From NCBI GenBank assembly GCA_019915015.1, contig JAHBBC010000010.1, positions 248,001 to 312,000 on the forward strand: a stretch of DNA of 64,000 bases, in the 5' to 3' direction. The translations under genes and the position numbers were made by a program. This document shows positions 1-64,000 of this stretch, piece by piece; positions within the stretch are counted from its first letter, which is position 1; every line of letters begins with the position of its first letter. This DNA is from Auriscalpium vulgare. Lineage: Eukaryota; Basidiomycota; Agaricomycetes; Russulales; Auriscalpiaceae. The notes under the pieces are model-generated. The model was given only the letters and a program-made list of their open reading frames with translations. It did no database searches and was not told the DNA's origin.

Positions 1-925
1 TAGTCTCGTCCTCTCTTCCTTTACCCTTATTTCCCTGTCCCGAGGCTTCCTCGGGCTCATCTCGTATACGAGGTGGGGTTATAAGAGTATTCTGTCGAGG
101 AGAGGGCGCTAGAGTTCTTGGAGGCGGCTGCGATTCGGCCGCTATGACTTCATCGAGGAAATTGTCTGGGAGAGGCCAGACTTCGTGAGGTAGAGCTTGT
201 GCGTTTGTCCGTAGTAAATCCATGATGAATTGATCCATACGCTCTCTCAGAGCAGGCCGCTGTAAATACTCTTTGAGAACGTTAAGAGTACTTAGTCCGT
301 GGAGTCGCACTGTCTCGGATTGCGTGGTTGTGGCTGGCGAAGCGATTCTGACCGACCCTACTATTTCCTCTCTAGCTTTCTCCAAGTGTTTGACAGCTAA
401 GGAAAGCCGGTGTACGAGGATTTCCCAGGCTAAGTCGAGCTCGTTCAATGTACGGGATCCTCGCAGCGCAACAATTAGATGATTGTTATAGTCAATGACA
501 AAGCTCGACCTTGGGGGATCCAGGAGCGCATAGAGTTGTGAAATTAAATCCTGAAGCTCTGCGGCTACTCCAATAGCAGGCCACAACGCATGAGATTTCA
601 ACGAATATTGCTCCGATCCTACGGGTAATAGAGGTCCATCTCGTAGAATATATCGTTGTGACAGCGGAGCACTGATCAAAGCCTCCACTCGTGCTTCTAA
701 AGATGGTTCGTAGTCGTCGGGAGAAGTGCGAAATTTCGCGTAAATGCTGTCCGCAATTTCCGCACGAGACGCATTGTCCAAAGTAATGTCTTCCTCTGAC
801 TGAGGGGCTGCTGGCAAATGTCGCGACTGGGCTTTCACTTCTCCAGCGCGCCTGGGAGTGAAAGAATAATCCAATGTAGCCGCTCTGGAGGGGGTCTGTA
901 AATGACTTGGGCTAGGCGGCGGCAT
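1..925 (-). CDS. Chromovirus Gy-IV' gag N-terminus (partial)
   Basis: An open frame of 308 codons starts at the ATG at 925 and runs off the left edge of the window without a stop. It begins about 70 bp downstream (minus sense) of an LTR, where gag of a Ty3/gypsy element is expected. The product is rich in Pro and Ser at its N-terminus, then contains a helical-looking Leu/Glu-rich middle and a Pro/Arg-rich end; no zinc knuckle is reached. The LTR is of the same family as the one at 54124-54723, whose element has a zinc-knuckle gag and a chromodomain integrase. The N-terminus of that second copy lies beyond the right edge, so this piece complements it. The gag assignment rests on position rather than on a motif. 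Confidence 0.75.
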   Translation of the reverse strand, partial: MPPPSPSHLQTPSRAATLDYSFTPRRAGEVKAQSRHLPAAPQSEEDITLDNASRAEIADSIYAKFRTSPDDYEPSLEARVEALISAPLSQRYILRDGPLLPVGSEQYSLKSHALWPAIGVAAELQDLISQLYALLDPPRSSFVIDYNNHLIVALRGSRTLNELDLAWEILVHRLSLAVKHLEKAREEIVGSVRIASPATTTQSETVRLHGLSTLNVLKEYLQRPALRERMDQFIMDLLRTNAQALPHEVWPLPDNFLDEVIAAESQPPPRTLAPSPRQNTLITPPRIRDEPEEASGQGNKGKGREDET

Positions 926-997
926 ACTGTTCCCGACTTGCGAAGAAAGTTCCTCAGGACCGGTCTTCGTGTCCTACGTTCCGGATGTGTCCACCTT

Positions 998-1610
998 TGA
1001 GACGCCTCTGATAGGTGAGTCTCGAGATTCGGGCGTAGGACGGGCGAGAGACGAGCCCAGGGAGGAACCAAAGGTGTGTTGTCCTGTCGGTACGGGGCTT
1101 CCCCGTGTTGACAGACCTCCTCCGTAGCACGGAAGGAGTGGAGGGCGAGGAGATGTGATCACGCCCGTAGGCGCAAGGCCCGAGCGGGAGCTCAGTCGTT
1201 AGGAGGCTTCCTCCTGGTGACTGGCTCGAGAGAGAGAAGGGCGAGGCGCCGACGGCCCAAGTGCGTCGCGCGTGTGTGGTTCTGTGGGCGCGCTGTTGGC
1301 GCTCGAGAAGCCTCACGCGCTCGTGACTCGTCGCGTCGTCGCGTCGTCGATTCTCGTAGTCGACTGGCAACTACTTTGCTTGAGGGAGACTTGAAGAGAA
1401 TTGAGGAGGGCGAAGAGACGAGAAAAAGAGAAGGAAAAAGAAACACGTTGTATTGATGATGCACGATGCTGTCAGTACACGACTTATATACTTACAGACA
1501 TCTTGAAACTCCGACTAATCTAATCTATTGTACAGTAATCTAATAGCGTCCTGCGTCGAGACTGATGACCTTCTGCCCGCGTTACCTCCGGGCCTCTTTC
1601 TCCCGTCACA
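998..1610 (-). repeat. 5' LTR of Gy-IV' chromovirus
   Basis: On the minus strand it begins TGTGACGG and ends GTCTCA, so it has TG..CA ends. It is clearly similar along its length to the LTR at 54124-54723; both share the block beginning TGAGAC(G/A)CCTCTGATAGG on the plus strand. The putative primer-binding region immediately inside (minus sense, just below 998) contains TGGACACATCCGG. The outer flank is the 3' side of gene G1. Confidence 0.85.
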
Positions 1611-1718
1611 ATGAGTCGCCCACGCAGCGAAACGCGACGATCTTTGCTATGAGACATCAGGGGCCACAGTTCTGTGCGATTCATGGCGGCCGGAGAGACC
1701 ATTTACAGAAGGGGTACA

Positions 1719-2946
1719 CTACTCGCGACTGCTCGCGATGTCGCTATCACTATCGCTGCGGTAATCCACTATCGCGCCGACATCGCCGACCACCACACGC
1801 TCCATCACAGCGACATTATCCCCGACACCCCCGGCGTCCACGGGATCGCCCTGCATCTGCTCGTCGGAATCGACACCGCCGGCATCGTCGTCAACCAAGC
1901 CGACACCCTCACCGGCGGGCAAGGCGGGGAGCCCCGACAATACACGATGGCGCACAAAGGTCACCAAGAGGTTGTTCGTGTAAAGGTCGGGCTCGGTCGG
2001 GGCGGCTGGGAAATGGCGCAGAACGTATGCCGCAGTCACTGCGTACTCCAGGAAGAGTCGGGTTGCGTGCTCGAGGGAGAGGCAGGGGTCGCGAACGATG
2101 GCTAACAGGTAGGGAGCGTCGGCCCAAAGGGCTTGCAGATTGGCGACGTTCTCCGTAGCCCCAGCGAGCTCCTCGACGGTCTCGCGGTACACGGCCTCGA
2201 AACGAGCTAAAAGACGCGCACCCAGTCCGCCGAGGTTGCGACCGTACTGCGTGGGGGGCGAAATGGGCCAAGCGGTCGACTCGCGGGCGACGTAGTCGGG
2301 AAGGAAAGCGGTCCCACCACGCGAGTGGCGAATGGAGAGCGCGGAACATTCCAAGGCCTCTCGGAGGACGTACGCGACCCACGTCTGGTTGCCCAGGGGA
2401 CGGTCATCGGGGATGGCGGCATGGAAAATGGCGAGCTCGCGCAAGTACGACGCGACCGAGCACCCGCGTTTGCGAAACACGACCCAAAAGTTCTCCTCAA
2501 CCAGCGTCGCGGTCAGCCGAACCTTGGGGGCGTCAAGTAGGTCGACCCGATCAACAACGGAGGTCCACGGGTGCAGCTCGGTCGTAGGGAGCGGGGCGGG
2601 ACGAAGAAAGCGCCCCGCCCACGAGCGGAAGCGATCCTCGACCTCGGGTACGAGGAGGATGGCGTTCTCGAGTATCGGCATGAGGATGCGCTCGGCGAGG
2701 GGGATGATCAGCCTGGGGTCGGAATCGGTGATGGATTCCTACAGCCGATGGGAGCGGACGGTTAGCGCGACGACGGGGCGGAAAAGAGGGGAACCGTACG
2801 ATGACAGCCAACACCTCCTGTGCCCAACGCTCGCGCGATTCGATCGCTTCGGCGGCTGCTGCGAGCGGGAAGTCCGCGCTGGGGGCCCGACCCAGGTGGT
2901 ACAGCAAGAGAGTACCGCGACGGTACGTGTGGGGAGACCAGGTCAT
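1719..2946 (-). CDS. G1, uncharacterised gypsy-flanking gene (two exons)
   Basis: Exon 1 is 2946-2800 (49 codons) and exon 2 is 2738-1719 (339 codons plus stop). The 61-bp intron has a GTACGG donor, a CTAAC branch-like site and a TAG acceptor. The 388-residue product has no domain I recognise: it is mostly helical-looking, with many Ala, Leu and Arg, and ends in an acidic Asp/Ser tail. It is a paralogue of G3 (45303-46551) and G2 (33338-45020): same length class, same first-exon size, phase-0 intron at the same place, and similar residues around it (a Trp-Ala-x-x-Val block before the intron, a Ser-Ile block after). The start codon lies about 135 bp from the polypurine tract of a gypsy element read on the other strand. 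A GATAAAGG sequence upstream could be its TATA region. It may be cargo of that element or a host gene; the sequence does not decide. Confidence 0.7.
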
Positions 2947-3057
2947 GATGGTGTGTGGGGGGGGGTTGGTTGGTCGGGCGGGCGGTGCGACGCTACCTGA
3001 CGACTCATCGAGACGGCGCGAGGGAGCCTTTATCAGGAGGGGCCATCCGGGGATTCG

Positions 3058-3095
3058 CCGACTGAGGGCAGTCGGTAGCTCAGTTGGGGGGAGGA
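3058..3095 (+). promoter_or_regulatory. Gypsy hairpin plus polypurine tract
   Basis: A stem of CCGACTG with CAGTCGG and loop AGGG is followed six bases later by CAGTTGGGGGGAGGA, directly abutting the LTR start TGATGGG. The same arrangement recurs at 30335, 43285 and 46641 with different stem bases. The purine run fits the plus-strand primer of reverse transcription; the role of the hairpin is unknown. Confidence 0.75.
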
Positions 3096-3953
3096 TGATG
3101 GGACCCGCAGCGCTACAGGCACCGAAACGGACCAATCACACCGCTACACCAAGACACACACCCCCGAGACGCCCCACAGGCGTCGCGGCACCGGCACGAC
3201 CACGGGACAGCACAAAGCGAGCGAGCGTCTGGGGAGGAGACGGAGAGCCGAGGTAGGGAGTCGGAACGGTCGGGCGCGGAACTTGGTAGGACGCGTAGGA
3301 GCGCAGACGCGTGGGAAGAGCTGACGAAGCAGCGGTATATAGACGCGATTCGACTTGTTGTAGGGACACTTTTGGACCTTGGGCCTACACCCGAGACTAC
3401 ACCTTTCATTCCTGCTTCACAGAGAGCATCGCACGACGCGACACAGCCAGACCACTGGGCCGACACGATGCCTTAAACCAGGAAGCCGTAGCGACATCCG
3501 GGTCGCGCCACCTTTGCGATACCACGGGCTACGCTGCCCCGACTCAACCACAGACTGGAGTGATACAGTGTGGTAGGTTTTATGACTGACGTTTATATTC
3601 CAGGATAGCGACTCGGACGGTACGAGCGCGGGGACACAGGTCGGACGGTCGGACGGCAAGGGCGACTCCGCAACTAGGACGGACCGGCGGCGACAGACGG
3701 GAGGGTCGCACCGAATAGTGTGGGAAGAGACGCAACGTGCGACGGTCGGACGGGAGCGGAGAGAGAGAGAGAGAGGGGGAGAGGGCCGCAGGACGAGGGC
3801 AGGACCCGCGGGGTCCTGGGTGGTTTGTTCGGGGCACGGTCGCGATCTTGGGTTTCTTCCTCCGACCCACTACCTCTTGGGCCAGCGGTTGGCTGCTCGC
3901 TCCCTCCATTTCTATCGACGTTCCCGGGGCCTCCCCCAGGGTTCACCTCATCA
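3096..3953 (+). repeat. 3' LTR of a Gy-III family gypsy element
   Basis: It begins TGATGGGACC and ends CTCATCA. It is similar to the LTR at 50344-51178, which precedes a gag gene. A polypurine tract abuts its left end, so it is the 3' LTR. The base after it lies inside an intron of the truncated KDZ g ene, so insertion of this element removed the rest of that gene. The internal region of the element, if present, would extend left through G1, and is interrupted by Gy-IV' at 1610. Confidence 0.8.
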
Positions 3954-5376
3954 ACGTCGACGTCTACGATATGTGAGATACTTCGTCAATTGTAGACGGT
4001 TGCATACGTACCTCTTTGCTGCTATCCGGGTCGTTGTCCATGATCTTGAGGTGATTCGCACACTCAACATCATCAACATAATAACCACCGCCCCTCGTGA
4101 ACGCGACGTCATCAAGATCCATCTTCTTCATGTGTTGATGGAGCTGAAAGTTCCCGTCTTTTGCATAAAACAGTGCATGGATGTATCTGCACGCGGCGTC
4201 AGCAGACAGCGAACTCTGATATATTTGAGTGTACTCAACTGGTCTTTTGCTGGTACGTCTTTCCAACCGGGGTCCATGTTCTTCCCAGGTTGAGGACAGG
4301 CAGGACATAGGACGACGAGACTTCCGGCGGCGTATCGATCCTGTACACTCGCTCCAAACTGCTTGAGCGTCTGGATGAACATGAATTGTCGTTGGCTTGT
4401 GAGAAGCTGCCTATATCGATCCTGCGAGGATCAGCATGGGCGACAGTCATGATGAGCGCAAGATAAACTCACCGGTACGTCGTCACGAAAAGCGTTGTTT
4501 GTCATGCGCAGCTTGACACGGTTGTAGTCCATCACATTCACCTTGGCCTGGAGGGAGAACTGATTGTACTCCCGTGCTGAGTGGAAAGTTGTCGCCGTTC
4601 GGGGGTTCTTATATGACGCGGGCCAGAGCCCTGCGTTTGCCAGCTGCAGTGGGACATCGACAGGATTATACTTGTCGGGTGGAAAGCAGCCGCAGAACTG
4701 GACATTGCAAGTGTGAATGCCGTTGACATGGGTCACTGTCATCGAAACAGGTTCCTTGGCGAAGGGACAGGTGTCGCCCCCATGTCCAAGGCGGATGACG
4801 AGGCCTAGCTCTTGAAGTCCTCTGCGCTTGAAGTACGTGCCGACCCATTCCTCCACTTGGTGAAACGGGTTATCGAGGTGAATTTTGACGGCGCAGTCTC
4901 TGCAGAGCATTCGACGATAGAAGCAGTCACGACAACGGATGTCAGCTGCGGTGCTCGAGCAGCCAGCGGCGGAGCAAGGGCGGCCAAGGTCATCTGCAGC
5001 CTCGTAGCCTAAGATGGCCTCCAACATTTTTGGGGCCCACTCAGTACGCCATTCGCTGTTGACAGTGTGCGTTGGCTACCAGGTCTCGTTAGAACACCGA
5101 GGCATCAGAAATGTAATCCACACTCACAATATATCTGCTTGTTGACGCAGGAGCCATTTCTTCCTCCTCAGCCGCCCTCTCCATCTCACTCTCTTCCTCG
5201 ATTGTCGGCAGATACGAGATGGTTGGCTTTTCGGGCCTGGCAGCGAGGGCGCGGATGCCAAGGGGAACCTGTCGCTTGTCAACATCACCGTTGCGACGTC
5301 GGTGAACTAATTTGATGGTTTCGTCCAGTACGGCTGCACGCGACGGCTCGTATTTGCGCTTTTTTGCAGGGGCCAT
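3954..5376 (-). pseudogene. KDZ transposase with CxC2-type cysteine cluster, 3' truncated
   Basis: Exons are 5376-5128, 5075-4473, 4421-4240 and 4186-4012; all junctions keep frame with GT..AG introns of about 50 bp. The first exon encodes a basic, Lys/Arg-rich start. The second carries the dense Cys/His cluster typical of KDZ-associated CxC2 regions (several C-x2-C pairs, then a HVNGIH block and a Q-F-C-G-C). The third has CPACPQPG. The fourth has DGNFQL, matching the first catalytic Asp region of KDZ transposases. A GTACGT donor at 4011 opens another intron that is cut at 3954 by the gypsy LTR, so the remaining catalytic domain is lost. These transposases move cut-and-paste elements common in mushrooms. 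The truncation makes this copy non-functional. Confidence 0.85.
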
Positions 5377-5775
5377 CCCAATACTGCAGCAGCAAGGACA
5401 GAGTGAGAGAATAATGTCAGTGTTGAGGGTACTGACGGTCCAAGCAAGCACATGTGCGCCAGACCGGCCACACTGGCAGGAACAATGGAAAACGGATAAT
5501 TGTAAGCAGATTTATGATACGAAGTCCAACTACAATTTCGGGGATAGGCTACCTGACAAGTGTGAACTGGATGTACGTGTCATATAGTACAAAGATAAAA
5601 TTGCCATTAGGAGGGGAGCAGACAAGAGCAAGCACATACAGGACAGCATGACCACATGAGCAAGGAGGATCGTCAATGTAGCGTAGGCAAACTGGGCGCA
5701 CTAGGCGGTTATCGGGCGCGACGAGAACATGACCCCCTCCACGCCTGCGGAAATCGGGCTGCACACGACCGCAGC

Positions 5776-6677
5776 TCATAAGATGACAACCTCCTCGCCT
5801 TGCGCAGAGTCGAGCGGGGTCGACGGGAGGATACGTGGGACTTCAACACGGAATGCGAGGGAGGTCTCGGGGGTGTCAGGCGGCGAGGCCGGCGAGGGGT
5901 ACGTGATCGTCAGGCTCGGGATCAGGATGGGCGCGGCCCCGGGCGACGCGCGGTGCCCGAACGACGGGACGCTCGACGCCGTGCTGGCGCCGGGGTGTGC
6001 GAACGGCGAAGGCGCAGGCGTCGGGAGGGAGATGGGAGAGTACGGGCCCGGGCCGGCGAAGTCGCGGCGCACCTGGATCTCAAAGTCGTGCAGGGTGGTG
6101 GGGTCAACATTGAGCTACCACTCGAGATAGCTGCACATCTCGCGCTCCATCTGGTTGATTTCGCGCAGTGCGAACATGCCCTGCCCGACAATACACCAGC
6201 TCTTGTTGCTGTATGTGTCGTCGCAGATGATCTTGGATGCGATCATGAACGCGGAGATGAACAGTTGATGGCCTGAGGAGCCCTTCGCGGCGGGGAACCG
6301 AGCCTTCAGTCGCTGGAGGAGGTAGAGGGCGGCGAAGGTAACGGAAGCGTGCAGCCGGGTGCGGTGCAGCGCATACGCAATAAAGTGCTCCAGCCGCGGG
6401 TTGGGCGCGTTGGTAGGGGGCGCGGGGAGGGGAGGGAGGTCGGGACAGGCGAAGAGGTGCGAGACGAATCTAGCACAGAGCTTCGCTGTCGGCTCATGGC
6501 CGTGGTATGGATGGCTCGCCGACTGAAGCGAAGATAAATATAGATAGAACAAAGGAGGGTGCAGGGGATGCGCACCAGAGGGGCCGCGCCGTGTGCGGAC
6601 GGGCGAGATATCTTGTGGGCCTTGCGGAAGGCGGGGGAAGGATGCCGAGCGACGGGAGGACCGGAGATGGTGGCCAT
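5776..6677 (-). pseudogene. Pcl-type cyclin with in-frame stop
   Basis: Exon 1 is 6677-6576 (34 codons) and exon 2 is 6522-5776, with a 53-bp GT..AG intron. The cyclin box is easily recognised: an N-terminal Pro-Tyr-His-Gly-His block, ARFVSHLFACP, a VTFAALYLLQRL helix, an LFISAFMIASKIICDD block and an EINQMEREMCSYLEW block. Such cyclins partner with Pho85-type CDKs in fungi. Directly after LEW is a TAG (6117-6115) where relatives have Gln, and the same frame continues for 112 more codons through a Pro/Ser-rich tail to a second stop at 5776. The stop therefore removes the end of the cyclin fold and the tail, and fits a CAG to TAG change. It could instead be a recently damaged allele or a sequencing error. 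Confidence 0.8.
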
Positions 6678-6726
6678 GGGGGACGGGGGCTGGTATGGGG
6701 CGGGGAGGGAGGGATGAACTCATACG

Positions 6727-8103
6727 GATCGCATGAGGTTGGCGCGCTATGAACAAAAATAGTGAGCAAGCGCAGAGTATCGCTACAAAGTTGGACGTAC
6801 CGTGAACACATCTTGCGACACGCGGTCCAAGGTTGGAGACAGAGACTATCGGAGGAAGCAGAGAGACGTGGGGGAACACCCGCAGCTCACTCGGAGTAGA
6901 CGGCACGTCAAACTCTTCACGGGCTGTGTGCGCTGCAGTGCGGAGGGGATAGGACAATGTAGGAGTAGACGGCACGTCGGACTCTCTGCTGGTGGGGAAG
7001 GAGGAGGGTGTGGGTGTCTCAGCCGACGGCGACTGGTGCTGTAAAATAACAATCAGTGAGAAAAATCGCAGAAGATGAGAAGAAAAAACACACCGAAGGA
7101 GCCGGGGTGTGTTGCGGACTTTCCGGGAGGGGCAGAGACAGAGCTGAGGGTGAGAGCAAAGTGGGGACACGCGCACGAGGCTGCCTTCGCTCACGGAGAC
7201 CCGGAGGTTGGAGACGCCGAGCAGCTCGCACGGTAGGGAATAAAGCAGGGCGGCGGGGGGTAGCACGTACAGCACGCTCGGAGTAGACGGCACGTCCGAC
7301 TCTCTGCGCGTTGCACACACTAGGGGTGGGGGTGGGGATGGGGAAGGGCGGTGGAGATAGGTGACGTGTCGACGAGTTCGACTTCACCGGGACGTGCGGC
7401 TAGAGTTCACACTCCGACTTGCAGCTATACACTTAGAGTTCCGGCAACAGTTTGCCGGTCGCAGTCTGAACTCTAACCCCACGTCCCGGTGAAGTCAAAC
7501 TCGTCGACACATCACCTATCTCCACCGCCCTTCCCCACCCCCACCCCCACCCCTAGTGTGTGCAACGCGCAGAGAGTCGGACGTGCCGTCTACTCCGAGC
7601 GTGCTGTACGTGCTACCCCCCACCGCCCTGCTTTATTCCCTACCGTGCGAGCTGCTCGGCGTCTCCAACCTCCGGGTCTCCGTGAGCGAAGGCAGCCTCG
7701 TGCGCGTGTCCCCACTTTGCTCTCACCCTCAGCTCTGTCTCTGCCCCTCCCGGAAAGTCCGCAACACACCCCGGCTGCTCTGGTGTGTTTTTTCTTCTCA
7801 TCTTCTGCGATTTTTCTCACTGATTGTTATTTTACAGCGACGGGCGTTGCTCGCTAGGACTTCAACACCCTCCACATACCGCTTCGTGCAGCGCACACAG
7901 CCCGCAAAGAGTTAGACGTGCCGTCCACTCTGAGCTACCTGCGTGTGCTCCCCCTCGTCTTTCTTCTCCCTTCGATCGTGCTGTGCTGCTCCGTGTCTCC
8001 AATCTTGGGCCGCGCGCGCTCGAAATTTGATCACGGTACGTCTACCTTCGTTGTGAGACTATGCGCTAGCTCAACCGTTTCCTTCATAGCCCGCCAACCA
8101 CTT
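6727..8103. repeat. Long two-tier inverted repeat
   Basis: Inner arms at about 7043-7440 and 7440-7840 are near-identical reverse complements around a short centre near 7440. Outer arms at about 6727-6950 and 7880-8103 are also reverse complements but visibly more diverged. A motif of about 25 bp containing GACGTGCCGTCTACTCC (or its complement) occurs five times, three on the left arm and two on the right. The reading frames inside are mirror images of each other and are not credible genes. It lies between the cyclin relic and the gene at 8426. It could be a foldback element or a local inverted duplication. Confidence 0.85.
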
Positions 8104-8425
8104 CCGATATCTGCGGTTTTTCCATCCTGCGTAGGCGCCTCCAACGCCAGACGGCATTCTACACGCGTGCTCATCGTCTTTCTCGTTCCTGGTCCTCTGG
8201 CTTTCAAAACGCCGGTGTACGACTGAATAGCTCACGTGAGTCATTAAGGATGTGTTGCCCTCGATGATCGCGATGACTGAATCCTTCCGCAGCCGAGCCT
8301 TGTCGGCCACGCGCAACAGCGGTGTCCTTAACGTGGGGATTGCATATGTGAGTGTCAACCTGCCGTGACATTATGTGCCCTGCTAACTAGGGAGTCTTTT
8401 CAGATCCTAGGTCAACCGTGCACAG

Positions 8426-10461
8426 ATGGCGCCCTTCCCGTTCCCGCTAGCATTCTGGACGTCAACTGACGAGGCGGATTCCATCGTCATCGCCGCCAAC
8501 ACATCTTTCATCCCTTCTTCCTTTCCTCTCGACCCACCACAATCTGTACATGTTCAGGCGGACGGCATGTGGGGCATGTATGAATGGACTCGCCTTCCAC
8601 AATATTATGACGTTTCGGCTCCATACCTTGCCTACATAAATGTGCCTCACCATGGAACGAATGACATCCTCACCGATTCTGTTGACAAAACCATGTGGAC
8701 GTCAATTGAGAAAGATGGCAAGCACGTCCACACGATGTCGGACAGTGTGCGGGAGCCGCTGCACACGAGGCTTAACAACGCATGGAAGGTCACGACCGCT
8801 ATCTTCCCGCAGGCCCGCAATCACAAATCGGTTAGCCATGTCACAATTCCTGAGGAGGCGTTGCGTCGTGCACGCGACGGCTACTATCGCCTCGCAGATG
8901 GAGTGTATGCCTGGGACGACTTCGTCGATTTCTTCCGTGCTACACAACGTGGACTCTTGGAAGTTTTCGCATTTCGTGACTGGTGGGAGGATATCAAGAA
9001 CGACATCCTGAAGCCTGGATCTCCTCCACCCATTCGCCCGGCCACTCGGGGTTCGATTGTCGACACGATTGCGCGGTTTCATGACTACCACCGGATGAAT
9101 GTTGCCGTATATATGGTTGTTCACACGGGAGATTGGACACTCCCAATATCTCGTCGACTTCCACCAACCCCTCTGAAGGAACGGGGACGCCTCACCGGAC
9201 CGCGCTCGCTCAACGAAAAGCACACCAAGCCACTATGGTTCTATCCACCCCTTGTCAAGCACTCTCGGTCTTTCGAGCCGGCAGCTAGAGGCCATTGTCC
9301 GAGGGAGGACACCCTCAACCCATCAAATGAATATCAAGTGTCGTTAGGATCTGTGAAGGGTCCTAAGCAGAAGCGGGGGCGCGGTGCGTTTTCCTCTTCG
9401 TAATTACGGGTTCTGTTGCTCATGGAGAATTTGCAGTAACACAGAATCGCGACAAACTACTGAACATGAAGGAGATCCGACGATTTTCAGACATTGTCGA
9501 CAGTCCAGCCTACTTCCCCCCCATTTCCATGTTGTACTTCACCGCGCAATGGACAAACCCTCCGAGCTTGTTGCGAAATGACGAGTCCGTGACCCGCCAG
9601 CGCCGTATGTTTTCACACCCACCGTACTATCTCTTTTGGGGCGCTCAGACGGCAGAGAAGCAAGCTCTGTACTTCGCGCGCTACGTCCAGCTCTTTCCCT
9701 ATATCCGCGATCGTCATCTCCACGTCACCGACGGTGGGCCGCGGGGGCTCAACGGCCTGGACACGCAAGACTGGCGAGAGATTTTGGGCGACACGTACTG
9801 GAAAAAGTGCTGGCCATTACCTAGTGTAGGAAAGACATACGACCCTGCTGTGTTCTATCAGTATGGCGGTCGCCTTCTCTTCGGTCAGGAAATCCACAGG
9901 CAGATCATAGCAGGCGATCTGAATCCCGTTCAGCCATTGTCATGCGGGTGCCCCGTAACACCGGACCTCTTCGGGAACCATCAGCTGCGCTATTCAGTCA
10001 TTGCCATGTCACTTCGCTGCTCTATTGCTGATGAGCTGCATGCATTGGAGTCCACGCATTGCGCCACACCCGGCTTTCTCAGGGAGGGCTCCTTCGACGA
10101 CCTCGTCTCTCGTTTCCTTTGGCCACACGGTCCCGACGGGCTTCATGCCTGGGAAATAGGCAGGCCGGATGATCGCAAAGGATGGTTAGCCACAGTCAGG
10201 GAGATCATCAGTCTGTACCCCGTGTTTGACAGCTATCCGTGGATGGGTTACACAGCTGCAGAGATACGTGCCCTCAATTTCCAGGGGCTTTCGCGAGAGG
10301 TCTACGTTGCGGTTGAGAGCCAGCTGCTAACGTGCTATGTCCGAGCGTTCATGGTCACATTTGGCTGGTATCCTTCACCGTGGACCCCGCGCCCCAGTTT
10401 CACCGAGTGGATGTGTCCCAAGCACTTGGGAGAGATGGACTCGTCGTTCACTGATGTCTAA
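8426..10461 (+). CDS. Uncharacterised Trp-rich protein (two exons)
   Basis: Exon 1 is 8426-9383 and exon 2 is 9437-10461, separated by a 53-bp intron (GTGCGT..TTGCAG). Together they give 1983 nt, 660 residues. An ATG follows a pyrimidine-rich stretch ending CACAG. The product is rich in aromatic residues, especially Trp, Tyr and Phe, with motifs such as YEWTRLPQYY, FRDWWEDI and WTPRPSFTEW. I see no signal peptide, membrane segment or catalytic motif I can name. It lies beside the KDZ relic and upstream of two other unknown spliced genes on the same strand, a typical setting for accessory genes of mushroom transposons. Function unknown. Confidence 0.75.
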
Positions 10462-10786
10462 TTCTGTATCTGTACTTAGCATGTTTTGAGCTATTATCAT
10501 TGTTTTGACTCTGCACTGATTCACTGATTCTGTGCACAACAGCGAACACCACTAACAGCGAACACCACCATAGCAGTAAGTCCGCAGGCTAACAATGGCG
10601 ACCGATCTAGCCGAAGACGGCCACACTCCCCCCGTCACAGGTGCCGTCGGCATATTTTGTTTGTATGTGTATTTACTGACTGTCTTTTGTCCCAAGACTC
10701 GAACCTGGACACAACTTGGACCTTCCTTTACTCTTCACTCGCAGATTCGACATCCTTTTCCACCTCTCACTCACCGTCCACTCATT
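10462..10786. other. Intergenic, probable promoter region
   Basis: No gene is seen. A 16-bp near-perfect tandem copy (ACAGCGAACACCACTA twice) lies near 10540-10572, and the last 100 bp are pyrimidine-rich, consistent with a fungal promoter for the gene at 10787. Confidence 0.5.
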
Positions 10787-12642
10787 ATGCCAAACCCTCG
10801 CTGGGCTACACAGGAAGAATGGGATTGGCTAGTCCAGTATTGCCGCACACACTGCAAGCTATCGTTCAATAAAACGCAAGCTTCGACGTTTCGGTCAACT
10901 ATGGTGGAGGCATTTTGCGAGAGGTTTCCCGTCGAGCGAAAAGAAGTTGACGGCGTGCGGGAGGACACGGAGGTGTGGATACAGAGGAGGATTGCGCGCA
11001 AGGAGGTGCGTGTGCGACTGTCTCCATTTCTTCATCTCTAACTCACGTCTACTTGTAGAAAGTCAGACAATGGATCAGCAACCATGCTCGCAAGAATGCG
11101 GGCGACGCTCCAACCTCCGAACCCCTTCCCAAGTTTCTCCAACTCACGGACGTGCCCACCGGTGGCCGTGCTCACAGTGCTCTCGACCTCTTCCGTGCCG
11201 ACCCTCAAAACCATCACGTTGCGCAGACCGCCCGCCAGACATTCATCGACAACGCTAAGGCAAGCGGAGATGAGATCGTTCAAAGCCAACTCCAGGCGCA
11301 CGTCAACAAGGCAGTTGGGGAGGCGTATCGCGCCGATCCGGAGGCCGTGGCAAAGTACAGTGCTCTGAGTGAAGAGGAGAAGGCGGCTGCGGCTGCCAGA
11401 CGCAAACAGGCGAAGGACTCCGTGGCCGGACCATCAGATGCAGCGGAGGGGTCGGAGGAAGCAATAGCTGCTCGACAAACGTACGTCCATCATTCCATGT
11501 AGCTATATCTTTGTCTCATCAGCGGTACGCAGGATGTTACGCAATCTTGACTACACCCTGCAAAACATCCGCGCCGACTATTCTCAGAAGACGAACTGCG
11601 TTATCTTGACTGTTGTCGGGACTCTCAACGAAGTCGGTGGCCTTCAATTGATGTGGTGCGCGCATTCAGTCCGCTGAAATGATGATTGTCTGATTACATC
11701 TTTGCAGGGGTGCCTCTGATCCGTCTGGCGAGGACGGCTTTGGCATAGCGGATGAAATCGAGCGAAGCGACAAATCTTTCAAGGCGGCCATGACGGAGTG
11801 TCTCACCCGTGTATTTCCAAGCATGCAGGATCCGACTGCTGAGGAACAGGCATCAGAGAACTCACCCGATGACGGTGCTCCAACGCTTCCACAGACTCCC
11901 CGACGCCTCGCCACGCCCGCCACCCCTTCTACGGGTTCTCGGCGCTTTGTGAGAGCGTCGGCTACTCCTCAGCGCCCTTCGCAGCGGGATCCGGCAGTCG
12001 AGGAACCGAAGATACTGTCCCCGATCTTTGAGACCTCTTCCGCTAGTCAAGATCACACGCCATCCACAGTCGTGCCTGCCGGCATTCCTCCTCTTGACAT
12101 TCCTGAATACATGCCCCCTAGTGGCCCATTGTCGTACATAGACAAAGACGAAGCGTCCCATCGGGACCAGGCAACTCCTACTGAAAATCAGGATGGCGTA
12201 CCCGATCAGGATGCCGAAGGTGCTCGGGATGCGGTCACTGCCGTTGAGGGGGGCGTCCTCGCTCAGGACGCCGAAGCTGCTCAGGATGTGGCTCAGGATG
12301 GCGTACCCGCTCAGGAAGTCGCAGTCGAGCGCATTCAAACTTCCAAGTCGAAGGGAGGTCGCAAGAGAAAGGTGGCAGAGGTCGCACCACATGAACCTCG
12401 TCGTTCAGGTCGTCGTAATACACAAGCACAGGTCCATGAAGAACTGTACGTATTTAAGCTAGCAATATTCTCTCGTCGCTCATTACTTATCGGTTTTTTG
12501 GGGGTCAAGGGTTCCTGTAGCAAGCGCCTCAGTTGATGAAGCAACTAGCATAGTGCGGAGGTCGACACGGGGGCAACCGGCAGGGAAAAAGGAGAACGGT
12601 GACACTCAGCCGGCAGCTAAGCGGCGTAAGATGAAGAAGTAG
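10787..12642 (+). CDS. Uncharacterised nuclear-type protein (five exons)
   Basis: Exons are 10787-11005, 11059-11480, 11533-11652, 11708-12445 and 12525-12642. They sum to 1617 nt, 538 residues, with all phases consistent. The N-terminus is helical and Trp-containing (WATQEEWDWLVQYCR, WIQRRIARK, VRQWISNHARK), resembling the HTH-like start of a basidiomycete hypothetical family. The middle is Ala/Glu-rich, followed by a short conserved-looking block, LDYTLQNIRADYSQKTN. The second half is disordered, rich in Pro, Ser and Thr, and contains an imperfect repeat of Gln-Asp-Gly-Val-Pro units. Basic clusters (KGGRKRKV and AAKRRKMKK at the C-terminus) look like nuclear localisation signals. A role in DNA or chromatin binding is inference only. 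Confidence 0.75.
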
Positions 12643-12949
12643 TAGTCCATTTGTGATATGTTGCAATAGTCCACAGTTCCCAACAAGATATGCTCGCTTT
12701 CAACTTGTACGTGAAATGGTACCGGGTTTCGTTTTGTCCGTTACACAATAGCTGACAATGTGTGGCCGGAAAATCCATAGATTAGCACGGTGTGGCCGTC
12801 CCATGAACTATTTCAATAGAACAATGACATTATTGACCTGCGTGACTACGGATGGCCAAGACACCTCGGCCAGATAAATAGTTCGTGTCCCCCGGCCTTT
12901 TTCACCGCACTCACCCCTACTCTTTCTCCCGCCTTGACCTTTCCGCACG
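12643..12949. other. Intergenic region with GAACTATTT motifs
   Basis: No gene is seen. It contains GAACTATTTCAAT and its complement-like AAATAGTTC, relatives of the motif in the minisatellite at 13881. The sequence AGATAAATAG near 12872 may be the TATA region of the gene at 12950. Confidence 0.4.
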
Positions 12950-13839
12950 ATGCTGCACGATTCTGATGCTGAATACCGAAGAATGCTAAAATGTCTTTCC
13001 CCTAGTGCTCAGAAGCAGTTGAAGGCCTTTTTAATTCGTCTTGCTGGCCGAAAGCCTCGGCCAACGGTCGCACTTTGCGATCCGGATCACACTGTTGCCG
13101 CTGTTGACATCCAGTACCGGTCGATGAACATGAACATTGGTCGCTATTATACCGTGGTACGTGGCAAATATGTGAAGGCCATGCGACGGTCCTGACGCTG
13201 GCACAGTGCAAAGAAAAACGAGACATCAATTTCCTAACGCCAACTCTCTCAGACGAGCAACACGACGAAATATTCGACATGTGCATGTCGCTGTTCCAAG
13301 CTCGCCATGCTACATCCTCTCCTGTACGCCGCAGGGCTCGTCAACAGCGCGGTGACGATAGAATGGTAGCGAGCTCTCCTGCACGATCGCGACGAATCCG
13401 AACAATAGTCGATAATGTGTTGCCGATCGAGGAGCCCGTTCGTCGCAGTTTGTTTCCTCCAAGACTCGAAGCTGTCCCCGTCCGCACCGTCCGCACACAG
13501 CTTCTTAGTATCGCATATCTCGCTGTAAGCGCATTTGTTTCAAGCTGCCGACAAAGTCTGACTCTTTTTTAGAAGGACGAAGACCCGGTTGCGTGCACAC
13601 TATCGTGGAACGGCGGGTCTTTCCGACTCCAAGACCACTGGAAGGACTACGAGCATTTAGATGTCAAGCCTACAGACAAGATATGGGTTTATGACCCTTC
13701 AGCTGATATTTGGGTTCGTGACGTCGTACAGGATGTTGAACTCAAGCCGGCGGATGTCCCCGAGCTTTTCGTATGGTGTCGAGACTATACAGCACCCCCG
13801 GACGTCTTCAATCTTTTCTTTTCCGGTCGCGGTCAATGA
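12950..13839 (+). CDS. Uncharacterised small protein (three exons)
   Basis: Exons are 12950-13156, 13207-13524 and 13573-13839. They sum to 792 nt, 263 residues, with GT..AG introns of 50 and 48 bp. The first exon encodes a helical start and a DxQYRSMNM block; the second has an Arg/Ser-rich linker; the third is Asp/Trp-rich (DHWKDYEHLDV, KIWVYDPSADIWVRDVV, VPELFVWCRDY). No known domain is recognised. It is the last of three plus-strand unknown genes and ends about 40 bp before the 44-bp minisatellite. Confidence 0.7.
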
Positions 13840-13880
13840 CAACCTGTGCGTCGAACCATTGTTTTGTGTAGTCTCCTGGC

Positions 13881-14491
13881 TGACATTGAAATAGTTCACT
13901 GTCATCTCTTTTGAACTAGATCATTTCGTACTCCCCCCTTGAAATACTTCACCGTGAACTAGATCATCCTCGCACTCCCCCCTTGAAATACTTCACCGTG
14001 AACTAGATCATCCTCGCACTCCCCCCTTGAAATACTTCACCGTGAACTAGATCATCCTCGCACTCCCCCCTTGAAATACTTCACCGTGAACTAGATCATC
14101 CTCGCACTCCCCCCTTGAAATACTTCACCGTGAACTAGATCATTTCGTACTCCCCCCTTGAAATACTTCACCGTGAACTAGATCATTTCGTACTCCCCTG
14201 TTGAAATACTTCACCGTGAACTAGATCATTTTGTACTCCCCCGTTGAAATACGTCACCATGAACTAGATCATTTTGTACTCCCCCGTTGAAATACTTCAC
14301 TATGAACTAGATCATTTCATACTCCTCTCTGAAATATTTCATTATGAACTAGATCATTTCATACTCCTCTCTGAAATATTTCATTATGAACTAGATCATT
14401 GCGCTACTGACCTTGAAGTATTTCATCGTGAACTATATCATTGTGCTACTGGCCTTGAAGTATTTCATCTTGAACTAGCTCATTGGTGACT
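13881..14491. repeat. 44-bp minisatellite, about 13 copies
   Basis: The core unit starts GAACTAGATCAT, continues with a C-rich CTCCCCCC stretch and ends TTGAAATACTTCACCGT. Copies 2-5 are identical to each other; copies further right diverge step by step and shorten slightly. An open frame across 14274-14489 is just the repeat read through. Related GAACTA motifs flank it at 12790-12890 and 14540-14615. The motif ends contain TTCACxGTGAA-type dyad symmetry, as subterminal transposase-binding arrays often do, but no transposon end is proven. Confidence 0.9.
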
Positions 14492-14598
14492 GACGCGCTA
14501 TCAATCTATTTGGATCCTGCGGTATAGAAGAATATTCACTGATAGTCATATTGAAGTAGTTCGGTAGCGCATGAACTATTTGACATCAGACTAATTAC

Positions 14599-15904
14599 TC
14601 AGCCTGAACTAGTCCGGGTGATAGCAACGGCTCCGGCTGGCAGGGTGTTTGTGGGAGGCGACACAATGGTTTGCTTTGCACGGGTCGTAGGCCGTCGTGG
14701 GTGTGGGTGAGAAGATGTTGGGCCGTCGTCACTGAAGTCAGAGAGGTCCATGCCTGCAGCCTCTGTCAAACGGCGGTCCTCCGGCGCTAGATCCTGGTCG
14801 GCGTCTGCAGAAGCCCATTGAGGAACCTGGATCCCACGAAGATGCAGCGCTCAGGCGCCTGAAGCGAAGAATCGACAGATATAACTCACCGCTGCCTTGA
14901 ACTGCTTCTCGACCCTTTTCGACTTTCTGCTCTGCCCCTCTCCGTCCTCGTCGTCTTCGTCCACATCCCACTGCTCGTCCTGTTCCGGAGCCCCATCGTC
15001 CAAGCCAGGATCGTCGAATTCCTCGCCGAAGAGGCCGAGGTCGTCGTCAGGATTCGGCAGCTCGAGACTCCTGGGCACGTCCTGCGCGGACGCGGCAGGC
15101 AACGCGTTCGACTGGCTTGCGGGACCTTCATCGAATGCGTGCAACACTCGACTCGCCGTGACGTAAGAGATTTATGCACTAGATGTAAAGTGATTGGCCA
15201 ACTTACCCATGTCTGAGTCTTCCAGCGCATTGTCGTCGCGCAGATCCGAGCCCTCGGCGTTCGCAACCCTTGCCTTGCCTCGCGCACCTGGCTTGAGCTG
15301 GTCAGCGTTCACCTGCGCCTTCGGCTTTGGATCTACAAGATGCAAGTCTGTCAAGGACGCACAGTGAGCGCTGCACAGCTTGCCGCTCACCTCCCGTTGA
15401 CTTGGCCTCCTTAGTTGCGCTGGATTTTGAAGCTCTGGGCTCGGCTGTCGACGCCGCTCGCTTGCGGGATTCGAGGTCGGCGGTCTCCGACTCCCGGCTG
15501 TCGGTGCCCGTGGTTTGCTTCGACGTTTGCTTCGACACTGCCAAAGGTGTCATGTTCCACATTGTCCTGTTGACATCAACGGTGCGCTATTACCTGCTGC
15601 GCTCTTTTTGGCCGCTGACCCTGTATTCTTTTTTGCCGCTAACCTGCCAGACTCTGCGAGGAACCAGGTTGAGAGGAGCTGGTTCAACCACAGCGCAAGG
15701 CAAAGACACTCGTGACTCACGGCGTGCAGGCGCGAGCTCGGAGACGTCCTCCATTGCAGAGCCATGATCTCTGCTGGCAGCCTTCGTCCCGCGGCGGGCC
15801 GCCCCTGTCTTGCGTTGAGGGCCAGAGGGGACCGGCGGCTTGCCTTCCTCTGACTCCTCACTCTCACTTGGCAGCTGTGTCTTCCTGCGCGGCTGTACCA
15901 TCAC
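14599..15904 (-). CDS. Acidic disordered protein, divergent to Plavaka transposase
   Basis: The ATG is at 15904 and the likely stop at 14601-14599. Recognisable exons include 15904-15721, then short exons encoding AKKNTGSAAKKSAA, a SKQTSKQTTGTDSRES stretch, a KPKAQVNADQLKPG stretch, an Asp/Glu-rich exon (about 15150-14890), and a last exon from about 14795. Most junctions keep frame, but the acceptor of the Asp/Glu-rich exon is unresolved. The protein is low-complexity, with basic N-terminal and acidic central parts, typical of a nuclear disordered protein. It is transcribed away from the Plavaka transposase with about 200 bp between start codons, suggesting a shared promoter region and membership of the same mobile unit. 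Confidence 0.6.
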
Positions 15905-16105
15905 GGGCGTTTTCTGCGAAGGAGAGGTGAGTAAGGCGGGACAAGTTTCGAGGCTGCGCGCCGTGCCTCACCGAGTTGAAATTTTAGCGGCCGTATCCAC
16001 ACTCGAAACTCCGCAGATCTGCGCTCCTCAGGCCACCCGACTTCCTGCGCCCGCGCCGACCATTCTCACACCCCGCCGACCGACCGACCCCTCCCACCGC
16101 TAGTC

Positions 16106-19100
16106 ATGGACCAACTTTCTGCCCGTCAGTCCGGTCGCGAACTGTGTCGAGGATGTGGCAAGTGGTTCCATCCTTCCGGGCTCACCAAACATCTTCGGCG
16201 CACCACGGCACTGCGCTGTTTACAATTTCGCCAAGACTTGCGAGATGGCGACGCCGACCTCGCCGATTTTGCAACAGCTGGTCCCTCTCACACGCCAGTA
16301 GGTCGCCACGCCACGCCGACCGCTGGCCCATCAAACAGGCCGCCTTCACCCTCGGAGGTTTCCTCCCGCGCAGGATCCCCGCCCCATCCGCAGCTAGACG
16401 ACGGCGGTGCCCTCAAGTGGGATTATGCAGACGGTGCGTTCATTGTCATGCTCTGCCTTGCATGACTATCTGATGCGAGGCCTGCAACTGCTCAGAGCCT
16501 CCGCGCACGCCAAGTCCCGACTTGTGGGACCCGAACATCCCACCGGAAGAACTCGAGTGGGCAGACGACGACGAGCGAGAGCTTATCGCAGGGGCGTCTG
16601 ATGTGCGCGCCAGCGACGACGAAGACGAGGAGGAAGACAACCAGGAAGACGAGGACGAAGACGAAGGCTTCGACGCCGACGGCGAGCCCGTGTTACCAAT
16701 GGACGAGGATCGCCCCAATGCGGGTGATGTTGGCATGCAGGAGCACGATGATGAAGACGAACCTGCTTTCCCGGCAGTCGACGAGGACGAGGCAGCTCGC
16801 CTTGAGCGCCAGCAGCTGCACGATGACGAGCAAGCGCTTGGGAAGCCACCCAAAATTGTCGACTTCGGAGGGCGGGCTGGGGAGATTGTCACACAGGACC
16901 CGTCAACCTACTTGCTAGGAGTGGGCCGGTGCTAAGCACGGCAGGTACGATTCCGTTTCTAGCTTTGTGTGAATATTATTGTGTAGAATATGTAGGATAT
17001 GTAGTTACTGTGCTCTTTGACCCTCCAATCTCACAACAAACATGGACCCAACCATGCCCCAATCAATACCTGGCCGGCCTCACTCGCAAGCTCGTGCAGG
17101 CCGCCAGGTATTGAATTGGGACACTTAAGCCAAATATCCTGAGTGCAATTTTATGGGGGGAGTCTTGAGAATACAGATATTTGAGTTGGGCAGTACATTG
17201 GTAGTCAAGAGACATGGTGTCATTTACGGATGCACACCATAGTAATTCTGAAAACGATAGGAAAGAAATGTATACATAGTCTAGTGGTAAGTAGAGATGC
17301 TATGTTTCTCTTGTAGCTAAGGGAACTAGGGTTCAAATCCCACTAAGGACCCCTTGAAAAATATTAATATTTTCCGGCTATGTTAGCCGGAGTAGAGAGA
17401 CATGACGAGTTTTCCGGGTACACCAGCTACAAACTACGTCATGCTTCACGACGACCGTGGGAACTTTTTACCAAAAATAGAATTCATAGAGCTTTTGCGT
17501 CTGATACTAGAACAACTGGAATTTTACTCATATCTATTCTCCTTAGCTTACAAAATACAAAATACTGACTGAAACGAGAGTCTTTGAAAAGGTCATGAGG
17601 CAGAAAAACACGGGATTGGTGAAAAATAGACCGTGGGAACAAAGACCTATATATGGGGGTGAAGATGAAAGTTGCATGGGGGTCCAAAAACCGCGACTGG
17701 TGCTTACATAAGAAACGATTCAAGGGAATCGTAACCATGCCTATCGCGAGGCCCTGGGTGCCGATGGCAGCCAATGGGCGCCCTTCCGCAACAAGTTGGA
17801 GTGGGAGGTCGCACGGTGGGCAAAGATGCGAGGTCCCTCCTCGACCGCATTCACAGAGCTTCTGCAGATAGAGGAGGTGCATCTCTCGCAGTCGTCTTTG
17901 TAGCAACTCGTTCAGCTAATCTTGGGCTCGATTCGACCAGGTCCGTGAACGCCTCCAGCTGTCTTTCAACTCATCAAGGGCGTTGAACGCAATTATTGAC
18001 TCAAGTCTACCAAGCATCCCTGAATTCCAGCGCGACGAGATAACCGTTGACGGCGAGACTTACGAGCTCTATTCGCGGGATATCGTCCAATGCATCCGAA
18101 ATCTCTACGGCAACCCGGAGTATCTTTCGACGATGGCCTTCGCTCCCGAACGCCACTATGAAGCAGCCAACGACGACGACGCTGACGAGGATGACACTGA
18201 CGAGGACGGACAAGAGAGGGCGCGTGTGTATGGGCAGATGAATACAGGCAAATGGTGGTGGCATATTCAGGTGCGTCACTGCAGTTGTGTTCTCTCAACG
18301 ACGGTCTGCTTACATTCTGCACGTCTTAGACGATACTCGAAGACAAGACACCCGGCGCAACGGTTGTGCCGCTCATCCTGTCGTCCGACAAGACTCTAGT
18401 AACCGACTTTCGCAACAAGTCGGCGTATCCGCTGTATCTCACGATTGGCAACATCTCAAAAGAAAACCGTCGCAAGCCATCTAAACAGGCGCAAATCCTC
18501 ATTGGATATCTCCCCACCGCTCGCCTTTCCCATGTCAAGACCCAGGAGACTCGGCGCCGCGCAGTGGCAAACCTCTTCCACGCCTGTGTCCGCAAAATTG
18601 TCTCGCCGACCATCCCCCATGCCCTTCACGGCCTCAACATGTCAAGCGGCGACGGCGTTGTACGCCGTTGCCATCCGATCTTCGCGGTGTTCATCGGTGA
18701 CTACCCCGAGCAGGTGCTCGTGGCTTGCGTCAAATCAGGCGAGTGTCCAAAGTGTGTGGTCTTCCCCGAGGCGCTTGGCGCGTACACCCCAACTCTTCCG
18801 TCCCCTCGCAGCATCTCGGCTGCTCGCGAGGCCCTCTCTGCAATAGACGGAGGGCCAGAGGTGTACATTGCAGCGTGTCAGGAGGCCGGGCTGAAGCCGA
18901 TCCACCGCCCATTCTGGCAGGATCTGCCATACTCAAATGTGTTTGTCGCCATCACTCCGGACATCCTCCATCAACTGTATCAAGGCATGGTCAAACACCT
19001 TATCAGCTGGCTCACAGACGCCTTTGGCGAGTCCGAGATTGATGCGCGATGCGCTCGACTCCCTCCGAATTACAACACACGGATTTTCAAACACGGCCTG

Positions 19101-20410
19101 TCAATACTCTCGCACGTTTCGGGCCAAGAACACAAAGACATATCCCGCATCTTGCTTGGCCTCATCGTCGACCTTCCCCTCCCCGACGGCACGCCACCCA
19201 CTCATGTTGTGCGCGCCGTCCGCGCCCTCCTTGATTTTCTCTACCTTGCGCAATATCCCTCCCACAGCGACGCGACGCTTCAGTATCTCACCAAGGCACT
19301 CAAGCGCTTCCACGCCAGCAAGCACATCTTCGAACAGCTCGGCATCCGTGAGGGGTTCAACTTTCCTAAGCTCCACGGTCTTTTGCACTATGTCAAATCT
19401 ATCCAGCTCATCGGTACGACGGACAACTGCAACACGGAAGCGACTGAGCGGCTCCATATCGACCTTGCGAAGAACGCATATCGGGCATCGAACCACAAGG
19501 ACGTTTATCCTCAAATGACCAAATGGCTCGTGCGCCGCGAACAGGTTCTTCGCCACGCAAGGTTCGTTAAGTGGCGAGTCGCCAACGGCGCCCTGCCGGC
19601 TCCCGTTCCCGCCGCCGCGCCAAACCATCCTCGCATTCACATCGCCCGTAATCCCAGCGCCAAGTCTGTGTCGTTCGCGCAGCTGGCAAATCGACACGGG
19701 GCCGCCGATTTTGAGTTGGCTCTGGCATGGTATATCCTGCGAGTGCGTAACCCACAGTACACAGATGTCCAGATCGCTCAGCTCGCCACCGGCCTTCGCC
19801 TCCCCCTTCGATCTGTCGCAACGTACAACAACATCAAATTTTGGTTGGCCGATCCTCAAGCTATAGAAGGCGCCTTGGACACTCGCGACGCTGCCCTCGC
19901 CCGTCCATCGTACATCTCCGGGGGCCGCGCCACGCCGGGCCGCTTCGACACGGTGCTGGTGGACACGGGAGGCGGTGAAGACGAGGGTGTTCAAGGTGTG
20001 CTGCAGGTTCGTATATTGCGAGATTAATCGGCTGACTCGCACGCGACGCAGGGTACCGCGTCGCACAGCTCCGTGTTATCTTCAGCCTCGCGGTGAAGGC
20101 TAGACAGGCTGCATTCCCGGTGCAATACGACGGCCCCAAGTATCTGGCATTTGTGGAGTGGTTTTCGCCGTTCACAGGCGTTGCCGAGCCGGACCACCTC
20201 ATGTACCGCGTCAAACGATCTTACCGAGCTGGGGGTGCGAGGCAGTCTGCTGTGGTCGCAGTCGATGACATTCGGCGCAGCGTGCACCTGCTCCCTCGCT
20301 TTGGGCCGGTTGTGCCACGTCATTGGACATCCGCCAATGTGCTAGATCAGTGTGAGAGCTTCTATGTATTGTCGTTTGTGGACAGACATACCTACATTAC
20401 AATATACTAG
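16106..20410 (+). CDS. Plavaka-type transposase, interrupted only by element A
   Basis: Exons are 16106-16433, 16496-17876 (with element A at 16911-17734 inside it), 17941-18270, 18330-19995 and 20052-20410. Without element A they sum to 3240 nt, 1079 residues, with every phase consistent. The N-terminus has a zinc-finger-like CRGCGKWFHPSGLTKHL, followed by a long acidic linker. Then come blocks typical of Plavaka transposases: WAPFRNKLEWEVARWAK, VPLILSSDKT, YPLYLTIGNISK, SGDGVVRRCHPIFAVFIGDY, a GECPKC pair, and near the end WFSPF and LPRFGPVVPRHWT. The element moves by a cut-and-paste mechanism. It lies amid small companion genes and a TET/JBP-like gene. As it stands element A supplies an early stop, so this copy is probably inactive but recently intact. 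Confidence 0.88.
16911..17734 (+). mobile_element. Element A, hairpin-ended short element (824 bp)
   Basis: It starts CTTGCTAGGAGTGGGCC, with a 5' hairpin GCCGGTGCTAAGCACGGC, and ends with the hairpin ACGATTC-AAGG-GAATCGT followed by AA. Removing exactly these bases restores the Plavaka reading frame (TYHAYREAL). No target duplication is present beyond a possible single A. Its interior differs from the other copies but also contains a long inverted repeat (about 17055-17123, arms containing AATACCTGG and CCAGGTATT). Confidence 0.88.
17282..17340 (+). other. tRNA-like Pol III box A and box B inside element A
   Basis: TAGTGGTAAGTAG resembles a box A and GGTTCAAATCC matches the box B consensus exactly, at tRNA-like spacing. 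The arms do not fold into a proper tRNA (T-stem only three pairs, no matching acceptor). It may be a degenerate tRNA or a SINE-like head. The other four copies lack it. Confidence 0.35.
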
Positions 20411-20712
20411 CCGTGCAATGTATTTACCCCTGCATGCCTTGAGACGACGATAGAGCGCATTGCGCGGCGTCAGAGCGCGTTGGGCGGACACACACAGCGG
20501 CAGCACACAAAGGAGGGCGCAAAACATATGATTGATTCGAAGGATAGGCTAACGATACGGGGGCGAGTTTGCTACGGTAACAGACAGGGTGTCGCCTGAT
20601 AAAAGCGTAGACCGGTCAGCGGAAGCGTGAGCAACAGAGGGCAAGCAGCCAGTACGCACCGCTAGCGCACAGCTGCGCAACCTCACCCGGAGAGGCCCTA
20701 CTCCCTGCCCTC
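20411..20712. other. Intergenic, nothing recognised
   Basis: The 3' side of the Plavaka gene and of the minus-strand gene at 20713 converge here. I see no open frame or repeat of note. Confidence 0.5.
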
Positions 20713-21164
20713 CTAGTCCGCACGCGCCCCAGTTCCAAACTCGCTCATCGGCGGAAGACGCACTGCAGGCGGGTTGGAGGGCACGCGGCGATGCGAGCCC
20801 CGCGTAGAGGACACACGGCGGTGTCCAGGCTTGCGGCGTACAGGTGGAGGGGAAAGCGGCGTCATTGGGGGAGCTTCGTCGCTGGAGCCATCCGTCGTTG
20901 CGTTCTGTCTTGCAACGGGGGAGGGTGGAGGAGCAGGAGGCACGCCGGCCTCGGGCGTGGCAGAGGCGCCAGCGCCGACCATGGAGCTGTTGAAGATGAG
21001 AGGCGAATCGTTCGTGCGGCCGGCAGCCCACTGCGGGAGCGCGACATCGAGTCTCTGCAACGGCTATCAGTGTGACGTGGCGCAATGGCCGGACTGAGAG
21101 TACACACATAGCGCCCCGGGGTTGCCAGGGTGACGTGGACGTTGACGTTGAAGACTGGCGACAT
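20713..21164 (-). CDS. Small paralogous protein M1 (two exons)
   Basis: Exon 1 is 21164-21108 (19 codons) and exon 2 is 21054-20713, giving 132 residues. The N-terminus (FNVNVHVTLATPGRY, then RLDVALPQW after the intron) matches that of the divergent gene at 21373, including the intron placed after the same Tyr codon with the same GTGTGT donor. The remainder is Pro/Ser/Arg-rich and disordered. It belongs to the cluster between the Plavaka transposase and the TET/JBP-like gene. Function unknown. Confidence 0.65.
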
Positions 21165-21372
21165 GGCTGGAAGGTCGGGAGCGTTGGGAAGAGAGTCGAA
21201 GTGGCAGGAGCGGTCACTTTCCGCCCGACTCTGGCCGTCCAAATGCGGCATCATTGCAACGCGCCAGATAAGCTGGTGAGTTCTGAGCGCGGCTCGGGCG
21301 CGGCCGCTGAAATGTTCATTTTTGTGGGCCCTGCAGGGATATGCTGGCGACAGCTCTTGACTCCTTACCACC

Positions 21373-21717
21373 ATGTCAACCGTCCAAGTCATCCTCAACG
21401 TGAATCTCAGCGCTCCCGGGCGTTATGTGTGTCTTCAAGTTCAACGTGATCTTCGTGCGCTCACTCTGCCCACACAGGAGCTTGACGTCGCCATTCCTGG
21501 CTTCCGATACGCTGGGGATGCTGCCGGTCAACCGCTGCCCACCCCGGCGCCGTCACCTACGGCATCCCACCCGGGTGAGGAGCGGGTGCTATTTGTCCGC
21601 ACCCGCCACGCAGGACTGCCCGCAGGCGAGGGCCAAACTCCCGAGGAATCTGATGTCGTCAATGCCACAGACGGCTTCGTGGAGGTGCCGCGCGAAGATC
21701 GCGGGCAGGCCGTCTGA
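21373..21717 (+). CDS. Small paralogous protein P1 (two exons)
   Basis: Exon 1 is 21373-21426 and exon 2 is 21478-21717, giving 97 residues if spliced. The 51-bp intron is a multiple of three, so an unspliced form of 114 residues is also open. VILNVNLSAPGRY followed by ELDVAIPGF is the same module as in M1. The rest is Pro-rich, then acidic. M1 and P1 are head to head with about 200 bp between start codons, which looks like an inverted duplication of an ancestral gene. Confidence 0.65.
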   Translation: MSTVQVILNVNLSAPGRYVCLQVQRDLRALTLPTQELDVAIPGFRYAGDAAGQPLPTPAPSPTASHPGEERVLFVRTRHAGLPAGEGQTPEESDVVNATDGFVEVPREDRGQAV

Positions 21718-22061
21718 AAACATCTCGCCGTATGTCGCCTCCTGTTCGCAGCGATTCTCATCGCTCAATCTGACCTCTTTGCTTGTTGCCTTAGTTGACC
21801 CAGTCTCCAGTTGTGTTACGACTGCGGTCGGCCACGCAATGGCGTATGCGTTGCTTCCTTACGTTGAGCCGTATTGTACTCACACAAATACATTTCATTT
21901 GGCATTCTCCTTCCCATGTGTTGCATGCCTCAAGATAAATCTGACTGCGCTAACAAACTACAAGTCTAAGAACACAATGCTACTCTGAAATACCGCAACA
22001 CACTCTCGGAGATGCGCCACAGGCCCCGCCAGCTTGACGGCCCGCAGCCGGCTTCCTCATT

Positions 22062-23168
22062 TCACTCGGGCGTCGACTGAAGGCGGGCACGCTTGCGCGC
22101 GCTCGCCGATTGATTTGGGGGCTGCGGGCTCAACCGCTTGGCGTCCGTGAGTCTGTTCGACCGATCGGCGACCGCAAGGCTGGATAATCTCGTGAGTATA
22201 TGAGAATGGGGAGAGATTGGCGAGGGCACTCACGGCGACGAGGCCTCGGAGGGTCCAGCGCTGCGGCCGGCCAGGTCGGAAGCCCTCCGGCGCACCGAGT
22301 TGCGCAGAGGCTGGTCGGGAGCCGGATGGTCGTCGATGTCGATGGGGATCTCTGGCAGGCCGTCGGCAGGCTCGTCGACATCCGCATCGGAGGCGCTATC
22401 TTGCTGGGAGTCGTGCTCAATGCCGCTGCGGCCCTCCAGGATTGCGACGACGCAAGGGTTCGTCATCTTGAAGTACCCGGGAGCGCCGTCAATGGGCACC
22501 AGCTGAGCCTCGGATGGGGTGAGGACCAGCATGCCGTCGGCAGCGTACTCGCCCCAGTCCGACGGCGTCTTGGCTTGTGTGCCATCATCGGACGGCGTGG
22601 TCGCGCGTGGGGAAGCCATTTGGGTGCTCGGCGCAACGAGCTGCTCGACGGTTTGGGGGCGCTCGGGGGGAATGGGGTGGTTGATGGCAGCGGGTGCGCG
22701 CATGGCGCCGCGCACGGGGGCGTCCGAGCGCTGTCGATCTACGTCCATCGGTGCGTCTGTGCCAGCAGGACGGTGGGTGCCCGGGACGCCGCCTTGACTG
22801 GGTGCGGGCGTGGCAGCTGGGTCACAGGGAGCTGGGCTGTCCGCATTGTGGTTCTCATGGAGCGGAGGTTGGGCAGGCTGGGGGTGAGGTGCGGCGGCTT
22901 GGACGGTTTGCGCAGCACCGCGATGCTTTGGCTGCGAGACAACTCGCATGTGCTAGACAGAGAGGGTGTCAAGATACGCTGCACGTGGTCAAGAAGTGAA
23001 CACGCACCGTGGGGGCACCACCGTTGTTGGGCTTGAAGCTCACCTCCAGCGTGCCGTGCCCTGACACCACAACGTCCACATCTTGCAGAGTGTCCTGGAG
23101 GCCCGGTAAGCGTACAGGTTGGCGTCCGGAGACCGAGACCGACGACTGACCTTTGGCCAAAACGCCAT
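22062..23168 (-). CDS. Disordered protein M2 (four exons)
   Basis: Exons are 23168-23151, 23094-23008, 22952-22234 and 22179-22062. They sum to 942 nt, 313 residues, with consistent phases and GT..AG introns. After six codons the second exon encodes DVDVVVSGHGTLEVSFKP, which could be a distant form of the M1/P1 module. Most of the protein is Pro/Ala/Gln/Asp-rich and disordered. The C-terminus has SARKRARL, a possible nuclear signal. The tiny first exon is supported only by frame and splice sites. Confidence 0.55.
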
Positions 23169-23451
23169 CGAGGGCAGAGGGATAAAGGCAGAGTGTGACG
23201 GTGCGTCACACCTTGCAAAACGCGTGTCGTGAAACGCCTGTTGGTCGTCTATTACTTACCTTGGTTGGCAGTCCGTGGGAAACGCGGCCAACCAGAATCC
23301 CGCTCAACCCCGGGCCACCGCACCTTGACCTACCGCCCTGCAACGCTCTCCATCCTGCGACAGCGCCCACCAGCAGAAGACAGGCGAGAAACACAGAGAG
23401 CGGTCGAACGTGAGTCGGTGGACCTTTTTTTGTTGCTCTTCAGCCTTGTCC

Positions 23452-23932
23452 CCGCTGCCCGCGCCTTTTCAACGCGTCTCGCGCGACGCGCGCCGTCGAG
23501 CTGCGCCTGCGCAGCCTTGTATGACGCTACACCAGGGGGCTCTGGGCTGCGCAGACGCGTCCCGACGACGCGCATGGCGCTGGACGCGTTTTTGTTTGTG
23601 CTCCGCTGTGGTCTGCTTCCCGCTGCCCGCGCCCTTTCGACGCGTCTCGCGCGACGCGCGCCGTCGAGCCGCGCCTGCGCAGCCTTGTATGACGCTACAC
23701 CAGGCGGCTCTGGGCTGCGCAGACGCGTCCCGACGACGCGCATGGCGCTGGACGCGTTTTTGTTTGTGCTCAGCTGTGGTCTTCTTCCCGCTGCCCGCGC
23801 CCTTTGGACGCGTCTCGCGCGACGCGCGCCGTCGAGCCGCGCCTGCGCAGCCTTGTATGACGCTACACCAGGCGGCTATGGGCTGCGCAGACGCGTCCCG
23901 ACGACGTTGTATGGCGCTGGACGCGTCTGGTC
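23452..23932. repeat. 168-bp CpG-rich tandem repeat, three copies
   Basis: Period 168 is exact between the ACGCGTCTC landmarks at 23472, 23640 and 23808. Each unit is packed with CpG-containing palindromes such as ACGCGT and GCGCGC. Open frames across it on both strands are products of the repeat. It lies between M2 and the TET/JBP-like gene. Confidence 0.92.
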
Positions 23933-24600
23933 GCGGCGCAGCGGCGCCCTCCTCTTTCTCAACATGAAACTAGCTTGCCTCTACTGACAAGAGTTGCCAC
24001 AGGACGTAGCTCGACGTGCAAGGCCCGCAGACTTCGCTGCGTTGGGCGCGGCCGTCATCCTGGGGAAAGGCCGTCTGTCAGGTCGATTGAGAGGCTACTA
24101 AGGTGTGCCACTCATCCGTTGTTTGTGTGCCAAAGCTGATTGCTCTCCCAGCGGCCCCAGCTTGCCCAGTCGAGGTGTGCGTCAACAGCCAGAAAGAAAC
24201 CAGGTGAGCACTCGTCCGCTGCCAGCCCGATCACTCTCTGTGCCAGCGGCGCATGCTGACGCAGCTGCATTTCATTCCTGCACGGCAGTCGCGCTGTGCG
24301 CGCGAAGGGCGTCTGCAAGCAAAGGTCAAGGTGAGTTTGCCAGCTGTCTGCTCATTCGTGGGCTGCGCAGATGCGGCGCACACGCTGACATGCCTTGTTC
24401 AGGTTGCGGGAGCCAAGCCGCCAAGGGAAGGCCTACAGCAAGCATCCAGGGTGAGGATCACGCTGCCACCAGGTCTCTCGAGAGGCGTGCGGAGCGTGCG
24501 CGCGACGGGTACGGGCTGCGCTGGCACACGTCCACAAACGCTGACACGTGTCGCCAAAAAGCTGCTCCTCGCAGGCAGGCATAGGGAGACGTGAGACAAA
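23933..24600 (+). other. Region upstream of the TET/JBP-like gene with splice-like blocks
   Basis: Between 24100 and 24600 there are several good donor/acceptor pairs (CAG-GTGAGC, AAG-GTGAGT, ATCCAG-GTGAGG, with acceptors near 24261 and 24402). This suggests spliced 5' untranslated exons or a short upstream gene. I cannot assemble a convincing protein from it. Confidence 0.35.
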
Positions 24601-26364
24601 ATGAGCGGAAGACGCACAGTACGCCGCCGTCCTACTGCGCCTTTACGTTCTGCTGAGCATGCTGCCTCCAGACGCGGGCAAAAAAAGGCTACGACGCCGA
24701 TTACTCGTCCCTCGACTTCGACCTCGCGCGTGCCATCGAGGCGTCAGTTGCGCTCAGCCGCGCGAACGCGCGCTCAAGTTCGCCGGGCGGAGGTGATGCC
24801 GCATGCGAGAGGGAGGAGGCTAGCGGGTCGGGCGTCACGGTGTCAAGTGAGCAGGCGGAAGCCGCCCGGAGCGCGGCGCGTGCTCGCGCCCGCAAGCGGC
24901 GGGAGTATGAAGACACGCAAGACGAGGAGAGGGCGATGCGGGTCGTGGAAGGCGAGGACCCCCAGAAGACCCGCAAGAAACGGCACCGGCGCGGCCGTCG
25001 CGAGGCAGCGAAGCCAAGGACCCAGTCAGGCCTGCCTCTGCCTACTCAGCACATGGCGGACACCCACGCCTCCCATTCAATCACGCACTCGGAGGCCGTC
25101 CCGGCTGACACCATGGCCGACTTCAAGGTTTCCAGCGCAGGGTGGCGGGGAACGACGGCTTTAGACGAGGTCGCGGCGACATACCTTGACAGGCTCGTAC
25201 CGCCGGAGGAGCTGGTGGAGAAGCATGCGTTTCGGGTCCAGCACTGGGATGGAACGTGAGTGACGCCGGCACGTCTTTGATCGGCCATGTCGGGGGCTGA
25301 TTCTTTGCCTCAACGCACTCCCCAGTGGCAGCAAGTCGGTGGCCGACCGCGAGGACCGGATACTGGTACAATTGGCTGGTCGGCCGCCTACGGACAAAAC
25401 CTGGCCCGACCAAGCAAAGAGCATGAGCCAAGTGCTAGATGAAGTCGCCCCGCTTGTTGATTTCGAGCCCGGCCCTCATCAGCGCGGGCGATACCCTTTT
25501 CTGCACGCAGGGTTTACTCATGGCGGAGGGTCAGAAGTGTGTGTTTGCCAGTGCTTGTAGCTGAAAATTGAGCAGTCACTGTTGATCCTCAGGAGCCTCA
25601 TAATACGAAGGCCGGGAGCAGTGACCACCAGCTGGCAAGATCACGCATCCTGGCACACGAAGGCATTCAGCGCGCGGCAGGGTTCCAGAGCAGTGAGTGT
25701 CTCCCTCTGCAGCTCCCACTTGACGACTCTCAACGTGACACACACGCATTGCGGCATGTTATGTGCAACGTCTCTCAACGCACCTCGTCTTTTTGGCCGC
25801 CTGGATGAAGTCGTGGAGGACGTGCGCGCGCGCAGGCCATTCCTCGAGAAGCCCCTTGCGCGGAGCGTGTTCCCCATGGCCACGTTCAACTTTGGACCAC
25901 GGGCGTTGACCGTGCCCCACCGGGACTCAAAGAATGTGCCGTTCGGGTGGTGCGCAATAACTGCGCTCGGAAACTACGACTACAAAAAGGGAGGGCATCT
26001 GATTCTATGGGAGCTGAAGCTGATCGTAGAGTTTCCCCCCGGCTCCACTATACTCATTCCGTCGGCACTTCTCACCCATAGCAACACCCCAATTCAGGAC
26101 GGCGAAACGCGGCAGTCCTTCACACAGTGGTGCTCAGGCGATCTGGTTCGCTGGCAAGCGTACGGCCAGCGCACGGAGAAAGCACTTGAGCGCGAAGACC
26201 CGGAGCTCAAAAAACACCTAGACGAAGAGATCGATCTCCGGTGGAAGCGGTCGGTGGAGTTATTTTCAAAGAGGAGGGAGCTCCAGGACGACGTGAGGAC
26301 GATGCGCGAGCGTTTGAGGGTGATGCACGGGCAGGGCGTTTCAAACCCTGCCATGGTTGATTGA
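24601..26364 (+). CDS. TET/JBP-like 2-oxoglutarate/Fe(II) dioxygenase
   Basis: Exons are 24601-24618, 24672-25255, 25326-25536, 25593-25692 and 25769-26364; these sum to 1509 nt, 502 residues. The catalytic core is in the last exon: ATFNFGP, then HRDSKNVPFG with the H-x-D iron ligands, WCAITALG, GGHLILWEL, a FPPGSTILIPSA strand, the distal His in LTHSNTPI, and the Arg in ETRQSFTQW. This layout matches mushroom TET/JBP-family enzymes, which act on 5-methylcytosine or thymine in DNA and are often linked to transposons. The N-terminus has FDLARAIEASVALS, resembling a ubiquitin-interacting motif, then a Lys/Arg-rich region. One oddity: the expected acceptor of the last intron reads GCAA rather than GCAG at 25765-25768, so splicing there may be impaired. 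Substrate is inferred from family. Confidence 0.82.
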
Positions 26365-26728
26365 CTTAGCTGCCATGGTACCATAATTTATGTGCATACT
26401 GTAGATATTATGTTCTATGGTCCTCTGGACAAGTGCTACCCAATACTGTCAATACTGGCTTGGTTTGTGCCAGAGGGATGTGTTTTGTAGTACAGGTGAC
26501 ATGGATGTCACATGTGACCAGCACAGTGACAATTCACTTGGGAAATCAGTACCAAATTGCAACACATATTGCTGGTCAGTGGGCAACCCAATCGACTTTA
26601 TTTTTGGTGTGTGTGGTGCCCCCACTGAGGTGTACCTGCATGCCAAGTTTCACGCTGAAATTCCAACATTTTCATTTTGGGGTGGGGTTAGACATCTGTA
26701 AGGCATTAATTAGTATAGAGTAGGTTTC
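26365..26728. other. AT-rich segment of unknown origin
   Basis: Composition is clearly poorer in GC than the genes on either side. It contains dyad-like runs (GTGACATGGATGTCAC near 26498). It separates the TET/JBP-like gene from a gypsy pol that starts abruptly mid-RT at about 26729, so it may be an insertion or a 5'-truncation junction. Confidence 0.4.
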
Positions 26729-29700
26729 CAGATGTCACGACTTTCCAGACGCCGTACGGCGCAAAACGGCTGGTGACCCTGCCTATGGGGTGGACGAATT
26801 CCGTCCCGATCTTCCACGACGACGTGACCTTTATTCTCCAACCGGAAATCCCACATATTACGGTGCCTTTTATAGACGACGTCCCCCTGAAGGGGCCGGA
26901 CTCGGACTACAGGACGGAAGGCGGAGGATACGAAACGATCCCCGGCAACAACGGCATAAGGCGGTTCGTATGGGAACACTTTAACAACGTTAACAGGGTA
27001 GTCCAACGAATGCGCTACTGTCATGGCACGTTCTCAGGATGGAAATCACAGCTGTGCGTACCAGAATTCTACGTGGTAGGGCATCGCTGCACACCGCAAG
27101 GAAGGATGGCAGACGAAGAAAAGGTCGCAAAGATTCGCAATTGGGGGCCGTGCACGGACCTCTCAGACGTACGGGCTTTCTTGGGGACAGTTGGAGTCCT
27201 GCGCATCTTTATCCGAAACTTTGCGCACCAAGCCCATGCCTTGACACACCTGACGAGGAAGGACGTCCCGTTCGAATGGGGACCCGAACAGTCGCGAGCT
27301 ATGGAGGACCTCAAGGAGGCAGTCCTCGCATCACCAGCGCTCCTACCGATTGATTACACGTCGGAGGCCCCCGTGATCCTAGCGGTAGACACCTCGTACA
27401 TCGCGGTGGGTTTCCTATTGAGTCAGGCGGACCCCAACGTTCCCCAAGACAGGAAGAGACACCGATATTCTCGATTTGGTAGCATCGCGCTAAACGATCG
27501 CGAAGCGCGGTTCTCGCAGCCCAAGCTGGAGCTCTATGGTCTTTTTCGAGCCCTGCGGGCCCTTAAAGTCTACCTGATAGGGGTGAGGAACCTGACCATT
27601 GAGGTCGACGCCAGGTATATCAAAGGCATGCTGGAAAATCCTGACCTCGAGCCATCGGCCAGTATGAACAGGTGGATTACTTGCTGGGAGTGGGCCGATG
27701 CGTAGCACGGCGGTACGATTCTGCCCTTGTTATGGGAGTTCTTATTTTATCAGATATGCATAATAAATGTACACCAAATGATACAGACTACTTTGACTTG
27801 ACTGATACATTCAGAGCCCCTGCAGTGCTACATGGCATAGGGCAACAGTGGGTGGACAGTCCAGGGCAGTTGGAAATAAAATCCTGGTTCCTGGGCAATA
27901 CAGCAATAAGTACTGTGGGGGGCTGCCAGAGGCTGTGTGGAGTGACATTGCCTCTCCACGGAAGCGAACATGATTAGTCAAGATAATGACATCATTCCGG
28001 GTTTTTAAATGCATTTTAAAATCCGGAATGATGTCATCATCTTTACACTTCTGCTCATACTACCTGGTTGTTCAATTCCTGTTCTGCAATATCTGTAGGT
28101 ATGACATGGTCTGAAAAGTGCTATATATGCAAGAGGCTGCTGAGAGACACTGCGTCTCTGCAGAAGTGAACATGATTAGTCATGAGGATGACATCATTCC
28201 GGGTTTTAAATGCATTTTTAAAACCCGGAATGATGTCATCATCCTTACACTTCTGCTCATGCTACCCACTGGGCTGTTTGATTACTCTGCATTATCTGTT
28301 GGCACTACATGGTCCAAGAAATGCTGTATGTGTAACAATTCATGTGAATCACCCAGAGCAAAAGTGACGGAGGGAAAACACAAGTGGACAGGGCGTGGGA
28401 GTGAATTACCAAAAAAGGCGACGGAGATAGTCGTTGCATGGGTCAAAAAAATGCTGTATGTAGATTACATAAGAAACGATTCATAGGAATCGTAATAGGC
28501 ATCCTGATGTTCCATTTTGAGCTAGTGCACGTGCCGGGACTCTTCCACGGGCCCGACGGCCTATCCAGGAGGCGCAGGCAACCAGGAGACGCTCCGGAAC
28601 AGGAAGACGACTTCGACGACTGGGTTGATGCGGTGTATGGTTTCGCACATATTGTAAACATGGTAGTCCCGAAGACAGCGCAAGAGAGAGCCTCGCGACG
28701 GCAAGCTGGATGGACGGGGCCAGGAAGCATAGCAGACGAACATGGGGCTGGTTCAAGCCAGGACGCGATACGTCGCGAGGAGGCCCGGCGCTCCCACGAT
28801 GAACCGGCCGACGTCTGGGCAACTACGGTCCAAATGCAACCCGCACCAGCACAGGACGCGACGTATCGCGATGTTCCCAGATCAGACAAGGCTCATGAAG
28901 CTGATAAGCGGCTGGAACTAGTCAGGGACTGGTTAGGGACCCTGGCGCGGCCAGCGGACTTGACCGACGAACAGTTCGCTTGTTTCGCTAGATACGCACT
29001 CCAGTTCTTCAGGGATGGGGACCGCCTTTTCAAAAGGCACCACCAAGGCAGGCACCAACTCGTGCTGGGAGGAGACCGACGTATCGCGGTCCTCAAAGCA
29101 GCTCATGACGATGTCGGACACAAAGGCGTCTACGCGACGCGGATGATGCTGTTGGAGCGTTTCTGGTGGCCATACGTGGACGCAGACGTGGCCTGGTGGG
29201 TGAGAACGTGCCATATTTGTGAAACCCGACTAGTTCGCCACAGCCTGATACCGCCAACGGTGGCAACGCCGGCGAACCTTTTCGCAAAGATGTATGCAGA
29301 CACCATGCATATGCCAGCAAGCGGGGGATTCAAATACATCGTGCAAGGACGCTGCTCCGTAACCCACTATCCAGAGTGGAGAATGCTAAGGGCGGAGACG
29401 GCGGACGCCATCGCGAAATGGATTTTCGAAGACGTCTTGTGCCGGTGGGGCGCCCTGCGAGAAGTGGTCACGGACAACGGCGCACCGTTCGTGTCGGCCT
29501 TGGAATCCCTGTCGCAAAAGTATGGAGTCCGGCACATTCGAATATCGGGATATAATTCGCGAGCAAACAGAATAGTCGAGCGGTCTCACTTCGACGTACG
29601 TCAAGCGCTCTACAAGGCAGCCGATGGAAATGCTGCAAAATGGTCCTCGGTCGCGTACTCGGTATTCTGGTCGGACAGGATAACGATCAGGCGGAGGATG

Positions 29701-30312
29701 GGCTGCTCGCCATACCTCGCGGTAACAGGAACGCAGCCGCTAATGCCGCTGGATATCATCGAGGCTTCATACTTGATGCCTCCGCCCGAGTCTCTACTGT
29801 CTTCCACAGACCTCATAGCGCGCAGGGCAATTGCCCTACAAAAGAGAAAAGCCCAGTTAAGGACCATCCACGACAAAGTCTTTGAAGCACGACGTATCGC
29901 GGCGGTAAAATTCGAACGTGACCACGAAGCGACGATTCGCGACTACAATTTCAAGAGAGGCGACTTGGTCCTCCTACGGTTCACGCGGTACGAGAAGTCA
30001 TTAGATCGCAAAATGCTTCCGCGCTACGATGGACCGTTCGTGGTAATTGGCCGACGGAAAGGAGGACCTTACGTGCTTGCGGACCTCCACGGTGCGCTCT
30101 TCGACCAACCGGTCGCGGAGTTTCGCGTCCTGCCTTACTTCGCACGAACGAACATTGCGCTGCCAGAGTTGCCCGAATTTCTGGACGTCCCACAGTCCAG
30201 GGTGGACGAGCTACTTCATGGAGATAGGCAGGATCACGATGTCATTCATGAAGAGGAAGCAGATGACCCCACCCTGGAAGACGATGACAAGGACGACGAG
30301 ATCACCGTCTAA
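26729..30312 (+). pseudogene. Gy-II gypsy pol, 5' truncated and interrupted by element B
   Basis: Homology to Gy-I pol starts abruptly within RT (TTFQTPYGAKRLVTLPMGW) and continues through the YIDD-equivalent FIDDVPLKG, RNase H, and an integrase with H-H-C-C finger (HDDVGHKG..CHICE) and D-D-E residues (YADTMHM, TDNGAPF, NRIVERSHF). Element B (27680-28495) sits between RNase H and integrase. Removing it restores an uninterrupted frame, RWIIGILMFHFELVHVPG, matching Gy-I. The frame then runs to a stop at 30312. The 5' half of the element, with gag and protease, is absent. It has no chromodomain. Confidence 0.88.
27680..28495 (+). mobile_element. Element B, hairpin-ended short element (816 bp)
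   Basis: It starts CTTGCTGGGAGTGGGCC, has a 5' hairpin GCCGATGCGTAGCACGGC, and ends ACGATTC-ATAG-GAATCGT-AA. It holds two copies of a long palindrome (27984-28040 and 28187-28241) built from GACATCATTCCGG and CCGGAATGATGTC arms, apparently through an internal duplication of about 200 bp. Excision restores Gy-II pol exactly, leaving at most one duplicated A. Confidence 0.88.
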
Positions 30313-30334
30313 AAAGTACCGCCCAGCACTACGG

Positions 30335-30371
30335 CGACTGAGGACAGTCGATATTTCAGTTGGGGGGAGGA
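30335..30371 (+). promoter_or_regulatory. Gy-II hairpin plus polypurine tract
   Basis: Stem CGACTG with CAGTCG around AGGA, then CAGTTGGGGGGAGGA, 22 bp after the pol stop. The LTR-like sequence that follows begins TTAGGCGG. Its right end was not found, so the LTR seems truncated or diverged. Confidence 0.75.
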
Positions 30372-30433
30372 TTAGGCGGTGGTATTTAGGACTGAACAGC
30401 TGGAAGTACGGATGGAGACAAGTCAGCACGATA

Positions 30434-31007
30434 CTTGCTGGGAGTGGGCCGACGGGTAGCGCGGCAGTACGATTCCGCTCTGAGGGGGTTTCTGGTTACA
30501 TAATCAAATATATACATAAATAATAGTCTTGAGACAGTATGTACTAGACACCAAAACGCGACTGGGAGTGGCCCTGGTACCAAATTTAAGTCATGGTGGG
30601 CAATACTGTACACTGGAGGGCATTAAAATTTACATAAGTTGGGTGTGCAGCTGCACCTGAGGTGGTTGTTGTGAAATCAAGAGTGATGACATCATTTCGG
30701 GCTCTAATTGTAATTTAAAACCCCCGAGTGACATCATCGTATTTCTGCCTGTGTTGTCTGGTGCGTCTCAGTTGTCGCAACATCACTGTTCTGCAACTTC
30801 TGTATATGTTGCATGGCCTAGTAATCAGTGTATTTAGGCAATCATTTGTGTATATTGTGTGGAGCAAATTTAATGAGGAGGGGTAAAGTCGTGAGTTGAC
30901 ATAGCGTGGGAGCAAATTTCCATAAAGGGCGACACAGATGATCGTTGCATGGGGTCGAAAAAACGCTGTATATGGATGACATAAGCAACGATTCGTAGGA
31001 ATCGTAA
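30434..31007 (+). mobile_element. Element C, hairpin-ended short element (574 bp)
   Basis: It starts CTTGCTGGGAGTGGGCC, with 5' hairpin GCCGACGGGTAGCGCGGC (one mismatch), and ends ACGATTC-GTAG-GAATCGT-AA. A diverged internal palindrome lies at 30688-30740. It is inserted about 60 bp downstream of the Gy-II polypurine tract, in the presumed LTR. Confidence 0.82.
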
Positions 31008-31358
31008 AGTCGAGGTCGCGAGCGCTAGCGAAGCTCGGACTGGGCAAGCACCGACTAAGGCTTCAAGGGTCTGGAACAAGGCTGAGGTCGCGCCGGAAAT
31101 GCGATAGGACACGCTCACACTGTGACACAAGCAATTGACTCTATTCACAACATAGAAGGATAGCAAATTCTATGTACACAGCAAAGAGGTAGCGACGGAT
31201 AGCGAACAACTATGAACAGATCGATAACGAGCGGAAAACACGACAGCGAGACGCCGAAACCCCCACCTAGGACACGAGGAACGCCCCCCGCATCGAAGCA
31301 CCAAGGCCCTCTGCTGTTGAAGCAGGGGCGACTCCTTTTGAAGAAGGCTCGCAAGCGG
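31008..31358. other. Gy-II LTR remnant and 3' flank of zinc-cluster gene
   Basis: No coding region is supported. The first part should be the continuation of the Gy-II LTR after element C; the last part is downstream of the minus-strand zinc-cluster gene. I could not place the border. Confidence 0.35.
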
Positions 31359-33059
31359 CTAAGCGGCGGGCGCGGGGTCAGCGGGACCATCAGCCGCGGC
31401 GGAGGGCGGCGTGCCGACATCCTCGAAGGAGGGAGCGGCGGCGGTAGGCATGGTAGGGCCGGGGGCAGGGTCCGACGCGGGAGGAGCGGCAGCGGCGAGC
31501 GGCGAGAAGGGCGCAGCGGGAGCAACCGGAGGCACGGGGGAAGGAAGGCGAGAGGCGCGACCGACGAGAGGCACGACGGCGGCGCTAAGCAGCGGGAGGG
31601 AAGAGGCGATGAGAGCCGACGAGGGTGGCGCGAGGAGGAGGCGCGAGGCAGGCCTGGCCGGCGCGGGAGAAGCGGCGCGCGACGCGGGGGGAGCAGGGAG
31701 AGGGATGCGGCGCGGCGGATCAAAGGGGCCAACCTGCGGCGAGATGAGGCCCCCGGCAGGCGCAGGGAACGCGGGGTCACCGAGCTGCTGCAGGGTCTGC
31801 CAGACCCAGTTCCGCTCAGCGACGATGCCGCAGGCCCGGGCGTCGAGCGTCGCGTAGTTGACGCTGATGGTGTTGAGCTCCTCCGTGAGCGCGTTGTAGG
31901 TCCGGAAAAGCTGCGGCGGGGAGTCGTAGCGGAGGATGGGGACGGCGCCGGCAGGCTTGGGGTGGTCGGCCCAGTCGAAGGCGGAGGACCGGGGACGGAC
32001 ATGGATGCCGGCAGGGTCGACATCCTGCGAGACTCCGTTGCTGCCCACCACGTACGCGTGCGTCCCGCGGATACCGTCGTCGCACTTGTGGTGGCCCACG
32101 AAGCAGCGATGGCACTGGCGGCCGCTGACGTCCGTGAAGAAGCACGTGGGGTGGGAGTCCATCGTGGCGCAGCGGTAGCAGGGGGCGGAAGCCTGAGGGT
32201 CGGAGTGTGAGCGGCGCAACACGACGGACAAGAAAATGGCGACGTACCTGAAGGCGGCGGCCCGGGAAGGTGTCAGCGACGGGGATCTTGGCGCCCTTGA
32301 CGGAGGTGGAAGGGTCGGCGGCGGGCGCGGGGGAGCCGGCCTTGGAAGAGGGGGCAGTGACAGCGGGCGGAGGCACGAGGTAGCCGGAGGGGACGTTGGC
32401 GGGGCGCTTAGAGCTGCGGACGGCTTTGCCCTTGCCCTTCGACTTGGCGGCGGCGGGGACTGATTGGGGGGCGGGGAGTTTGGTGGCGCCGCGGGTGCGC
32501 TGCGCGACGGGCTCCTGCGGGTCCCCCGCCTCATCTAGCTCGTCGACCTCGGCCTCGGCGTCAGCCTCGGAGGGGGCGGACTCGCGGTTGCGCTTGGTGG
32601 GCGGCGGGGAAGCGCGGGCGGCGGCGCGGTGAGGCGTGGAGGAGACCGGGGGGCGGACAGAAGGCGCGGGGAGGGCACTGTCGGCGCGGGCCCGCTTGCC
32701 AGCCTGACGGGAGAGGGGAGCGGCGACGGGAGTGGAGTGGGGGATGGCGGGTGAGGACGGCGTGGGGGAGAGGCCGGAGGACGGCCAGGCGTCGACAACG
32801 GCGGACACGGCCCCGATCCTGTCCAGCACCTCGGACGGCGGGGGGTCCTCCCCCAACACCTCAGCATAGGCGGACTGGACACAAGGGAGGGTCAGCAGAG
32901 CGTCGGGAGCGAGAGGCCGTGGGCACTCACCGTGGCCGACTCCCAGTTCGCGGCGAACTCGCCGTAGTGGGCGGAGTCGACTGTGGGGAGGGAGGCGACG
33001 AGCGCTTCTACGGCGGACAGCCGTTTCCTGAGGTTGATCGGGCGGGAGAACGCAGACAT
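31359..33059 (-). CDS. Zn-cluster-like protein (three exons)
   Basis: Exons are 33059-32931, 32874-32248 and 32192-31359, all phase 0, giving 529 residues. Introns are 56 and 55 bp with GTGAGT and GTACGT donors. The N-terminus is a short helical region. The second exon encodes a long disordered stretch with basic patches (SKGKGKAVRSSKRP) and an acidic EADAEAEVDELDEAGD run. The third exon opens with six cysteines spaced C-x2-C-x8-C-x9-C-x2-C-x6-C, close to the fungal Zn2Cys6 fold but with a longer first loop. An Ala/Pro-rich tail follows. DNA binding is plausible but unproven. It lies downstream of G2 on the same strand. Confidence 0.72.
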
Positions 33060-34498
33060 GGCCGTGGAAGGGGGAGATAGGGAGAGGTGAGGGGAGGAAA
33101 GAGAGAGACGGAGAGGTCGAGGCGCAACGCGTCGCGTTAAGACGGGGCGCCGCGCCAGCGTGTGGGTTTTTGCTTCCGACGTGGAAGCAGAGCGGGCCCG
33201 CCGGGCCGCGACAGGTGCGGCGCTTACCTTCACACGGCTTAGCGAGCGTTCGCGCGCGAGTCAAGAAGAAGGGATAGGGAACGGAATGGCATTACTGGGC
33301 CCTAAGGGCGCCTTGGGCAAATTACAGGAATCGCTCGCTACGCGGGCGCACCGGACCCAGACGCGCCATTGGGCGCGGGAGTCCGGGCGCGGTTACCCCC
33401 ATTCCTACGACCAGCCCGTCGACTCAGGGCATCAGGAGGTCTCGGGCCCACGACCTCAACAAGGTTGGGGACCCCCCACGAGAACGCGATAGAGCCGCGG
33501 CGGATGACTCGGTGAGTAAGCGGCGGGAAGGGAAGGGCGGTAAGCATACGGCGCATAGGACCGGCACCGGCGAGGTGGTCGAGGACCGCGGCAACTTCGC
33601 AGGCACCGTACAGCAGCTTTCCCGCGGTGCCTTCGAGGCGAGTGACGGCGTGGCGCAGGTGGCTGGCGTTCAATTGGTCCGCCCAAACGAAGTCGCAAAG
33701 CTCCGCGACCAACTTGAGGCCGGGAACGAGATAGTCGGCGGCCTCACGGACGTTCGCACAATGGGCAGCCTGCAACGAGGGACTCGCGGCCGCAAGGAAG
33801 TCGAGGACGCCAATGTCGCGGGGGTGGGTCATTCCGATCACGGCGCGGTTCAAGGGGAGCATGAGGGCCCCGACCAGCCCGTCGGCGTGGTCGAGGTCGT
33901 CACTCAAACGATCGAGGTCGCGAAGGAATAATTCGGCAACACGGGTGGCAAGGCCGTCGGGGCGGGGGGCAAACTCGGGGCTGAACAGCGCTGCCAAGTT
34001 GACCTCGAAAGTTGCCCAGCCGTGAAGTTGGTGACGGTACAGCAACCAAACGGAGCGCTCCACCAGGTGGGCCAAGGAGTCCACATGGACCACGTGAGGA
34101 AGCAGAGCGACGCTGGGTGGCTGCCCCGGGGCGTTGTCCCCTCCGAACGGAGTATTCCCTACGATATTCCAGCGAATGGGGGCGGTTTGTTCGTACGTTT
34201 CGGGAAAGCGCTCCGCTAGGTAGGTGAGCGTTGAGACGACGGTCATGGACGCGAGGGCCGGTAGGGTAAGATGCGACGTCTCGCGATGGTCCTGCTGAAA
34301 AGGGGGGAAGGAGCGAAGACAACGTCAGTACGAGGCCGGAATGAGGGAAAAGAGGGCCGCGGGACGACGCACCAATAGGTCGGAGATCTCCTGAAGCCAG
34401 GCAACGGCGGCCGCGGGAAATGAGGAAGCGTCGGCACCAGGCAAGGGCACCTCGACCGGATGTATCAACAGCTGGTACAGCCGGAAACGCGAAAACGC

Positions 34499-36750
34499 TG
34501 ATACGCCTGCTACGCGTGTGGCTACTGTTTGCGCATTTTCGATGCACAGTGGCACTCGCACGGTGGCTCCGACCGTTGCCATGCATCCCCGACTCTATCG
34601 TTCTCGCCGAAACACTCGCACAACAGCTAGCTCTGTAGCTGTCCGCACAATCGTTTGCTGCAAGTTCGCCGACACTCGCTCTCACTTGCACATCATCCTA
34701 CGACAGTCGCCGAAGTCACGCCACGTCCCCTGCACCCTAGTCACTCATCAGCAGTCAGACAATGTTCTCCCAAGGTCGCACCGACTCGCTATACGTTCAG
34801 GCGTGCATACACAGCTCGCGCACACTCGCACTCGACATCGCTGCTTCGCCCGAGCATCGCTACACGTTTGCATCGTTCGCCTGAGCCAGCCACGTCATCG
34901 CCGAGGTCGCCCGACTCGTCCGAGCATCTAGAGCAATCCATCAACTGCATAGTCCGTCGGATCTTGGCCATGTCTCACATCAATTAGCCCACATCACCGA
35001 AGCCAGAGCCATGAGATAGCGACCCCGTCCACGTCGTCGCAGCCGTTCGCCGGCGCTCGCCTGTACTCAGCGGACACAGCTGCACATGCCCGACCTCCCA
35101 GCAACTCAGAGATGCAGCGCAGACTCGCAGACCATCGAGCTATTGCCCAGCGACATCGGAGACGATCCCCGAGCCCGAGACATCAGCGGACCGGATCATC
35201 AACCACTTCTGATGCATTGCGGTTGCATCCCGAGCATCCCGGAGGTTTCGCCGAAGATAGCATCATAGTTGCGCCTAGACCGTCGCGATACTGTCCCCTC
35301 ATGTCGCAGCCGTTCGCCGACGTTCGCCTATGTTCAGCGAGCTCAGCTACACGTCTAGGGTCTCTCAGCAACTCGCCAACGATACAGTGACTCGCTGAAC
35401 ATCGAGATATCACTCAGCAACGCAGGAGACAGTGCCCAAGCCCGAGCCATCAGTGACCCGGATCAACGACTACTTTTGACGCGTCGCTGATGCGCCCCGA
35501 GTGTCCCGGAGACTTTGCTGGAGATATCTCCGCTTTTGTGTCTAGGCCCTTGATATCTCTTCTCTCTCACTTGCTGGGAGTGGGCCGACGCTTAGCGCGG
35601 CAGTACGATTCCAAGCTCAATACAGGGCTGGATGATCCTGTAACTCTGTACAATTGCAAGTACATGAAATAATGATGAAGACTACTTGATTAATGCTATA
35701 ACACTATCCCTGAAACACTTCGGTAACATGCGTGCTCTCTCAAGCCACCGGTACTAAGCACCAAATGGGGTTGTCACTGCTGGCCAGCCTTGAGCCTGCA
35801 TCGGAGCAAGGTTACGACCCCTGGGCTGGGGCACGTTTTGAGTAAACAACATAATATCAACATGATCACGTGTAATAATGTCAGCGATGATGTCATTCCG
35901 GGGTCTTAAATTGTGTTTAAAACCCGGAGTGATGTCATCGTCTTTCTGCTACTGCTGTTCAAGCCCTGCAATATATCACTGTTTTGCAGCTTCTGTAGGT
36001 GCTCTATGGTCTGAAATATACTGCAAATGGAGCAATGTATGTGAATCATTCCGGGCAAATGAGAGGAAGGTGAAAGTGCAAGTGGATGTGAGTGGACATA
36101 GCGTGGGAGTGAACTCCCAAAAAAGGCGACACAGATGATCGTTGCATGGGGTCAAAAAATGCTGGATGTAGATGACATAAGCAACGATTCAAAGGAATCG
36201 TAATTCGCTATAATTCGCCGATGCTTCGCACGGCTTCGCTGACTGCATCGCATGACTCGTGTAGCTACTCCGACGCATTTTCCCATGTATAAGTGTAGCT
36301 AGCAGCGTCTGCATGCAATAGGAACTTCTCCCACCAGAGACAGCACCTCAAACCTCGAGAACTATCGTCTTTCACCTTCGCAGCGCATCGTTTAGCCCTT
36401 TTATCGACATCGACATCGCATTCACCTTCGCAGCGCATCGTTTACGCACTTGCATATTGAGAACCTTCGCCCTATCGTCGCCCATCGTCGCCCAGCGTCG
36501 CCTATCGTCCCCGACCTTCGCCCTACCTCCCCAACTCTCGCTACGCCACCCCAAGCCTTGTATTGCCGCCCACACCTTCGCCGACACTCCCCCTCATCCC
36601 CCGTTGCTCGCTACACTTCCCCAGTGACAGCTGCGACTCTCCGAGCCCCCTGGTAGACCTGGGACACGCCCCCCCAACTAAAACAGTACTACTCGACGAG
36701 CAGGGTTTGGTTTTGTCATCTGACCGCCTGTCCGACGAGTTTGGTCATCA
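34499..36750 (+). repeat. 5' LTR of Gy-I, containing element D
   Basis: It begins TGATACGCC and ends GGTCATCA. The length is 2252 bp; subtracting element D gives 1618 bp, against 1622 bp for the 3' LTR. The 4-bp difference is fully explained by an indel (CCAA) near 36530. Confidence 0.92.
35570..36203 (+). mobile_element. Element D, hairpin-ended short element (634 bp)
   Basis: It starts CTTGCTGGGAGTGGGCC, with 5' hairpin GCCGACGCTTAGCGCGGC, and ends ACGATTC-AAAG-GAATCGT-AA. The sister LTR at 44390 gives the empty site, CTCTCATTCGC; the filled site is CTCTCA, element, TTCGC. No target bases are duplicated, or a single A if the last base is counted as flank. An internal palindrome lies at about 35884-35938. 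Confidence 0.92.
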
Positions 36751-36768
36751 TTTGTGGAGCCCACCGCG
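36751..36768 (+). promoter_or_regulatory. Gy-I primer-binding-site region
   Basis: TTTGTGGAGCCCACCGCG directly follows the LTR, and the identical stretch follows the Gy-III LTR at 51179. The TGGAGCCCACC core has the form of a tRNA 3'-end complement; the tRNA is not identified. Confidence 0.7.
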
Positions 36769-37215
36769 GGGGGCACTACCAGAATTCTTCCAGGACGCTC
36801 ATCCTCGACTCCTCCCTCTCGTCGACATCGCTATCCGACTCGTGTCTCGTCGCTCGCAGAGGAGCTACGTGAATCGTTCGTCGTTTGGCCCCCCCGTCCA
36901 GGAGAGCTCTTTTCCTTCGTTCCCAGTCCTTTTGCAACCCACAACAACCTCTCCGACGTCTCGCACAGCGACAGCGAGGTTCAGCAAATTTTAGGAGACC
37001 TTTCACCGTTCCCTGGAGCCGCTACACCATCGCCTTTGCATCGCTCGCAATCGCATCGCACACCTGATCGCACACCCCCGTCGCCGTCACCACAGCCGTT
37101 ATCGCCACCTCGTAATCTCACCGATCGCCTTGCATCACGTCCGACATCGTCTATCGTCAATCCACTCCCTACAACTGCCCTACCCACTCCAGTCAATCCC
37201 CTACCTCGTCGCATC

Positions 37216-39402
37216 ATGGCTACTCCCGCTATGCCCGCCCGTGGTGATCGCACCGCTCCAACGTTTACGCCCGAGCAGCCCCGATCGATGAGGCGATTTT
37301 TCGCCGACCTCGAGATCTTGTTCCTGCGTTGTGCCGTCGCCGATGGTGAAGCAAAGAAGCAATGGGCGCAGAGCTATGTCCCGATCGAAGTCGCCGACCT
37401 TTTCGACGCTATGCCCGAGTTCACCGACGCAACCAAGACGTACAAGGACTTCAAGGAAGCCGTTGCAAAGCTCTACCCAGGAGCTAGTGAAGACAAGGCG
37501 TACTCTGTCGCCGATCTCGAGCGCTTGGTCGCTGACCGCCATCGGAGAGGCATCGCGACTATCGAAGAGTTTGCTGCGTTCCATCGAGACTTCCTAGCCA
37601 TCTCCAGCTACCTCATCCGCCTTCGCCGACTCTCCGACCTGCAGCAACAGCGCGAGTTTGTTCGTGCATTCCCACCCGAGCTCTGGAAGTTTGTCCACGC
37701 TCGCTTGCAGATCAAGAAACCAGATCACGAGCCTGAGGACCCGTATCTCGTCGCAGACGTTAAGGACGCAGCCAATTATGTTCTCCATGACACAGCAGCC
37801 CCGTCCGTGCACACCGACTCGACCAGCATCGCCAGTTCGTCACTAGCATCAGCTCCAGCGATCAAGACCGAGGAGCTACTCGCTACGCTCGTCCGATCGC
37901 TCACGCAAGCAGTCCAGGCGAACGCTATCGCTCCAGCGACGTCCACCACGAATTCGCCCGCGCCCGCCGACGCTCCTCGTCGAGACAATCGCTGCCATTA
38001 CTGTGGCATCGCCGAGCATCGTATAGTGCAATGCCCCACCGTCGACGAAGACATTCGCACAGGATATGTCAAGCGCAATCATGAAGGTCGTGTTATCCTA
38101 GCCAGCGGTGCCTTCGTTCCGACCTCGATTGTCGGCAGCTATCTTCGCGAACGTGTTATGGAATGGCACAGGCGAAATCCAGGCCAGCGCGCCCAAGCAC
38201 AGATGATGATCGCAATCGAACCGCTATCGACGTTCACGCTCTCCACCGACAATCGCATCGCTGCCCTCGAAGCTGAGCTGTCTGCACTGCGAGGCTCACG
38301 CGAGTCGTACAAGCTGGTCTTCGACGGCGTTGAAGTGCCCTCTCGTCGACCTGCGGCCGCAAAGCCTGCGCATAACCCAGCAGCTTCCACCCGAGACGTT
38401 CGCGCTCCAGCCACGAGCCATACGCCGCAAGTTCCCCGAGCACCAGTGCACCCTTTCGCCGAAGCACGCGACGCTACTACAGCCCCAGTCAAGCCTCGTT
38501 TCGTCCCAGCGGATCCGCCTAGACCACCGGCAAACGCCCGCGACGGTGCACATAAGACAAACGCGCCGGTACACAAGGCAGAGATCGCAGACAACGTCTT
38601 CGCCCGCTCGATGAAAGCCAGTTCGATTACGCTCACACCCGAGGAGCTCCTATCGCTTTCGCCAGAGGTTCGCGCCAAGTACCGCGACGTCGTAACGCCC
38701 CGCCGATCAGCAAATGAGCAAGTCACGTACACTATGTCCACTTTCGACGAAGTCGCAGAAGCTGTCGTCTCGCCCGAGGCAGCTATCGCAGAAGCTGAAG
38801 CCAGGACCTTTGCCAACTTTGTCCCCGCTCCTCGCGTCATCGCACCCGATCGCAGCAACCCTCCGCCTGGTGTTTTAGTCCTCGACGACCCGTACGAATC
38901 ATATCTAAAGGATCTCTCACCTGAGGAGGAGCCAAAGACCCTCACAGTCGCCCGAGAATCGGCAGCGCTTCGCTCGATCGACGCGATCATCGACAACAAG
39001 GATACAGTTGAATGTTTGCTGGACCCAGGCTCGCAGATCATATCTATGTCTGAGGAAATTTGCCATCATCTCGGTCTCGCCTACGACCCCTCGATTCGCA
39101 TTCGCGTTCAAAGTGCCAATACACATTTTGACAGCTCGCTTGGTTTAGCTCGCAACGTCCCAGTCAAAATAGCGAACATCACCATCTATTTGCAGATACA
39201 TGTCATCCGCAACGTCGCCTATGACATCCTACTTGGTCGCCCATTCGACGCGTTGACAGAGAGCATCGTGCGCAACTTCAAGAATGAAGATCAGACGATT
39301 ACCTTGCGTTGCCCAAACTCGACGAGCGTGACGACCGTGCCTACGTTTGCCCGAGGGAAGCATCGATTTCGAGTCCCCGCTGAGACAATATTCACTGCTT
39401 GA
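37216..39402 (+). CDS. Gy-I Gag-protease
   Basis: From the first in-frame ATG it encodes 728 residues. The same frame is open upstream to 36754 without an ATG, so a longer product from another start is possible. A capsid-like helical region follows the start, then a CCHC zinc knuckle (CHYCGIAEHRIVQC) near residue 259. Near residue 600 is LLDPGSQI, the aspartic protease site with DPG in place of the usual D-S/T-G; the same variant occurs in Gy-III. The end overlaps pol by about 56 bp in a different frame. Confidence 0.88.
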   Translation: MATPAMPARGDRTAPTFTPEQPRSMRRFFADLEILFLRCAVADGEAKKQWAQSYVPIEVADLFDAMPEFTDATKTYKDFKEAVAKLYPGASEDKAYSVADLERLVADRHRRGIATIEEFAAFHRDFLAISSYLIRLRRLSDLQQQREFVRAFPPELWKFVHARLQIKKPDHEPEDPYLVADVKDAANYVLHDTAAPSVHTDSTSIASSSLASAPAIKTEELLATLVRSLTQAVQANAIAPATSTTNSPAPADAPRRDNRCHYCGIAEHRIVQCPTVDEDIRTGYVKRNHEGRVILASGAFVPTSIVGSYLRERVMEWHRRNPGQRAQAQMMIAIEPLSTFTLSTDNRIAALEAELSALRGSRESYKLVFDGVEVPSRRPAAAKPAHNPAASTRDVRAPATSHTPQVPRAPVHPFAEARDATTAPVKPRFVPADPPRPPANARDGAHKTNAPVHKAEIADNVFARSMKASSITLTPEELLSLSPEVRAKYRDVVTPRRSANEQVTYTMSTFDEVAEAVVSPEAAIAEAEARTFANFVPAPRVIAPDRSNPPPGVLVLDDPYESYLKDLSPEEEPKTLTVARESAALRSIDAIIDNKDTVECLLDPGSQIISMSEEICHHLGLAYDPSIRIRVQSANTHFDSSLGLARNVPVKIANITIYLQIHVIRNVAYDILLGRPFDALTESIVRNFKNEDQTITLRCPNSTSVTTVPTFARGKHRFRVPAETIFTA

Positions 39403-42400
39403 ACATCTCGCCGACGGAGAAGAAGTCGCCCTCATCTTAGAAGGTGACGATCAAAATGTCCGCGCTATCGCATATACCACACTCGACTCGGCGGACGAGT
39501 CTTCGCTTCAATTCGCCTATTTGACCGCTTCCGACGCTCGCTCTTTACTCCCCGATCATGCTATGCCTTCCTCTTTCACTCTATTATTTCCCGATTCCGC
39601 CCCGACTATCGCAGCAACTTGCCCGACGTTCCCTACCGCTTCTAAGCGAAATATTTGTTCGCACACTTTGCCTGAGTTCTCGCCCGATACCCCCGACCTC
39701 CCAACTCGCTCCACGTTCGCCAAGCGCAAGTACAAACCTGTCTCGCAGAAGGTCAAGCCGATCCTAGGTTCAGTCGCAGAAGAATTTCGCATCATCCGAG
39801 ACATCAAAGGAGACCCGCTCGCATCGCTACCTTATCTCCCGACACATCCGACGCTGTTTACTCCCACAGGACGCTACATGCAAGAACGCAAAGACACTGT
39901 TGATCGCCAAGAGTGCTATGCGTTCCTACAGCCAGCTGAACGCGCCCTGCTTCATCATGTCATCGCAGTGCACAACGACGCATTCGCCTGGGACGACACT
40001 GAGCGAGGCAGCTTCAAGCGAGAGTTCTTTCCACCTGTACAGATCCCTGTTGTCCCGCATACACCCTGGGTACAGCGAAATATTCCGATTCCACCTGGCA
40101 TTTACAAGGAAGTCTGTGCACTCATTCGTCGCAAGATGGATGCGGGCACCTACGAGCCTTCGAACTCATCCTATCGCTCTCGCTGGTTTTGTGTCGCAAA
40201 GAAAGACGGAAAGTCGCTGCGAATCGTACACAGTCTCGAGCCTCTCAACGCCGTCACAATCGCGCACTCTGGAGTCCCCCCGACGCCGGAGCATCTCGCT
40301 GAACAGTTTGGTGGTCGCGCATGCGGAGGAATCCTCGATTTATACGTCGGATACGACGAGCGACTTATCGACGAACGCTCTCGAGATTTCACGACGTTCC
40401 AGACGCCCTTTGGAGCCCAACGACTTGTCACCCTTCCGATGGGTTGGACGAACTCAGTGCCTATTTTCCACGACAATGTCACGCATATTCTGCAGCCCGA
40501 GATTCCAGCGATTACAGTCCCCTACATCGACGACGTACCACTCAAAGGACCTCCGACCGAGTACCCCGACGAAAATGGCATCGCAGAAGCCATCCCCGAG
40601 AACGCAGGGATTCGCCGATTTGTCTGGGAGCATTTCCAGAATGTCAATCGCATATTGCAGCGCATGAAGTACTCTGGAGGAACGTTTTCTGGAACCAAGT
40701 CGATCCTCATCAGCCGCGAGTTCACCGTTCTAGGACATCGATGCACACCAGAAGGACGTCGCCCCGACGACTCGACCGTCTCAGTGATCCGCAACTGGGG
40801 CCCTTGTAAAGACCTCTCAGACGTTCGCGCATTCCTAGGAACCATCGGAGTTTGTCGCATATTCATCGATTCATTCGCCAAACGCGCACACGTCTTGACG
40901 CATCTCACTCGCAAAGGTGTCCCGTTCGAGTTCGGACCGCAGCACATAGCAGCGCAAGAGGATCTCAAAGCAGCTTTATTAGCATCGCCAGCACTGCGTG
41001 CTATTGACTATGAGTCGCCCGACCCTGTTATTCTCGCTGTTGATTCGTCCTACATTGCTATCGGGTATATCTTAGCTCAAGACGTCGAGACACCCAAAAG
41101 GAAGATTCGCTATGTCAATCGTTTCGGGTCGATCACGCTGAACGACCGAGAGCGTCGCTTCTCTCAGCCTAAACTCGAGATCTATGGCTTATTTCGCTCG
41201 CTGCGCACACTCCGTCTTTATTTAATCGGTGTCCGCAACCTGATAGTTGAAGTCGACGCGACTGCGATTAAGGGAATGCTCAAGAATCCCGACCTCGTCC
41301 CCAGCGCCAGCATCAACCGATGGATTCTCGCTATCATTACTTTCCACTTCGTCCTTCGCCACGTACCAGGTATCAGCCATGGCCCCGACGGTCTCTCAAG
41401 ACATCGCGACGAATCGCCTAAGCAGTCCGAGCACGACGACGACTTCGACGATTGGCTAGACAATGTACAAGGCTTCCTTCATATAATTTATCCATCGCCT
41501 TCAGCCTTTCGATCGCGCATACTCGCCCCGCCCACCCACCCTTCGCCGATACTCGCTACGTTCTCGCAGACCGAGGACGGTCCTGAAATCAGTGAGGAGG
41601 AGGTGCCCGAGCTCAGCTACAACGACGTCCCTCGCTCCGACTCGGCGAAAGCCCACGACAAGCGCGTACAAGCAGTCCACGATTGGCACGAGAACCCAGT
41701 ACGCCCAGCTCAGATGTCCGAGGCAGAATTAGCAACATTCATCCGCTACGCGACTCGCTTTTTCATCGACGACACTCGCCTATGGCGCCGCAGTCCCGAC
41801 GGTGCACACAAGCTCGTAATTCAGCCAGCCAGTCGACTCAGAGTACTCGCAGAATGTCACGATCAAGCTGGACATCGCGGAATCTTCGCTACAAAATCGC
41901 TCATACAGGAACGCTTCTGGTGGCCGGCGTCCGAGGCCGACATCATGTGGTACGTTCGCAGCTGCCTCATCTGCCAGCAACGCCAAAAGCGACAAGTTCT
42001 TATGCGCCCGACCGTTGCACCGCCTGCCGCACTCTTTGCCAAGATCTACGTCGACACTATGCATATGCCGCCCTCGAATGGTTATCGCTACATCGTTCAA
42101 GGTCGCTGTTCGCTCACGCACTACCCCGAGTTTCGCCTATTGCGACGCGAGACAGCCAAAGCCATCGCAGACTGGGTCTTTGAAGATATCCTATGTCGCT
42201 GGGGTTCGCTCAGCGAGATTGTTACAGACAACGGCGGTCCATTTGTCAAAGCTCTCGACTACCTATCGAAGAAGTACAACGTCCGACATATTCGCATCAG
42301 TGGCTACAACTCCCGAGCAAATGGAATCGTAGAACGTGCACATTTCGATGTACGACAAGCCCTATACAAGTCCTGCGATGGAGAACAGAATCGCTGGTCG

Positions 42401-43054
42401 ACAGCGGCGCACACCGTTTTCTGGTCCGAGCGACTGACGACTCGCCGTCGCATGGGCTGCTCGCCCTACTTCGCTGTTACAGGCTGCCACCCGCTGATTC
42501 CACTCGACATCTCGGAGGCGACATACCTTCTTCCTGCACCAACATCGATCCTCTCGACCACCGATCTCATCGCGCGCCGCGCTATAGCACTGCAGAAACG
42601 ACATGAACACGTCGCAGAACTTCGCTCAACAGTCTATGAACATCGGCTCGCCGCCGCGAAACGTTTTGAGCAAGAACACGCCGCTACCATCCGAGATTTC
42701 GACTTCAAGCGAGGAGCGCTAGTGCTTATTCGTCACACAGCAATCGAGAAGTCGCTGAACCGCAAGATGCGCGCTCGGTACCTTGGTCCGCTCGTAGTCA
42801 TATCAAGGAACCGTGGAGGTGCCTATCTTGTCGCCGAGCTCGACGGTTCTGTTTTCGATCGCCCTATAGCAGCATTCCGAGTCATCCCATTCTTTGCACG
42901 CAACGAGATTAAGCTCAGTCTCGACGCTATTGACATAGACACAGCCCGACTCCGTGACCTCGAAGCCTCGCAGTCCCTAGGAGATGACGACGATCTTGAA
43001 ACGCTACCAATCGCCGAAAACGACGAGCCCGATCATGCACAAGTTGAAGACTAG
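39347..43054 (+). CDS. Gy-I Pol (RT, RNase H, integrase)
   Basis: About 1235 codons with no ATG at the beginning, in the +1 frame relative to gag, so it is probably made by frameshifting in the overlap at 39330-39402. RT carries LVTLPMGWTNSVP and YIDDVPLKG near residue 392. RNase H follows (VILAVDSSYIAIGY). Integrase has the H-H-C-C finger (HDQAGHRG..CLICQ) and D-D-E residues in YVDTMHM, VTDNGGPF and NGIVERAH. A GPY/F-like region near the end has RYLGPLVVI. There is no chromodomain; the C-terminus is acidic. All motifs look intact, so the element may be functional. Confidence 0.92.
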   Translation: MPEGSIDFESPLRQYSLLEHLADGEEVALILEGDDQNVRAIAYTTLDSADESSLQFAYLTASDARSLLPDHAMPSSFTLLFPDSAPTIAATCPTFPTASKRNICSHTLPEFSPDTPDLPTRSTFAKRKYKPVSQKVKPILGSVAEEFRIIRDIKGDPLASLPYLPTHPTLFTPTGRYMQERKDTVDRQECYAFLQPAERALLHHVIAVHNDAFAWDDTERGSFKREFFPPVQIPVVPHTPWVQRNIPIPPGIYKEVCALIRRKMDAGTYEPSNSSYRSRWFCVAKKDGKSLRIVHSLEPLNAVTIAHSGVPPTPEHLAEQFGGRACGGILDLYVGYDERLIDERSRDFTTFQTPFGAQRLVTLPMGWTNSVPIFHDNVTHILQPEIPAITVPYIDDVPLKGPPTEYPDENGIAEAIPENAGIRRFVWEHFQNVNRILQRMKYSGGTFSGTKSILISREFTVLGHRCTPEGRRPDDSTVSVIRNWGPCKDLSDVRAFLGTIGVCRIFIDSFAKRAHVLTHLTRKGVPFEFGPQHIAAQEDLKAALLASPALRAIDYESPDPVILAVDSSYIAIGYILAQDVETPKRKIRYVNRFGSITLNDRERRFSQPKLEIYGLFRSLRTLRLYLIGVRNLIVEVDATAIKGMLKNPDLVPSASINRWILAIITFHFVLRHVPGISHGPDGLSRHRDESPKQSEHDDDFDDWLDNVQGFLHIIYPSPSAFRSRILAPPTHPSPILATFSQTEDGPEISEEEVPELSYNDVPRSDSAKAHDKRVQAVHDWHENPVRPAQMSEAELATFIRYATRFFIDDTRLWRRSPDGAHKLVIQPASRLRVLAECHDQAGHRGIFATKSLIQERFWWPASEADIMWYVRSCLICQQRQKRQVLMRPTVAPPAALFAKIYVDTMHMPPSNGYRYIVQGRCSLTHYPEFRLLRRETAKAIADWVFEDILCRWGSLSEIVTDNGGPFVKALDYLSKKYNVRHIRISGYNSRANGIVERAHFDVRQALYKSCDGEQNRWSTAAHTVFWSERLTTRRRMGCSPYFAVTGCHPLIPLDISEATYLLPAPTSILSTTDLIARRAIALQKRHEHVAELRSTVYEHRLAAAKRFEQEHAATIRDFDFKRGALVLIRHTAIEKSLNRKMRARYLGPLVVISRNRGGAYLVAELDGSVFDRPIAAFRVIPFFARNEIKLSLDAIDIDTARLRDLEASQSLGDDDDLETLPIAENDEPDHAQVED
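41569..41602 (+). promoter_or_regulatory. Internal copy of hairpin plus purine tract in Gy-I pol
   Basis: GACCGAGGACGGTC, seven bases, then CAGTGAGGAGGAG. This is the same module as at 43285-43319, with the same spacing. It lies between RNase H and integrase, where some retroelements have a central polypurine tract, and is read in frame as part of pol. Confidence 0.6.
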
Positions 43055-43284
43055 GCACCAGTCAAACATCGCCAGGATACCCTTTCGTTTGCCAATGACT
43101 TCCCTTTATTTCCCTCTATTTGTTTCACCCTTTTGCCGGTTCATTTTGTTCATCTCACTATTCCAGAGACCAAGAAGGGACATTTTACCTATGTGATTAC
43201 TTCTCCTATGCCTTCCCTTTTTGCTCCGTTTCATTGCCACACTTCCCCGAGATTTAGGACGCACTCGCCAACGGCATACGCAAT

Positions 43285-43319
43285 GACCGAGGACGGTCAA
43301 GACTTCAGTGAGGAGGAGA
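43285..43319 (+). promoter_or_regulatory. Gy-I hairpin plus 3' polypurine tract
   Basis: Hairpin GACCG-AGGA-CGGTC (flanking T and A extend it), seven bases, then CAGTGAGGAGGAGA abutting the LTR start TGATACG at 43320. Confidence 0.8.
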
Positions 43320-44941
43320 TGATACGCCTGCTACGCGTGTGGCTACTGTTTGCGCATTTTCGATGCACAGTGGCACTCGCACAGTGGCTCCGACCGTTGC
43401 CATGCATCCCCGACTCTATCGTTCTCGCCGAAACACTCGCACAACAGCTAGCTCTGTAGCTGTCCGCACAATCGTTTGCTGCAAGTTCGCCGACACTCGC
43501 TCTCACTTGCACATCATCCTACGACAGTCGCCGAAGTCACGCCACGTCCCCTGCACCCTAGTCACTCATCAGCAGTCAGACAATGTTCTCCCAAGGTCGC
43601 ACCGACTCGCTATACGTTCAGGCGTGCATACACAGCTCGCGCACACTCGCACTCGACATCGCTGCTTCGCCCGAGCATCGCTACACGTTTGCATCGTTCG
43701 CCTGAGCCAGCCACGTCATCGCCGAGGTCGCCTGACTCGTCCGAGCATCTAGAGCAATCCATCAACTGCATAGTCCGTCGGATCTTGGCCATGTCTCACA
43801 TCAATTAGCCCACATCACCGAAGCCAGAGCCATGAGATAGCGACCCCGTCCACGTCGTCGCAGCCGTTCGCCGGCGCTCGCCTGTACTCAGCGGACACAG
43901 CTGCACATGCCCGACCTCCCAGCAACTCAGAGATGCAGCGCAGACTCGCAGACCATCGAGCTATTGCCCAGCGACATCGGAGACGATCCCCGAGCCCGAG
44001 ACATCAGCGGACCGGATCATCAACCACTTCTGATGCATTGCGGTTGCATCCCGAGCATCCCGGAGGTTTCGCCGAAGATAGCATCATAGTTGCGCCTAGA
44101 CCGTCGCGATACTGTCCCCTCATGTCGCAGCCGTTCGCCGACGTTCGCCTATGTTCAGCGAGCTCAGCTACACGTCTAGGGTCTCTCAGCAACTCGCCAA
44201 CGATACAGTGACTCGCTGAACATCGATATATCACTCAGCAACGCAGGAGACAGTGCCCAAGCCCGAGCCATCAGTGACCCGGATCAACGACTACTTTTGA
44301 CGCGTCGCTGATGCGCCCCGAGTGTCCCGGAGACTTTGCTGGAGATATCTCCGCTTTTGTGTCTAGGCCCTTGATATCTCTTCTCTCTCATTCGCTATAA
44401 TTCGCCGATGCTTCGCACGGCTTCGCTGACTGCATCGCATGACTCGTGTAGCTACTCCGACGCATTTTCCCATGTATAAGTGTAGCTAGCAGCGTCTGCA
44501 TGCAATAGGAACTTCTCCCACCAGAGACAGCACCTCAAACCTCGAGAACTATCGTCTTTCACCTTCGCAGCGCATCGTTTAGCCCTTTTATCGACATCGA
44601 CATCGCATTCACCTTCGCAGCGCATCGTTTACGCACTTGCATATTGAGAACCTTCGCCCTATCGTCGCCCATCGTCGCCCAGCGTCGCCTATCGTCCCCG
44701 ACCTTCGCCCTACCTCCCCAACCAACTCTCGCTACGCCACCCCAAGCCTTGTATTGCCGCCCACACCTTCGCCGACACTCCCCCTCATCCCCCGTCGCTC
44801 GCTACACTTCCCCAGTGACAGCTGCGACTCTCCGAGCCCCCTGGTAGACCTGGGACGCGCCTCCCCAACTAAAACAGTACTACTCGACGAGCAGGGTTTG
44901 GTTTTGTCATCTGACCGCCTGTCCGACGAGTTTGGTCATCA
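43320..44941 (+). repeat. 3' LTR of Gy-I
   Basis: It is 1622 bp, begins TGATACGCC and ends GGTCATCA. It is nearly identical to the 5' LTR and preserves the empty site of element D at about 44390. Confidence 0.92.
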
Positions 44942-45302
44942 ACGCGCGGAGTAGGACGGCCTGCATGTGGAGGAGGTAGTCGGACGGACTGGGGCGTTGA
45001 GGGTTTTTGGAAAGGGCCATCGTTGCAGCCCCCTCATATAGGCGGCGCGAGTAGGGGAAGAGGCACACCATCGCGGCGTCGCGATACAGCGCGAAGACCA
45101 AACACGAGGGTTTCGCCGGAGTTCCGGCCAACGTGGGTTATCGCGACAGATCGCGACCCAGACGGAGCCTCCGGCATGGGCCCAGGAGCTTATCGCAAGG
45201 CATCGCGAAACGTGGCACAGGGACAGGGGGAAGCCGCACATGGCTCCTGGTTTCATTTCAATAGCTATGGAACATTCTACAGACATTGGCCCGGGAATAT
45301 AC

Positions 45303-46551
45303 CTATTCCTCGCGATCCATCAGAAGCTCGATCACCTCTCCCTCCTCGACTTCTTCCGAGCTGGCGATGGGCGGCGGTATCTCCCCGGCGTAGGTAGGAG
45401 ACGCGGAGGGGGCCGTCGGCGCTGGTACCGTGGGGTTCGCGGGGAAGGGAAGAGGGCCCGGCTGGTCCGAGGGATGGACTATGGCATCGAAACCTAGGGG
45501 TATCTCAGCTATGGCTTGGGAGGAGGAGATGTGCGAGAGGCGCGCAGAACTGATCTGCTCGATGGCGCGAATCGAGGCCACGCTGATATCCTGGACCAGG
45601 AAGTCTGCGGGCTGGAGGTTGGCGAGGAGGCGGGATCCTAATCCCCATGCGTCCAGCATCCTGCCCATACAGGTGGCTATCGCAGCCCAGCGCATGTCGA
45701 GGCGATCCAACACCAGTGGCCAGTCCGCCCAAATATCGTGAAACGTGTTGAAGGCCTCAGAAATGGTGGTAAAGTCCCGTAACATATCCACCGAGTCCTC
45801 CGCGAGGCCTCCCAACAGGTAGTACACCACGCCCGTGGTGAGGCGGCCCGCGTAGGCACGAGAGTGGGGGGAGCTGGAGGCACCACGGACGTGGTAGGCC
45901 AGGGCGCGGCACACGGCGTCTTCGCGGGTAATAACAGACATCCCATGGACGGCCCGGGCGTCGAAATCACGTAGGAGCCAACTCTGCATCCCCTGAGGAC
46001 GCAGGGTGGGGAAGGCGCCATGCAACTCCGTGATTTCATGGAGGTAGGATTCGACAGAACCGTCTCCGAAGTAGTACACGGTCCAGAGCCCAGCCTCCAC
46101 GATGGTGATCAAGACGTGGAGTTCCGCATCGGTAGCGTCGGCGGGGAAAGGGGAGAACATCTGGGACCACTGCGGGCTGGCGCGCGCTGAGTCGGGGAGG
46201 GTACGCATGAGGGTGCCCTCGAAGCGCTGGGCAAGAGGGGCGGACGCTGGAACGAGCTTCACCATGAACTCGAGGATTGGCGAGGTGAAGTGGAAGGCAA
46301 GATTGCGCAGGCTGCGGGACGCGCGGATTGAAGAAAGGGTCTGGAATTGAGTTCATCATCAGCCAAGCCGGGAAAAGACGCGGTCGGGGACCAGCACGCA
46401 CCACAAGCTGGTTGACTTTGTCGGCCCACTCTAGACGTAGCGCAACCTCCCGTTCGGCATCCCCAAGGTCAAAACCAGCGAAGGGGGCCTGCGTCAACAG
46501 GCTGAGGAGGTCAAGGTTGTCGGCGGTGGCAGACACGGCGGGGAGGGACAT
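45303..46551 (-). CDS. G3, uncharacterised gypsy-flanking gene (two exons)
   Basis: Exon 1 is 46551-46402 (50 codons) and exon 2 is 46340-45303 (345 codons plus stop), giving 395 residues. The intron has a GTGCGT donor and CAG acceptor. It is a paralogue of G1 and G2 with the same intron position. The product is helical-looking with several Trp-containing blocks (WTVYYFGDGSVESYL, FHDIWADWPLVLDRLDMRW) and a Pro-rich then acidic tail (SSEEVEEGEVIELL). A CATATAAGG sequence about 65 bp before the ATG is a good TATA box. The start codon is about 110 bp from a gypsy polypurine tract on the other strand, as for G1. Function unknown. Confidence 0.72.
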
Positions 46552-46640
46552 CGCGGGACAGAAATCGGCAAAGGGATGCTACAAGCGATGTTATCGCGAA
46601 AGGTCGCGAGCCCTTATATGCCGCTTCCGCACGGTTCCTG

Positions 46641-46679
46641 GCAACTGGGGACAGTTGCAGTTTCAGTTGGGGGGAGAAA
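46641..46679 (+). promoter_or_regulatory. Hairpin plus polypurine tract of a fourth gypsy 3' end
   Basis: Stem GCAACTG with CAGTTGC around GGGA, then CAGTTGGGGGGAGAAA abutting TGATAGG. Compared with 3058, a G-C pair in the stem is replaced by A-T, so pairing is kept. Confidence 0.75.
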
Positions 46680-47370
46680 TGATAGGTTCAGGCCGCGGGC
46701 AAGCGTGTAGCGAGACGTCGCGAGACGGGGAAGCAGCATGCGAGGCGCAGGGTCGCGGGAGCGGGGGTGATGGGAACGTGGTCCGGCGACCCAGGAGCAA
46801 CCGGGACTGGCGACGGAACGGATCACCGGAACGGGCTAGATCGGGAGGGCTTAGCGACGTAGGTAGAGCCACTACTTAGGGAGCTGCGCGAGACATAGCA
46901 ACCCAATCAACCTGTGGGCGGCGCAAGCCACCCACACCCTTTACCTCACAGAAACTGTAGCCTGAGGCGCTACCAGACTTAGGAAGGCAGGACCCCACCG
47001 ATGTGGGAACAGGTAGGCAGGCGGACAGGCAAGAGGGGGTGCAACGGCCCATAGGCGGACGCTTCGCACACGGGTGCGAAGCACTCGGAGGAGGATCCCG
47101 TAGAGGGCATCCCCAGGCAGGTGAGTGTTTAGTTTGGTGTTTAGGCGGTAGGAGGTGGCCCCGCACGACCGCGGGGAGGGCACGAAGCGCAACAGCGACA
47201 CGAACGCCTTCCCACTCAGCAAGTCTAGTCACCCGGACTGGATCGCGACGTATAGGAGGCAGTGTTGGTGGTTGTTGTCCTGTGAGGCACTCGCCGCACG
47301 CCCCGCTAGGGTCCGTCCCGGGTGATAGCGTATCACCGGATTACTCAAGATCCAACAGTCCCCCGTAAGC
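46680..47370 (+). repeat. Putative gypsy LTR, right end uncertain
   Basis: Only the left end (TGATAGG after a polypurine tract) is supported. Within it lie short hairpins such as GCTTCGCAC-ACGG-GTGCGAAGC near 47063 and GGTGAT-AGCGT-ATCACC near 47321. The border with the LINE 5' region is a guess. Confidence 0.45.
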
Positions 47371-47405
47371 TGGAACACTTGATAGAATGGTGTCCGCTTC
47401 AGGCG

Positions 47406-47444
47406 CTGTGGCTGAGATAATCTCGGGGAATATCTCCCCCACAG
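47406..47444. other. Two-stage hairpin upstream of the LINE
   Basis: CTGTGG pairs with CCACAG, and inside it GAGATA pairs with TATCTC, with a 2+2 internal loop and an 11-base apical loop. It may be a structured element of the LINE 5' region or of the LTR. Confidence 0.4.
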
Positions 47445-47529
47445 CCACGAGGGCCGTGGGAACCATATTACATATATACGGCAGCTGATATAAGCGCCCA
47501 GGGCCCATAACCTGTTGGAGTATATAATA

Positions 47530-47601
47530 TGGTCAGGCCCAGAGTCGAACTGGGGACCTCCCGATAGATCTGGGATGCTGTAACCACTCAGCTACCCGAC
47601 C
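47530..47601 (-). tRNA. tRNA-like sequence, possible anticodon UCU (Arg)
   Basis: 72 nt with perfect acceptor (GGTCGGG/CCTGACC, one G-T), D-stem (GCTG/CAGC), T-stem (CCCAG/CTGGG) and a discriminator A. The anticodon stem has four pairs and an A-C mismatch. The loop GATCTAT lacks the universal T33, so the anticodon reading is uncertain. It is antisense to the LINE, about 30 bp before its first ATG. It may be a pseudogene or tRNA-derived segment. Confidence 0.6.
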
Positions 47602-47630
47602 GCACAAGGCCAGGGTGTTCCGGATTACTC

Positions 47631-50343
47631 ATGCATCAACAGGACTCACCAGAGTCGACCGCGCGCGCATCATTAACCGCTCGATCAGAAAAAAAGAAGA
47701 AAAATATCAAAGCACACGTCAAAATAGCCGCACAAAATATGGATGGACGCACCTACCGAACAAAGGCGGGAGAAACTCGTAGCAAATGGCTCAACGTACA
47801 TAGAGCTGTTCGTGAATATAAGCTTGGCATCCTCGCACTCCAAGAAACCCACCTAACGGAAGAAGAACTGGCTGACCTGCAACTCAAATACGCGAAATCA
47901 TACACCATCCTTAACTCAAACTTACCAGACAACCCCAGCGGATCAGCAGGGGTAGCTTTTGTCCTGAATAAAGGACTCATCAACACAGAAGGCGCAACGG
48001 TTACACCGTTGATAGAAGGCCGAGCGGCCCTCCTAGAAATTAAGTGGAATGAATCGGAGACACTAAGAATACTCAACATCTATGCACCCAACCCACCAGG
48101 AGAACACCCGGATTTCTGGGAACAACTCAACGACAGTCTTCGGGACAATGGCATAACGGAAATAGACTACGTCCTCGGGGACTTTAACCTCGTAGAAGAC
48201 GCGCGGGACCGCGCCCCGCAACGACCGGACAACGACAGAGCAGTCGAAGCGCTGCGAGAATTCCGCCAGACATATAACCTGATAGATGCATGGAGAAAGG
48301 ATAATGAGACAGAGCGAATCTTCACCTACCGCCACACGACAACGACAGAGCAGTCGAAGCGCTGCGAGAATTCCGCCAGACATATAACCTGATAGATGCA
48401 TGGAGAAAGGATAATGAGACAGAGCGAATCTTCACCTACCGCCACACCACGAACCAAAGCAAGTCGCGTCTTGACAGAATCTACACTACGGAAGAGCACA
48501 GCAAGAATGCATACGAATGGGTAGTGCACGCGAAAGCAATCCACTCCGACCACGACCTAGTAAGCGTCAAGCACACACTTAAAAATGCCCCGCACATAGG
48601 GAAAGGCAGATGGACATGGCCATTATTCCTAGTCGAAGACAAGAAACTGATAAGCACCATAATAGAAAAAGGGATAGCCCTTGAGGGAAAGATCGGAGAC
48701 CCCTCCCTAAATAGACAGGAGAACAATCCGCAAGTACTCTGGCAAGATTTCAAGGACGACATCACCAAGACAGCGAAAAAAGTGGCAAAAGCAGCCGTAA
48801 ATCGCATTGCAACCAAAATCAGGAAGCTTCGGGAAGAAGCCCAGCGCCTGGCGAACGACCCCGGAATAGACGATGACGAAAATATAAGGAGAGAAGAAGC
48901 CCTCCTAATAAAAGAAATAGAGCACCTAGAGCGAAAACGCCGGTCTGCATCAGAACGAAATGCCCAGGCCCGATGGCATGTAAAAGGAGAATCGGTCGGC
49001 AAATACTGGACCAAGGCAAACAAAGAGCAGAAGCCACGAGATATCATCACGCGCTTGCGCAAACCGGACACACAAAACAACCCAGGCCAGCAGAGGGGCC
49101 AGCTGTACGAAACCAAGTCGCAAAAAATGGCGGAACTGGCCGCACAATACCACTCAGACATCCAGAACGACGCAGAGCAAGATAACAAAAACCAACAAGC
49201 AAGAAACGCCGGTGTGAACAGAGTTCTCGGATCCATTCCGCCACACCAAAAGCTAAACCCAACGACGGAAACCGGCCTGAAGGAAGAGGTCACCGAAGAA
49301 CAGGTCCTAGAAGCATTAAAGTCATCGAAGAATGGCACTGCAACAGGGCTCGACGGATGCCCGTATGAGCTATGGAAAAAACTCCTCGAGGAATATGACA
49401 TGGCAGTAGAAGACGAGCGACCAGGGTTCAACATAGGGAAAACACTCACCACCATCTTTCAGGACGTCCAAAGCCATGGCATCGACCCACGTACGAGCTT
49501 CACTGCGGGATGGATGTGCCCCATCTATAAGAAAAGAGACCGATCAGACATTGCCAATTATCGGCCAATAACCCTGCTGAACACCGACTACAAAATACTC
49601 ACCAAGGCCCTAGTAATGCAGCTAGCCCGCTGTATAAGCCCTCTAATCCATACGGACCAAGCTGGGTTCATACCAGGACGGTCAATAGCCAACCATGTAC
49701 GACTAGCACAAACGATGATTGACTATGCAGAAGCGACGGAGCAGGATGGCGTAATCATTGCCCTAGACCAAGAGAAAGCATATGATAAAATCAAACATGA
49801 ATACCTGTGGCAAGTACTGGAGAAGTTCAACCTACCCAACACGTTCATCCAGACAGTGAAATCCCTCTATGGCCGTTCTTTCACATCTGTGAATATCAAC
49901 GGCTTCCTTAGTAGCCCATTCCAAGTCACCCGAGGGGTCAGACAGGGCGACCCACTTTCATGCCTCCTATTCAACCTAGCCATAGAACCGCTCGCGTGTA
50001 TCTTCCAGGTGTCACCAAAACTCCGAGGATTCAACATACCTGGCCTAATGGAAAAGCTAGTAATCAACCTTTTTGCAGACGATACCCTTCTCTACCTCTC
50101 AAAGGAAGACAGATACGCAGACGTAAAACCCATCCTAGACGAGTGGTGCGCCGCATCAGGAGCGCACTTCAACACAGACAAAACGGAATACATACCAATC
50201 GGCGCTGAAGAACATCGCAACACAGTAGTAGCGACGAGGCGCCTCACCACAACAGATCAAAATCTGCCCGCCACAGCACGAATAGCGAAGAACGGTACCG
50301 CAGTACGCTACCTTGGAGGGTACATAGAAAACGCCATAGACGA
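47631..50343 (+). pseudogene. LINE: APE endonuclease and reverse transcriptase
   Basis: The frame from ATG 47631 encodes an apurinic-type endonuclease: IAAQNMDG, ALQETHL, DFN near 48180 and SDHDLVSV near 48547. A 110-bp tandem duplication (48231-48340 and 48341-48450) shifts the frame; without it the ORF continues straight into the downstream frame. That holds the RT with LNTDYKILTKAL, DQAGFIPGRS, ALDQEKAYDKI, TRGVRQGDPLS and FADD (50072-50083). This domain order is that of L1/Tx1-like or Tad-like non-LTR elements. The 3' part is cut off by the Gy-III LTR at 50344. Base composition is richer in A than in its neighbours. Confidence 0.88.
48231..48450. repeat. 110-bp tandem duplication in the LINE
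   Basis: Two adjacent copies, nearly identical, each beginning AACGACAGAGCAGTCG. The length is not a multiple of three, so it breaks the endonuclease ORF. Confidence 0.92.
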
Positions 50344-51178
50344 TGATGGGACCCACCGAGCTACAGGCACCGAAACGGGCCAATCGCACCGCTACAGACG
50401 GACACACACCCCCGAGACCCCCGTAGGGCGTCGAGGCACCAACACGACCACCATGCGCTACTCCCGAGGCCAGGCGACACAGCTGCGAGAACGTTGCAGT
50501 GTAGGGGAGGCGTACCGTGGAGAGGCGAGACTTAGCAGGGCGCGGGTGCACGGACCGTGGGAGAGCTGACGAAGCAGCGGTATATAGATGCGATTCGAGC
50601 TCTTGTATAGGGACTTTTGGACCTCGGGGCCTACACCTGAGACTACACCTTTCATTTCCACAACACAGCAACCTCTGCTAGACGCGACCAGAACCGACTA
50701 GGCCGGCAAGATGACTTAGGCAGCGGGACGGGGCCGGCCATCGGGTCGCACTCTCACCGCGACACTACGGGCCATGCCGCCCAGACCCCACCACAGACTG
50801 GCGTGATACAGTGTGGTAGGGCATTTGTGACTGACGTTTATGTTATAGGATAGTGGCCACGGACGGTACAGATGAAGACGGTCGGGTCGGACGGTCGGTG
50901 CTACACGGCGACACGCACGGAACTCACGACGGCGGCCGTGAACGGACGAAGACCTCTACCAACACGAGAGGGCGCGTCGTATGACGGTCGGGTAGTGCAG
51001 GGCAGATAGGCTAAGAGGCGAGGCCAGGACCCGTGGGGTCCTGGGTGGTTTTGTTCGGGTCACGGTCGCGATCTTGGTTGCTTCCCCCGATCCACCACCT
51101 CTTGGGCCAGCGGTTGGCTGCTCGCTCCCTCCATTTCTATTGACGTTCCCCGGGCCTTCCCCAGGGTTCATCTCATCA
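50344..51178 (+). repeat. 5' LTR of Gy-III
   Basis: It begins TGATGGGACC, ends CTCATCA and is similar to the LTR at 3096-3953. The next bases repeat the Gy-I primer-binding region. It is inserted in the LINE RT ORF. Confidence 0.88.
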
Positions 51179-51228
51179 TTTGTGGAGCCCACCGCGAGGG
51201 GGCTAGTGTCAACCGCTCGAGCAACCCG

Positions 51229-54123
51229 ATGGCACCAAAGGCGAGGGTCGCAGTAGAGCCCACGCGACGCGCGCCGCCTCAAGCGGCTCTGTCGGAATAC
51301 TCGACCAGTCAGCGCGCGGAGTCCATGCCAGGGCACCTCACATCGTCAGAGGAAGGGGAATCGGAAGAGGAGGCCACGACGCCCAGCAGCGGAGACGGCG
51401 AGGGCGACCACGAAAACGACGACGGCGAGGCATCGGACGGATCGGACACGGCACCCGACGGCGACGGAGCTGATACGAGCGAGGTTCCCGGAGATCAAAA
51501 CACGGAGGCAAGTCCAGAGCTATCGGAGGAGTCGGATCACGGTTGGGATGGCGAACGGTCTCTCCATCAAGAGCTTCTGGACGTCGGGGAGTCGTCGAGC
51601 CAATTACTGACTGGCGGCACGACCCGACGGTGGTCGTCCCCGGAGCTTACCCCGTCGGAATTGGAGCCCGAGGTGGCCGCGCTGATTGATGGGGTTCGAG
51701 GCAAGGTACAACCGTCTCCCGGCAGCCAGCGATTGGTTCCCCACCGCAGTAACATCGGAGGCCACGGTCGCTTATTAGGCAACAGCCGCGACGCGTCAGC
51801 ACAGGTTTCCCGACCAGTATCTCCCACATCGCAATCCAGTCGTCCGTTCCCCAGTTCAACTCGTCACGCAGCAATGACCACTCTGATGCCCATCCGCGGC
51901 GATCGCCAAGCTCCTAAGTTCGATAACCTGAAGCCACGCGAGTTGCAACGCTACTTCGCAGAGCTGCGACACCTGTTCACCAGGGCGGGTATCGAGGAGG
52001 GTCAGGATCAGGAGAAGAAGGAGCATGCAACACGTTACCTGGACGTCGTCACGGCCGACCAGTGGCAGAGCCGGCCTCAGTACGCCGGGGACGCGACTTT
52101 CAAAGAGTTCGTAACCGCGATCATCGAGCTCTACCCGGGTGCGGACGAAGAGTGCAAGTACACTATGGGCGACCTCGACCAGCTTGTCGCCGAGACCGCG
52201 TGACGCGGTATAACAACCATCGGCGACGTCGGGGAATACTACCGCGGCTTCTACGCGATCTCCCAGTTCCTTATAGGGCGGCAACGGATCTCTGAGCGCA
52301 ACCAGGACTACACATTCCTACGGGGCTTTCAGAAGGGCCTACAGGACAGGATCGAGCAGCGACTGCAGTTAAAATATCCCGACCACGATCGCAACGGGCC
52401 GTACCCAATGGACCAGGTAGTGGAGGCGGCGCGATACGTACTGCACGGCACCTCAAGCACCCCGCGATCGGCTGTGCTTAGCGTTCCAGCAAGTCTAGCC
52501 GACTCGGCCGCGCCCGCAGTTATCAAGTCGGAGGAGCCTGCGATCAAAGTCGAGCAGTTTGCGGCCCTGATGGAGAAGGCGGCCGAACAGATTGCAAAGG
52601 CATACAGCGCGGGGAGGGCGGACGTGATGGGGATGAGCAACGCGGCACCCCAACCGTCGGCATTCACGCGTGGACCACCGGGCCCGATGATGGCGTCGGC
52701 AGCTCGTTTCAACCGCCCTCGCCCGGCTCCGGGACAAGATGGCGCCAGGTGTTCGTTCTGCAACGGACCCGACCACTTCATTCGCGAATGTCTCGTGCTA
52801 CAGGACTACATAGCGACGGGACGGGTGATACGCAACAAAATGAACCAGGTGGTGCTCAAGAATGGACGACCAGTGCCGTTCGGAATGGGCCCCATCCAAG
52901 CGCGAGTAGACGAGTTTTATCGCACGGATCCGTCCGGTTTACGCGCCGACGTTGCGGCCAGAGTCGCAGGCAATGTGACGGAGACGATGATGTTGGCATC
53001 CACAGGCCCCATCGCAGTCACCGACTACCCGCTCCGCCCTGCACGCGACCAACCTGTCGCAGGGCTCATCCAGTTAATCCCGCCGTTAACGGACGATGAT
53101 CGGCTAGAGGAGTTGCGCCAGGAGATGGCGGTTCTGACGCTCATGAAGGAACAGCGAAACGCGGGCCGGGCTCGAAGGGAGGCAGCGATACGCAATGACG
53201 AGTTACCACCGCCAATTGGCCCCTTGCCGGGAGAAAGGGTGCAAACCAAGAAACTCATCCCCGAGGTGGTGATACCTCCGTCGAAATTCACTCCAAAACG
53301 GCCAAAGGTTACGTTCGCGGTGCCCAATGAAGAGGAGGTGGCGGGGGCGACAGACGCGGCAAACGAGGACGAGCCGACCGACGAGAAGGGCGCCGAAGAG
53401 GCTGAGCCGGAACCCATCCATCCTTTTGCCTCGGTACCCGACGCAACGTACATACCGGTCGGCGACGAGGCGCGACCAGACAAAGGGAAGAAACCACTCG
53501 CTGCCTATACGAAAGACACACCCATCCACAGTGAGGAAGTCGCTAAGGAAGTCTATGGGCGCGCGATGGGAGCCTCCGTCACGCTGACGCAGGGCGAACT
53601 ACTATCCCTGGCACCGGAGGTACGCTCGCAACTGCGCTATGCCATCACCCCGCGTCGGGTAGCGGCGCCGGTGTTGACCGGCGGAGACGCGCCTGTGGCG
53701 GTCTTGCACACAGCGCTAGCGGAGAACGAGGAGCCTACCACGGAGTGGTCGGATCTTCCGGGCGATCTGTACGACAAAGAGCGGGAACAAGAAAGAGATC
53801 GGGCGAGGGGGTACACCTCGCATATGCCGGCGTCGTTCCTGCAGGCCATACAGAGCCAGCCGGCGGTGCCGCCCAGGGGGTCGCTAGTCTTGTCCGACCC
53901 GATGCTGACGTTGATGATTGCTTCGGTGGAGACGCCGGCCCCGCTCGTGGTCGCGAAGGAGTCGTCCGCATTGCGCGCAGTCCTGCCGCTGGTGGATAAC
54001 CAAGCGCATATCGAGGCTATCCTCGATCCCGGGTTGCAGGTCATCTCCATGTCCGAAGACGTCTGCCATTTCCTCGGCTTAGCGTACGACCCTGCAATCA
54101 CATTAGACATGCTGTCCGCAAAC
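51229..54123 (+). pseudogene. Gy-III Gag-protease, stop codon and truncation
   Basis: The ATG is about 50 bp after the LTR. The N-terminus is acidic and disordered. The core from MTTLMPIRGDRQAPKF aligns with Gy-I gag. A TGA at 52201-52203 interrupts the frame where Gy-I has Arg (before RGI), which fits CGA to TGA; the same frame then stays open. A CCHC knuckle (CSFCNGPDHFIREC) and the protease site ILDPGLQVISMS follow. The ORF ends at 54123, where the Gy-IV LTR is inserted within the protease domain. The rest of Gy-III should lie beyond the right edge of the window. Confidence 0.88.
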
Positions 54124-54723
54124 TGAGACACCTCTGATAGGCGAGTCTCGAGATTCGGAGGTAGGACGAGGGAGAGACGAGTTCGAGGAGGAACCAAGGG
54201 TGTGCAGTCCTGTCGGTACGAGGCTTCCTCGTGTTGACAGACTTCCTTTGAGCACGGAAGGATGGAGTGCGAGAAGATCCCGCGTCACGCTCGTAGGCGC
54301 GGAGCCCGAGCGGGAGCCCAGTCGGTAGGAGGCTTCCTCCTGGTGACGGGCTTGAGAGAGAGAAGGGCGAGGCGCCGGCGGCCCAAGTATGTTGCGCGTG
54401 TGTGGTTCTGTGGGCGCTCTCTAGCGCTCACGAAGCCGCGGGCGCGCGTGACTTGTCGCGTCGTCGCGTCGTCGATCTTGAGAGTCGTCTAGCGACTTCT
54501 TGTTCTTCAGAGGAGAGACGAATGAAAAAGAAAGAGACGAGACGACGGAAAAGAGAAAAGAAAAGACACGTTGTATTATGAATGTTCGATGTCAGTGCTA
54601 ATCGAGTTTAAATACATACAAGCTAATTCAAAGTCCGATCTATCTAATCTACTGACTACCGATCTACTGACCTCTTGCGCTGATACTACCGTTCTCGCCT
54701 ACGCGTCCTTGACATCCGTCACA
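54124..54723 (-). repeat. 3' LTR of chromovirus Gy-IV
   Basis: On the minus strand it begins TGTGACGG after a polypurine-like run (TGGGGGGG) and ends GTCTCA. It is similar to the LTR at 998-1610. It is inserted in Gy-III gag. Confidence 0.88.
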
Positions 54724-57700
54724 AAGCCCCCCCAGTCTCAGCGGAAGAGGCCGACACACTGATATCCCATGACTTCTGTAGCGCTTCCAAGTCGAGAATT
54801 CCCAGGGCGGCGATATCGGGGTCGGCATTGATCTTGCCCTCTGCATGGACTTCTGAACCTGGACCGTTCAATGCGCGACGCTCAGCGGGACGAAGAGAGT
54901 CGCGGAGCTCTCTCGACCACTGATTTGGGGTCAAGTTGTCGTCCCGCTTTGCCGATGACAGAGCGGTGAGACGAGTAGAAAACCAGACTTCATTTGACCA
55001 TGACCATTCGCCGTTCCACGCGCGACTGTCGAGAAAGTCTTTCTGTCGCGGCCAAAGACTGCGTCCGCTTTTCATGCCAAACAGCCGGTCGAAGTCCGCT
55101 TTGCTCCCACTATCCACGAGACCGGGAACCGGGTCAGTGGTTGCCTCGCCAATACCGTAGTCTGTGACCAAGCGAGAAGGTCCTCTGGCCGCATCTTCAA
55201 GCAAACCGGGCGACCCAAATTGAACGGCTAAGCGCCACGCCAATCCTCCCATGTGAAGAAACATCCGAGCGTTGGGCTGTGCGAGAAGATCATGCACTGT
55301 GGCCAAATATGCGTCCCAAATGTTGGCCCGTGCTTCCCACCATCGGACTACATGACTGGATTCTTAAGCGTAGCCCGTCCAAGACTCGGGCAGCGTAGGG
55401 ATCGGCTGCGGAAGCCGGCTCCTTGGATAGCTCCATGTGAATGGGATACCTTTGCCCAACATGAAACTGACTACGTCGGACCATGGGAGCATACAAGCGT
55501 CCCGCCAGATTGCGACGCGCAGTTTTGACCTTGAGAGTAAATGTATGTGGCCCTTCATGATGGGAGACACATGCGGAATGGAGAGAGGCTTATTCGCCGG
55601 ACGAAGTACCGCCGCTGCGAACGTGGCTACACCGTGTAAGGGAGAATCAGGCCCGTAGGCTGTCGTGAGCTCGGGCGCGGAAGTCGTATTTTGAGTGCTG
55701 CTCGTCGCTTCTTTCTCTTCTGAAGCGACGACAACTTGCTCCGATATTCTGTCCATGAGTGACGTTGACGGAACGACGTTTAATCGAGACAATAACGACG
55801 GTGGTCCGCCGCTATGCATTCCGTGAGACAATCTGGCTAGCAATGTTGCACCACTCGCAGGCTCCTTCAATCGCGTAGAGTCATCGCGCTGAGGGGAAGA
55901 GCTCGTTAGACGCTCCAGAAGGGATTGTTGCACCGATCCACCCTCGAGAGAGCTATCCTCTTGAGGTCGTTTGCGCCCACGCGGTTCAAGATCGTCCGAA
56001 GTAGGCCTGGCAGTCGAAGAAGAGCTATCCTTCTTCTCGGAACTGGATGTACCAGTGCCGTCTGCCATGACTACGTCTTGAAAGGTGCGATTCAACGAGC
56101 TTTCTCCTTGGCGTACGTTTGAGGAGTGCAGAGATGCCTGGATGGCCTCTTGCATGTCCGCTGCTTCGCGATCTGAGTCCTCGTCATCGAGCGTGCTACG
56201 GTCATGCATTGGAGAGACGACGGAGGAGTTGGCTTTCTGCTTCCCTTTAGACGCGGAAGTGGTCCCGACTGGTCTGTCGACAGATTCCTGCACTGAAGGA
56301 GGGGGCGAAGATGCTGGAGGGCGCATGGGCCCATCAATTCCTTTGTAGATATCTTCAAAGAAGTCATCCTCGTCCTCGCGATCGTGATCCGGAACTGCGA
56401 TTGCGTCCCACCCTTTTGCTGGCATATCGAAGTCAGTGACGTCGTGGAATACCGTGCCGTCGCCTGGCTCTGGGAAGTTGAGTTTGACTGCGCAGCCGAT
56501 GAACTCTCCGTTTCGAACTCGCTTCGCCGCAACAACTCGTCGCGATTTGGGGTCGTCCGAGTCCATCTGTTCGAACCAGCGGCGTACTTGGCTGACTTCT
56601 GTGACCATATCCTTCCTCAGAAGCTCGTTCGTACGCGTCTTCAAGTTCGTCAGGTTCTTGTCGTACTTCCGCATTCGTTTCTCTCTTTCCCGCATGACCG
56701 CCGCGATTTCTTTAGCTCCCAATTTCCGCGGGTCGAGGGCAGTCAGTTCGGGCACGTTGAGAGCGTAGTGCCAGAGATACCGAGGGTTGGCGCCGTGAAC
56801 GTATAGTTCTTGAATGTCTGGCCAAGATACTCGGGGCAAGTGAAAGTCTACCAGTGTGCCTACTCGTTCGGCTGAAAGCCAGGGGATCACGAGATCTGCC
56901 CAACCTGCTACCGGCACTGGTATGGCATCCCAACCATTACCAGCGTGCGTGGCGAGAAAAATGACGAACACCATCCACTCGTGCATGGACTTGCGAGTGG
57001 ACGAAAGCTGTTTCTTGAGGTCCGCTTTTTCCGCCGGGAGAGCCGTCACGGTGGGTATACGCAAGGGGACGGCATCGTACGCGAGATACTTGGCCATGAC
57101 TTCGCCGACCCGCATGACTTTCGCGGAATATTCTGTGAGCCATTTGAGAGCTGTCGGGGTGCATTGGTAGCGCTCGTGGCCGACGCGCGCAAAGCTGTTT
57201 CCATCTGTCTCGTTGTTGTACACCCATTCCGCTTTTGTAAAGTCATTTGGAAGAGGGCGGTAGGCTAACCAAGGGCGCTTGTAATCCCACCATTCCGCCG
57301 CAATATCTGGTCCGTCCGCTCGGTAATTGAAGGGCGGGGTAGCACTTAGAGGAGTCCGCGAGGGCATGCGCACCGGCGAGCGTCCGCTCGGTGTCGGATC
57401 CATTCCGAATCCTACCCATTGAACACCCGGCACGGACGATGTGAACACGTCCGCTAAGTACCCCCCTGAAGTCACCACATGATAGGGTAAGACCGTGTTG
57501 TCGTAGATGGCATGCGGATTCCCCGCTCGTCGACGCTTCGCGATCTCCTTCAAATGACCAGCCGGCAGGGGCTTGGGAGCGGCTTCCGCTCCCCAACCTT
57601 GCAAAGGTTGCGCCCAAGACGACATGTCCATGCGGGAAGACAAAGAGGATGGTGGTTCGAAACAAAGGATAGGAGCACACGGTCTCCGTTCTCCGTCTAA

Positions 57701-57736
57701 GCGCGCCTCGAGGCGATGGCGCCCAAGCGAAATCAC
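54719..57736 (-). pseudogene. Gy-IV accessory ORF3, one internal stop
   Basis: A frame of about 1005 codons lies between the integrase and the 3' LTR. The first ATG is at 57631; the frame is open upstream to 57736. A TAA at 55366-55364 interrupts it once and the frame then continues to a TGA formed by the first bases of the LTR. The first half is Trp/Pro-rich with blocks like EWWDYKRPWLAYRPLP and HEWMVFVIFLATHAGNGWD. The middle is disordered and acidic, and the end has RWWEARANIWDAYL and MFLHMGGLAWRLAVQFG. There is one hydrophobic stretch but no clear signal peptide or envelope-like architecture. I do not recognise the family. Being inside the element, it is likely element-encoded. Confidence 0.7.
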
Positions 57737-57842
57737 GTGATCCGTGACGCGACGCGTCCCAAGTCAAAGCTGTCGGCGTCAGGCGATAGGCGTGCTATTA
57801 GAAATTTATTAAAAAGTATATAGAGTAAGGTAACTCTGCTGT

Positions 57843-59201
57843 TCAGTGTCGAGCCGGGCCAGCAAGTCCCGCGTCCCGTCGATAAGAAAACAATCGCTGA
57901 GGAGCGTTGCGCAGATCCGTCGCGGTGGCCCAAGAATCATATAATGGCGAGTATCCTTCCCATCGTATTAGATACATCATCTGTTTCTTCTGCTTGTCGT
58001 ATCGGTGACCCACTATCTTTTCGACTTGATATTCTTCAGAAGCTGGCTTCTCCAGGTGAGTGTCAGGCAAGACTGTTCTATGACCAAATTCCGCGTCAGA
58101 AGGCTTATATAGGCGTAGATGTTCTAGATTCAACACGTTTGACCCAGGGTAGTTGTCGGGTAACCGCAAGCGGTACACCTTAGGATTGATACGCTCTTGT
58201 ACTTCAAACGGCCCTACTGCGCGTTGAATTAGTTTGCTGCCCTCGCCCCGACTTTCGATCCATTCCAAGGAGTGAGGGTTGACCAGGACTTGGTCTCCTA
58301 CGCGGAATTCTAGCTCTCTCCGGCCTTTATTGTATGATTCGCTTTGTTTCAGCTGTGCTCGTGCGAGAGCTATCCTCGCACTTTCCCTATGATACTGGAG
58401 TAACCGCACGAAATCGTCCGCTCGACCATTGAGTAGTGCGTCTTGGGGAGCGGCTTCCGCTCCTTCCGCCTTTCCGAAATCGAGGCTGGACTTGGGCTGA
58501 AATCCGTAAAGCACGAAATGAGGACTCAGACCAGTGGATGAATGAGGCAGGTTGTTGTATGCGTGTTCCAACAAAGGAAGCCATTCAGCCCAGCTAGTCT
58601 TATCCGTGGCTACATAAGCACGCAACATGATTTCCAACTTCTGATTCACAATTTCAGTCTGTCCATCGTGCTGAGGATGATGTGAGGAGGATAGGGACAT
58701 CCGCGTTCTCAGAGCCTTAGCGACTCCCTTCCAGAAATCAGAAGTCCACCGTGGATCGCGATCCGAGACTATGTTATCCGGCACGCCAAATCTACAAACA
58801 ACATGATTCATGAAAAGTTTGGCGAATCCCTCTGCTGTCAGTCCCGTGGTCGTAGGTATAAATTGCGCGTGCTTGGACATTCTATCCACCGTTACTAACA
58901 CGGCGTTGGATTCCGAGGACCACGGTAAGCCCGTGACTAAGTCCAGAGAAACAGACTTGTAGGGTCGTCGCGGCACCGGGTTTGGGATAAGACGTCCAAA
59001 TTTCGTGAAATTCCGGTGTTTTACTTTCTGACATACGTCGCAAGTATCGCAGAATCTCTGAACGTCCTTCCGCATCGAAGGCCAAAAGAATTTCCCATTC
59101 ATCAGCTGCCACAACTTTTCGGCGCCCGCGTGGGCGGACTCAAAAGGGGACTCGTGAGCTTGGAGTAGTAGTCCTGCTCGCAAAGATTTGGGCACACACA
59201 A
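57843..59201 (-). pseudogene. Gy-IV integrase with chromodomain
   Basis: The frame is continuous with the RT ORF except for a TGA at 59204-59202. The integrase finger (HAGAEK..CDVCQK) is followed by D-D-E residues in SLDLVTGLP, IVSDRDPRW and the HPQHDGQTEIVN block, all typical of chromoviruses. The C-terminus has a chromodomain (EEYQVEKIVGHR, YLIRWEGY, SWATATDL), which in such elements directs insertion to particular chromatin. It is in the same polyprotein as RT. Confidence 0.88.
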
Positions 59202-62027
59202 TCACGGTTGAAAATCCGTGTCTCGAAAGTACAGCAGTCCCTTCTCGTCTTTGAAGTATCTCTGTCCTGCGTCCCAGGTATCCGGGGATTGAGAAGTGTT
59301 CTCCCATCTCTGCTTAAAAGCGGCGTCCGCTTTATATCCCTGCAAAAAGGATTGCAAATAACTTTCGTCCATGTGCACGTGAATGGTGGGAGGAGGATTG
59401 TTTTTCTCCCAGGCTATTTGACGATCGTATAAGTCAAGATTCTCCTCTCGCCGTGATACGTCTCCCAGTGTGGCTTCGGCTTCCGAAGCCGGTTCCGTTA
59501 CCGGAACTCTCTCCTGGGGAATTACAGAGTCTTCGCTCTTATTGACAGAGCTTTTGGCCTTATAAGATCGCGTGGTGACTTGAAAGCAATTATGAGGCGA
59601 ACTCATCAGACTGTCGTTCCAGTCAGTGAGCACCAATTGCGCTGACTTCGTCAACTCAGTCATTGAATTCCCTTTCAGCGAAGTGTCCGTCATGCCAGCT
59701 AACGTTAGAGCTGGGGATTCCTCCTCATTTGGAGTTACGTAGTCAGGGACAGTCTCGAGCAGACGAGAAATGGGATCAACGTTGGAATGAACGTGTCCTG
59801 GCCGATGTACAATTTCTAGACCTGGAGCGTACGCCGAGAAGACCGTTCCCCAAGCACCTAGCCGTCGATTGTTGTTTTCGTACGTCTTAGCCCACTGCAA
59901 CGCGGCATGATCGGTGACTAGCAGGATTTGTTCCCCTTCGATGAACGGCTGGAATTTCACCAAACCTTCCTTAGCGGCCAAAGCTTCTCTCTCCGTGGCA
60001 GAATAGTTCCGTTCGGCCGGCTTGAAAGTTCGACTCCAGTATCCTATCACCCTTTCCACTTGCACGACCGTATCCTCCAAAGTTTCTCCCCATGAGCCAG
60101 TAAGACCGCAATCCGCGATTTTGGGGGACAATGTAGTGGTGAGCTTCGGAACTGGCTTCCCGGATTCGTATGCGCGATGAACGCGCTCGTACGTTCGGGT
60201 TCCTCTCAAATCCTTGAGTACCATCGTCTGCACTTGTTGCAGGGTAACTCCTAACCCTTCTCCGGAGGCATCCGTGTACAATCGATAGGGCTTCCCCATC
60301 TCCGGATGCGCCAATACGGGAGCACACGACAGAGCCTTTTTGATTTCCTCGAAAGCTCTTTCATGTTCCGCACGCCAGTTCCAAGCCGCACCCTTACGAG
60401 TGAGTGAAAATAAGGGAGTCGCCAGAGTCGCATAATGCGGTATAAACACCGAGAAGTATACTGCCATGCCTAAGAACGTACGTAGTTCCGCTACTTTTGA
60501 GGGTCTCGCCATTTTCAAGATGGCTTCCACCTTTTGTTTGTGCGTTGACAAACCTAGACGAGAGACTTTATGTCCGAGTAGAATGATAGAACTGTAGAAC
60601 AAATGACACTTCTTAGGGGAAAGAGTGATTCCGGAATTCTCTATAGCTTCCAGAACTTTGTCAAGGTGATCAATATGTTCTTCATAGCTTTTCGAATATA
60701 CCACTATGTCGTTGATGTATACCAGGCAGAATAACCAGAGGTAGGGAGACAAAACTTCTTGCATTACTCGCTGGAAAATGGAAGGTCCGTTTCGTAATCC
60801 AAAGGGCATTCTCAAGAATTGAAACAATCCTTTGTGTGTACGGAATGCTGTCTTCTCCACGTCCTCGGGAGCCATTTCCAGTTGGGTAAATCCTGCAAGA
60901 GCGTCCAGGGAGGACAAAACTTGTGACCCAGAAAGCGAAGCGAGAATTTCAGACTGTCTCGAAATGGGAAATTCATCCGGCACAGTGACTGTGTTAAGCT
61001 TTCGGTAATCCATACAGAATCGAGGTTTGTTGTTCCGATAAACGATGACGACTGGCGCGCTCCATGGACTAATAGAGGGCTCTATAACGCCCTGTTCAAA
61101 CCACGCGTTAAGTTGGTCCTCTATCACCATGCGTTTGGCAGGAGAACTTCCATACATAGGCACCGCTATAGGTACTTGACCATCCACAGTACGAATATGA
61201 ACTCTCGATTGGTGCTTTCCCAATCTTCCATCGAACCCGAAGGCTCGTTGACGTCGTCGTAACATTTCCCAGGCTCGCTCCTTGAGTTCTTCGGGCAATT
61301 GTCCTACATCCAGCAGTTCCTGCATGTCTCGCGACGGCCAGATCGTAGGGTCCGGAACTTCAGCTGTCTTGGGTCCCCAAATCTCCTCCTCCGGAGGTTC
61401 TGGCTCAACGGTTTCTGCTGGCCCTTTGGGTTCCTTTTCAGCTTTCATCGAATGTCCAGCAGACTGTAGGGTCATATTGACTTCAACTAGCTGCTTGACT
61501 AAATTTGCATGTCCCACCAACGCTTCCAGTTTTTCAGCGTTCTCGGGAACATCGAGGAACTTGGCTGGGTCTACTAGTCGCCCGATCACTTCGCCCTTCC
61601 GAAGAATTTTGGGATGTGACGACGTATTAGCCACCGGGATGAAAGGAGAAGATTGATTTAAGAGAACATTGGGGACCACGAAAGTCGGGTTTCTGGAGGA
61701 CGCAACCATGGTTTTCTCTACCATCCAAGTCCGCTCGTCCGTGAAGCTAGCGGTTACTTGAACTCGCTTGACTGAATGCGGGGGAATTTTGACTTCCTCT
61801 ATAACTCGTACATTTCGCGGTCCTTCCGCATCCTTCCTCAGCGCTCTTCTTTTTGCTTTGTTCCGGCGATGCGTCTTTGCCAGAATAAAGTGAGCTAGTG
61901 GAGCTCCCAGTACTCTCTTAGCGACATGAACTTCTTTACGGCTTGAGCCATGAACTCCTTCAGCTAGAACTTCGTATTTTCTCCCTTCAAAGTATACCCT
62001 GGTCCCAGCGTCCAAACTTCGCTCCAC
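59202..62027 (-). pseudogene. Gy-IV reverse transcriptase and RNase H
   Basis: RT motifs include WSAPVVIVYRNNKPRFCMDYRK, FTQLEMAPEDVEKTAF and PFGLRNGPSIFQ. The active-site block reads LVYINDIVVYS at 60719-60708, so the first Asp of the usual Y-x-D-D is Asn, which should abolish polymerisation. RNase H follows (LYTDASGEGLG, then VTDHAALQW). The ORF starts within the sequence that, without a 26-bp duplication at 62030-62081, would be fused to the protease. It ends at the TGA at 59204. Confidence 0.88.
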
Positions 62028-62029
62028 CG

Positions 62030-62081
62030 TTAACTCGTACGCTTGGTGAAAGTCTTTAACTCGTACGCTTGGTGAAAGTCT
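62030..62081. repeat. 26-bp tandem duplication at the Gy-IV protease-RT border
   Basis: Two perfect adjacent copies (62030-62055, 62056-62081) beginning TTAACTCGTACGC. With one copy, protease and RT frames are fused (HQAYEL into TVERSLDAG). The extra 26 bases cause the frameshift. Confidence 0.92.
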
Positions 62082-63458
62082 TCTCCCAAGAGGATAGGCA
62101 CGGACATATTAGATACTACATAGGCTTCCACCTCCAATTGAAGTTCTCTCCCGTCGACGGTACGAACGTAAATGGGGAGCATGACGTATCCATGTAAAGA
62201 TGCTTCCTTAGCCGTTAATTGCACAAGTTTTAACTTCAATCCTTGTCTTAGAGCAGGCGGATTAACCAATTGATTGTATGTAGCCTTGGAGAGAAGCGAG
62301 ATGTCCGCGCAGGAGTCCAACCGTAAATCGCATATAGGCCCGGTCGGAGCCATGATTTGGCCTCTCATGGACACTACGGACACTCCCACAGCTGACATTC
62401 CTGGAATAGAGGTGCGTTTCCTCTTCAATTTAATGGTCTCCAGCTCCGGAGTCTCCGCCTGCAACGCTTCAACCTCTTCCATCAGACCCCCGTCTCTGGG
62501 ACTGGATCCTCCGTTCTGTCGTAGCTGAACATAATACTCGTCTTCGATCTCTTCCACTGAAGGAGAAGGCCTCCGCACAACGTTCTCGAGGCTTCCTCGA
62601 GCGTGTGCCGTCAGCACTTCTCTCCTGGTCGGAGCTTCTTGTTCGTCCTCGTTACCTCGTTTACTAGAGTCACTTCCTCTAGTCTCGTGTTCGGCTTCCG
62701 AACACGCACGCTCACGAGCAACGATATAAGCGGAAGAAATCGCTTCCATTAGGTAAGACTCATACAAAGTATTATACATGAGCTCATCCTCGGGGGTCCT
62801 ATCCGTTTCTAACCCTGCACTCAACAAGTTGACCTCTCTCTTTTTCGCGTAAGTCGGCCAATGAGGACACTCTTTATCCCAATGGTGCTTACTTCCGCAC
62901 AGCTTGCACGGCGAGGGAGGTGGCTTTATCAGAGACTTTGTCCCGTCAGCCTTGGGAAACGGATAACCTCCTTTCGGAGGAGCTCTCTGCCGCTTGACTA
63001 GCGTGGCGAAGACCTGCGCGGTTACCGCAGGGTCAATTTCGTCCGGAGCGTTAAGATTTTCCTCATCGTCTTCATTTATTATCGGAAAATCGACTTCTTT
63101 GGCTTCCTCTCCGTTGCCCGACGCGAGATGTACAGAAGCTTGCCCTCTATTGGGGCGACTGCGAAACGTTCTGGGGCGAAATGGTCTGGCGTTTTCCTCA
63201 CGAATAGCTTGCCGAATCAGCTGCGGTATCTCATCTTTAGACACTAGGTCACTAGTACTGCGGGAGGCGGCGATTAGAGCGAGAGCATTGTCTTGGGCTC
63301 GCTGCGTAAGATCATCTGTACTCTGCGGCAATGGAACGTTGAGCGTAGTCATCCAACTAGAGGGTACGTTGCGAATAACGATTTGAGCTTCTTCGGGACC
63401 TCCCAAGTGCGTGTTCAAAAGAGCTCGCGCGTACATGATACGGCGTTGAAGGTAGTCT
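62030..63458 (-). pseudogene. Gy-IV Gag-protease, 5' part displaced by element E
   Basis: The frame enters from element E at 63458 (DYLQRRIMYARALLN) and runs to a stop created by the 26-bp duplication. A CCHC knuckle (CKLCGSKHHWDKEC) lies near 62900. The protease-like region near 62320 has LRLDSCADISLL, with DSC in place of D-S/T-G. The N-terminal part must lie beyond the right edge. Rejoining across element E keeps the frame whether or not a short duplication is assumed. Confidence 0.85.
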
Positions 63459-63994
63459 TTACGATTCCTATGAATCGTTGCTTATGTCATCTACATCCAG
63501 CTTTTTTTCGACCCATATAACGACAGTCTGTGTCGCCTTTTTTGGAAATTCACTCCCACGCTTTGTCCACTCGCGCTTTCAGCTCCCTCACCAGCCTCAC
63601 GTCTACTCGGGATGATACACTCACTGTACACATATTGTTGCCTATAAAGTATTCCACACACACAGTAATATTACTAGGATTGAGCGTATAGAACAGCAGA
63701 GCGTATAGAACAGCAGAGCGTATAGAACAGCAGAGCGTATAGAACAGCAGAGCGTATAGAACAGCAGAGCATATAGAACAGCACGATTGCTAGCAAGAGA
63801 TGATGACGTCATTCCGGCTATTAAATTGCATTTAAAACCCGAAATGATGTCATTGCTCTTGAGCTCAAAGCGCAGGGCAAAGATGTCAAATAAAGTAGTC
63901 TGTTACATATTCTTCCAATTTGAGAAGATTATTGAACCCCGTATTGCACCTGGAATCGTACTGCCGCGCTATGCGTCGGCCCACTCCCAGCAAG
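63459..63994 (-). mobile_element. Element E, hairpin-ended short element (536 bp)
   Basis: On the minus strand it begins at 63994 with CTTGCTGGGAGTGGGCC, has hairpin GCCGACGCATAGCGCGGC, and ends at 63459 with ACGATTC-ATAG-GAATCGT-AA. The internal palindrome near 63798-63852 contains TGACGTCA. A 17-bp array lies inside it. Only six bases of flank remain to the right. Confidence 0.88.
63682..63783. repeat. 17-bp tandem repeat, six copies
   Basis: GAGCGTATAGAACAGCA repeated six times, the last copy with one change (GCATA), inside element E and absent from copies A-D. Confidence 0.95.
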
Positions 63995-64000
63995 TCTGGC

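Follow-up and report, generated by a model that had tools for sequence, protein, structure and literature searches.

Short non-autonomous elements with Helitron2-type ends and a 25.9-kb RepHel element sharing these ends in Auriscalpium vulgare

Five elements in the window and the structure of their ends

The stretch analysed, a 64-kb window (C10:248001-312000) of a genome comprising 51.6 Mb in 96 contigs, holds five short elements with common ends, copies A to E, all lying at the coordinates and bearing the ends originally described. The window is a nest of transposons (18366-20027, 26773-30312, 36754-43054, 48524-50569 and 57843-62027), with a Plavaka transposase fragment, Ty3/gypsy-type elements and an RT frame, and a tRNA-Arg (tct) gene is located at 47530-47601 on the minus strand. 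The elements and their parts are as follows, in window positions and with the strand in Helitron orientation.

16911..17734, minus strand: copy A, 824 bp, non-autonomous, AAGG loop subfamily
17715..17732, minus strand: 5'-terminal hairpin of copy A, containing the 5'-ATIR
16947..16954, minus strand: 3'-ATIR of copy A, GGAATCGT on the minus strand
16925..16942, minus strand: 3'-subterminal hairpin of copy A
27680..28495, minus strand: copy B, 816 bp, within a Ty3/gypsy pol frame between its RNase H and integrase parts
28476..28493, minus strand: 5'-terminal hairpin of copy B
27694..27711, minus strand: 3'-subterminal hairpin of copy B
30434..31007, minus strand: copy C, 574 bp, GTAG subfamily
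30988..31005, minus strand: 5'-terminal hairpin of copy C
30448..30465, minus strand: 3'-subterminal hairpin of copy C, one pair mismatched
35570..36203, minus strand: copy D, 634 bp, AAAG subfamily, within one LTR of an LTR retrotransposon
36184..36201, minus strand: 5'-terminal hairpin of copy D
35605..35612, minus strand: 3'-ATIR of copy D
35584..35601, minus strand: 3'-subterminal hairpin of copy D
44301..44480, plus strand: empty site of copy D in the partner LTR, uninterrupted, 180/180 bases identical
63459..63994, plus strand: copy E, 536 bp, ATAG subfamily, containing a short tandem repeat
63461..63478, plus strand: 5'-terminal hairpin of copy E
63952..63959, plus strand: 3'-ATIR of copy E
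63963..63980, plus strand: 3'-subterminal hairpin of copy E

In pairwise comparison, similarity among the five copies is mainly confined to their ends. It extends over 65-133 bp at the hairpin end in most pairs and over about 320-340 bp at 72% in the pairs B/D and C/D, with none above threshold at this end between A and E, and over 42-58 bp at the CTTGCT end, while a few short similar pieces are found inside B, C, D and E. Long near-perfect palindromes are present in copy B (27977-28046 and 28179-28248) and copy A (17057-17120), and altered forms of the copy B palindrome, TGACATCATTCCGGG, can be made out by eye in C, D and E. Besides the five perfect matches to ACGATTC-N4-GAATCGT, the window contains one match with two mismatches (expected 0.21 within the allowed mismatches); this latter hairpin, at 46046, looks unrelated and has a similar stretch in locus L069. 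The CTTGCT end likewise occurs five times exactly and once with three mismatches (expected 0.31 within the allowed mismatches).

The elements had originally been read the wrong way round. The RepHel frame of the long relative described below starts on the side of the hairpin and reads towards CAAG, hence the hairpin end is the 5' and the CTTGCT/CAAG end the 3' end; what had been taken for the 3' hairpin is the 5' terminus, and the presumed 5' hairpin is the 3'-subterminal one. In working orientation, the elements start with 5'-TT and ACGATTC-N4-GAATCGT and finish with GGAATCGTAC, the 3' hairpin and 14 nt ending in CAAG-3', followed by a host T. The 3'-ATIR GGAATCGTAC directly adjoins the 3' hairpin on its upstream side, about 35 nt from the end, and is the inverted partner of the 5'-ATIR TACGATTCC, which lies 1 bp in from the 5' end inside the terminal hairpin. 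The repeat that had been noticed just inside the CTTGCT end is indeed present as ACGATTCC in four of the five copies, whereas copy B differs by one base (ACGATTCT). TT was found in all 42 records of the 5' end and CAAG in all 25 records of the 3' end, the 3' hairpin standing 14 nt from the 3' end in each of these 25, in some with a mismatched pair. Long terminal inverted repeats and canonical TC..CTRR ends are lacking, as had been stated. In DNA folding against shuffled sequences, the 5' hairpin is strongly stable (z of -7.6 for 20 nt of copy A and -4.1 for 59 nt of the long element on C4), whereas folding of the 3' hairpin is weak (z of 0.25 for the autonomous 3' end and -1.35 for copy A).

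The compensatory change noted in the 3' stem is real in that CGC/GCG in D and E corresponds to TGC/GCA in A and B, but copy C is mismatched (CGG/GCG), and a C-A mismatch occurs in the stem of two further end types, one of them that of the 25.9-kb element. An alignment of 13 distinct 3' ends, those of two sister families among them, comprises 90 pair cells, of which 96.7% hold standard pairs. The statistical check suggested for this stem yielded a small signal, with two of seven pairs changing on both sides (5 cells). Only 1 of 500 shuffles of the 13-row alignment reached both the score and the cell count; two changed pairs, however, were obtained in 119 of 500 (27 of 500 in a 12-row version), and the observed number of further pair types in 500 of 500. 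Moreover, sliding the partner by +2 gave a covariation score of 0.159 versus 0.168 (13-row) and 0.139 versus 0.139 (12-row). Covariation thus supports the 3' stem only modestly. The varying loop letters were rejected as covariation, as they mark subfamilies.

Copy number and insertion sites

At up to one mismatch, the hairpin is found at 263 places in the genome, these being the same on both strands because the hairpin is palindromic, versus one in the control. Perfect oriented hairpins amount to 216 (control 0) and CTTGCT ends at up to one mismatch to 255 places (control 1). When the first 100 exact occurrences of the end motif were matched to the 91 perfect hairpins on C1 to C9, 64 pairs resulted. 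Of these, 56 span 470-2,571 bp, and eight, including the 25.9-kb element on C4, reach 4.8-34.9 kb; 36 of the 100 motifs and 27 hairpins were left without partner, perfect hairpins only being considered. Most of the short pairs have well-defined lengths that go with the hairpin loop: 470 bp in 10 of 14 ATA-loop pairs, 569-574 bp in 10 of 12 GTA-loop pairs, 547 bp in all four GAA-loop pairs and 601 bp in five of seven GTG-loop pairs. Several lengths are seen with the AAA loop (635, 810 and 1,171-1,207 bp, and others) and with the AAG loop (825-828, 884-889, 1,435 and 2,400 bp), and copy E, with its 536 bp, is longer than most ATAG-subfamily elements elsewhere (mostly 470 bp). Loop letters are therefore non-random subfamily markers. 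Numerous copies at separate sites agree in length and are sharply bounded, which identifies them as transposed units. Outside the window, at C4:632794-655832, 15 exact CTTGCT end motifs recur at a spacing of about 1,404 bp with one gap of 4.8 kb; no perfect hairpins lie inside this tandem array among the matches listed, and it is possibly a satellite born from one element.

For characterizing the insertion sites, the joined flanks of 23 distinct copies (24 records, L019 and L020 being the same copy) were compared with the collected sequences. Intact empty sites, gap-free at the junction, were obtained for six copies, all conforming to N^T: GGGG^TCTT, CATA^TGTT, GTTG^TTCA, GGAT^TTAG, GCCG^TATA and CGAA^TGAG in Helitron orientation, the last being the site of copy D. 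Neither these six base-level sites nor the rejoined protein-level site of copy B gave any indication of a target-site duplication. All 25 real end records have T directly after CAAG, and the base preceding the 5' end (n = 42) is G in 21, A in 15, T in 5 and C in 1. The LTRs hosting copy D and its empty site (34499-36750 and 43320-44941) show 98.7-99.7% identity; as the element is present in just one of them, copy D jumped after the insertion of that retrotransposon. At the protein level, rejoining the flanks of copy B restores a continuous Ty3/gypsy frame, and the flanks of a copy inside a Helitron frame (L067) likewise rejoin in frame.

Double 5' hairpins 19-21 bp apart were detected in at least five places (C1, C13, C22, C24 and C26). 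The one on C1 (L004) matches copy D at 97.5% but has an extra hairpin at the 5' end, its first stretch being closer to copy C, and at another locus (L011) a GTAG-type 5' stretch adjoins an AAGG-type 5' end. Multiple 5' termini have been explained by self-insertion and subsequent transposition from the outer 5' end in the published account of FoHeli elements (PMC5148889), and double 5' hairpins are what would be expected from composites of this type. Head-to-tail joined ends, considered as footprints of circles, were rejected: none was found at up to two mismatches, and the ten places at three mismatches are chance-like.

A 25.9-kb element with the same ends and related RepHel families

The test set beforehand, a search for a long Rep/helicase-encoding copy with these ends, succeeded twice, on C4 (C4:750851-776747, 25,897 bp) and on C22 (C22:541075-566955, 25,881 bp). 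In both, Helitron_like_N (C4:755957-756598; C22:546181-546822) and PIF1 (C4:753050-753694; C22:543274-543918) are encoded in one stop-free frame of 2,476 aa, the last coding base of which, stop codon included, is 81 bp from the element end GGAATCGTACTGCCGTGCCCTGCGTCGGCCCACTCCCAGCAAG and its following T. The profile search gave at least 50 Helitron_like_N matches genome-wide. Host flanks of the two elements differ directly after the terminal T, and their 5' hairpins (C4:776728 and C22:566936) are the nearest upstream in the right sense among the matches listed, which are complete for C4, whereas AAAG and GAAG loops are covered only in part for C22. The two 5' ends agree at 58/58 inner bases, with divergent flanks beyond. 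Over 1,500 bases compared, identity amounts to 99.87%. The elements were read in pieces covering ends, frame and domains, with catalytic residues seen in relatives only. When 56-58 bp of the autonomous 5' end are aligned with the window copies, copy B is the closest (96.6%), followed by C and E (91%), D (89%) and A (79%). The part of the C4 element upstream of the RepHel gene (L088, L090) appears by eye to be coding and intron-containing, and probably represents cargo genes.

Among RepHel relatives, those on C13 and C52 (both 85% identical in the C-terminal part) and on C10 (75%) have the family end motif in the same sense with 2-3 mismatches in 43, and hairpins upstream on C13 and C10 would give elements of 29.1 and 28.4 kb, judged by coordinates only; such a 3' end was not found at up to three mismatches for two relatives on C47 (63%). 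The motif pair LTLH[LM]H and Y[VI]T[DE]YITK, the latter the two-tyrosine motif, occurs in 20 of 31 Helitron loci, the other 11 being without it. Two sister families end in GGAATCGTACCGCCATGCTCTGCAATGGCTCTCTAAAAGCTAG and GGGATCGTCCTGCCATGCTCTGCAATGGCCTTTTAAAGACTAG, each followed by T, thus showing the same plan with CTAG before T; their ATIR is similar and their hairpin spacing identical. The 3'-ATIRs of the 2,482- and 2,323-aa families are of the CGGTACGATTCC and GGACGATCC types, respectively.

It is unlikely, though possible for the 2,482- and 2,397-aa families, that the short elements are moved mainly by other RepHel families (2,482, 2,478, 2,397 or 2,323 aa), the 25.9-kb elements being only relatives. 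For the 2,482-aa family this might be argued from its 3' end, which carries GGAATCGTACCGCC with identical hairpin spacing, and from near-identical, likely young copies. However, 3' ends were available for four families, and CACTCCCAGCAAG terminates only that of 2,476 aa; those of 2,482, 2,323 and 2,478 aa have TAG before T and were consequently set aside as the exact partner. The 2,397-aa Helitrons were set aside as well: the family end 8 kb downstream of the one on C13 belongs to an inserted 2.4-kb element, as the copies on C7 and C9 are uninterrupted, and the family's own ends were not found. Comparing copies of the 2,482-aa family did not reveal its 5' end. Two of its 5' parts (L069 and L073) diverge from the other copies at different points, each directly after ATCA, and might be 5' ends or truncations; a further copy (L070, from position 997) lies at the edge of a pol-like frame with a Copia-type look by eye.

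The C-termini of some RepHel proteins look cysteine peptidase-like by eye (CAYDSLLTTLY, HFTSR and YYYDG in L065, HFTSR also in L086), while Pfam gave no cysteine peptidase domain in L065 or L086. As a deubiquitinase-like domain has been reported in other Helitrons (PMC9741609), this stretch could be such a domain. A PDB sequence search with a RepHel relative returned no matches. PF14529 has five matches genome-wide, none of them in the 2,476-aa partner, and no endonuclease family was found in a 2,217-aa RepHel relative.

Probable mobilization in trans and comparison with known Helitrons

Copies A to E share both ends with the 25.9-kb Helitron and are thus likely its small hitch-hikers. They are very probably non-autonomous Helitrons with a Helitron2-type end plan, and are likely mobilized in trans by the 2,476-aa RepHel via rolling-circle copying. 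This reading builds on the shared ends, the frame with its domains, precise insertion at N^T without duplication, fixed-length subfamilies and nested and double-hairpin composites; the mobilization itself we infer from sequence comparison. The original proposal of HUH-type, rolling-circle movement was right in kind, the partner being a RepHel with PIF1 and the same ends. RepHel would probably nick at the 5' hairpin, whereupon the displaced strand would probably be unwound and copied up to the 3' end. There, the 3'-ATIR may replace the hairpin's own arm in pairing with the 5'-ATIR, creating the stop signal, a switch proposed as termination model for Helitron2 (PMC3627910). Insertion would then occur at a T, mostly after a purine.

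IS200/605-like Y1 elements and Replitrons are other HUH systems. It is highly improbable that one of these moves the elements: hairpins at both ends and the lack of terminal inverted repeats and duplications would fit, but the same ends are found on a Helitron RepHel in two copies, with PIF1, and RepHel relatives carry the two-tyrosine motif, by which this alternative is largely refuted. Just as implausible is a TIR (MITE) or retroelement (SINE) family with an incidental hairpin, since short length, high copy number, internal palindromes and a tRNA-type promoter-like stretch seen by eye in copy A and the 2.4-kb element are countered by empty sites without duplication, absence of a long TIR, a fixed 3' end sequence instead of a poly-A or variable tail, and the failure of ARAGORN to find a tRNA gene in copy A.

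The hairpin pair and the ATIRs constitute a compact testable substrate for the unproven Helitron2 start/stop model, and one genome combines an intact-looking autonomous partner with hundreds of short copies. With its high copy number, the family would still likely escape finders based on TC..CTRR, and the first reading, being reversed, illustrates that such elements are readily assigned the wrong orientation. A further-reaching idea, possible but rather doubtful, is that of a hybrid-end lineage combining a Helitron2-type 5' hairpin and ATIR with a Helitron1-like 3' end and target, giant cargo-bearing autonomous copies of 26-29 kb and a swarm of 0.5-2.4 kb satellites, with 5' hairpins stacking by self-insertion beside an existing hairpin. 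If true, the 5' hairpin would be both initiation signal and preferred target, and a direct test of the ATIR-switch model of rolling-circle termination would become possible.

By the structure of its ends, the family is filed as a Helitron, Helitron2-like. Rep (HUH) and a PIF1-type helicase share one frame in the same-ended autonomous copy, the catalytic residues being seen in relatives only; the six empty sites are free of duplication; and the 3' hairpin at 14 nt falls in the range typical of Helitrons (about 10-14 nt from the end), albeit with weak folding energy. Characteristic of Helitron2 are a hairpin at the 5' terminus that includes the 5'-ATIR, 0-2 bp from the end, and a 3'-ATIR directly upstream of the 3' hairpin, both present here. 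Helitron1 is marked by 5' TC and 3' CTRR, in contrast to TT and CAAG here (CTAG in two sister families), and by strict A^T insertion, in contrast to a preceding A in only 15 of 42 cases. Helentrons bear a C-terminal AP endonuclease on RepHel, for which PF14529, the one model applied to the partner, gave no match, and insert at TT instead of at N^T with mostly a purine before.

The end structure had been considered unlike that of any named family, but two hairpins and an asymmetric terminal inverted repeat are the published definition of Helitron2 (PMC3627910), where, as here, a 5'-ATIR 0-2 bp from the 5' end forms the 5' hairpin and the 3'-ATIR lies just upstream of the 3' hairpin. Differing from that description, the 3'-ATIR is located at about 35 instead of 20-30 nt from the end, the target is N^T instead of TTTT^T/C, and the 3' CAAG before T is close to the CTRR before T of Helitron1. 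A Helitron2 with a TET/JBP gene has been named in Agaricus bisporus (PMC12730594), hence the kind is not new to Agaricomycetes. No published family with these exact end letters was recognized in the literature searched by words, not by sequence; the kind is known, while the particular family appears to be undescribed.

FoHeli elements of Fusarium oxysporum (PMC5148889) are likewise fungal, with an ATIR-containing 5'-terminal hairpin in FoHeli1/2 and composites of several 5' termini and one 3' terminus, but have other ends (TCAG..ATTTT and TGCCT..CTCCTGT), a TNAT^A target in FoHeli1/2 and a size of about 5-11 kb versus 25.9 kb here. Proto-Helentron-Pi from Phytophthora (PMC4067079) resembles the present family in its 5' TT, insertion before T without duplication, absence of an endonuclease and additional genes carried by a long element (about 14 kb there), differing in its 3' CTAG and A^T target as opposed to CAAG and purine-biased N^T; its excerpted description mentions no 5' hairpin, unlike the situation here. 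Helentrons with their HINE/DINE-1 derivatives (PMC4067079) also comprise non-coding elements with subterminal inverted repeats and a 3' stem-loop, but have a TT target and a C-terminal endonuclease. Closer in host are HELPO1 and HELPO2 of the basidiomycete Pleurotus ostreatus (PMC4289320), with a subterminal 3' hairpin, cargo genes and, in HELPO2, an off-consensus end (CTTG), in contrast showing an A^T target and a T[C/G] 5' end, and in the descriptions compared neither 5' hairpin nor ATIR. The off-consensus 3' end and the T target of the present family recall Helitron1 and proto-Helentron-Pi (PMC4067079), and as the two sister families combine CTAG before T with a comparable ATIR and identical hairpin spacing, the lineage may bridge published Helitron classes.
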